Positions 1 through 38,704 of a stretch of 38,704 bases of DNA are shown one piece after another. The stretch comes from Terriglobia bacterium. Lineage in GTDB: Bacteria; Acidobacteriota; Terriglobia; UBA7540. The stretch spans positions 1-38,704 of the forward strand of contig JAIQGA010000008.1 in NCBI GenBank assembly GCA_020072925.1, in the 5' to 3' direction. The stretch's first letter is position 1. Each line of letters starts with the position of its first letter. The notes beneath the pieces were generated by a model that had not been told where the DNA came from, ran no database searches, and saw only the letters and a program-made list of their open reading frames with translations. The position numbers and the translations under genes are program-made.

Positions 1-822
1 CACATGGTATCGGCATGTCAAGAGGAATATCAATATATACATGGGAACATTTCCGACGTCCAAAGCTCCCCCCAACCCTTCCAAAATCAGAGCGTTGACC
101 CACAATTCAGCGACGATTATCCGGGGAACTTCGGGCTAGAGCGGCATAGGTCTCCGAACTCCAACCGGTTCTTTAGTGTCGCCCTCGGGGATGGTGGAAA
201 CCCCTCGCCTTCAGGCGAAGAATAGTTTGGCGATACGGCTGCCGCTTTCGCAGCCATGAGCCATGGGCCTTAAGTTCAGGAATTCTTTAAGTCGTCTTCC
301 AGACGACAACCGGCGCTCCAAAAGCAGGACTTGCCGGAACATAAGGCCGCATGGCAAAAACTCCAAACCCCTCGGCTTCAAGCCGAGGGTTGTTTAGTTA
401 ATACGTCCGAGTGGGTCATTGTTTCTGGGTGCGCCGTGAATTGCAAGCGCGCGCGTAGGGCTCCGTCTGCCCCCGACCTTGAGTCTGACGTCAACCATTC
501 CAGGGCTGTATATTAGACAGGCTGAACGAAGTGGCAATTAAGTTTGAGTGGATGCTTGGCATAACCACAAACATTCCAATCGGGATGGAGATGTCTTCGG
601 TCGTTCCAAACGCAAACGACCTGATTGAGCGCGGACCATCGGGGGTCGCCCGGCCTTTGATCAAGTCGCTGACTACGAGGCCCTGCGCTTGATTGGCGAT
701 TGCTGCCCCGACTTCTATCCTGTGATAGAACATACCGGCTCCGGATCGAGAGTCCTAAACATAGATCTCAGATGACACGGCAGAATCGAAATTGCCTGGA
801 ACGGAAGGAGGACACAATTCCG
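1..822. other. gene-poor left end with hairpin cluster
   Basis: I see no confident complete gene. A 73-codon frame at 4-225 runs into the first hairpin and could be the tail of a transposon-encoded protein, but it matches nothing I can name. Short open stretches at about 500-760 look weakly coding in two frames, which suggests a decayed gene. The clear structure is the hairpin series at 205-389, listed separately. The region just before 823 carries the ribosome binding site of the next gene. Confidence 0.5.
205..389 (+). repeat. cluster of small hairpins, IS200/IS605-end or REP-like
   Basis: Hairpins seen directly: 205-210/213-218, 237-242/250-255, 291-297/301-307 (7 bp, loop TCC), 310-314/333-337 and 369-378/380-389 (10 bp perfect). 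The first and last share the flank AAACCCCTCG and a CTTCA core while their stems differ in a compensated way. Variable stems around a conserved loop are typical of REP sequences mobilised by RAYT transposases and of IS200/IS605 terminal hairpins. The last hairpin is followed by GGTTGTTTAGTT, reminiscent of an IS605 right end, which would make the upstream 200 bases a possible omega-RNA-like scaffold. No tnpB is recognisable, so that remains inference. Confidence 0.5.
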
Positions 823-2400
823 ATGAATCGCAGAAGCTTTCTCAAGAGCGGCAGTACGCTGGCAGTGTCCGCGGGGATTGGTGCGGAGGCGGCTCAGGGT
901 ATCGTCCCTGCTCACAACTGGGGCAAATACGACTTTGGCTCAGGTCCTCAAGTCAGCGACCGGCTGAACCAGGGCCCCTTTCCACAGTACCCTCCTGATG
1001 CCACTATCCCCAGCGATGAAGTGGTGATGACCACCACGCCGTCCGATGAGGTAGTGCCTGGCTACGGCAAGGGGCTGGTCACGTACGTCACGGCGGACAT
1101 GGGAACAGATGAGATCAAGTCGGACAACATTCCGCAGGCGATCGAGGACCTGATTCATTTTCCGCTGGGACAAAAGCTTTATATCCGGCCCACGTGGAGG
1201 GAAATCCAGCCACGGCAGGGACGTCTTGATTTTCCCGATTACCTGAAGCTTATCTTCGACCTGGCCAGGAAAAACAACAAGCGCATCGGATTTCGGATTC
1301 AGATGAGCGCTCCGGACTATTTCAACCAGCCTGCGCTGCCGGACTTTGTTCTCAACAAAGTGCCGTTGGTGAAGTTGGTGGGCGCTGGGATGCAAAGGAA
1401 CACGTCCAACGCAAAATGGATGCACAATCCCTACGCGCAATATCAGCCCCGGTTCGACGATCCCTTCTTCCAGCAGGCATTCCGGGAGCTGATTGGCCTG
1501 TTGGCGGCGGAGTTTAATGGAAGTCCATTGATTGAGTCTATGGATACCTTCATGTATGGCTTCTGGGGCGAAGGTCACACCTGGCCGTACAGCAACAACC
1601 CCTTTCCGGATTACCAGACGGCGGAGCGCACCTGGGTGAACATGCTGGAAGTTCAGTTGGAGCACTTTACCAAGACGCCCTTGTTCACCAATACGCAGCC
1701 GGATTTCAGCCGGGTCGGAAACTCCGAAGTTCTTGACCGCACGGTGCGCAGTAACAACTGGATCCGGAGTGACACGATCTTTATCGAGAATGAGCAGATC
1801 GAAGCCTTAAGCAATCGCCCGCCCTGGATTGCCGTGTTCATTGAACAGGGTGTCCCGGGCAGTGCACCGCAATCCGTTCATCTGGATGAGGGGATTTCGC
1901 CCTCGGACGACATCATCGCTCACGTCATGGACGTAGGAGCCAATTACTGGTCGCTCTGGAATTTTCACGACATCAGCGCAGGGAACTTAATGAGCTGGTA
2001 CCAGGCTTTTCCGACGTGGTTCGACCGAATTAATCAGCAGATTGGTTACCGGGTCAGGCCATCGGTGATTTGGAGCTATGAATATGAGGGATACCTCGGC
2101 GTGATTGTCGGCTTTGCGAATGACGGCATCGCTGGTGTTCCGGGGGTGCTGCGAGTGACCGTAGAAAGCCCGGAAGGGACAGTGTTGCTGAGTGGTTGTC
2201 TGGACCCGGGGTATCCGCTGCCGCGAAAAATCCGCCAGGCGCAGTTTGTGCTGCCCAAGGGCACGAAATGGACGGGACTGAGGCTCAAGGCAGAGATCGA
2301 GGTGAAAGGAATGAGATATCCGCTGCGGTGGGCCTGTCACCAGAAGTTGAACGACGATGGCACTCTCACCTTACGCCCAAATGGGCGGCACGCATCGTGA
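823..2400 (+). CDS. Tat-exported TIM-barrel glycoside hydrolase-like protein
   Basis: The 525-residue protein starts at the ATG behind GGAAGGAGGAC (803-813); the frame is open further upstream, but that start has no Shine-Dalgarno and would bury the signal. It begins MNRRSFLKSG, a twin-arginine signal typical of cofactor-binding or pre-folded exported enzymes. Residues about 70-400 have the rhythm of a beta/alpha barrel: RPTWREIQPRQGRLDFPDYL resembles the entry strand of GH42/GH5-like enzymes, FWGEGHTW at about 245 supplies a candidate acidic residue, and NYWSLWNFHD marks a late strand. The last 110 residues look like a beta-sandwich. A short internal duplication, PSDEVV twice, lies near residue 60. 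I read it as a polysaccharide-degrading or sugar-binding exported protein. Family, substrate and catalytic residues are not settled. Confidence 0.7.
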   Translation: MNRRSFLKSGSTLAVSAGIGAEAAQGIVPAHNWGKYDFGSGPQVSDRLNQGPFPQYPPDATIPSDEVVMTTTPSDEVVPGYGKGLVTYVTADMGTDEIKSDNIPQAIEDLIHFPLGQKLYIRPTWREIQPRQGRLDFPDYLKLIFDLARKNNKRIGFRIQMSAPDYFNQPALPDFVLNKVPLVKLVGAGMQRNTSNAKWMHNPYAQYQPRFDDPFFQQAFRELIGLLAAEFNGSPLIESMDTFMYGFWGEGHTWPYSNNPFPDYQTAERTWVNMLEVQLEHFTKTPLFTNTQPDFSRVGNSEVLDRTVRSNNWIRSDTIFIENEQIEALSNRPPWIAVFIEQGVPGSAPQSVHLDEGISPSDDIIAHVMDVGANYWSLWNFHDISAGNLMSWYQAFPTWFDRINQQIGYRVRPSVIWSYEYEGYLGVIVGFANDGIAGVPGVLRVTVESPEGTVLLSGCLDPGYPLPRKIRQAQFVLPKGTKWTGLRLKAEIEVKGMRYPLRWACHQKLNDDGTLTLRPNGRHAS

Positions 2401-2782
2401 AATGACTTGTGGCCTTCTGACACGGAAACAACACCCGTAAGTCGGTCGCAGCTTGCCATTGTCCGGACGCACCTGCGCGCTTTCGATCTGCTTACGTTGT
2501 TCCACTCGACTTTCAAGGGGAACCGACCGAGGAACCGGTGGTGCTTGCAGGGAGGCCCGCTGCAGCGCTCTGCTTCCGCGGCCCAGATGGGAACCTACTC
2601 GAGTTATTGTCGATGCTGCCTGAGGCTCCCCAGCCCCATTTGGGCGTTATCAGTTGGAATCGCTGGAACCGAAGCCGCTAATGCGATCAGAGTCGGCCGC
2701 CTTGAATGACAATTGCCTATTGTCTCGGATTCATCGAAAGTGTCCCCGAGACCGTTGGAGGTGAGCGACGGTCCGGTTCATA
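2401..2782. other. intergenic, probable right flank of IS256 remnant
   Basis: No gene is supported. A 100-codon frame at 2407-2709 has no ribosome binding site and an unconvincing composition. The stretch around 2735-2760 (GAAAGTGTCCCC) could be the degraded end of the adjacent IS256-type element, but I found no partner inverted repeat. Confidence 0.4.
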
Positions 2783-3465
2783 TTACGCTACCTCCTGTTG
2801 AGCTAACGCTCCCTTCTGATCCAGGGCCGCTTTCAGCATCCAAAGATCCCGGTAACCCATAATCCTGCGAAAGTTTCGTTCCGTCATGAGCAAGGCTGCG
2901 GCGGCCCAGCGCAGCACCATCTTCCCGTCCCGCCAGCGGCAGATGCGCCGCGTGCGCAGTCGCACGCCGCTGTGGGGGCTTTCGATGACGTTGGTCGAGA
3001 CCAGGCAGCGCGAAAGGGTTGGCGACAAACCCAGACGGTTGACGGTGAACATTTCTGCCGAGCCCTCGCGCAAGCTCGCCGCCGCGCTGGGATATTCTCG
3101 CTTCAGCCACTCGGCCTGCTTCTCCGGCTTGGCCATGCCTTCCTTCGCCGGCAGCCGAAGAGCCGCCCGAATTGCCGCCTTGGTCTGCTCGTTCAGGGGG
3201 TCCGGCAAGTAGCCCATCACGTTCTTGAGCTTGTGCTGACGACACCTTTGGACGGGATTCTCCGTCCCGAGAACTGCGTCGATCGCCGCCCGCAGCGCCT
3301 TCGAACCGTCGATGACGAACAAGTATTTCCGGCCGGTCTTCAGGCCCCGCTGCACTAGGTCTTCCAGCAGGCCTTTGGCCACCACCTGATTCTCACGGGC
3401 GTCGGCGGCGATTTCCCGGACGTGCTTCTTACCTTTTCCATCCACGCCCACGGCCACCGAAACGT
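2783..3465 (-). pseudogene. IS256-family transposase, 5'-truncated
   Basis: The reading frame opens only after an in-frame TAG near 3475 and encodes the C-terminal about 225 residues of a Mutator/IS256-type transposase, which is normally about 400. Recognisable parts are VSVAVGVDGKGKKHVRE, the second catalytic aspartate region FVIDGSKALRAAI, the helical RCRQHKLKNVMGYLP segment, and the glutamate region TNVIESPHSGVRLRTRRI. The N-terminal DNA-binding part and the first catalytic aspartate are missing, so it cannot be active. The break lies at a REP-like repeat (3476-3515). The preceding gene on this strand (the six-hairpin protein) ends just beyond that repeat, so the element sits immediately downstream of it. 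Confidence 0.85.
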
Positions 3466-3475
3466 CGATCTGAGA

Positions 3476-3516
3476 GTGCCGCTACAGTTACTTGCGACCT
3501 GAAGGTCGGCGCTACA
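3476..3516 (-). repeat. REP-like interspersed hairpin
   Basis: Read on the - strand it is TGTAGCGCCGACCTTCAGG followed by TCGCAAG, with a CGACCT/AGGTCG stem at 3495-3500/3503-3508 and a TTC-type loop. A second, degenerate TGTAGCGGC half follows at 3475-3490 and merges into the transposase remnant. The stem-loop has the same CTTC core as the hairpins at 205-389. It lies between the stop of the six-hairpin gene (3524) and the broken transposase. Confidence 0.55.
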
Positions 3517-3523
3517 CCCACGA

Positions 3524-5557
3524 TCATTTGCTTTGGACGCCGTAGTGAAGCAACGCTTCGAGATTAATGGCGCTTTCCCACGGGCGGCAGCGGGTAGCTC
3601 GGGGTTGTCCATCAAGGTAGTACTCCGCCCAGGCGCCAGTGGGGTCAACCATCTGGAGGACTCGACTGTAGACAGGCCTCGCAAGCGGGTCGTGCAACTC
3701 CGTGAGCGCGTAAAGCAATATGCCGAGATCGTATCCAACAATCTTTCCCGGCACCGAGGGCGCATCCGCGCCCTGGAAGGAGCCCGTCTCCAAGAAGTCA
3801 TTCGCCAATTTCCTGACGATAGGCGCCAATTCTTCCTTGCGAAACAGGCTGCTGTGGAAATAAAACGGCGCCAAGCTCACTGAGGCCAGCGCGTAAATCT
3901 TCACGGGAGCGGCATGGTAAGTTCCCATCGACATGCAGGCGGGGCACAAATAGCGGCCGGTGGAGCTACGCTCGTTCCAGGTGAGGTGCTTGAATCGTTT
4001 TTCGGCCATGCAGCGCTCGCACACTCCGTGCCGGAACTGCGGCAACGGCGCTGCCGCCGCGCGCTCGGGATTATTGGTGATCAGGCGGCCATCGCGCCAG
4101 AAATTCCTCCGGTAGTTGCGCTGCACCTCATCGAGCACGCCGCGCGCCGCGGCCACTCGGGCCGCCTGCCACTTATGATGTTGCTCGGCCCAATTCACCA
4201 GCTTCTTTCCGCTCTCGAGGAAAAGGAGCGTCGCCTCCGCGGACCCATCATTCAGGCCGCTTCTTGGCAACAGGCCTCCCGCCACATAGGTTTCGTCGCC
4301 ATTGAAAGGCAACATGTCGAGAACCAGGTTTTTCTTTTGAACCTCCCAGGCCCATTCGAGCATCGGCAAGATTTCTTCCACGTAACGCTCGTCATGCGTC
4401 GTTGCCAGAAGGTCGAACGCGCCCATGATGAGGTAACCGGGATTTTCAACTTCATCATTTTCGTGGACATGGAAGAACATGTTGGGCTCCATGCCCTGTC
4501 CATTGTGAAGAACGTGGGAGCGCTGCCAGAGGCTCCAATAAAAGTCGTAGATCGCCCGCGCCCGGTCCGGCTCGCCGAGAAAGAGTAACGTGCGGCCCAC
4601 TCCGTATTGGTCACGCACCCCGAACCAGTGATAATTGTGGCCCGCCAGAACTCCACCGCCATCCGATTGCTGCGCCGCCAGCAGCACCGCGACGTCATCC
4701 ACCGTGTGCAACAACTGATCGCGGTCCGGCACATTGGGATTGATTCGCGACCCGAAATCCGTCCGCGCCCGCGAAAACCTTTGCCAATGCGCGCGCGTGC
4801 GTTCGAGCAATGGATTGACGCCGCTCACCAATATTGCTTCCGTATCATGGACAACCGCAGGATATTCGTCGCCGCTGACCACCGCCAGTGACGATTCACC
4901 CGGCTCAACGGTGAGCATCAGATCGGTCGGCGATTGCCGCTTCGCTTGCACCTTGCCCCTCCACACGAGTTGGTACCATTCGGGCAGATGGGTGAGATAG
5001 TTCATGAAGATCGGCCTGCCCGTCGGGATTTCAATCAGCGCGCCGCCTGCCGCACCCCGCGATGCATAGCGGTCTCCGTTTTGCACCACGTCGGTGCCTT
5101 CGGCCCAATGGAGGTGGAGTTGAAGAGGCGCGTCAGTTTGAATGCGGCGTAAGAATACGGGCGATTCGGAATCGACGAAGTCCAGCATCGCGCCGGACTT
5201 CTTCGCATCCTGAAAGATTTCGTGATGCCAAATGGCCGCGCCGGGCTCGCGCCACGAATGGGTGACAGTAGGCGCCGAAGCCTCCAACCGAACCGACAAA
5301 GCCGTCGGCGCGACATACGGAGGTCCAAAGACCTGAATGATGTCCGGCCCCTGCTCGTAGGCAATCAGCTTTCCGTTGCCAAGGCAGTGAACGCTGCCAT
5401 CGTCAGGTCCGGTACTCGTCCAGATTCGCTCCCGCGGGGACGTGGAGGAATTGCCTGGCAGCCCGGAGGGCGCACTTGACGGCCAGCACAACAAAACCAT
5501 CAGCCCGGGAAGTGTGATGCGAAGGATTCGCGAAAAAAATGTGGATGCGTGTTTCAA
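3524..5557 (-). CDS. exported six-hairpin glycosidase-like protein with zinc-ribbon insertion
   Basis: The protein has 677 residues and starts at TTG (5555-5557), preceded by GAGG; no ATG exists between the upstream in-frame stop and this point. Residues 5-25 form a Sec-type signal or anchor (ILRITLPGLMVLLCW). About residues 45-250 look like a beta-rich N-terminal domain, and about 280-670 like an (alpha/alpha)6 barrel with repeated helices. WFGVRDQYGVG (311-321) and FNGDETYVAGG (418-428) are candidate active-site loops. Unusually, two CxxC pairs at C513/C516 and C538/C541 form what looks like a zinc ribbon inside the barrel. It lies 134 bases behind the GHL6-like gene on the same strand, so the two are plausibly co-expressed for glycan breakdown. 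The exact GH family is not recognised. Confidence 0.65.
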   Translation of the reverse strand: MKHASTFFSRILRITLPGLMVLLCWPSSAPSGLPGNSSTSPRERIWTSTGPDDGSVHCLGNGKLIAYEQGPDIIQVFGPPYVAPTALSVRLEASAPTVTHSWREPGAAIWHHEIFQDAKKSGAMLDFVDSESPVFLRRIQTDAPLQLHLHWAEGTDVVQNGDRYASRGAAGGALIEIPTGRPIFMNYLTHLPEWYQLVWRGKVQAKRQSPTDLMLTVEPGESSLAVVSGDEYPAVVHDTEAILVSGVNPLLERTRAHWQRFSRARTDFGSRINPNVPDRDQLLHTVDDVAVLLAAQQSDGGGVLAGHNYHWFGVRDQYGVGRTLLFLGEPDRARAIYDFYWSLWQRSHVLHNGQGMEPNMFFHVHENDEVENPGYLIMGAFDLLATTHDERYVEEILPMLEWAWEVQKKNLVLDMLPFNGDETYVAGGLLPRSGLNDGSAEATLLFLESGKKLVNWAEQHHKWQAARVAAARGVLDEVQRNYRRNFWRDGRLITNNPERAAAAPLPQFRHGVCERCMAEKRFKHLTWNERSSTGRYLCPACMSMGTYHAAPVKIYALASVSLAPFYFHSSLFRKEELAPIVRKLANDFLETGSFQGADAPSVPGKIVGYDLGILLYALTELHDPLARPVYSRVLQMVDPTGAWAEYYLDGQPRATRCRPWESAINLEALLHYGVQSK

Positions 5558-5691
5558 CGCCGCCTCAAAGAGTTTTCAATGACGTTGTAAGGTAAGTGCT
5601 GGTGGGTGGACGGCCATTACTTGGCAAGGATGAGCCGCCGGCGACCATTCACTCCCTCTGCCCCAACCTCCCCGCCTCGCACCCGCAGACC

Positions 5692-8037
5692 TCAGGCCAC
5701 CTGGAGATAGAGCGCTGTGTAGATTCCCGGATCACCCACGATCACTTGATCCCTGCTTGGTGTCGATTCAACTGGCAAATCCCGCCCCCCCGGCCAAACC
5801 GTCCTCGCCCCCACCACATGCAGTCGCTGCGGGTCCGTCCTGATGCGCACGCTCGGCGCTTTCCACAGCTCACCTTGGGTCGCGGATTGGATCGAATTAA
5901 GGATCTGGACGAGGACGAAACGCTTGCTTTTGTCCCAGAAGAATGTCCCATGAATGTATTCGGAAGAAGGCTCGGACCTCAGCTCCACCACAGGGTTTGG
6001 CACCAGCCCACGCACGAGCGCGGGGACCCAGTTATGGATCCAGTAAGGGCCACGGTACTGAAAGCTGGAAATGTACGACGGCCAGTCGCTCAGAGCGCGG
6101 AACATGGGAACACCGAGGAACATCGCCCGGCCTTTACCAAACTCGTTGTATGTAACGGCGGTTCCTCCCTTCTCTTCACCCGGTGGTGGTGCCGACCAGT
6201 TGTACCACTTGTAATGTTCCAAATCCTGGACCATGTAAGGCAGCACGTATCGCATCACCTCTTTGGCGTTGCGCGTTTTCAGCTTAAGGAACGTGCCCGG
6301 CAGGCCGACCGTGCCTTTGCCCAAAAAGGCAGCCAGCGGATGTCCGGCCGATTCGAGGTAAGTCGATATGAATTGTTGCCGGAGCTTGCCTTCCGAATCG
6401 TAGGCGTATTTCCGCTCTTCTGAAACATAATCAACCCCGAAGACATCGGCCAAGGCAAAATTCGGGCGCGCGTGACGCTTCTCGTCCAGCAAGCCGCATT
6501 TCCCCGTCCCAATCAGGGTTCCGCCTTTTTCGACCCAGGCCCTGATCAACTCAGCATGATGATCCGAAAGCACCTCCACTTCGGGCAGGACCAGCGTATC
6601 GAACTTGCTGAGCCGGTCCACGGTCAGGCGGAATTCGGGAAGGCTCTCAACTGGCCGCCCGGCATAGGTGAGCAGTTCGAGCGCCCCCACCATGGAGTGG
6701 CGGAAGTCCGTGGGGCGTTTCTGGGCCGCGAGTTCCTCTTGGGTGGATTGGCTATAAAACACTGCGGAGCTCAGAACGGGTTCGGCGCCTTCCAGCAGGC
6801 AGTCGACATTGCGCACATCGTGCCAAGCCTCTTTCGCCACTTTGAACCAGTCATCCGAGTAACCCTGCCCCCCATTCAGCCCACTGACCAGCGGCGTCTC
6901 GCCGATGAAAAAGGTGCGCGCATTTTGCACGAGTAAGGCGTCGGCTCGGACTCGCGCCAAGGATCCCGGGTTTTGGTCCGCGTAAGGATACCAATTCCAA
7001 ATCCCGGCTTGGTAATCAGGCCGCCCCCAGCCTCGCAAAAGTATTGCGCCCAGCGCAATCCCCGTAGCCGATAGAATTGGCTCGGCATAGGGAAAGCTCA
7101 CCCGTTGCTGAATCTCGTCGGGGAAAACTTCCGGCCCTCCATTCAGTGCGATCAAGGCGTGGGGCCGATGCTTGCGGGCGTTGGCCATGATCTCGTCGAG
7201 CATGGCAACCGTCGTGCGATGCTGGTGCCAGCGATATCGACGCTCCCACCCTTCGCGCGTCCCAAAACCCTCGCGATAGGGATCGCCGGGGTGCTCTTGG
7301 TTCCAGGCCTCTTCCGTGTACTTGCAAAAGCAAAAGGGATTTCTGCCGCTCCCTTCGTACGCCCAGAACTGTATGCCAAAGATGTCCAGGAACAGTTCAT
7401 CCACTGCGTATCGTGAGAAGATCTCGTCAATCATGCCCAGCACATACTGGCGGTAAGGAGAGTCCAAACAAGTTATGTTCCACCGCCCATCCCAGCGTTG
7501 GCGCTCTCCCTGTTCGTTCACCCAGGCATAGTCAGGATGACTTAAGACAATCTGCGTATTGAATTGCAGACTGTAATAGCAGATGACGGACATCCCGTTT
7601 TGGGTCGCCAGTGAGACCTCGGTTCCAAAAAAATCACGGTCAAGATTCGGATGGCGCACTCCCACATCACTGGTGTAGAGGGCGTAACCCCAGTGATCCT
7701 GCGCATAGAGCAGAACCGTTTCAGTGCCCGCCTCTCGCGTCAGCGCCATAGCCGGGGCCAGATTGATATCGAACTTCCCTTCGGGCGGAATGTGTATCGA
7801 CCATTCCATGGTCCGGTAGGTCTTGTCAGGAGAGATGACACCCTCTCTCTGATGCTCGGCGCAAAGCCCCGCGAGTTGTGGATAATCCGCCTTCGAGGCT
7901 GACCCTGGAAGAGCAGGCGCGAGCATAGCTGTTCCGAAGGTCGCGCCGACAGTCCCCAGAAAGCCGCGACGAGTCGTCAGGGTTGTGGCATTTTGCGATC
8001 CCTCACGGAGGAGTTCGGAACGTCTATGATTTCCCAT
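5692..8037 (-). CDS. Tat-exported glycosyl hydrolase-like protein (GHL6 / GH42 trimerisation type)
   Basis: The protein has 781 residues and an ATG start with GGGAG six bases upstream. A Tat signal TTRRGFLGTVGATFG lies at residues 21-35. Residues about 60-420 form a barrel-like domain with strands such as TVLLYAQDHWGYAL and DELFLDIFGIQFWAYEG, whose Asp/Glu are catalytic candidates. Residues about 440-660 resemble the GATase-like trimerisation domain of GH42 beta-galactosidases (FDTLVLPEVEVLSDHHAEL, then WVEKGGTLIGTG). A C-terminal beta domain follows. This order matches the 'hypothetical glycosyl hydrolase 6' proteins often annotated as alpha-L-fucosidase- or beta-galactosidase-like in soil bacteria. 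Substrate unknown. It is probably the first gene of a two-gene unit with the six-hairpin protein. Confidence 0.75.
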   Translation of the reverse strand: MGNHRRSELLREGSQNATTLTTRRGFLGTVGATFGTAMLAPALPGSASKADYPQLAGLCAEHQREGVISPDKTYRTMEWSIHIPPEGKFDINLAPAMALTREAGTETVLLYAQDHWGYALYTSDVGVRHPNLDRDFFGTEVSLATQNGMSVICYYSLQFNTQIVLSHPDYAWVNEQGERQRWDGRWNITCLDSPYRQYVLGMIDEIFSRYAVDELFLDIFGIQFWAYEGSGRNPFCFCKYTEEAWNQEHPGDPYREGFGTREGWERRYRWHQHRTTVAMLDEIMANARKHRPHALIALNGGPEVFPDEIQQRVSFPYAEPILSATGIALGAILLRGWGRPDYQAGIWNWYPYADQNPGSLARVRADALLVQNARTFFIGETPLVSGLNGGQGYSDDWFKVAKEAWHDVRNVDCLLEGAEPVLSSAVFYSQSTQEELAAQKRPTDFRHSMVGALELLTYAGRPVESLPEFRLTVDRLSKFDTLVLPEVEVLSDHHAELIRAWVEKGGTLIGTGKCGLLDEKRHARPNFALADVFGVDYVSEERKYAYDSEGKLRQQFISTYLESAGHPLAAFLGKGTVGLPGTFLKLKTRNAKEVMRYVLPYMVQDLEHYKWYNWSAPPPGEEKGGTAVTYNEFGKGRAMFLGVPMFRALSDWPSYISSFQYRGPYWIHNWVPALVRGLVPNPVVELRSEPSSEYIHGTFFWDKSKRFVLVQILNSIQSATQGELWKAPSVRIRTDPQRLHVVGARTVWPGGRDLPVESTPSRDQVIVGDPGIYTALYLQVA

Positions 8038-8344
8038 TGCACGCTCCCATCTGCAAGTTGATACCGCGCCTTTCGTCGATATTCATCGGGAATTTCCATT
8101 CCGGCCTTGCAGCGACGCCGAGTATACACCCAGTCGCTTCCTAGACTTCCGTAGATGCCTCAGGGAAGCTGTGGAATATCTCGCCATTTTGGTGGAAGGC
8201 AAGAGCGAAGTGGATTGCGAGATGCTCATGGTAAAAGCGAAGCGGCAGGAAGGGGTGAAGGGCCGCTCGCAAGCGCTTTGCGGAGGCGAGCCATCGAGCA
8301 TGGGAGCTGAATAGCAGCCAAGGCTAGAGGGAGTCAGCAGAGAG
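8038..8344. other. intergenic, open frame of unknown status
   Basis: On the + strand a frame ending at TAG 8312-8314 reads like real protein for about 60 residues (SRFLDFRRCLREAVEYLAIL and on) but lacks an upstream ATG and a ribosome binding site. It may be a relic of a displaced gene. The upstream region of the GHL6-like gene also falls here; no clear promoter seen. Confidence 0.3.
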
Positions 8345-8572
8345 TTGAAATTGAAGGGCGTGAATCGGCGGCAGATGATCCTGCGCGCCGTGGAGGCGGA
8401 AAAGTTGATCGAGCCGGAGCACCCGGCGCGGGCGATTTGGGAACTGGGGGGCCGGCTGGACCTGAGCGGGTTTAGGGGGACGATTGAGTCGGTGGAAGGC
8501 GAGGCAGGGCGACCAGCCTGTGATCCGCGGTTGTTGATCAGCCTGTGGATTTATGCCTACAGCGAAGGGGTA
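8345..8572 (+). pseudogene. IS1182-type transposase, N-terminal fragment
   Basis: About 76 codons match the start of IS1182/DUF772-type transposases: VNRRQMILRAVEAEKLIEPE, HPARAIWELGGRLDLSGF, EGEAGRPACDPRLLISLWIY and AYSEGV. The homology stops abruptly at about 8572, where the family would continue into the helix-turn-helix and DDE domain. The frame then runs on as antisense to the kinase gene. No inverted repeats are visible, so this is a dead remnant marking an old insertion or rearrangement boundary at the end of the signalling operon. Confidence 0.75.
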
Positions 8573-8620
8573 CCAATTATGCCTCCGGTGACACAGCGAC
8601 GGCCAGACCAACATCCTCGA

Positions 8621-9376
8621 TCATCCGGATGGGGAGACAAAAGGCAGGACAAGCCTGAACAGTGTACCGTCTTTGCGTGCGGGTTCCAGGTAGATTTCTC
8701 CGCCTTGGTCGTGGAGGATTTTCTGCACGATCGCCAGGCCAAGACCCGTGCCACCTTCTTTGCCACAAGTCACAAACGGTTGGAAAATGGCGTGGCGGAT
8801 GCTTTCCGGGACACCCGGGCCATTGTCCCAGATGCTGATTTCGACATGATCTTGTCGCCCCAAAGACCTCACGTGGATCCTGCCGGTGTGGAGTGCGACC
8901 GCTTCGCAGGCGTTAAGAACGACGTTTATGACCACCTGCTGCAGCCGTCTAGAATCGAAGTAACCCTTGGTTAAACCATCATGATCGTAGCGGATCACAA
9001 TGCGCCGAAATTCCGGCCTTACCGCCACGACATGGACCGCACGGTTGACGGTTTCCACAATGTCGGCGACTTCCAACCGCGGGGTTGCAGTGCCCTTGGA
9101 GAATTCCACAAGCAACGAGATGAGGTCGTTCATCCGGCATACAGCCAGACGGATTTCTCGGCAAAGATCTTCGCGCTGCAACCCGTCCAGATCATGCTCG
9201 GCAAGGAGTTCCGAGTAAGCCAGAATAGCAGTCAGGGGATGACGCAGGTCGTGGTAGATGAAGCCTGCCAAGGGGCCATCGACCCATCCCGCGCGCGGTT
9301 CCCTGCTATCTCGGCCACGCGCTTGAATATCCGTATCGCCGTAGTCGTCGAGAACTGTCTGCCCATTGATCGTCAT
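8621..9376 (-). CDS. soluble sensor histidine kinase (HisKA + HATPase)
   Basis: The protein has 251 residues and starts at ATG with GAGGTG seven bases upstream. There is no membrane segment and no sensory domain beyond a short, acidic N-terminus. The H-box is FIYHDLRHPLTAI with the probable phospho-acceptor H42. The N-box is VINVVLNACEAV, G1 is DNGPGVP and G2 is GTGLGLAIV. It is the last gene of a STAS - ECF sigma - kinase unit, 76 bases behind the sigma gene. No response regulator lies beside it, so its partner is unknown; the kinase may instead act on the sigma/STAS pair or pass phosphate to a distant receiver. The gene ends next to an IS1182 fragment but looks complete. Confidence 0.85.
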   Translation of the reverse strand: MTINGQTVLDDYGDTDIQARGRDSREPRAGWVDGPLAGFIYHDLRHPLTAILAYSELLAEHDLDGLQREDLCREIRLAVCRMNDLISLLVEFSKGTATPRLEVADIVETVNRAVHVVAVRPEFRRIVIRYDHDGLTKGYFDSRRLQQVVINVVLNACEAVALHTGRIHVRSLGRQDHVEISIWDNGPGVPESIRHAIFQPFVTCGKEGGTGLGLAIVQKILHDQGGEIYLEPARKDGTLFRLVLPFVSPSG

Positions 9377-9452
9377 GAATCACCTCAACTTGTATCCTCT
9401 GTTTTGGGTCAGAGCCGCCCCGCCAAATAGGAATAACGCTCTTATCCCCGCT

Positions 9453-10082
9453 CTATTTGGCGGCAAGAATAGGACGCCGCTCGAACCAACTGCTCAGCCT
9501 TTTCCGCAGTTGCAGGCGCCCGCGCATCAAACGGCTCTTGACAGCCGCAACCGAAAGCCCCAGCACACGCGCCGTGTCTTCAGTTGAAAGGCCTTCAATG
9601 TCACGCAATACAACGACGATGCGCAGCCGAGTCTCCAGGTCTAACAGTGCCTTCGACAGGATCGCGCGTAACTCGGTCCCGCTATAGCTCTCCTCGGGAT
9701 TATCGCGCCAATCTTCGACATCCCTGGATGCTGAGATGGGTTCGTCACTGCGCGCCGGCTGGTCGAGCGAAACCCAGCTTGGTGCACGCTTCCGCCGCAG
9801 CTTGGTTATCGATTCATTCATCGCGATGCGGACCAGCCACGTATAAAACCGCGACTCTACTTTGAAACGCCCAATGCTCGAGTACGCTTTCAAGAAAGTT
9901 TCCTGCAGCACGTCTTCAGCGTCCTCAGCGTTCTTCGTAACCGCGTAGCTTAAGCGGTAGATCCGCCGCTCATACTGCTTGACCAAGATGCTAAAGGACT
10001 CGGAGTCGCCCATCTGCGCCCTTCGAACCACCGCGGCTTCATTTTCCAGGTGTGCAGGCATCGGAAGTTCTATCAGCTCCAT
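9453..10082 (-). CDS. ECF-type RNA polymerase sigma factor
   Basis: The protein has 209 residues. Region 2 is seen in FSILVKQYERRIYRLSYAVT, NAEDAEDVLQETFLKAY and RFYTWLVRIAMNES; region 4 in LSTEDTARVLGLSVAAVKSR followed by LMRGRLQLRKRL. The linker SWVSLDQPARSDEPI is typical of RpoE-like soil sigma factors. It starts at ATG 10082 and overlaps the end of the STAS gene by ten bases, implying translational coupling. There is no transmembrane anti-sigma gene next to it. Its neighbours are a STAS protein and a histidine kinase, so control may be by partner switching or phosphorylation rather than by a membrane anti-sigma. Confidence 0.9.
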   Translation of the reverse strand: MELIELPMPAHLENEAAVVRRAQMGDSESFSILVKQYERRIYRLSYAVTKNAEDAEDVLQETFLKAYSSIGRFKVESRFYTWLVRIAMNESITKLRRKRAPSWVSLDQPARSDEPISASRDVEDWRDNPEESYSGTELRAILSKALLDLETRLRIVVVLRDIEGLSTEDTARVLGLSVAAVKSRLMRGRLQLRKRLSSWFERRPILAAK

Positions 10083-10387
10083 TCAGGCTCATTGCTTTTG
10101 CCCCGTGATGGCGGAATTCCGCCCTTAGGGTTACGAAGCTGCAAAGCCAAGAATGGTGCAAGGTTCAAGATGGCAACGTTGCGGGCTTGGAGTTCCTTGA
10201 GGGCCTCGATCCCGGCTGCATCAGCGAACGAGACGTCCGCCAAGTCAAGGGTCAACCGCGCATTCTCACCCGGAGCATGCAGGTCGCAGGACCGCCGCAG
10301 TTCCTCAACACTTCGGCCCGTCAATCGACCTTCCACGCGGAGCCTGACAGTAGCATTCGACGAGTCAACGACTGTTATCCTTAGCAT
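10073..10387 (-). CDS. STAS-domain protein (anti-sigma antagonist-like)
   Basis: The protein has 104 residues and a single STAS domain: VRLRVEGRLTGRSVEELRRS, then LTLDLADVSFADAAGIEALK. The loop that carries the phosphorylatable serine in SpoIIAA/RsbV-type antagonists (DSSG) reads D56-A-A-G59 here, so the usual kinase switch is absent. It is the first gene of the operon, overlaps the sigma factor start, and follows a strong sigma54 promoter match at 10419-10434. Known STAS proteins bind anti-sigma kinases or sense ligands. Here it more likely works as an unphosphorylated docking or sensing module for the neighbouring sigma factor or kinase; that is inference. Confidence 0.85.
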   Translation of the reverse strand: MLRITVVDSSNATVRLRVEGRLTGRSVEELRRSCDLHAPGENARLTLDLADVSFADAAGIEALKELQARNVAILNLAPFLALQLRNPKGGIPPSRGKSNEPEWS

Positions 10388-10668
10388 TTTGAAAGTCCTG
10401 AACTCGAGTGCCCTTATGAGCAGGTGCCTTGCCAGTGTCTAGATGCGGCAGCGAAATTACCTACGGATGATGAGGATTGTGTTGCGGGCTCAATCTCAGA
10501 GGAAATCTCGAGTAACCTTGTACTCAAAATCAACAGGTTGCAGTTGGCCTCCGCACTTTCCTCCAGCGGGGCTGATGCTCAACTGACCCCGCGTGAGAAT
10601 TTACCGGCGTCGCGGAGATCTTAGCAAATGACACGCTGGTTCAATCCCTACCGTATCTGGTGGGAGAA
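10388..10668. other. intergenic between sigma54 activator and STAS operon
   Basis: About 280 bases without a gene. It contains the sigma54-type promoter (10419-10434), and the remaining roughly 230 bases are the natural place for an upstream activator site. I did not find a clear pair of inverted repeats for the activator's Fis-type helix-turn-helix. Confidence 0.5.
10419..10434 (-). promoter_or_regulatory. putative sigma54 -24/-12 promoter
   Basis: The - strand reads TGGCAAGGCACCTGCT. Against the consensus TGGCAC-N5-TTGCW it differs only in the last base of the -24 box and the first base of the -12 box, with the GG/GC spacing exact. The -12 element is about 33 bases from the STAS start codon at 10387, leaving room for a short leader. 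A gene for a GAFTGA-type sigma54 activator ends 281 bases upstream, which strengthens the assignment. Confidence 0.6.
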
Positions 10669-13600
10669 CTACCGTGGGTGGTGGCCGGGGCGCCTGATTC
10701 CAAGCTTCTGCATCCGATGGCGGAGGGTGTTGGGGTGGAGATTCAGGATTTTAGCTGCGCCCTTTGGTCCCTCGATCACTCCGCCCGTCTGTTGAAGAGC
10801 GGCAAGGATATGACTGCGCTCTACCTCCTCCAAGGTTGAGAGTCGTGGAGGTTCAGAGCTTGCCTGAGAAGACCCCTGACCAGACATTTCAGGTTTTTGC
10901 GTGCCTCTCCCGGAGGAGAGTCCCGGCACAAGGTCTTGGTTCAGCAGAAGGGCTGAGCTAGGGGACAAGATCACGGCCCGCTCTATAACATTCTGCAGTT
11001 CCCGGACATTCCCTGGCCACGGGTAGTTCATTAACCTTTCCATCGTCTCCTGGGAGACGGTGTCCACCTTCTTGCCGAATTTCTTCGAAGAACGGGAGAG
11101 ATAGAACGCCACAAGTTGAGGAATGTCGGAGCGACGATCGCGCAAGGGGGGCACCTTCAAGGGGAAAACATTCAGACGGTAGAACAAGTCAGAGCGGAAC
11201 CGGCCCACGTCAACCGCCTCTTCCAAATTGCGGTTGGTGGCGGCAATGACCCGGACATTGACATGAATCGAACGGCTGCTGCCCACTGGCTCGAACTCAT
11301 GTTCCTGCAGGGCCCGCAAAAGCTTCACTTGGGTCTCCAGGGGCAACTCCCCGACTTCGTCGAGGAAGATGGTGCCCCCATTGGCAAGTTCGAAGCGTCC
11401 TGTGCGGCGCTCAAACGCGCCAGTGAAGGCGCCCTTCATGTGGCCGAACAGTTCACTCTCAACCAAGCCCGCCGGGATGGCGCTGCAATCGACTCTCACC
11501 AGGGGGCGATCCTTGCGAGCGCTGCGATTGTGGATGGCGCGGGCGATGAGTTCCTTGCCGGTGCCTGTCTCGCCGTAGATGAGTACGGTGGAATCCGTGG
11601 GAGCGACCTGCTCCACCGCTCGCAGAACATCGAGTAGGGCTGGACTGTTGCCGACGATTTCTTCGAAGTTGTGCTCGGTGCGGATTTCCTCCTGGAGGTA
11701 GATGTTCTCCTCTTCCAGCTTTGCCTTCAGCACCGTGATCTCTTCGTACGACTTCATGTTTTCCACGGCTAGGGCAACCTGGTTCGCGACCTCCTGCAAA
11801 AACTTCGCATCGACCTCCGAGTACTGGTTCCTGATCGTGCTCCCCACATTGAGGGTGCCGAGGCTTTTTCCCCGCAGGATCATAGGAACGACGCAATCGG
11901 ACCTGAGGCCCTCCGCGACCAGTCGCCGATCGTTCGCATATTGCTGCTCTTTCTCAAGGTCACGGCGCACAACCGCCTGTTGATGATCGAAAACCCATGC
12001 CGAAACACTCGATGGGCGGTCGAACTCGACTCCGGAGCGGAAATAATCCGAGGTTGGGCGACTCTCCATTCCGAGGTATCGAAACACTCCTTTCCCCGGG
12101 AGGTAGAGCGTCAGGGCGGCCCGGTCGAAGGGTACCACGCGACGCATGGCCTCCGAGACGGCGCGCAGGAGGGCCTCCTCAGATAGATTCGTTATGATGG
12201 CATTATTGACCTCGATAAGGGTCCGAAGGTGGTCGGCCGTAAGCGCGACTTTTGCATTCAACGTCGCGATTTCTTCGTAGGCCTTCATGTTCTCGACGGC
12301 AAGCGCGACCTGGTTCGCGACTTCTTGCAGAAATGACACGTCATCCTCGGAGTATTGGCCCTTCGTCGCACTGCCTACGAAAAGGACGCCGCAGGGCTCC
12401 TCGCGCACAATCAGGGGCAGGGCGCAGAGAGAGCGGATGCCTTCCGCCGCGAGGAGTCGCTCGGTGGGGTATTGCGATTCTGTCTCCAGGTCCTTACGCA
12501 GGAGCGGACGGCGATGGTCGAAGACCCATCGCGATACACTCTCTTGCCCAACCTCGTAACCCACGGCGAAGTTTTCGCCCCGAAACGGCCCTTCCAGGGC
12601 AACAAGTCGCAGAACCCCCGTGGCCGGATCATGGAGGATGAGCGCCACTCGGCCGAAGGGGACAACCCGTTTCAGCGCCTCACAAATGGCGTGGAAGAGG
12701 TCGTTCTGATTGAGTTTTGTAATGAGGGCGTTGTTGATCTCAAGAAGCGTGTGCCAACGCTCCTCGCTTTTCCTCAGCGTCTCTTCTGCGCGTTTGCGCT
12801 CTGTGATGTCTTCACAGAGCGCCATGGCAAATCGCGGCGTGCCGCCCGTTCCCGGAACAATAGAAGCATGAAGTCTAACCCAGACCAGGTTTCCGTCCTT
12901 GCGTCGATAGGGTTTTTCGAACTGATACTGACCGAGATGGCCCGCCCATAATTCGGTGGCGAGCGCACGGTTGGATTCGCGGAATTCCTCAGGGGTAATG
13001 TCGAAGAACGACAGCTTCCGGAGTTCCTCCTCCGTATAACCCAGCACTTTTTCGTAAGCACGATTCACATCCAGAAACCGGCCGCTCTCATCTGTGAGAG
13101 CCACACCAATCGCCGATTTCTCGAAAACCGCTCGCCACCGCTCCGCCATCGCAGTGAGGCTGGTATGGAGTGCCGTGATCTGCTTTGCGGCCTGCGAGGT
13201 CGAAATGGCGGCGGCCGCATGGTCGGCAATGGCCTGCAGCCAGCCAGAGTCGGTTTCTCTCAGGTCGGTTCGGCTAAAAACGGCAAGCACTCCGAGGACT
13301 TCGCCCTTGAAGATGAGCGGCTGGCCGACGAGAGTCCGAATATTCTGTGCCTTCACCCAATCCGGTCGGAAAAAAGCTGATTGCTCCTTTCCCACGTCTT
13401 CAACCCGGAGATGGATCGGCGAACCCATCGTCGCGAGGTGTCCCAACTTGGAGGGGGCGTTCAGAGGTATTCGCTGGAAATGGCCGTTGATGCGCGTCCA
13501 ATCCTCCAGCGCACCATCCTCAGGGCTATGATCAGTAAGGGGGTTGCCGGCGCTGGCCACCAGATGCAGACACCGCGTTTGGTCTGGGCAGATGCTCTGC

Positions 13601-13764
13601 ATGAGGCAGGATTTGCAGATGTCGCCCGGCGCCATCAACCAGATGCGCGAAAGCGCGACCTCGGGTTCTTCCGCGAGCCCGCGCACAATCATCTGCAAGA
13701 CCGCATCCACACTCTCCGATTCGGCGGTCGCAAGAATGATCCTCTGGAGGGAAGCAATTTTCAA
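10669..13764 (-). CDS. sigma54-dependent activator, GAF-PAS-GAF-GAF-AAA+-Fis (FhlA-like)
   Basis: The protein has 1031 residues and appears to start at TTG 13764; no in-frame ATG lies close upstream, so the true start is uncertain. Order: GAF with four cysteines (C50, C53, C59, C65) at about 1-190, PAS at 205-325, GAF2 at 336-510, GAF3 at 512-683, coiled coil at 675-700, AAA+ at 705-950, and a Fis-type helix-turn-helix at the end. Walker A is GETGTGKE (731-738), the sigma54 contact loop is GAFTGA (778-783), and Walker B is FLDE (800-803). It should activate a sigma54 promoter in response to one or more small ligands or redox state. The obvious target is the downstream STAS - sigma - kinase operon. 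Confidence 0.9.
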   Translation of the reverse strand: MKIASLQRIILATAESESVDAVLQMIVRGLAEEPEVALSRIWLMAPGDICKSCLMQSICPDQTRCLHLVASAGNPLTDHSPEDGALEDWTRINGHFQRIPLNAPSKLGHLATMGSPIHLRVEDVGKEQSAFFRPDWVKAQNIRTLVGQPLIFKGEVLGVLAVFSRTDLRETDSGWLQAIADHAAAAISTSQAAKQITALHTSLTAMAERWRAVFEKSAIGVALTDESGRFLDVNRAYEKVLGYTEEELRKLSFFDITPEEFRESNRALATELWAGHLGQYQFEKPYRRKDGNLVWVRLHASIVPGTGGTPRFAMALCEDITERKRAEETLRKSEERWHTLLEINNALITKLNQNDLFHAICEALKRVVPFGRVALILHDPATGVLRLVALEGPFRGENFAVGYEVGQESVSRWVFDHRRPLLRKDLETESQYPTERLLAAEGIRSLCALPLIVREEPCGVLFVGSATKGQYSEDDVSFLQEVANQVALAVENMKAYEEIATLNAKVALTADHLRTLIEVNNAIITNLSEEALLRAVSEAMRRVVPFDRAALTLYLPGKGVFRYLGMESRPTSDYFRSGVEFDRPSSVSAWVFDHQQAVVRRDLEKEQQYANDRRLVAEGLRSDCVVPMILRGKSLGTLNVGSTIRNQYSEVDAKFLQEVANQVALAVENMKSYEEITVLKAKLEEENIYLQEEIRTEHNFEEIVGNSPALLDVLRAVEQVAPTDSTVLIYGETGTGKELIARAIHNRSARKDRPLVRVDCSAIPAGLVESELFGHMKGAFTGAFERRTGRFELANGGTIFLDEVGELPLETQVKLLRALQEHEFEPVGSSRSIHVNVRVIAATNRNLEEAVDVGRFRSDLFYRLNVFPLKVPPLRDRRSDIPQLVAFYLSRSSKKFGKKVDTVSQETMERLMNYPWPGNVRELQNVIERAVILSPSSALLLNQDLVPGLSSGRGTQKPEMSGQGSSQASSEPPRLSTLEEVERSHILAALQQTGGVIEGPKGAAKILNLHPNTLRHRMQKLGIRRPGHHPR

Positions 13765-14231
13765 CGAAGCACACTCCAGACAATCTGCTGCATGCAGGGA
13801 GCCCTGACCCCAAATTCAAGCCCTTCTCTACATGCATTGTACGCTAATTCGAGACGAATCTCGCGCCTAGGATTGTGGCCCTTTGGAAGCTCTTGCGGTT
13901 TCTGGAGGTGGACGGAACGAACATCGCCTAAGGCCTGCTGGGGTTCGTCACTTTAATGGATGTCGTCAAGATCGGTGACAGAGTCAAATCGGGTCAACAG
14001 TCTGATTCCTGGGTGGTAAGTATGCTGGGGTTGCTTCGTTCGATCCCCGCGAGTACCTTTCCAGTCCAAACTTCCTCGAACTGGGCCTCTGGAGGGGAGG
14101 AGGCCACACCTCAATGAACTGGCCATAATACGTCCACTTGAGCAGGGCTCTTCAACAGTTAAATATTGCAGCGGCCGCAGCGATCAAACATCTAAGCAAT
14201 CCGCGGCGCGCAGAACTCTCCTCTGCACCGG
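13765..14231. other. intergenic, nothing recognised
   Basis: About 470 bases between the sigma54 activator and the terminator of the DUF1501 operon. It contains only short frames without ribosome binding sites. The region just upstream of 13764 must hold the activator's promoter, but no -10/-35 or sigma54 match stood out. Confidence 0.4.
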
Positions 14232-14274
14232 CCGGCGCAGCCTGTGGGCCGTGCGTTGGTTCTGGCTACGCCGG
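14232..14274 (-). terminator. stem-loop after DUF1501 gene
   Basis: CCGGCGTAGCC and GGCTGCGCCGG (read on the - strand) pair over 11 positions with one G-U, enclosing a 21-base loop. The stem begins one base after the stop codon at 14276-14278. There is no U-run, so it may be a 3' stabilising hairpin or need Rho. Confidence 0.5.
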
Positions 14275-14275
14275 G

Positions 14276-15760
14276 TTAGGCCAGCACCTTGTCCACCACG
14301 TTGCCCGCGACGTCCGTCAGGCGGAAGTAGCGCCCTTGGAACTTGTAGGTCAGCTTGGTGTGGTCCACGCCCAGGCAATGCAGGATGGTCGCCTGCAAAT
14401 CATGGATGTGCACAGGATCTTCGAGGATGTTATAGCAATAGTCATCGGTTTTGCCGATGGTAACGCCGGGCTTGATACCGCCGCCCGCCATCCACACGGA
14501 GAAGCAGCGCCCATGGTGATCGCGGCCGTAATTCGTTTCCGTAAGCTTGCCCTGGCAATAAACCGTGCGGCCGAATTCACCGCCCCAAATGACCAGGGTG
14601 TCGTCAAGCAAGCCGCGTTGCTTCAAGTCGATGATCAAGGCCGCAGAAGCTTGGTCCACGCCCTTGCATTGGAGGGCAAGGTCGCGGGGCAGATCGTTGT
14701 GCTGGTCCCACCCGCGATGGTAGAGCTGCACGAAGCGCACCCCCCGCTCCGCCAATCGCCGCGCCAACAGGCAGTTGGCGGCGTAGGTTCCGGGCTTGCG
14801 TGAATCCGGCCCATACAACTCAAAAATGTGATCCGGTTCCTTGGAAAGGTCCATCAGTTCCGGCACCGAGGTTTGCATGCGGTAGGCCATCTCGTATTGT
14901 GTGACGCGCGTTTCGATTTCCGGGTCGCCGTATTTCTCCGCCAGCAGGCGATTCAGCTTCCCAATCCCATCCAGCATACGCCGCCGCGTGGTGGGCGTGA
15001 TTCCCGGAGGATTGGAAAGATAGAGCACGGGGTCACCCCCGGCATGAAACTTCACGCCCTGGTATTTGGAAGGCAAAAAGCCATTGCCCCACAACCGGGA
15101 AAACAGCGGCTGGTCAGGATTGAGGGCGTTGGCCTGGGAAATCATCACCACGAAGGCCGGGAGGTTTTTGTTTTCGCTCCCCAGGCCGTAGCTGACCCAT
15201 GCGCCCATGCTGGGACGGCCGGGCTGCGGGAATCCTGTCTGGATGAAGGTGATCGCCGGGTCGTGATTGATCGCCTCCGTATAGACAGTCTTGATGAGGG
15301 CGATATCATCGGCAATCTTCGCGTGCTGCGGGAGCAGTTCGCTGAACATCGCACCGGATTTCCCCGCGGGCGCAAACTTGAAAATGGACGGCGCCACCGG
15401 CAGAGTCGACTGGCCGGAAGTCATGCCGGTGATGCGCTGGCCCATGCGGACCGATGCCGGCAGGTCGTTGCCTCGCCATTTGGCAAGGTTCGGTTTAGGG
15501 TCGAATAAATCGATTTGCGACGGGGCGCCGGACTGATGCAGGTAAATGACCCGCTTGGCTTTGGGAGCGAAGTTCGGGAAGCCGGCCAGACCGCCGGTCT
15601 TGGGATCAACCGCCGCATCGGCCGCATAACCCTCACCCGCCAGAAGCGACGCGAGCGCCGGAATGCCCAGGGCCACCCCGGCCGTGCTGCGCCGAAAGAA
15701 ATGCCGCCGCGTCATGGCCATGTTGAGGTCACGCCAAATCGTTTTCTTTGAGTCCGTCAT
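14276..15760 (-). CDS. DUF1501 family Tat-exported protein (sulfatase-like fold)
   Basis: The protein has 494 residues. The Tat signal is [17 protein letters not shown], preceded by 15 residues from the chosen ATG at 15760, whose AAGGA lies across the stop of the upstream gene. Family landmarks are [20 protein letters not shown] near the start, [17 protein letters not shown] in the middle, and [32 protein letters not shown] and [18 protein letters not shown] near the end, whose His/Asp clusters resemble alkaline phosphatase/sulfatase metal sites. DUF1501 proteins occur almost always next to PSCyt1/DUF1549/DUF1553 proteins, as here (seven-base gap). The pair probably acts in the periplasm; the exact reaction is not established. 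Confidence 0.9.
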
Positions 15761-15767
15761 AAGTCAC

Positions 15768-18700
15768 TCATTCCTTCGTAATCGTCTCGTCGAGATTCAG
15801 AATCATGCTGGCCACAGTTGTCCAGGCCGCAAGCTCTTTCGAGTCGAGCTTAGGACTGCTCTTGGAAGCGCCCACTTTCAACAACACCGTCGCCTCGTCG
15901 GGGTGAAGACGATAATCCGCCAGTGCCTCATGCGCGGCCTCCACCAGCACGGCGCGCTCCTGGGGATCCGGAAGCCGCCCGGTGGCCAGGCGGAAGGCGA
16001 AGTTGATTCGCGCTTCCGCAGTTTTTCCCCCCTGCGCGAGCATGCGCCCCGCAAGTACGCGCGCGGCCTCTACGTACGTGGGATCGTTCATCAGCACCAG
16101 AGCCTGTAGCGGAGTGTTGGTAATGGTGCGGCGGGCAGTGCACTTCTCACGGTCAGGAGCATCAAAGGTGACGAGCGCGGGGGGCGGCACGGTACGTTTC
16201 CAGACGGTGTACATGCTGCGGCGATATAAATCTCGGCCCGTTGACTCCGCGTAAGTCTGCCCGGTGAATCCCGTCCCGAACGCCATCTCCTCCCACAGAC
16301 CTTTGGGTTGATAGGGGTAAACGCTGGGCCCGCCAATGCGCGCATCGAGCAGGCCGCTGACCGCCAGGGCGTTATCGCGAATCAACTCCGCCGGCAAGCG
16401 GACACGCGGGCCACGCGCCAGCAGGCGATTCTCGGGGTCTCGCTCCTCGAGTTCCGGGGTCACGCGCGATGACTGCCGGTAGGTTGCCGAAGTTACGATG
16501 AGCCGCTGCATGGCTTTGACGTTCCATCCCGTGCGGATGAATTCGGTGGCTAACCAATCCAGCAAGGGTTGGTTGCTGGGCGGCTCACCCTGCGAGCCAA
16601 AGTCCTCCGATGTCTTCACCAGGCCGATTCCGAAATATTCCTGCCAGAAATGATTCACAGCCACGCGCGCTGTGAGCGGATTGCCGGGATCGACAATCCA
16701 CTTCGCCAACCCCAGTCGGCTCACGGGTAAGCCTGGCGCCATGGGAGGGAGGAAGCTGGGCACTCCGGGCGAGACTTTCTCCTGAGGGTTGTCGTACTGG
16801 CCGCGCCCCAAGACAAATGTTTCGCGGGGCTTCTTCATCTCGGCCATGATCATGACCGTCGGGATCGATTCTTCCAGCTTTTCCTTTTCCTCCCGCAAAT
16901 TCTTCAGTTGCGCGTAAAGTTGGCGCACCTTGTCGGAGGCGCCGTAGCTGAGGAAATACTCTGTCAGCCGGGCTTGACGGTCTTTCTCCCGGTCTTTTTC
17001 GATCTCCTCTTTAGTCTTGGCTTTGTCTTCCTCCCCGATCTGGATGTCCTCTTTTTCCTTCTCGGGTTGAAGCGGCAAAATCTCTTTTGCCGGCCGCCCA
17101 TCAAGCGCCACGAGCAGGGAACGCGCCGGCAGGCGCATGGCAAGGTGTTCTGCTTCGGAATCGCTCAGCACGCGATCGTAAATCCGCAGGTCATCCAATC
17201 GACCTTCGTAGGGCGTACCCAAATTCTTATCGCCGATCTCCATCGGTGCCGAAGTGCGGAAGTCACCGCTCAATTGATCTTTCAAAACCGTGGTCTCAAC
17301 CGGTTTGCCATCGAAATAGAGTTTCAGGCCAGAGGCTTTCCCAGAGCCGTCGTATTCGACCAGCAAATGGCGCATGGCATCGATCGATTGAGGTTCTTTG
17401 GTCGTCACCTCGATCGCGTTGTCCGGCCAGCGGTTGGAGAGGCGCACCACGAAATTCGCCAGGCGCTTCAGTCGCCCCATATAGACGGGCTTTTCATCAG
17501 CCACTTCCCATCCCTGCCAGTGTTCGCCGGAAGTGCGCTTTTGCAGGACCTTGAGGGCTACAACGGTTCCAGGCCGGGTCCAAAAAGCCAGCGCAAAAGG
17601 TTTCGAGCGTTCGAAGTCCCCAGTGCCACCGAAGTCGACCTGCGTCTCTCCGCTGAGGTCCGCTCCCTGAGCGACGATGGCTTCGTCATACACCATCTCG
17701 CCGCGAACGACCTTGGCATCGGGTTGGGATCCCGCGGCGTCTTTCAAATTCCCATCGAGCGGGTAGTAAGCCGTCAAACCCTGGTGGGAAGGTTCCGGGA
17801 TAGAAGCAAGGGCCGTCTTCTGCCAATCGTTCCTCTCTGCCAGGATTTGCTTTTCCTGCAAAGCGGAAAGCGTCTTGGCGATCTCTGTTTTTAGCGAGTC
17901 GAGACGCGCTTGCTGCTCGTGGGAAGGCAGGGGCAAGACCGGGTCGGCGTTTCCCAGCATGCCATCTAATCCGCGCTCCGGGACCGTATTGAAGAAAGCC
18001 ACGAAGCGATAAAAATCTTTCTGTTTGATGGGGTCGTATTTGTGGTCGTGGCAGCGCGCGCAGCCCATGGTGAGGCCGAGCCAGGCCATGGAGGTCGTGC
18101 TGACGCGGTCCACCAGGTACTCGACGTGATACTCCTGCGGAATGGCGCCCCCTTCAAAGTTGATCATGTGGTTGCGGTTGAAGCCGGAGGCGATTTTCTG
18201 CTCGAGGGTGGCATGGGGTAAGAGATCGCCGGCGATTTGTTCGATCGTAAACTCATCGTACGGCATGTTCTGGTTAAAGGCCTTGATGACCCAGTCGCGC
18301 CAAGCCCACATGTCGCGCAGGGAATCAATATGGTAGCCGTGCGTGTCCGCGTAGCGCGCCAGGTCGAGCCAAGGCATCGCCATGCGCTCACCGTAATGGG
18401 ACGAGGCCAGGAGCTTGTCCACGCGCTTCTCATAGGCGTCGGGCGAACGATCGGCAACGAACGCGTCGATTTCCGCCGGCGTCGGCGGCAGGCCGATGAG
18501 GTCGAAGTAGACCCGGCGCAGGAGCGTGGCTTTATCGGTTTCGGGAGACGGCTTCAGCCCTTCCGCTTTGAGGCGCGCCAGAACAAAGTTGTCGATAGGA
18601 TTTCGCGGCCACGCCCGGTCCTTCACGGCCGGCACCGGAGGACGTTTGGGAGGGACGAACGACCAGAGAGTCTCCCACTTGGCTCCCTGGTCGATCCACT

Positions 18701-19076
18701 CTTTGATGAGCTCGATCTGCTTTTCCGTCAGTGACCGGCCGGACCACACCGGAGGCATGCGAACGGAATCATCCTTGGAGCTGATCTTCTGGTAGAGCTT
18801 GCTTTGGGCGGAATTGCCCGGAACGATGATGTGATAGCCGCCGCGGTCAACGAACAGGTCTTCGGTCTTATCCAGCCGCAGGTTGGCCATGCGCTGCTTG
18901 CCGTCCGGCCCATGACACTTAAAGCAGGTGTCCGACAAGATGGGGCGAATGTCGCGGTTGAAGTCCACCCGGTTTACGGCCGCTTGCGGAGCCGTCACCG
19001 AGACGGTTTTCGTAGTGTTGAAGAGCCAACCTAGGGAAGCGACAAGGCCCACCGCAAAAAGCACCCGAGACCACAT
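15768..19076 (-). CDS. PSCyt1 - DUF1549 - LamG - DUF1553 cytochrome-domain protein
   Basis: I place the start at ATG 19074-19076 ([19 protein letters not shown], an N-terminal membrane or signal segment) behind AGGGGGG, not at the earlier in-frame start at 19199, whose extra 41 residues are charged. That gives 1102 residues. PSCyt1 carries a heme c motif C51-FK-C54-H55. DUF1549 (about 155-395) ends in a second motif C339-AR-C342-H343. A concanavalin/LamG-like domain covers about 430-640, followed by a highly charged Lys/Glu segment (about 680-720). DUF1553 (about 770-1020) includes the [20 protein letters not shown] region. It is cotranscribed with the DUF1501 gene. Such pairs are expanded in planctomycetes, verrucomicrobia and Solibacter-like acidobacteria and are thought to act on polysaccharides with electron transfer. 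Confidence 0.9.
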
Positions 19077-19378
19077 GCTGGTTGCCCCCCTGGAAAGTTG
19101 TGCACGCCCTGTGCTGCCTGAAATATACCTAAATTCCGGCCGCAAGTCCAATCCCACTTTCCTTTCTCCCAATCCGTCGATGGCGCCTGGCAACTCCACG
19201 GGAGGTGGGGACGATCCAGCGCTGCCCCGCTTTTCGAATCAGCGACCATCATTGTATCGCGCATGCGCAAGCCGAAAGTGCCGACCCACCGGCGCCACGC
19301 TCGATAGCCCGAGGCCGGCGGTCACCTTGCGTCAGTGCGACGGGTAGCGGGAAATTATCGCACTTTCAAAGGGGGTGA
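19077..19378. other. intergenic, leader of PSCyt1 gene
   Basis: No gene supported. The 41 codons upstream of the chosen start stay open but look non-coding. The Ndh gene ends at 19379, also on the - strand, so this stretch must contain its terminator region and the promoter for the cytochrome-domain gene lies upstream of 19076. No clear boxes seen. Confidence 0.35.
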
Positions 19379-20701
19379 CTACGTGCTTCCGGTCCACTCG
19401 TCATCAAGGCTCCCAGTAATCAGGCGGGCGGCTTTGTCGAAGGTGAAGTAGGACCAAGCCCACTCAAAAAGAACCACGAAGCGGTTGCGGAAACCGATCA
19501 GCCAGGAGATATGGATGACCAGCCACAACATCCAGGCGATGAATCCCGAAAGGCGCAGGAAACCGAAGTCGGCCACGGCAGAGGCGCGGCCGATGGTGGC
19601 CATGTTGCCCAAGTTGACGTAGTGGAACGGTTCATAGTTCTGGCCGCGCAACGCGCGGCGAATGCAGCGCGCGGCGTGGCGCCCTCCTTGAATGGCCACC
19701 TGCGCGACTCCCGGCAAGAGCTTGCCGGTCTGGTGAGTGAAGGCGGCCGAATCACCAATCACAAAGACTTCCGGATGGCCGGGGAGAGTCAAGTCCGGCT
19801 GGACGGGCACGCGGCCCGCGCGGTCCAACTGCACACCCAACGAGCGCGTGAGCGCGGAAACCTGCACTCCCGCTGCCCAGAGCGTGGTGGCGGTGGGAAT
19901 CACCTGGCCACCCGCTTGAGCTCTCCCCGCTTCAATGGCGGTGACGGCAGTGTTCAGGCGAACCTCCACACCGCGGCGGCGCAGGTCGGCTGCGGCGTGG
20001 GCGGAAAGGCTCTCGGGAAACGCCGGCAACAGGCGCGGCCCGGCTTCCAGCAGGATGATGTGTGCCTCGCGCGGGTCAATGGCGCGGAAGTCGCGCACCA
20101 GAACCTTGAAAGCGATTTCCGCGATGGCGCCAGCGAGTTCCACCCCCGTCGGGCCGCCACCGACGATCACAAAAGTCAGCAGAGCGCGGCGGCGGGATTC
20201 CTCCGGCTCGCGCTCCGCGCGCTCAAAGGCCAGCAGGATGCGCCGGCGGATTTCCAGCGCGTCTTCCAGCGTATTGAGTCCCGGAGCGAGCGGCGCCCAT
20301 TCGTCGTGGCCAAAGTATTGGTGACGCGCGCCCGGAGCGAGAATCAGGTAGTCATAGCCGATTGCACCGTCGCGCAGCAGCACCTTGCGCCCGGCCAGGT
20401 CCACTCCCACCGCCTCGGCCAGCAGGACTCGGTAGTTCTTCTGGCGGCTGACAATGGAGCGGATGGGATAGGCAATGTCGCCGGGGGAAAGTCCCGCTGT
20501 GGCTACCTGATATAACAAAGGCTGGAACAGATGATGATTGCGCCGATCAATGACACTGACATCGACGGGCGCGCCGCGCAACGCCTTGGCCGCATAGAGG
20601 CCGCCGAACCCCGCGCCTACAATCACTACACGAGGGCGCACGGCGGTGGCCCGAGCTGCTAAGGATTGGCTGGGCTGTGTGTTCAACTTAGTGTGCCCCA
20701 C
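19379..20701 (-). CDS. ndh: type II NADH:quinone oxidoreductase
   Basis: The protein has 440 residues with a GTG start. The FAD-binding Rossmann motif VVIVGAGFGGLYAAKAL is near residue 25 and DRRNHHLFQPLLYQVATAGL follows. The NADH-binding motif is FVIVGGGPTGVELAGAIAEI at about 175. ATTLWAAGVQVSAL and VFVIGDSAAF are the typical late motifs. The C-terminal part (GFIAWMLWLVIHISWLIGF) is the hydrophobic membrane-attachment region. Ndh oxidises NADH and reduces quinone without pumping protons. Length is normal for the family. It stands alone, ahead of the DUF1501/cytochrome pair by position but separated from it by 300 bases. Confidence 0.92.
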   Translation of the reverse strand: MGHTKLNTQPSQSLAARATAVRPRVVIVGAGFGGLYAAKALRGAPVDVSVIDRRNHHLFQPLLYQVATAGLSPGDIAYPIRSIVSRQKNYRVLLAEAVGVDLAGRKVLLRDGAIGYDYLILAPGARHQYFGHDEWAPLAPGLNTLEDALEIRRRILLAFERAEREPEESRRRALLTFVIVGGGPTGVELAGAIAEIAFKVLVRDFRAIDPREAHIILLEAGPRLLPAFPESLSAHAAADLRRRGVEVRLNTAVTAIEAGRAQAGGQVIPTATTLWAAGVQVSALTRSLGVQLDRAGRVPVQPDLTLPGHPEVFVIGDSAAFTHQTGKLLPGVAQVAIQGGRHAARCIRRALRGQNYEPFHYVNLGNMATIGRASAVADFGFLRLSGFIAWMLWLVIHISWLIGFRNRFVVLFEWAWSYFTFDKAARLITGSLDDEWTGST

Positions 20702-21218
20702 TGACCAATATAGCGTAGGGGCTGACGGGCGTGCAAACCGTGGAGGTCAAGAGGTCATTTCCTAGAATGGGCGTTTGCAGGCAAGTGGATTACCTACGTA
20801 GATGCCCTCATGTAAGAGGAACCGGCAGGGAAATATGGGTACCACATCTACTCTTTCCGGACAATACAACCAAATGACCACCAACGTTAGATTAAGAGCC
20901 GCAACCGACTGGGATTGTTTCCGAGTGGCCGACAATCCGTCCGCAACAACTAGTGCGTAACAGGTGCGCATGGCCAGTTCTGCACATAGCCGGTTTTTAC
21001 GTGAATTTAGTTTACGGCCCGGTGCAGCTGCCGCATCGCGTTTACCAGTTGCCTAACCTCGGTCCATGACTTATGCTGTCACTACGGTCGCCGCCAGTAT
21101 CGAGCGTGCCAAAGTGGGACTCAGCTCACCTACGCAGATTTCGCCTACCGGCAAGTCGCCCCTGTGTTCATCCAATTTATCTGGGCGTGCTCCCGAGGTC
21201 CAGGAAGGAGGTTAAGAG
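20702..21218. other. divergent intergenic region upstream of ndh and the copper locus
   Basis: About 515 bases between the divergent ndh gene and the copper locus, so it should hold both promoters. Visible: an inverted TGCAAAC / GTTTGCA pair around 20732-20778 and a tandem GAGGTCA at 20743-20757. No CueR/CopY-like palindrome was identified, and the 69-codon - strand frame at 20762-20971 looks spurious. Confidence 0.4.
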
Positions 21219-21392
21219 ATGAGTTTCCTGGCTGAAAACTGGTTCTTCATTCTCGTTCTTATCGCCTTTTTCGCCATGATGTTCCGCCATGGCGGTTGTG
21301 GCATGCATGCCGGACATGGAGGTCACGCGCACGAGACCGATGACAAGACCGAAACGCGCGACGAAAAAGAAGCTCACGCCCACCATCATTGA
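21219..21392 (+). CDS. small His-rich membrane protein (DUF2933-like)
   Basis: The 57-residue peptide begins at an ATG behind AAGGAGGTTAAGAG (21203-21216), a strong Shine-Dalgarno. It has one hydrophobic span (ENWFFILVLIAFFAMMF), then a glycine/histidine-rich stretch (HGGCGMHAGHGGHAHE) and a charged tail ending HAHHH. This is the layout of DUF2933-type peptides found in copper and heavy-metal islands. The His/Met/Cys tail could bind Cu or a related metal at the membrane. It is the first gene of the + strand locus leading to the copper ATPase. The family call is from architecture. Confidence 0.75.
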   Translation: MSFLAENWFFILVLIAFFAMMFRHGGCGMHAGHGGHAHETDDKTETRDEKEAHAHHH

Positions 21393-21419
21393 ACTTGGGC
21401 GCCAGCGAGGAGGAGTGCC

Positions 21420-21692
21420 ATGTTTTGCGTAAAGCTGTGGACTTGGTCGCTAGGCGCGTTCACTACAGTATCGTTCGTCCTTTGCGTCATCTGGGGGCTA
21501 CTCACACCCGAGGCATTGCACATGCACAAGTTCCTGGAATCCGTGCTGCCGGCTTTCCACTGGATCAGCGTCGGCGCATTCCTGCTTGGATTGGTCGAGA
21601 GTTTTCTTTGGGGAGCGTACACGGGGCTTGTGTTCGTGCCGATTCACAACTTCTTCTATCGCCGATTTGGAGTTAAGGCGACCGGCGTTTGA
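21420..21692 (+). CDS. two-TM membrane protein (DUF5676-like)
   Basis: The protein has 90 residues behind GAGGAGG, 27 bases after the preceding small gene. Two membrane spans are evident: VKLWTWSLGAFTTVSFVLCV at residues 4-23 and WISVGAFLLGLVESFLWGAY at about 48-67, with a basic C-terminus (FYRRFGVKATGV). Proteins of this size and shape (DUF5676) occur repeatedly beside DUF2933 peptides and copper/heavy-metal ATPases; function unknown. The close spacing points to one transcript with its neighbour. Confidence 0.65.
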   Translation: MFCVKLWTWSLGAFTTVSFVLCVIWGLLTPEALHMHKFLESVLPAFHWISVGAFLLGLVESFLWGAYTGLVFVPIHNFFYRRFGVKATGV

Positions 21693-21907
21693 TTTCGTTT
21701 GCGAACTGAACAGGTTCAAAGCTGAGTCTTATTCACATTGAACAGAGCGAGCGATGGTGGAACCGAAAACCCTCCAGCTTCTTATATGGTGCCGCGCGCC
21801 AGGCATTCTCAGTCGAATTCGGGCTCCGGATTTGGAAGTAGAGGGCAACTAATGCCTCGGGGCGAAATGGCAGTCGTGCACACCCGGATTAATGAGGAGG
21901 CACGAAC

Positions 21908-22663
21908 ATGAGTCCTCGCGTGCCTGCGATTTGGCCTTTCGCGTACCTGATTATGAGCACGGCGTTGCTTCTGGTGTGGTTCGTGCTCTACGGCGTGCGC
22001 CGAGACCTCCGTCGGACTATGTTGCAGGTGAGTCTGGCTACGGCGTTACTCGGGCTTACCGAGCCATTGTTCGTGCCCAAGTATTGGAATCCCTTTACGC
22101 TGTTCGACCTCGCTCGCCGAACCGGCTTCGACTTAGAGAGTCTATTGTTCTCCTTCGCGATAGGCGGGATAGTCTTCGCCGCATACGAAGTGTTTTTTCG
22201 TACGGCGCCAAGCGAGAGCATGGCCGGCGCGCGGTACGAGTTCGAACATCGTCATCACTCGCTGGCGGTTGCCTCGCCGTTCCTGGTTTTTGTGATAGTC
22301 GCGATACTCACAAAGCTGAATCCCATCTACTCATCTGCGATTGCACTGATCGCGGGATTCTTCGCCACGCTGTACTGCCGCCGCGATCTTTGGCTGAAGA
22401 TGATTGTCAGTGGCGGCCTCTTTCTTGCTATTTATTTCCTCGTATTCGTCGTATTCAACCTCGCCTTCCCTGGTTACGTCATAGCTGTCTGGAACCTGAA
22501 GGACCTCTCGGGCGTGCGGGTGGCTGGCGTGCCTTTGGAGGAGCTCATGTTTGCGTTCACCTTTGGGCTTTACTGGTCAAGCGTGTATGAGCATGTGATG
22601 TGGCGGCGCGAGCATGCGGTCCCAGGCACCACAAGTAACGTGCGTGCCGCTGGGCATAGGTAG
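21908..22663 (+). CDS. lycopene cyclase-domain membrane protein
   Basis: The protein has 251 residues; ATG behind AATGAGGAGG. It has about six to seven membrane spans with an internal duplication: [13 protein letters not shown]...[21 protein letters not shown] in the first half and [20 protein letters not shown] followed by [15 protein letters not shown] in the second. The W-N and P-L/I-E-E-x-x-F pattern is the signature of the CarR / CrtYc-CrtYd lycopene cyclase domain. In the first copy the PLEE motif has degraded to DLES, so only one half keeps the full acidic motif. No carotenoid genes lie nearby; it is 65 bases ahead of the copper ATPase. A role in the metal locus is conceivable but unproven. 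Confidence 0.7.
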
Positions 22664-22728
22664 AGGACGCAATCTATGATGGCCGTATTCCGGATCTTCG
22701 CCGTCAGCCACCAACAAGGAGGGTCCTG

Positions 22729-25029
22729 ATGAGTTCCCCACTGGCACACAAGAGCTCGAACGCAACAGGGTCGGGCAGGGTCGATCCGCAATCAGCAGGC
22801 GGATCGGAGTACACCTGTCCGATGCACCCGGATGTCCGCCAGAAACGTCCCGGTACGTGCCCCAAGTGTGGCATGACGCTCGAGCCGGTGAGCCCTGCCG
22901 CTCCTGCAGCCAAGACGGAATACGTTTGCCCAATGCATCCGGAGATCGTGCGCTCGGAGCCGGGTTCGTGCCCTATCTGCGGGATGGCCCTGGAACCCAA
23001 AACCGTTTCCGCTGAGGAAGAAAGGAGTCCGGAGCTCAAGGCGATGACCCGGCGTTTTTGGGTGGGACTGGTTCTGACGATTCCCGTTTTGGCCTCTGCC
23101 ATGGGAAAGTACATCCCTGGGAACCCCATCCCGAAATGGGCGTCCGAGCACTTCTGGACCTGGTTTGAGCTAGTGCTGGCTACCCCAGTGGTCCTCTGGG
23201 GCGGCTGGCCGTTCTTCGTGCGCGGATGGCGGTCCATCGTCAATCGCAGCCTGAACATGTTCACGTTGATCGGGCTGGGCGTGGGCGTCGCCTATCTATA
23301 TAGCTTTGTCGCAGCGCTCTTCCCTGAAATCTTTCCCGCAGCATTCCGCGACGCAGCCGGCTCAGTTGCCGTGTACTTTGAGGCTGCGGCGGTGATTACG
23401 ACGCTGGTTCTTTTGGGCCAAGTGCTGGAACTCCGCGCCCGCAGCCAGACCGGTGCAGCCATCAAGTCGCTGCTGGGGTTGGCTCCAAAGACTGCCCGGC
23501 TGATTCAGGAAGACGGCACAGAGGGAGACGTGCCTCTTGATCGCGTCAAGCCGGGCGACCGCCTCCGCGTCCGCCCGGGTGAGAAGGTCCCGGTGGATGG
23601 AGTGGTGCTCGAGGGACGCAGCAGCGTGGACGAGTCCATGATCACGGGCGAACCCATTCCGGTTGAAAAGGAGGCTGGCGACCGGGTGACAGGAGCAACC
23701 GTCAACGGCACGGGCACGCTCATCATGCGGGCGGAGCGTGTCGGCGCGGAGACCCTGCTGGCACAGATTGTGCGAATGGTTGCGGAAGCACAGCGCAGCC
23801 GCGCTCCAATTCAAAAGCTGGCCGACGTCGTTGCCGGCTACTTTGTGCCCATTGTGGTTTTGATTGCTGTTCTGACCTTCGTTGTTTGGGCGATATGGGG
23901 GCCGAGCCCTCGCATGGCGCACGCGTTGATCAATGCTGTTGCAGTTCTCATCATCGCCTGTCCGTGCGCGCTGGGATTGGCGACGCCAATGTCTATCATG
24001 GTGGCGACGGGCAAAGGTGCCACGGTGGGTGTTTTGTTCAAGAACGCAGAAGCGATCGAACACATGCGCAAGGTGAACACCTTGGTGGTGGACAAGACCG
24101 GGACGCTCACCGAAGGCAAGCCGAAGCTGGTAGCCGTAGAGACGGTTGATCCCTTCGACAGAGGAAAGCTGATCCATCTGGCTGCCAGTCTGGAACGGGG
24201 CAGCGAGCATCCGCTCGCGGCCGCGATTGTGGCGGGTGCGGAATCTCAGGCAGTTGTGCTGTCGCCTGTCGAAGAGTTTGAGAGTCTGACTGGGAGAGGG
24301 GTGCGAGGACGCGTGGACGGCATGCAGATCGCCCTCGGAAACCGGAAGCTCCTGGAAGAGCTCCAAATCAACTCAACCAGGATGCTCGATCGCGCTGAGG
24401 CGATGCGGGGCGAAGGCCAGACCGTGATGTTTGTGGTCGTGGATGGCAAAGCGGCTGGCATGGTCGGTGTGGCCGACCCGATTAAGGGAACCACTTCGGA
24501 GGCCATCCAGCAACTGCACGCTGATGGCATTCGGGTCGTGATGTTGACAGGTGATAGCCGCACGACCGCGCAGGCCGTGGCCAAGAGGCTTGAAATCGAC
24601 GAAGTGATTGCCGAAGTTCTGCCCGAGGACAAGGCCGGCGTAGTGAAGAAACTCCAGGAAGGAGGACGCTTCGTGGCCATGGCGGGAGACGGTATTAACG
24701 ACGCGCCGGCCCTTGCCCAGGCGCAAGTCGGCATCGCCATGGGCACGGGGACAGATGTGGCGATGGAAAGCGCCGGAGTGACGTTGGTCAAAGGCGACTT
24801 GCGCGGTATAGTTCGGGCGCGCATGCTGAGTCGGGCCACGATGCGTAACATCAAGCAGAATCTCTTTTTCGCCTTTATCTATAACGCCATCGGCGTGCCT
24901 ATCGCGGCGGGCGTGCTCTATCCACTCTTCGGTTTGCTGCTCAGCCCCGTCATCGCGGCAGCCGCCATGAGTTTCAGTTCGGTCTCTGTGGTCACCAACG
25001 CCCTGCGCCTTCGCGGCGCACGCGTGTAA
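22729..25029 (+). CDS. copA: copper-translocating P-type ATPase (P1B-1) with two metal-binding repeats
   Basis: The protein has 766 residues and its ATG is preceded by AAGGAGGG. Two N-terminal heavy-metal-binding repeats, C30-PMHP with C44-xx-C47 and C67-PMHP with C81-xx-C84, replace the usual HMA domains. Then come the actuator loop T306-G-E, the ion-binding motif C411-P-C413, the phosphorylated aspartate in D455-KTGTLT, the HP motif SEHPLAAAI and the hinge [10 protein letters not shown]. Late membrane motifs YNAIGVP and MSFSS fit Cu(I) specificity. It should export copper from the cytoplasm. It follows the small metal-locus genes in the same direction and is followed by an MFS exporter. There is no visible copper regulator gene in the window. 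Confidence 0.92.
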
Positions 25030-25226
25030 AACCAAAGTCCCTGTGCGCGCGCAAGGCCGCGGGTGGCATTCAGGCATACCGAGGGCCGACCGCTATAGGC
25101 CAACCTGCAACCCGGCAGGCGGCGATTTCCGACCCTGGTACCTAGAACTCTCCCGAGTGGTTTGCAAGTGTGGCCAGAATATTTCGATGACTGGCTGCAG
25201 CACTTGGGCCTCCTTGAACTCCGTCA

Positions 25227-26462
25227 ATGAACCGACCGCTCTTCATTCTGCTCGCGTGCGTGTTCTTGATCTTTGTCGGATTCGGCATAACACTACCTGT
25301 TCTTCCTTTCTACACTGAACGCCTTGCTCTCGCTGAGGGAACGTCCGAGGCTGTTGCCGCAATACATATCGCCTTCCTGACGAGCATATACCCCTTGATG
25401 CAATTCCTCTTTGCCCCACTATGGGGGCGATGGTCCGATCGATTCGGACGGAAGCCGTTGCTTCTGGTGGGGATCACCGGCTTTGCTTTGACTCAGGCCT
25501 TATTCGGCATCTCTACCGGTCTCTGGATGCTTTATGGAGCTCGGGCTATTGGGGGCCTGCTGGCGGCTGCGACCCTGCCGGCCGTGGCCGCTTATGTGGT
25601 GGACATGACCAAGGAAACCGAGCGCGCCAGGGGTATGGCGTTGCAGGGAACCGCCGTGAGCCTCGGTGTCGTGGTCGGGCCGGCACTCGGGGGCCTCTTG
25701 GCGCGTAACGGTCTTTCTTTCGTCATGTCATACGGTGGTTTTTCAATTGACCGTTTCTCAATCCCTTTTTTGGCAGCGGCCGGCTTGGGCGTTCTGACGC
25801 TATTCGCGGCCGCAGTCCTGGTTCCCGAGTCTCTGTTGTCCAGCCCCGAGCCATCGTCGCTCGGCCGTGAGGCGGCGCGTATATTCTGGCTCGGCACGCC
25901 ACGGTCACCGAGTAGGCTTCTTGTGCTCGCCTTCGCAGCGCAGTTCGGTTTGGCGGTTTTCGAGACCACTTTCGCCCTTCATGCGCAGAATATGTTGGGA
26001 TATGGCGCGTTTCAGGTGGGACTGGCATTCATGATCTGTGGTCTCGTAATGAGCGTCTTCCAGATAGCGGCGGTGAGCTATCTCTCGAAGAGAGTCAACG
26101 AGATGCATCAGATCGCGGTCGGGCTTGGGTTGATGGGTGCTAGCCTCGGGTTGCTCGTACTGGTTCGGAGGACACCCGTCGTAATGGCTACGGTCGGTAC
26201 GCTGGCACTCGGTATGTCGCTGATCAGTCCAAACCTCGCGGCACTCGTTTCTAAGAATGCCAGCGCCCACTCGGGCGCCGCCCTTGGCGAACAGAGCGCC
26301 TCGAACAGCCTCGGCCAAGTTACCGGAACCTTACTCGGAGGCTTCCTTTTCGCCTGGGCGATGCGCCTCGATTACGCACTTACGGGTGCTATGCTGGTCG
26401 GATTCGGAGTCTTCGCTGGCCTAAACAAGTGGCCCCAGGGAGTATTCCGCGCCAAGAGGTGA
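25227..26462 (+). CDS. MFS drug:proton antiporter-like transporter
   Basis: The protein has 411 residues and 12 predicted membrane spans. Motif A is GRWSDRFGRKPLL (loop 2-3). Motif C, the antiporter signature, is seen in GTAVSLGVVVGPALGGLLA (span 5). The N-terminus ILLACVFLIFVGFGITLPVL is TetA/Bmr-like. It lies 197 bases after the copper ATPase in the same direction, so cotranscription is uncertain. Substrate cannot be told from sequence; drug, tetracycline-like compound or metal-chelate export are all possible. The start has no strong Shine-Dalgarno. Confidence 0.8.
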   Translation: MNRPLFILLACVFLIFVGFGITLPVLPFYTERLALAEGTSEAVAAIHIAFLTSIYPLMQFLFAPLWGRWSDRFGRKPLLLVGITGFALTQALFGISTGLWMLYGARAIGGLLAAATLPAVAAYVVDMTKETERARGMALQGTAVSLGVVVGPALGGLLARNGLSFVMSYGGFSIDRFSIPFLAAAGLGVLTLFAAAVLVPESLLSSPEPSSLGREAARIFWLGTPRSPSRLLVLAFAAQFGLAVFETTFALHAQNMLGYGAFQVGLAFMICGLVMSVFQIAAVSYLSKRVNEMHQIAVGLGLMGASLGLLVLVRRTPVVMATVGTLALGMSLISPNLAALVSKNASAHSGAALGEQSASNSLGQVTGTLLGGFLFAWAMRLDYALTGAMLVGFGVFAGLNKWPQGVFRAKR

Positions 26463-26491
26463 CCCTTCAAGACTTGCGGCTCTCCACTGCT

Positions 26492-26559
26492 GGGGTGTCT
26501 CCTGTCCCTACAACAGCACTTTCAGTTTTTGAAGTTGGATGGGGCCTGAGACACGCCCC
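26492..26559. terminator. inverted repeat after MFS gene
   Basis: GGGGTGTCTC (26492-26501) pairs with GAGACACGCCCC (26548-26559) over ten bases with one bulge and a loop of about 46 bases. It lies 30 bases after the transporter stop. The long loop makes it as likely to be a relic of a small mobile sequence as a terminator. Confidence 0.35.
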
Positions 26560-26604
26560 GTAGATTGAGGTGTGCGCTGTGACTCACAGCGTTAGTCGCG
26601 ATTA

Positions 26605-27625
26605 GAGAGTTTTTAATTTAGGTGTATACATTTATGTGCGATAATGCCTCTGCCAATAAAGGGGAGGCAAAGATGCAATCCTATTCACAGGACTTGCGGG
26701 ACCGGGTGTTATGGGCATTGGATCGGGGAGAACGTCCGACAGCGATTGCGCGGCGGCTGGAAGTCAGCCGCGTTTGGGTTTACCAGGTTCGGGGACGGGA
26801 GCAGAAGACAGGCCAGCGTACCAGCTTTCCAATCGGCGGCCATCGCCGTTCGCGGGTAGCGGGGTTGGAGCCCGTGCTGCGTGCCTGGATCGAACAGGAG
26901 CCGGGTCTGAGCTTGGCCGAGTTATGCCAACGTCTGGTGGGGCAGGGCGTATCGATCAAGATCGGTGCCTTGTGGCATCAATTGAACCAATGGAATCTTA
27001 CCTTCAAAAAAAACCCTGCACGCCAGCGAGCAAGAGCGCGAGGACGTGCAGCAGGCGCGCAGCGCGCGGCGGCAAGCATTGCCCACGAGGGAAGTCGAAA
27101 AGCTCGTGTTCATCGATGAAACGTGGACATCGACCAGCCTGACGCGCCGCTATGGACGTGCGCCCAGAGGGAGGCGCTGCCTCGACGCAGCGCCGCACGG
27201 GCATTGGGAGACAACGACCTTTGTGGGCGCTCTGCGCCGGCGCCGATTGACCGCGCCGATGGTCACCGACGGGCCCCTGGACGGTGAGATGTTTCTGGCT
27301 TACGTGCGTCAATGCCTGTGCCCAACGCTCCAACCCGGAGACACCGTGATCCTCGACAACCTCAGCAGTCACAAGGTGGCGGGAGTCGCGGAAGCGATCA
27401 CCGCGACCGGAGCCATCGTCCTCTTTCTGCCCCCGTACTCTCCGGATCTGAACCCGATAGAAAAGTTCTTTTCCAAACTCAAGGCGCGGCTCCGCCAAGC
27501 CGCGCAACGCGATATCGATGCTCTCTGGAAGGAAATCGGGGAGTTGCTCAATACGGTCTCCCCAAGCGAATGCACAAACTACTTTGCCTCTTGCGGATAT
27601 GTATGCACTTAAATCAAAATCGCTC
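26605..27625 (+). mobile_element. IS630-family insertion sequence, complete
   Basis: The left terminal repeat (26605-26631) and the right one (27599-27625, reverse strand) match at 22 of 27 positions. Each is flanked outside by the dinucleotide TA (26603-26604 and 27626-27627), the target duplicated by IS630/Tc1-type elements. The element is 1021 bp and holds one transposase split by a frameshift. It lies between the MFS gene and a broken histidine kinase. Confidence 0.85.
26673..27612 (+). CDS. IS630 transposase, two frames joined at an A8 run
   Basis: I choose ATG 26673, behind GGGGAGGC; the earlier in-frame start at 26622 overlaps the terminal repeat. Frame 1 gives the helix-turn-helix half (SYSQDLRDRVLWALDRGERP, ARRLEVSRVWVYQV) up to NQWNLTFKK. 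Homology then continues in the +1 frame (TLHASEQEREDVQQARS) into the DDE half: VFIDETW, VILDNLSSHK and SPDLNPIEKFFSKLK hold the three acidic residues. The switch falls on eight A's (27006-27013). Reading one A fewer gives a continuous protein of about 312 residues. IS630 elements often use programmed slippage here, so this may be an active enzyme and not a broken one. Confidence 0.85.
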
Positions 27626-27659
27626 TAGAAGGACTGTGTCATCATAGCGTCTTCGCCTC

Positions 27660-28336
27660 GGGGTGGCGCGGCCACCGCGTTCACCATCGTGTCGTATGGA
27701 TTTTGCCACAGTCTTGCCAAGGCGGGCTGTTCGTCCGCCTCCGCGAAGGCTCACGGCTTTGGTGGTCTCATTCAAAGGGCTTCGGAATTGGCGAGTGCAG
27801 CCGATTTCCGGGTGTGTGTTGGGCGGGGGGAAGCTGAGCCGGACCCGGGTGCCCTTTCAAGGGGAACTGGTGAGATGGAACTCACCGCCCAGTTTCTCGA
27901 CTCTCTCGCGCATGCCGATCAAGCCATAGTGATGGCCATCCGGCGAGCGGCAGGTGGACGGCTCAAAGCCGCATCCCTCATCTTCGATCTCCACGTGCAG
28001 GCAGTGGTGATCGAAAGTCAAAACGACTGCGATGTTCTTGGGCGCGGCGTGCGTGACGGCGTTCTGGATGGCCTCACGAACGAGCATGAGCAGGCTCCAT
28101 TCGCCTTCGGGGCCCAGCGCCTGCGGCGCGCCGACACTCCTCAGCTTCACAGGAATCCCCGTTTCCACGCTAATCCGCTGGGCGAGTTGGGAACCCGCGG
28201 TTTCCGGCACGCCAAGGAGTCGTGGGCTTCCCGACGACGAGGGTAACGCTTTGCCGGTCATGACCGTGTTCGACAAGGACACTCCCCACTGACAGCGCCG
28301 AGTCCTTTGAGCACAACGCGCTACACCCGCAAGCAT
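27660..28336 (-). pseudogene. NarL/LiaS-type histidine kinase, C-terminal remnant with nonsense codon
   Basis: The frame from 28336 encodes the ATPase half of a cytoplasmic sensor kinase: QRISVETGIPVKLRSVG, LMLVREAIQNAVTHA (N-box), VEIEDEGCGFEP (G1), HYGLIGMRERVEKLGG (G2). At 27857-27859 a TGA stands where the family has glycine in ...SSPGKGT, and the same frame continues as KGTRVRLSFPPPN, so one base change (GGA to TGA) cut the last strand. The N-terminal sensory and dimerisation parts are absent or scrambled before about 28250. It is next to the IS630 right end. Confidence 0.75.
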
Positions 28337-28440
28337 TGCGCGGCGTCCACGCCGGCGTAGGCGGCGACGAGGACGGTTAAAGTCGATGCCGTGAAAATCT
28401 CCCGTGGCGTAGTCTTCTTTTCTTTTGGCTTAAAGTATGA
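28337..28440. other. short intergenic
   Basis: Between the stop of the GT39 gene and the kinase remnant. The kinase frame is nearly open through here on the - strand, but I see no recognisable protein; probably decayed sequence. Confidence 0.35.
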
Positions 28441-30282
28441 TTAGGGTGGCGCTGGCAGCGGCTGAGTTGTTATCAAGTACTTTCCCCCGCTCTCTTTGAC
28501 AATATGGAGCGCCGAGGGTCCGAGTAACTCCCGCAAACGGGGCAGATCTCCACCTCCCGCCAATAGGTAATATCCCCCCCCGCTGGTCCACAATTTCTTA
28601 AGGTCCGCATCGTCTATGAATACATGCGGCGCGCCCGGAGCGTACGAACCGTATTCCAGGTTAGTTTTCCGTCCGTTCCAAAGCAACGCTTGACGGTTTG
28701 TGTAAAAGAAAACAGACGAAAAGCTGTAATAAGCGTCCGCCTCGACCAACTTCCCTCCGGGCTCGGTCATGAGCGCATCCGCTAAGGGCTTCGATCCGAG
28801 GTAAGAGTCAAAAGCTACCATAGCCAGTCGCGCTGCATGAAAGAAGACCACCATCATGCACGCGGCGGCGAGGAACGCCCGGTGCGGGTTCTCCCGCCAC
28901 ACCCAAAGACCCGCCGCACCGATGAACACCGCGATTCCTGCCAACAGGAGGGGAGACTGCAAGTAGGCGAAGCCCCTCAGAGTCAGGTCTCCAATGTGCC
29001 CCAACGAGAAAGTGTACAACTCCGGGTGCTGCCGGAGTGCCACGGAGATGTCTCCTGGCGTGGGCATGCCTCGAACTTTGAGAAGGATTATGGCAATGAC
29101 GGCCAGGGCGGCTGCGGCGGTCCCGCCTATGAGCAAGGTTCCGCGCCGAACCCACGGGTCGTCCTCCGTCATGGCTGATCCGAGCAACAGCGCCAGGGCA
29201 GGATACGCCGGCATGGAGTAATACTCCTGGGTGGTGGAGAGGGTAAAAAACACCATGACAACGCCGAACCAACACAGCGCCAGCAGGCGCGCGCGGCCCG
29301 CTCGGTCAACCGGTTTGTAGCGCAGCCGCGCGGCCGCGGGAAAATAGAAGCTCCACGGAAAGAGCCAGACCAGTTGAAGCAGCCAGAACCAGAGCCTGGG
29401 CACGGTGTTGTAATCGCGCGGATAGCGCAGGTTCAGAAATCGCAGCACATGCTCGTTGATGAAGTAAAACCAAAAAAAACCGCGGTACTCGCCGGGCGCG
29501 CTGTGCATCGTGAAGTCAAAGAAGGGCGGATTGCGCAGCGTGGCCAGCACGTGCCAGGGAGCTGCGAGCAGCGCCACGATCAACAAGCCCGATAAGGGGC
29601 AGAGTTTTTTCCAAGTGTCGCGCAAGAACAGTTGCCGCGTGGCGGCCAGGTAAACGAACCCCGCGCCCGCAGGGAACACGAGCGCTACCAGGCCCTTGAG
29701 CAGCAGGCCGGCTCCAACGCTCGCGGCCATTACGGCCGCCCAAAGCCGCGGATGCACCTCCTCGGGATCCAGGACGCGCAAGAACGACCAGAGCATCAAG
29801 GTGATGGTGAGCGTGAGGGTGGCGTCAGGGATGAGAATGCGTGTAAACAGAAACAACCCGATACAGGTGCTCAGCACAAGGCCGGAGTACAGTCCGGCTC
29901 TGGTTCCGAAAGCCCACGCCCCAAACCGTCCGGTCACCCAGCACAAAGCGATCACCGCAAGCGCCAGGGGTAGACGCGCACTCCAATCGTGGACGCCCAA
30001 GAGGCGAAACGAGGCCGCCATCATCCAGTAGACCAGCGGAGCTTTTTCCAGGTAGGCAATCCCGTTCATGTGCGCCGTGACCCAATCACCTGAGGCCAAC
30101 ATGTTGCGGGCGATTTGTGCCTGCACCGCATCCACATCATCCATCAGATGGGGCGGACTGAAAATGCAGCCGAGAAAAATCGCGGAGGCGAAGACGACGA
30201 TGGTCAGGTCGGCAAGGGAACGTTGAGGAGTTCTTGCTCGTTCCTGCCTTCTTCGGCTAATGGGCCGGTCTGAATCTTCCAT
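28441..30282 (-). CDS. GT39 / ArnT-like lipid-linked glycosyltransferase
   Basis: From ATG 30282 the protein has 613 residues; the frame is open to 30462 and an ATG at 30318 is also possible. It overlaps the end of the amidotransferase gene by 79 bases. The first loop after span 1 carries the acidic motif MDDVDAVQAQIARNM and then GIAYLEKAPLVYWMMA, the signature of ArnT/PMT-type enzymes that use polyprenyl-phosphate sugars. About twelve membrane spans follow (ALAVIALCWVTGRF, LWFWLLQLVWLFPWSFYFP, YSMPAYPALALLLG), with a soluble C-terminal domain (about 510-613). Such enzymes move a sugar from undecaprenyl phosphate to a lipid or protein at the outer face of the inner membrane. Acceptor unknown; the neighbourhood suggests a lipid. 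Confidence 0.8.
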   Translation of the reverse strand: MEDSDRPISRRRQERARTPQRSLADLTIVVFASAIFLGCIFSPPHLMDDVDAVQAQIARNMLASGDWVTAHMNGIAYLEKAPLVYWMMAASFRLLGVHDWSARLPLALAVIALCWVTGRFGAWAFGTRAGLYSGLVLSTCIGLFLFTRILIPDATLTLTITLMLWSFLRVLDPEEVHPRLWAAVMAASVGAGLLLKGLVALVFPAGAGFVYLAATRQLFLRDTWKKLCPLSGLLIVALLAAPWHVLATLRNPPFFDFTMHSAPGEYRGFFWFYFINEHVLRFLNLRYPRDYNTVPRLWFWLLQLVWLFPWSFYFPAAARLRYKPVDRAGRARLLALCWFGVVMVFFTLSTTQEYYSMPAYPALALLLGSAMTEDDPWVRRGTLLIGGTAAAALAVIAIILLKVRGMPTPGDISVALRQHPELYTFSLGHIGDLTLRGFAYLQSPLLLAGIAVFIGAAGLWVWRENPHRAFLAAACMMVVFFHAARLAMVAFDSYLGSKPLADALMTEPGGKLVEADAYYSFSSVFFYTNRQALLWNGRKTNLEYGSYAPGAPHVFIDDADLKKLWTSGGGYYLLAGGGDLPRLRELLGPSALHIVKESGGKYLITTQPLPAPP

Positions 30283-32123
30283 CTTTTGATCCAAAGGAAA
30301 AGTATCATCAGGCCCCATAAGTGATAACCGAAATTGGCCCGCCTTTCCATATGGTTGCGAAGGAGTTTTTGCACCCCCTCCCAGCGGAACAACTGGGTCC
30401 GATTGACCGCGCCTTCCGTGAGGGTGTCGAGCAAGAGCCCCTTGAGCGCGCCGCGAAACCACTCATGCGCGGGTATGTCGAAGCCGATTTTCTTCCGGCG
30501 CAGAATGGAAGGCGGGAGCTTGCCTTTCATCAGTTCGCGCAACACGAACTTAAGGGTCGAGCCGCGCACCTTGAAATTTTCCGGCAGTGACGCGGCAAAC
30601 TCCACGATGCGGTGGTCGAGAAAAGGCGGACGCACTTCGACCGAATGGGCCATGCTCATGCGGTCGACCTTGTAAAGAATATCGTCGGGGAGGTAGTAGC
30701 GCTGGTCGAATATCAAGTACCTGCTGAGTCCAGGCTCCTGCGGCAATTTTTCAAGGAGGCGGCGCAGGGGCTGAGGGTTTGTTCTGAGAAAGAAGCCTTC
30801 CTTTTCGGACTCTGTGAAGGCGCCGTTCCAGAAGACGTGAGCATCTTCTTCAGGCATCAACGAGCCCTGCAGAAACCGCTTCAACATGTACTCAAAGCTG
30901 ATCTTGTCGTCCGAAACCGGCCAGCGGCGTGCCAAGGCCAGCGCTCTCTTTCGCACGCTGAGTGGGAGGCGTCGAAACCACCGCGCATAGCGATCCGCGA
31001 GGTACGTAAGGTATCCCCCGAACAGTTCATCCGCGCCCTCGCCGGACAGCGCCACCGTCACGTGCCGGCGACTCATTTCGGCCAGGAACCAAACCGGCAG
31101 CGCGCCCGCATCGGCACTGGGTTCGTCGGAGTAATAGGCGAATTTCTCAATGGCGCTCGGCAAGTCCAGGTCGGTATTGAGGTCGAATTCCCAGTGTTCG
31201 GTGCCGTAACGCTCGGAGATTTGCCGGATGTACGGGCTCTCATCGAAGGTTCGTCCATGGAAAGTGATGGCGAGCGTCTTGAGCGGCGGCGTGGAGGCTT
31301 CTGCGGCGTAATGGAGGATCGTCGAGGAATCCAGCCCCCCGCTGGCCCAAATGCCTAAAGGCACATCGGAAATCAAGTGCTCCCGCACCGACTGGCGCAA
31401 CAAAGAATCGAGTTCTTCCTTCGCCGAGCCCAAGCTCCGGCGTACCGGCGCACGAGCCTCCAATCGCCAGTACGCCTCCGTTCGAGTTCTCCCGTCCAGC
31501 CACTCCAGGACGTGCCCGGGTGGAAGCTTTTCAATGCCCTCCACGAGCGTATGCGGGGCGGGTACATAATTAAGGCATAGGTAGCAGTTCAGCCCATCGA
31601 GGTTGATCCGCCGCCGGACTTCGGGATGTTCGAGAATGGCTTTCAGTTCCGAGGCGAAATACAGGTCGGTTCCCGCGCGGAAATAATACAAAGGCTTGAT
31701 GCCCAGACGGTCGCGCGCCAGTACTAAGCGCTTCCGGGACTCGGTCCAGAGGGCGAGGCCAAACATTCCTCTCAGTCGCGAGAAGCATTGAATGTCCCAC
31801 TCGCAAAAGGCTTGCAGCACCACTTCGGTATCGCAGCGCGTGACGAATTGGTGGCCGCGTGACTGCAGTTCCTCGCGGATTTCTGCGTAATTGTAAATTT
31901 CTCCGTTGAACACGATGATGGTATCGTTGTCATTGCTGTGCAGGGGTTGCCCGCCGGAAAGGAGGTCGATGATTTTCAGGCGGACGGCACCCAGGGAGAC
32001 GTGGGCAGATTCGTAGATGCCTTGCTGATCAGGGCCTCGGTGCACTAAAGAGTGAGTAGCACGGCGGATGCAGTCGCTGACCAAGACACCGTTCCTATGA
32101 GTAAAGCCGGCAATGCCACACAA
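30204..32123 (-). CDS. asnB: glutamine-dependent amidotransferase, asparagine synthase type
   Basis: The longest frame reaches 32207, but the N-terminal nucleophile cysteine must be residue 2. Starting at TTG 32121-32123 gives (M)CGIAGFTHR behind a GGAGG nine bases upstream, so the protein is 639 residues. The glutaminase domain holds IIVFNGEIYNYAEIREELQ and CDTEVVLQAFCEWD. The synthetase domain holds the PP-loop ASGGLDSST and the VALSGEGADELFGGYL region. Family members outside asparagine synthesis amidate sugars or lipids, and this one sits directly upstream of an ArnT-like transferase with overlapping reading frames. It could place an amino or amide group on the glycan made by the neighbouring genes; plain asparagine synthesis is equally compatible with the sequence. 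Confidence 0.85.
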   Translation of the reverse strand: MCGIAGFTHRNGVLVSDCIRRATHSLVHRGPDQQGIYESAHVSLGAVRLKIIDLLSGGQPLHSNDNDTIIVFNGEIYNYAEIREELQSRGHQFVTRCDTEVVLQAFCEWDIQCFSRLRGMFGLALWTESRKRLVLARDRLGIKPLYYFRAGTDLYFASELKAILEHPEVRRRINLDGLNCYLCLNYVPAPHTLVEGIEKLPPGHVLEWLDGRTRTEAYWRLEARAPVRRSLGSAKEELDSLLRQSVREHLISDVPLGIWASGGLDSSTILHYAAEASTPPLKTLAITFHGRTFDESPYIRQISERYGTEHWEFDLNTDLDLPSAIEKFAYYSDEPSADAGALPVWFLAEMSRRHVTVALSGEGADELFGGYLTYLADRYARWFRRLPLSVRKRALALARRWPVSDDKISFEYMLKRFLQGSLMPEEDAHVFWNGAFTESEKEGFFLRTNPQPLRRLLEKLPQEPGLSRYLIFDQRYYLPDDILYKVDRMSMAHSVEVRPPFLDHRIVEFAASLPENFKVRGSTLKFVLRELMKGKLPPSILRRKKIGFDIPAHEWFRGALKGLLLDTLTEGAVNRTQLFRWEGVQKLLRNHMERRANFGYHLWGLMILFLWIKRWKIQTGPLAEEGRNEQELLNVPLPT

Positions 32124-32138
32124 GACCGGCAGCCTCCT
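32121..32138 (-). promoter_or_regulatory. ribosome binding site deciding a TTG start of asnB
   Basis: Read on the - strand: AGGAGGCTGCCGGTCTTG. The GGAGG core is nine bases from the TTG that precedes the catalytic TGT (Cys2). The upstream ATG of the longer frame has no such site and would bury the nucleophile. Confidence 0.75.
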
Positions 32139-32658
32139 TTGTTTTCGCTTCCCAACTTGTGCCCTTTCCTCCAGAGCCCGAGCGTGCAAGCTCCGAGTAC
32201 GCAGCAAGAGCCTTGATGGGGCGGGTCAAATTCAAGCTGCTTCCCGAAAGGTCTGAGATGGAATTCGGGTCAAACGGAAAATCGATCCAAGGGGACTTCT
32301 AATTCAGGCCTCGTCCGCGCGCCGATTATAGGCGGCCCCCGCTCCCATTTCAAGCTTAACGAGGGTCGCACAAGAGAGTACTCGATGGGTTCAAAGAGGC
32401 TCGTGTGCTTCGCGCCGCCCGGTTCCACTTCGGGGCCGGCGTCGGGCCCGAGAGAGCCCCCCACGCGCGTGGCGGAGGAGGGGGTAAATTCTCGGGGCGT
32501 AATGGCCAGTCCCGTAACGTCTGGGTATGCCTAAGCTACGGGCTCTCGTCTTGCTCTCGTCTTGATTAGCCTCGGGGCCTGTTTGATGCCACAATATGAA
32601 ACTCGGCGTCAGGAAGAGGGAGCGTTAGCAGGTTCTGTCAAGGGGCCGGGCAACGGGG
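32124..32658. other. divergent promoter region asnB / hpnK
   Basis: About 535 bases between divergent genes. Visible features: a perfect palindrome CCACGCGCGTGG at 32461-32472 and a tandem 11-base repeat GCTCTCGTCTT at 32542-32563. Either could be a regulator site for the two transcription units. No gene is supported here. Confidence 0.45.
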
Positions 32659-33570
32659 ATGAGAAGGCTGATTGTCAATGCGGATGACTTCGGGCTGACG
32701 ACAGAGGTTAACCAGGCAATCATCGATGGACATTGCCGCGGTCTGATCAGCAGCGCAAGCCTGTTGGCCAACGGCGAAGCCTTCGAATCTGCGGTGGCCC
32801 TGTCGCGCCAGGCGCCGCGCCTCGGCATTGGGGTCCATTTGAATCTTACCGAAGGTAAACCTGTCGCTCTGACTTCCAGCATTCCGAGCCTCGTTGAGGG
32901 ACAAGACTCTTTCGCGAGAACACCGGGAAGCCTCTGGCGAGCGATTATCTTGAGGCGAGTGAGTGTGGCCGATATCGAGAAAGAACTGCGCGCACAGATC
33001 GAAAAAGTTGTGGCCGCCGGCATGGTACCCACTCATCTGGATAGTCACAAGCACGTGCACGCGCTGCCGGTCCTTGGGAAGATGAGCATCGGGCTTGCCC
33101 GCGAGTATGGCATCCCGGCAATCCGCTGTGTGGTTGAGCGCTGGCCCCCCTTAAGTCACTTACTACGGCGTTATCCCCGCGCTGCCCCGACGATCCTCCG
33201 GCAACGTCTTGCCAGTTTTACGCTTGCTGTTATGTCCAGAGGATGGAGGCGCCAACTCCGGGGGGCCGGTGTTGCCTGCGCCTCGCATTTCTATGGCCTC
33301 ACACCCACGGGGTTCCTGGATGCGGAGATTCTGGGCGAGATCCTTTCTCACCTCCCCGACGGAACGAGCGAGTTGATGTGTCATCCTGGTCATGTCGATA
33401 ATGCTCTGAGACGAACGCCGACGCGTCTGCTGGGGCAACGGGAGATGGAGTATCAAGCCCTGACTCGGCCGGCTATGAAGCTCATGCTACAAGATCTCGG
33501 CATCCAGCTTGTTAATTACCGAGACATGGTCTGTTCGAGGCAGGCTGGGGCAGTCCGGGAGGAAAGCTGA
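32659..33570 (+). CDS. hpnK: HpnK / ChbG-type carbohydrate deacetylase
   Basis: The protein has 303 residues. YdjC/ChbG fold landmarks: LIVNADDFGLT with metal-ligand aspartates D9/D10, GIGVHLNLTEGKPV, H126-LDSHKH-V-H134 with the metal-binding histidines, and the late LMCHPGHVDN. In the hopanoid pathway HpnK removes the acetyl group from the N-acetylglucosamine that HpnI attaches to bacteriohopanetetrol. The presence of hpnI- and hpnJ-like genes a few kilobases away supports this over chitooligosaccharide deacetylation. It is first in a + strand pair with a GT2 gene (87-base gap). Confidence 0.85.
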   Translation: MRRLIVNADDFGLTTEVNQAIIDGHCRGLISSASLLANGEAFESAVALSRQAPRLGIGVHLNLTEGKPVALTSSIPSLVEGQDSFARTPGSLWRAIILRRVSVADIEKELRAQIEKVVAAGMVPTHLDSHKHVHALPVLGKMSIGLAREYGIPAIRCVVERWPPLSHLLRRYPRAAPTILRQRLASFTLAVMSRGWRRQLRGAGVACASHFYGLTPTGFLDAEILGEILSHLPDGTSELMCHPGHVDNALRRTPTRLLGQREMEYQALTRPAMKLMLQDLGIQLVNYRDMVCSRQAGAVREES

Positions 33571-33657
33571 ATCCGAACTGGCGATTGGCATGCGCTGGGC
33601 GGGAAAGCCGGGCGAGGAGCAGGGCGGACGCGAAGACGTTGGATTGCGAGTACCTTC

Positions 33658-34707
33658 ATGAATGACCGTCAGTCAGGCCAGACAATTTCTATTGTCGTGC
33701 CTCTGTACAACGAGCAGGAAAGCGTTCGCCTACTGTACACGCGCCTCAGCGAGGCGCTTTCTCGACTAAAACAAGCATACGAACTCATCTTTGTGGATGA
33801 CGGGAGTCGGGATCAGACACCCGGCATCCTGGATGAGATCTACGAGAAGGACAGCCGCGTGTGCATCGTTCGGCTAAGGAGGAATTTCGGCCAAGCGGCA
33901 GCTCTGCAGGCCGGATTTGACTTTTGCCAGGGCGACATCATCATCTCCATGGACGGGGATCTTCAACATGACCCGGAGGACATCCCGCAGTTCCTTAACA
34001 AAATGGCGGAAGGCTACGATATTGTCAGCGGTTGGCGGGTGGCCAGGAAAGATCCGTGGCTCACGCGTCGCCTGCCTAGCCGCGTCGCCAACTGGCTGAT
34101 GGCGAAACTGTCGGGTATCCCGCTGCACGATTTCGGCACAACCTTCAAAGCCTACCGGCCCGAAATCATTCAGAACATTCAACTATACGGCGAACTGCAT
34201 CGGTTCATTCCAGCCCTGGCAAGCTGGTCGGGAGCAACGATCACGGAGATCCCGATCAAGAATGCCATTCGTGAAAAGGGCAGGTCGCATTATGGACTAT
34301 CCAGAACCGTCAGAGTTCTGCTCGACCTGATCAGCATTAAGTTCCTGCTCGACTATTCCACCCGGCCTTTGCATTTCTTCGGGCTTCTGAGCCTGCTCAG
34401 CCTGGGTCCCGGGACCGTCATCGGGTTCTTCCTCCTCTATGAGAAGCTCTTTCTCCGCAAGGAAATAATGTTCGAACACGGACCTCTCATATTCGCAGCG
34501 GTGCTGTTTTTTCTGGCGGGCATCCAATTCCTCTCCGTAGGCCTCATCGGAGAGATGCTTTCACGCACGTACTACGAATCCCAAAAGAAGCCCATTTATA
34601 CGCTGCGAGAAACCAAAAGCCGCAGGCGAGAAGCAGCGTTGAGACCGGAGCCAAAAGAGGCAGTCCCCGCCGCCGGGCGCCAGCCGTTCGAGCGCATTGG
34701 CAAGTGA
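33658..34707 (+). CDS. GT2 polyprenyl-phosphate glycosyltransferase (ArnC/DPM1-like)
   Basis: The protein has 349 residues. The GT-A domain starts SIVVPLYNEQESVRLLYTRL, with the nucleotide-sugar DD at D47/D48 (FVDDGSRDQTP), D99-G-D101 metal site (SMDGDLQHDPEDIP) and FGTTFKAYRPEI. Two C-terminal membrane spans (PLHFFGLLSLLSLGPGTVIG, LIFAAVLFFLAGIQFLSVGL) and the tail SRTYYESQKKPIYTLRE are standard in ArnC/GtrB/DPM1-type enzymes that transfer a sugar from a nucleotide donor to undecaprenyl phosphate. It is paired with hpnK and could make the lipid-linked donor used by the ArnT-like enzyme encoded about 3.4 kb away. Confidence 0.88.
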   Translation: MNDRQSGQTISIVVPLYNEQESVRLLYTRLSEALSRLKQAYELIFVDDGSRDQTPGILDEIYEKDSRVCIVRLRRNFGQAAALQAGFDFCQGDIIISMDGDLQHDPEDIPQFLNKMAEGYDIVSGWRVARKDPWLTRRLPSRVANWLMAKLSGIPLHDFGTTFKAYRPEIIQNIQLYGELHRFIPALASWSGATITEIPIKNAIREKGRSHYGLSRTVRVLLDLISIKFLLDYSTRPLHFFGLLSLLSLGPGTVIGFFLLYEKLFLRKEIMFEHGPLIFAAVLFFLAGIQFLSVGLIGEMLSRTYYESQKKPIYTLRETKSRRREAALRPEPKEAVPAAGRQPFERIGK

Positions 34708-34890
34708 ATCAAGGACCCAGCAAGAAGCGATCCGCTGGCAATTCCCGGATGCTCCGACCATCTTCCGGGGTGACCCTGATATGGCGCGCGTCTGGAATGA
34801 GCGTGGGTAGGATAATCCTCGATATACCCCGGGACCGGAACGCCCGACTGGAACGAGTGTCCGCCAGCCGCTTTAGATGTCGCCTGAAGT

Positions 34891-36147
34891 TCAGGGACGG
34901 TGATTTAAAGTAACCGACCGCGATGACGAGTGCTGCGTCCCGCTGTCCGATGGCTTTGGGGCGGAGGAGAGCGGACCAGACTTGCGTGTCATTTTCCCGC
35001 CCGCTTCGAGCTTGTAATGCTCGCCTCGCCACACAATCTTGGTCCCGAAAAAGCTGGCACACCACAGGAAGAATCCCAGCAGGTCCCGTGCCGGATAAAG
35101 CCAGCAGAACCACAGTGAACGCGAGTCACGAAGCACTCCCCATCCTACAGCTATGGATTGGACAACACGGTTTAGGACTGCCAGGCTCAGAAGTCCGAAG
35201 CCCAGCCTCCAACTTCCCATGGCGATGCATGCTGCCATCCCGAGCAGGCCGAAAGGCATGGCGAAAGTCATAACGGTGCCAACGTGACCCAGCGGACGGG
35301 AAAAGCGAGTACTCTTCATCCAGCGAAGCTGGTGAAGCCACGACGCTCGTGCGGACCGGTGCAGCGCAACGTGGTCAATCACATGGCGGGAGAGCACGAC
35401 CTTCTTCCCAGTTGCGTACGTAAGCTGACCTAGGACGAAATCATCAGAACAATAGGCGCCGAGCGCCTCGATTCCGCCCAGGCTGGCCAGAACCTCCTTC
35501 CTTGTGGCCATGCCCGGCCCAAGGGCAAACCTCATGCCCTCGAGGAATTCCGCCACAAGCACTCCGGACGTCAATTCCACCGACATCCCTAACGCCTCGA
35601 GCCTGGACCACAACCCTCCGGTGGGCACACCACGATAGATACAGGTTACCAGCCCGACGCTCGAATCCAGGAGCGGAGGGACGACCTGCCGGATAAAGTC
35701 GGAAGCAACATGCACATCGCTGTCAGTGATTACGAGATACGGAAAGGATGCCGCCGCCACCATCCTTTCCAGGGCGTACACCTTGGCATTGGGGTAAGCA
35801 GGCTCGCCGGAGAGGATAATTCTTGTCTTGATTCCCGGATGTTTTTGCTGAAGCGTCTCCACCACCTGCAGCGCCGGATCGCTGCTATTTCGAGCGCCAA
35901 ATATCAATTCGAAACTGGGGTAATCCTGCCGGAAGAAACTCTCCAGATTCTCTTCCAAGAGTGGCTCCATCCCATGCAGGGGCTTCAAGATGGCCACGGG
36001 GGGCAGCACCACGCCGCCATCACACGAGGGGGGTGTTTCGGGAAGTGTGAAGCGGAAGCGCAGACCGGCAATCAGCGCCAAGAGCAGATAGACTGCGGAC
36101 GATAGAAGTCCGGCCAGCGCCAGGAAAAGCACGATTCGTCCGACCAT
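34891..36147 (-). CDS. hpnI: HpnI-like glycosyltransferase, copy A
   Basis: The protein has 418 residues; ATG behind GGGAGG. An N-terminal span VLFLALAGLLSSAVYLLL precedes a ceramide-glucosyltransferase (GT21)-like domain: VAILKPLHGMEPLLEENLES, SFELIFGARNSSDPAL, VITDSDVHVASDFIRQVV, and the Q-x-x-R-W motif HQLRWMKSTRFSR. Three C-terminal membrane spans and a basic Ser-rich tail follow. HpnI adds N-acetylglucosamine to bacteriohopanetetrol. It lies 68 bases after copy B on the same strand and is the last gene of the operon with hpnJ. The two copies share the fold and motifs but differ widely elsewhere, so they may use different sugars or acceptors. Confidence 0.82.
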   Translation of the reverse strand: MVGRIVLFLALAGLLSSAVYLLLALIAGLRFRFTLPETPPSCDGGVVLPPVAILKPLHGMEPLLEENLESFFRQDYPSFELIFGARNSSDPALQVVETLQQKHPGIKTRIILSGEPAYPNAKVYALERMVAAASFPYLVITDSDVHVASDFIRQVVPPLLDSSVGLVTCIYRGVPTGGLWSRLEALGMSVELTSGVLVAEFLEGMRFALGPGMATRKEVLASLGGIEALGAYCSDDFVLGQLTYATGKKVVLSRHVIDHVALHRSARASWLHQLRWMKSTRFSRPLGHVGTVMTFAMPFGLLGMAACIAMGSWRLGFGLLSLAVLNRVVQSIAVGWGVLRDSRSLWFCWLYPARDLLGFFLWCASFFGTKIVWRGEHYKLEAGGKMTRKSGPLSSAPKPSDSGTQHSSSRSVTLNHRP

Positions 36148-36215
36148 CTACTCGCCTCCCAGAAGAGGCTCACCATCACGAGAACAGAAGTCAAGCCCTG
36201 GAAGCTCTGCGGGGC

Positions 36216-37394
36216 TTATGCCTTCGCTTCTGAGACGTTCCCTTGACGCATGATAATTGGGACCAGCCGTCCCTTGCGCACGTAAAACTTGCTTCCGCGC
36301 CAGTTAATGCGGTTGCAGCCGAAGCTGAGCAGCCAAATAAGAAATCCCAGCGCGTCGCTGAGAGGTAGAAGCCATAGTCTCCTCTGTAACGACTGGTCTC
36401 GCAGTCCCCACACGCCGACCGTCCAAGCCATGGCCAGGCGCAAAACAAGATAAGCGCTTAGATAACCCGCGGCCGTGGAGGCGGAATGGCCTACCGCTAT
36501 GGCTGCCAACGACCAAGGAAGCCCCTGGGCTAACAGCCAGCCGAGATGCCCTCCCGGACGTGAATGCCGCAGGCCAATCGCCCAGCGCAATTGCTGCTCG
36601 AAGAACTCCTTTGCGGTGCGCGAGGGGCACACGGTTTGCACCGTGTAGGGCGAAAGCTCGACTCGATATCCGCGCGCGGCAACGCGCCGGCCTATCTCGA
36701 AATCATCCGAAGCAAAATCGGCGAGCGACTCAAACCCGCCAATCTCGTCTAGTCGCTTGCGGGTGATCGCGATTGTGGCGCCCAGGCTGAATCTCACCCC
36801 TTCCATCCGCCGCGCCACCAGCACTCCGCCCAAGAAGCTCGAAGTGAGATTCACGGCCTCCAGTTCCGACCACACAAAAGGGTCGGCCAATCCCCGGTAC
36901 ATGCAAGTGACCGCGCCCACTTGGGGGTCCCGGAAGGGGGAGACGATGCTCGCCAGGTAGCTGGGACCCACGCGGATGTCGCTGTCGCTGATCACCAGCA
37001 GGTCAAACTGCGCTTCGTGCACCAACCGACAAAGCCGGTTGACCTTGTCATTCGAGCCGAGGTTCTCGGAGCCAATCAGCAGACGAATAGGCAGCTCAGG
37101 GAAATCCCGGATCACCTCCCGGATAGCAGGAATAGAGGGATCCTGGTCGTTGGCAACACCAAACAGGATTTCGTATCTCGGGTAGTTCTGTCGGCAGAAA
37201 CTGGCAAAATTCTCGTACGCTTCACGGTCCAAACCGCGTATGGGCTTCAGGATGCTGACCGCAGGCGCGAAGTCATCAGGGTTTTCGCCCCGATTTCTGA
37301 AAAATCGCCAGGCGCAGTAGATTGCCGCTAAGTAGTATACAAAGGGCAGAACAGCCCCCACGAGAACTGTCCACTTCAGCACGGTCGGAAGCAC
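36216..37394 (-). CDS. hpnI: HpnI-like glycosyltransferase, copy B
   Basis: The protein has 392 residues, starting at GTG 37394 behind GGAAGG; the nearby ATG is out of frame. Motifs parallel copy A: VSILKPIRGLDREAYENFAS, YEILFGVANDQDPSIP, LVISDSDIRVGPSYLASIV and EQQLRWAIGLRHSR, with an N-terminal span and several C-terminal spans. It is twelve bases behind the SMR gene, in the tight hpnJ operon. Like copy A it belongs to the ceramide-glucosyltransferase-like family. Which of the two is the true GlcNAc-transferase cannot be decided from sequence alone. Confidence 0.82.
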   Translation of the reverse strand: MLPTVLKWTVLVGAVLPFVYYLAAIYCAWRFFRNRGENPDDFAPAVSILKPIRGLDREAYENFASFCRQNYPRYEILFGVANDQDPSIPAIREVIRDFPELPIRLLIGSENLGSNDKVNRLCRLVHEAQFDLLVISDSDIRVGPSYLASIVSPFRDPQVGAVTCMYRGLADPFVWSELEAVNLTSSFLGGVLVARRMEGVRFSLGATIAITRKRLDEIGGFESLADFASDDFEIGRRVAARGYRVELSPYTVQTVCPSRTAKEFFEQQLRWAIGLRHSRPGGHLGWLLAQGLPWSLAAIAVGHSASTAAGYLSAYLVLRLAMAWTVGVWGLRDQSLQRRLWLLPLSDALGFLIWLLSFGCNRINWRGSKFYVRKGRLVPIIMRQGNVSEAKA

Positions 37395-37406
37395 ATGATC
37401 CTTCCC

Positions 37407-37775
37407 TTATCGGGTGCACACTACCGCAACCCCAATGCAGACCAGTAATATGCCTGCCCAGCGCTCGGGGCCCAAACGCTCGCCCAGCAGAATCTTGGCG
37501 CCCAGCGCGCCGACGACATAACTGAGTGCCGTTGCGGGGACCACAAAGCTGACATCTGCCCATGAAAGCAAGGCCAGAAGGGAGAAAAATGCCAGCGCCA
37601 TCAGCGCAAGGCCCACCCACAGCCATCCCAACCGGAAGGCACGCCCGAGGACGCCGAGGACAGCGCGAGGAGCGAAGTCTTTCACCTCGCCGATTCGCTT
37701 CATGGCGTGGGTTGCGGCGATCTCTCCGCCAGTCCCGGCGAACACAACAATGGCCAGAAATATGAAAGTGCGCAT
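37407..37775 (-). CDS. small EamA/SMR-type membrane protein (ArnE/F-like), second of pair
   Basis: The protein has 122 residues from ATG 37775, behind GGGGCGGGG; a TTG at 37781 would overlap the stop of the previous gene by two bases (TTGA). It has four membrane spans (FIFLAIVVFAGTGGEIAATH, LWVGLALMALAFFSLLALL) and the core motif SWADVSFVVPATALSYVVGA, then LLGERLGPERW and a last span. Such half-size DMT proteins work as dimers. ArnE/ArnF pairs carry undecaprenyl-phosphate-aminoarabinose across the inner membrane. Immediate coupling with its sister gene points to a heterodimer. Confidence 0.75.
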   Translation of the reverse strand: MRTFIFLAIVVFAGTGGEIAATHAMKRIGEVKDFAPRAVLGVLGRAFRLGWLWVGLALMALAFFSLLALLSWADVSFVVPATALSYVVGALGAKILLGERLGPERWAGILLVCIGVAVVCTR

Positions 37776-37777
37776 GT

Positions 37778-38194
37778 TCAACCCCGCCCCGTCGTGCTAG
37801 GTGGCGTACGGCCCACTATGGCCACCCCTAGACAAATGAACGCTACCCCTACCCAGTGTCGTAACGTTACCGCTTCTCCGAGCAGATAATGACCCAGTAG
37901 CGGTACCAGGGCGTAGCCGGCGGCCGCCGCGGGCATGACGTAGCTGTAATCAGCCCAGGAAAGTACCAGCAAGTAGGACACGAAAAACAGCATGAGGCAG
38001 CCGATCCCCAGCCAGACCCAAACACTGCTGAAAGTTCTGACGAAGTAAATGCCCAGAATGTCGAGTGACCAGCCCGGAGTCTCGCCCATCTGCCGCATCC
38101 CCTTGGCGAGCAGGACGTTTCCCACTGAGTTGAAAACCGCCACAAGAAGCACCAGGACACAGGTTTTCAGGAGCAGGCTTTTCGAGGAGGCCAT
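37778..38194 (-). CDS. small EamA/SMR-type membrane protein (ArnE/F-like), first of pair
   Basis: The protein has 138 residues from ATG 38194 (MASSKSLLLKTCVLVLLVAV); the frame is open up to 38359 but that part overlaps the end of hpnJ and is arginine-rich, non-membrane sequence. Four spans and the same motif as its sister, SWADYSYVMPAAAAGYALV, then LLGEAVTLRHWVGV. The start is ten bases after the hpnJ stop, and its own stop lies two bases before the sister's ATG. This indicates tight co-translation of hpnJ and the two transporters. Substrate is unknown; a lipid-linked sugar is the natural guess from context. Confidence 0.75.
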   Translation of the reverse strand: MASSKSLLLKTCVLVLLVAVFNSVGNVLLAKGMRQMGETPGWSLDILGIYFVRTFSSVWVWLGIGCLMLFFVSYLLVLSWADYSYVMPAAAAGYALVPLLGHYLLGEAVTLRHWVGVAFICLGVAIVGRTPPSTTGRG

Positions 38195-38204
38195 GGGGAT
38201 ACGC

Positions 38205-38704
38205 TTAGTTGCCGGACTCCGGGCGCGAGCGGGAATCGGTAATTGGCCCAGCAACCGCACGCGTCCGCGAGGACGCCTTCCGCGCGTACTTCCACCTTTC
38301 TGTGCGCAAGCGAAGAAACTCGACGGCTTCGTGGTAGAGGCGCTTGCGTTCATGCGCATTCCAGACCGCCTTGCGCACGATGCGCCAGATCACGTGGGGG
38401 CGGAAGTAGTATGAATCGTAGAAGCGGTTGACCGCAGCCATCATTTCTTCACGCCCGAGCCACGGATAGTCGAGATGCGGCAATTGGTGGCCTTGCATAT
38501 CGACAAGCGCCTCACTCGCGAGGACATTGTTCCGCTGAGCGTAGTCGTACAGCTCGGTTCCCGGGTAGGCGTGGGCGACCGAAACCTGAATCGTCTCTAC
38601 GTCGAGTTCCTTGGCGAAGGCGATCGTGTTCTTGATGGTGTCGCGGGTCTCTCCCGGCAGGCCGAGAATGAAATCTCCGTGGACCACCAGCCCCAGCTTG
38701 TGGA
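38205..38704 (-). CDS. hpnJ: HpnJ-like radical SAM protein, C-terminal part (runs off window)
   Basis: The last 166 residues are visible; the N-terminus with the CxxxCxxC iron-sulfur cluster lies beyond the window. Seen: HGDFILGLPGETRDTIKNTI (strand with GxxGE-like SAM-binding pattern), VETIQVSVAHAYPGTELYDY, then QGHQLPHLDYPWLGREEMMA and a basic helical C-terminus (RFYDSYYFRPHVIWRIVRKA). These match the hopanoid protein HpnJ, which contracts the glucosamine ring to the cyclitol ether of bacteriohopanetetrol. It is the first visible gene of the operon with the SMR pair and two HpnI copies. A B12-binding domain could lie in the unseen part. Confidence 0.8.
   Translation of the reverse strand, partial: HKLGLVVHGDFILGLPGETRDTIKNTIAFAKELDVETIQVSVAHAYPGTELYDYAQRNNVLASEALVDMQGHQLPHLDYPWLGREEMMAAVNRFYDSYYFRPHVIWRIVRKAVWNAHERKRLYHEAVEFLRLRTERWKYARKASSRTRAVAGPITDSRSRPESGN

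What the first reader, a model, noticed from the sequence alone, without database searches (positions are those of the whole stretch)
28441..38704. Hopanoid HpnI-J-K enzymes combined with an Arn-like carrier, flippase and transferase set
Seen: HpnJ, two small SMR proteins, two HpnI, HpnK, GT2, GT39 and an amidotransferase in about 10 kb, in three transcription units. Known: HpnI/K/J build bacteriohopanetetrol cyclitol ether; ArnC (GT2), ArnE/F (small SMR pair) and ArnT (GT39) load, flip and attach a sugar on lipid A, with ArnD as a deacylase step. Inference: the region may build an aminated sugar on a polyprenyl or hopanoid carrier, flip it, and transfer it outside, with HpnK acting in the ArnD position. 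This combination is not one I know as a described pathway.
Basis: partly seen in the sequence, partly recalled or inferred. Interest (0 to 1): 0.68.

Follow-up and report, generated by a model that had tools for sequence, protein, structure and literature searches.

The report
Hopanoid and aminosugar lipid gene island
In this soil-type Acidobacteriota genome the genes that build a sugar-decorated, cholesterol-like membrane lipid sit, in a conserved arrangement, beside a pair of small transporter genes that may flip that lipid across the membrane and beside genes that probably make and attach an aminosugar outside the cell, so an unanswered question (how such lipids get across the membrane) becomes testable.

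Summary
The genes are as described, except that "HpnK" is not the HpnK orthologue. The island joins three units, each conserved in many Acidobacteriota. (1) hpnJ-smrA-smrB-hpnI: SMR genes stand in the hpnJ gene run in 72 of 80 sampled hpnJ loci (both genes in 67), also in Myxococcota and Nitrospirota. The Proteobacterial clusters examined carry HpnL, a flippase-like protein of unknown function, beside hpnI-J-K instead. (2) hpnK'-GT2: a YdjC deacetylase clade separate from true HpnK, usually directly followed by an ArnC-like glycosyltransferase, as expected for a NaxD-type step. (3) asnB-GT39: amidotransferase plus ArnT-like transferase; asnB lies within 6 kb of an hpnI gene in 15 of 26 further genomes. 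The units are joined in varying ways in at least five families, so the linkage claim holds. Best reading: the SMR pair is a candidate flippase for the HpnI/HpnJ aminohopanoid; units 2+3 make, deacetylate and transfer a polyprenyl-linked hexosamine, possibly onto the product of the second HpnI, with lipid A the main rival acceptor. No biochemistry is shown. New variant of known kinds; worth testing.

The parts
38205..38702 (-). hpnJ, 3' part only (165 aa; radical-SAM BHT cyclitol ether enzyme); cut by the contig end
   Evidence: TIGR03471 185.6 bits over model positions 333-470
37778..38194 (-). smrA: small SMR/EamA-like membrane protein, Asn at the putative central TM1 position (VGNVLLAKGM)
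   Evidence: Pfam EamA 28.2 bits; NCBIfam ArnE best hit 26.9 bits; alignment of 84 pairs
37407..37781 (-). smrB: second SMR protein, Glu at the same position (GGEIAATHAM)
   Evidence: AlphaFold pLDDT 90.5 and Foldseek EmrE/Gdx-Clo
36216..37394 (-). hpnI1: HpnI-family glycosyltransferase
   Evidence: TIGR03472 355.3 bits over cut-off 310; tree clade with hpnJ/SMR-linked HpnI
34891..36147 (-). hpnI2: second HpnI paralogue, clade linked to GT39 genes
   Evidence: TIGR03472 320.4 bits; clade 100/95
32659..33570 (+). hpnK': YdjC-family deacetylase, not the HpnK orthologue
   Evidence: Pfam YdjC 232.7 bits; TIGR03473 216.9, below 232.6; separate clade
33658..34707 (+). GT2 of the ArnC/GtrB type, polyprenyl-phosphate glycosyltransferase
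   Evidence: ArnC structures 9bhc/8vxh, E 1e-55
30204..32123 (-). asnB-like glutamine amidotransferase (TTG start, Cys2)
   Evidence: TIGR01536 466.8 bits; Cys2 invariant in relatives
28441..30282 (-). GT39, ArnT-like transferase; YLEK motif kept, DDVDA in place of the ArnT DEGRYA stretch; start overlaps the asnB end
   Evidence: 5ezm ArnT, E 1.6e-26; motif alignment
32325..32353 (-). promoter-like site (TTGAAA-17-TATAAT, 11 of 12) upstream of asnB-GT39
   Evidence: consensus scan only; total number of sites near the chance level

Best explanation
The locus is an envelope-glycolipid island of three co-travelling units. Unit 1 (hpnJ-smrA-smrB-hpnI1) is the Acidobacteriota form of the bacteriohopanetetrol (BHT) cyclitol-ether branch: HpnI adds GlcNAc to BHT, a YdjC deacetylase frees the amine, HpnJ contracts the ring (established chemistry for the families), and the SMR heteropair, holding the place that HpnL holds in the Proteobacteria examined, moves the amino-hopanoid to the periplasmic leaflet (inferred). 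Unit 2 (hpnK'-GT2) charges a polyprenyl phosphate with an N-acetylhexosamine and deacetylates it, as NaxD does (inferred); in Terriglobia, where no canonical HpnK was found, HpnK' may also deacetylate BHT-GlcNAc (weaker inference). Unit 3 (asnB-GT39): the ArnT-like GT39 transfers the flipped aminosugar to a periplasmic-face acceptor; AsnB amidates a carboxylate of sugar or acceptor. The acceptor I think most likely is the glycolipid made by HpnI2, hence a composite hopanoid. Shown: gene families, clades, conserved linkage, predicted fold of SMR2. Inferred: every substrate and the order of steps.
For: SMR genes in the hpnJ gene run in 72 of 80 named loci, both genes in 67; in an independent phylum-wide sample of hpnI loci, SMR in 11 of 14 with hpnJ against 5 of 66 without. 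smrA and smrB fall into separate clades following hpnJ across families. Proteobacterial hpnI-J-K clusters carry HpnL (TIGR03476, 328 and 338 bits), as does an Acidobacteriota locus without SMR in weaker form (112 bits, L083). hpnK' and GT2 adjacent on one strand in 27 of 39 loci, mostly overlapping or under 50 bp. One-operon fusions hpnJ-smr-smr-hpnI-hpnK'-GT2 in three genomes of family f4 (L274-L276); AsnB-GT39-LPG_TM-hpnK'-GT2 in relatives of the window's family (L280, L283, L284). asnB-GT39-hpnI2 runs in G409 and G440, and hpnJ/hpnI1 facing hpnI2/GT39/asnB in G469. Same-family relatives have hpnJ-(about 0.94 kb)-hpnI1-hpnI2 with shc 2.6 kb upstream of hpnJ. SHC present in every tested genome of the phylum-sample HpnI1/HpnI2 clades except G000. 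Lipid-type SMR pairs flip undecaprenyl-phosphate-aminoarabinose (PMC9574504).
Against: No enzyme or transport activity was tested anywhere. hpnK'-GT2 (with an LPG_TM gene) also occurs in G738, where HpnI, HpnJ, SHC, HpnH and HpnC were all not found, and G346 holds canonical HpnK as well as hpnK'-GT2: unit 2 does not need hopanoids. SHC and HpnH were not found in the window's own assembly, although HpnC was. In G233, G329 and G370 the SMR pair sits beside asnB(-GT39) and a sulfoquinovose-synthase-like gene with no hpnJ in the fetched stretch (hpnJ lies elsewhere in G329 and G370), which would fit SMR serving GT39. AsnB has no obvious substrate in this scheme. The SMR fold match is by Foldseek probability; E-values are above 0.001.
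Confidence: 0.4

Rival explanations
1. Two independent pathways share an island: unit 1 makes and flips the amino-hopanoid, while hpnK'-GT2-GT39(-AsnB) is a NaxD/FlmF2/FlmK- or LgmABCD-like route that puts a hexosamine on lipid A phosphates, with no chemical contact between the two.
For: YdjC deacetylase + GT2 + ArnT-like GT39 matches the described NaxD route (PMC11279074) and the Bordetella lgmA-D glucosamine locus (PMC11401268). hpnK'-GT2 is often unlinked to hpn genes (L281, L286, L288-L294) and occurs in G738 without detected hopanoid genes.
Against: asnB(-GT39) recurs within 6 kb of an hpnI gene in 15 of 26 genomes, and GT39-hpnI2 runs recur in families f2, f4, f34 and f79; plain lipid A modification would not explain why an HpnI-family gene follows.
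Confidence: 0.37
2. The SMR pair is an ArnE/F analogue: it flips the polyprenyl-phosphate aminosugar made by GT2/HpnK' for GT39, and its place beside hpnJ is incidental.
For: Weak best NCBIfam hits of both SMR proteins are ArnE; in G233 and G329 the pair sits beside asnB-GT39-hpnI without hpnJ; LPG_TM takes a like place in AsnB-GT39-LPG_TM-hpnK'-GT2.
Against: About 70 hpnJ loci carry SMR genes with no GT2/GT39 in the fetched stretch, and SMR presence tracks hpnJ (11 of 14 against 5 of 66).
Confidence: 0.18
3. The genes are a loose collection of polysaccharide-type genes (GT2, GT39, AsnB as in exosortase-associated clusters) near hopanoid genes, with no common function.
For: AsnB scores 527 bits on the XrtA/PEP-CTERM amidotransferase model, below its 817 cut-off; the neighbours of most family f91 asnB-GT39 pairs could not be read.
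Against: Repeated joining of the same units in families f1, f2, f4, f91 and f96.
Confidence: 0.05

Closest known systems
HpnI-HpnK-HpnJ route to BHT cyclitol ether (three steps, Schmerk et al. 2015 as cited in PMC12583986)
   Same: HpnI and HpnJ families and their gene neighbourhood
   Different: SMR pair instead of HpnL; no canonical HpnK here; extra HpnI paralogue
NaxD deacetylase with FlmF2 and FlmK (Francisella lipid A galactosamine)
   Same: YdjC-family deacetylase coupled to a GT2 and an ArnT-like GT39
   Different: Tied to hpn genes and AsnB; acceptor unknown; sequence kinship to NaxD itself not tested
LgmABCD (Bordetella lipid A glucosamine)
   Same: An inner-membrane transferase (LgmB) adds a glucosamine made by a small gene set
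   Different: No hopanoid genes there as far as I know; gene-by-gene comparison not made
ArnBCADTEF (L-Ara4N on lipid A)
   Same: ArnC-like GT2, ArnT-like GT39, SMR pair
   Different: No ArnA, ArnB or ArnD among the genes identified; YdjC deacetylase instead of ArnD; all scores far below the Arn equivalog cut-offs
HpnL (TIGR03476, LPG_synthase_TM, unknown function)
   Same: Position beside hpnI-J-K; putative lipid flippase fold
   Different: Unrelated in sequence to the SMR pair

Membership tests
BHT cyclitol ether branch (HpnI/K/J) | HpnI equivalog | tested here: met
   355 and 320 bits against 310
BHT cyclitol ether branch (HpnI/K/J) | Complete HpnJ | tested here: inconclusive
   Only positions 333-470 before the contig end; most relatives' HpnJ pass the cut-off
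BHT cyclitol ether branch (HpnI/K/J) | Orthologous HpnK | tested here: not met
   217 bits, below 232.6; separate clade, 100/100 and 100
BHT cyclitol ether branch (HpnI/K/J) | Squalene-hopene cyclase and HpnH in the genome | tested here: inconclusive
   Not found in G000, but HpnC found; in three same-family relatives shc lies 2.6 kb upstream of hpnJ, which would fall just past this contig's end
Arn pathway | ArnC, ArnT and ArnE equivalogs | tested here: not met
   213 against 529, 91 against 567, 27 against 92 bits
Arn pathway | ArnA/ArnB sugar synthesis and ArnD | tested here: not met
   None among the genes identified in the window; the rest of the genome was not searched for them
NaxD-type hexosamine route | YdjC deacetylase coupled to a polyprenyl-phosphate GT2 | tested here: met
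   Adjacent pair in 27 of 39 loci
NaxD-type hexosamine route | GT39 transferase in the same locus | tested here: met
   Window, L065, L278, L280, L283, L302
NaxD-type hexosamine route | Activity on undecaprenyl-phosphate-HexNAc | not testable with these tools
   Needs an enzyme assay
NaxD-type hexosamine route | Sequence kinship to NaxD itself | not tested
   No named NaxD sequence was fetched
Lipid-type SMR pair (ArnE/F type) | SMR fold | tested here: met
   AlphaFold pLDDT 90.5; EmrE and Gdx-Clo with probability 1.00, TM 0.5-0.6, E above 0.001; SMR2 only
Lipid-type SMR pair (ArnE/F type) | Two different subunits | tested here: met
   Two clades, one gene of each per locus
Lipid-type SMR pair (ArnE/F type) | Asn in place of the central Glu | tested here: inconclusive
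   smrA Asn or Asp, smrB Asp or Glu at the likely position; alignment to EmrE uncertain by about four residues
HpnL | TIGR03476 match | tested here: not met
   SMR proteins do not match; neighbours in Proteobacteria do

The most novel reading that the evidence does not exclude
A periplasmic GT39 transferase decorates hopanoids: HpnI2 makes a glycosylated hopanoid, the SMR pair (or an HpnL-like protein in other lineages) flips it, and GT39 adds a polyprenyl-borne aminosugar, amidated by AsnB, giving a composite hopanoid finished outside the cytoplasm like lipid A.
Probability: 0.25. Interest if true: 0.82.

Novelty: new variant of a known kind. Interest (0 to 1): 0.6.

Why it matters
As far as the held papers show, no protein is known that moves side-chain hopanoids between leaflets (HpnN carries hopanoids on to the outer membrane) and HpnL has no assigned function (PMC12583986). 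The SMR pair beside hpnJ, with HpnL in the same neighbourhood in the Proteobacteria examined, names two possibly exchangeable candidates that can be tested in a cultivated acidobacterium. It also bears on a stated puzzle: subdivision 1 and 3 Acidobacteria have hpnI and hpnJ but no hpnK and were thought unable to make BHT cyclitol ether (PMC5462960); a second YdjC deacetylase clade present there could fill the step. If GT39 acts on hopanoids, biomarker lipids in soils and sediments may include species not yet looked for.

Tried and rejected
The first genome-contig scan with the single HpnI1 protein found nothing; it was repeated with a HpnJ alignment. I considered joining contig C231 to the window as one hpnJ gene and rejected it: the overlapping stretches differ in sequence. 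I first took G488 for a hopanoid-free genome carrying hpnK'-GT2; the later HpnI/HpnJ searches corrected this, leaving G738 alone. Paper searches for an SMR or other flippase of hopanoids found none; only open-licence papers are held, so this is weak evidence of novelty. The NaxD paper itself is not held.

Full report
What is there. The window is one whole contig (C346) of a 6.5-Mb, 456-contig assembly. From its right end leftwards on the minus strand run hpnJ (3' part), two SMR genes, hpnI1 and hpnI2, closely spaced; convergent to them on the plus strand run a YdjC deacetylase gene and a GT2 gene; then on the minus strand asnB and GT39, which overlap. Family assignments: HpnI1 and HpnI2 pass the HpnI cut-off; the deacetylase does not pass the HpnK cut-off; GT2 is closest to ArnC among solved structures and GT39 to ArnT.

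Unit 1: hpnJ with an SMR pair. I took 80 regions around hpnI genes from a phylum-wide sample and mapped them with profiles built from the window's own proteins. A recurring order appeared: hpnJ-(hpnK)-smr-smr-hpnI. A scan of named genomes with a HpnJ alignment gave 80 loci; 72 have SMR in the hpnJ gene run, 67 of them both genes. These include Myxococcota and Nitrospirota loci. The 80 are the best of 587 matches to an alignment headed by an Acidobacteriota sequence, so the sample leans to that phylum. In the independent hpnI sample, SMR was near 11 of 14 hpnI genes with hpnJ and 5 of 66 without. smrA and smrB form separate clades that follow hpnJ through several families. SMR2 folds as an SMR protein by prediction. 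In Mycetohabitans, Paraburkholderia, Caballeronia and Methylobacterium the hpnI-J-K genes have no SMR pair but a LPG_synthase_TM protein nearby, HpnL by NCBIfam in the two scanned. A like protein follows hpnK in Acidobacteriota locus L083, which has no SMR pair. My inference is that the two membrane proteins do the same job, and flipping a lipid-linked aminosugar is what ArnE/F-type SMR pairs do (PMC9574504).

Unit 2: hpnK'-GT2. A tree of YdjC proteins puts the window's deacetylase in a clade apart from 28 HpnK proteins that include those of Burkholderiaceae and Methylobacterium. Searched over 399 genomes of the class, HpnK'-like proteins are widespread. In 40 fetched regions, 27 of 39 such genes have the GT2 gene next to them on the same strand, mostly overlapping or under 50 bp away. 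G346 holds canonical HpnK in its hpnJ cluster and hpnK'-GT2 elsewhere, and G738, in which HpnI, HpnJ, SHC, HpnH and HpnC were not found, still has LPG_TM-hpnK'-GT2. So this unit has a function of its own. The described NaxD, a YdjC deacetylase acting on undecaprenyl-phosphate-linked GalNAc (PMC11279074), is the best model.

Unit 3: asnB-GT39. In 26 further genomes asnB and GT39 are adjacent and co-directional in 20 by coordinates. An hpnI gene lies within 6 kb of asnB in 15 of the 26.

Fusions. hpnJ-smr-smr-hpnI-hpnK'-GT2 stands as one run in three f4 genomes (L274-L276); L279 has GT39-hpnI2 facing GT2-hpnK'-hpnI-smr; L278 has hpnK'-GT2 beside asnB-GT39-hpnI-hpnJ; L280, L283 and L284, from the window's own family, have asnB-GT39-LPG_TM-hpnK'(-GT2), with a squalene-synthase-like gene next to it in L280 and L283. 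G469 repeats the window's order hpnJ-gap-hpnI1 facing hpnI2-GT39-asnB; the gap, read only as a distance of 958 bp, has the size of an SMR pair. HpnI2 is a separate, supported clade whose members lie near GT39 in families f2, f34 and f79.

Does the organism make hopanoids? SHC and HpnH were not found in the assembly, HpnC was. In three same-family relatives shc lies 2.6 kb upstream of hpnJ, in front of the same hpnJ-gap-hpnI1-hpnI2 order; in G000 that place is just beyond the contig end. An assembly gap is the simplest account, not a proven one. G488, also of family f1, has HpnI and HpnJ without detected SHC, HpnH or HpnC, which I cannot explain.

Mechanism and limits. I commit to: SMR pair as flippase of the HpnI/HpnJ product; hpnK'-GT2 making a polyprenyl-linked hexosamine; GT39 transferring it, AsnB amidating an acid group. 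Which acceptor GT39 uses is the weakest point; hpnI2 linkage favours a hopanoid, the NaxD and Lgm precedents favour lipid A. Substrates are inferred from families throughout; no activity was measured. Many genomes compared are close relatives, so counts are not independent events.

Noticed in passing
G000 contig C231, L011:2-1063 (minus): A second hpnJ 5' part, ending at the contig edge in the same conserved HGDFI-GLPG codons where the window's hpnJ starts, but different in sequence: a paralogue or strain variation.
   Followed up: partly
L078:8214-9431, L123:8405-9622, L124:8146-9480: A UDP-sulfoquinovose-synthase-like gene (508 bits in L078, cut-off 575) between asnB(-GT39) and hpnI in G329, G233 and G370.
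   Followed up: partly
G488: HpnJ and HpnI genes present while SHC, HpnH and HpnC were not found in a 91%-complete assembly; HpnH and HpnC were also not found in its genus mate G485.
   Followed up: partly
26622-27612 (+): Transposase-like gene in two overlapping frames (IS630-type by eye), next to a short histidine-kinase-like fragment at 27857-28336 (minus).
   Followed up: no
14276-19199 (-): DUF1501 gene next to a PSCyt1/PSCyt2/PSD1 gene with a lectin-like domain, a planctomycete-type pair.
   Followed up: no
22729-25029 (+): P-type metal ATPase with heavy-metal binding domains, followed by an MFS gene resembling tetracycline exporters (below the cut-offs shown).
   Followed up: no
L137: A Scytonema (cyanobacterial) MAG locus with hpnJ, two hpnK genes and hpnI, no SMR pair found.
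   Followed up: no
L132:9531-10994: Lawsonia plasmid radical SAM protein, 34% identical to HpnJ, among methyltransferase and GT2 genes.
   Followed up: no
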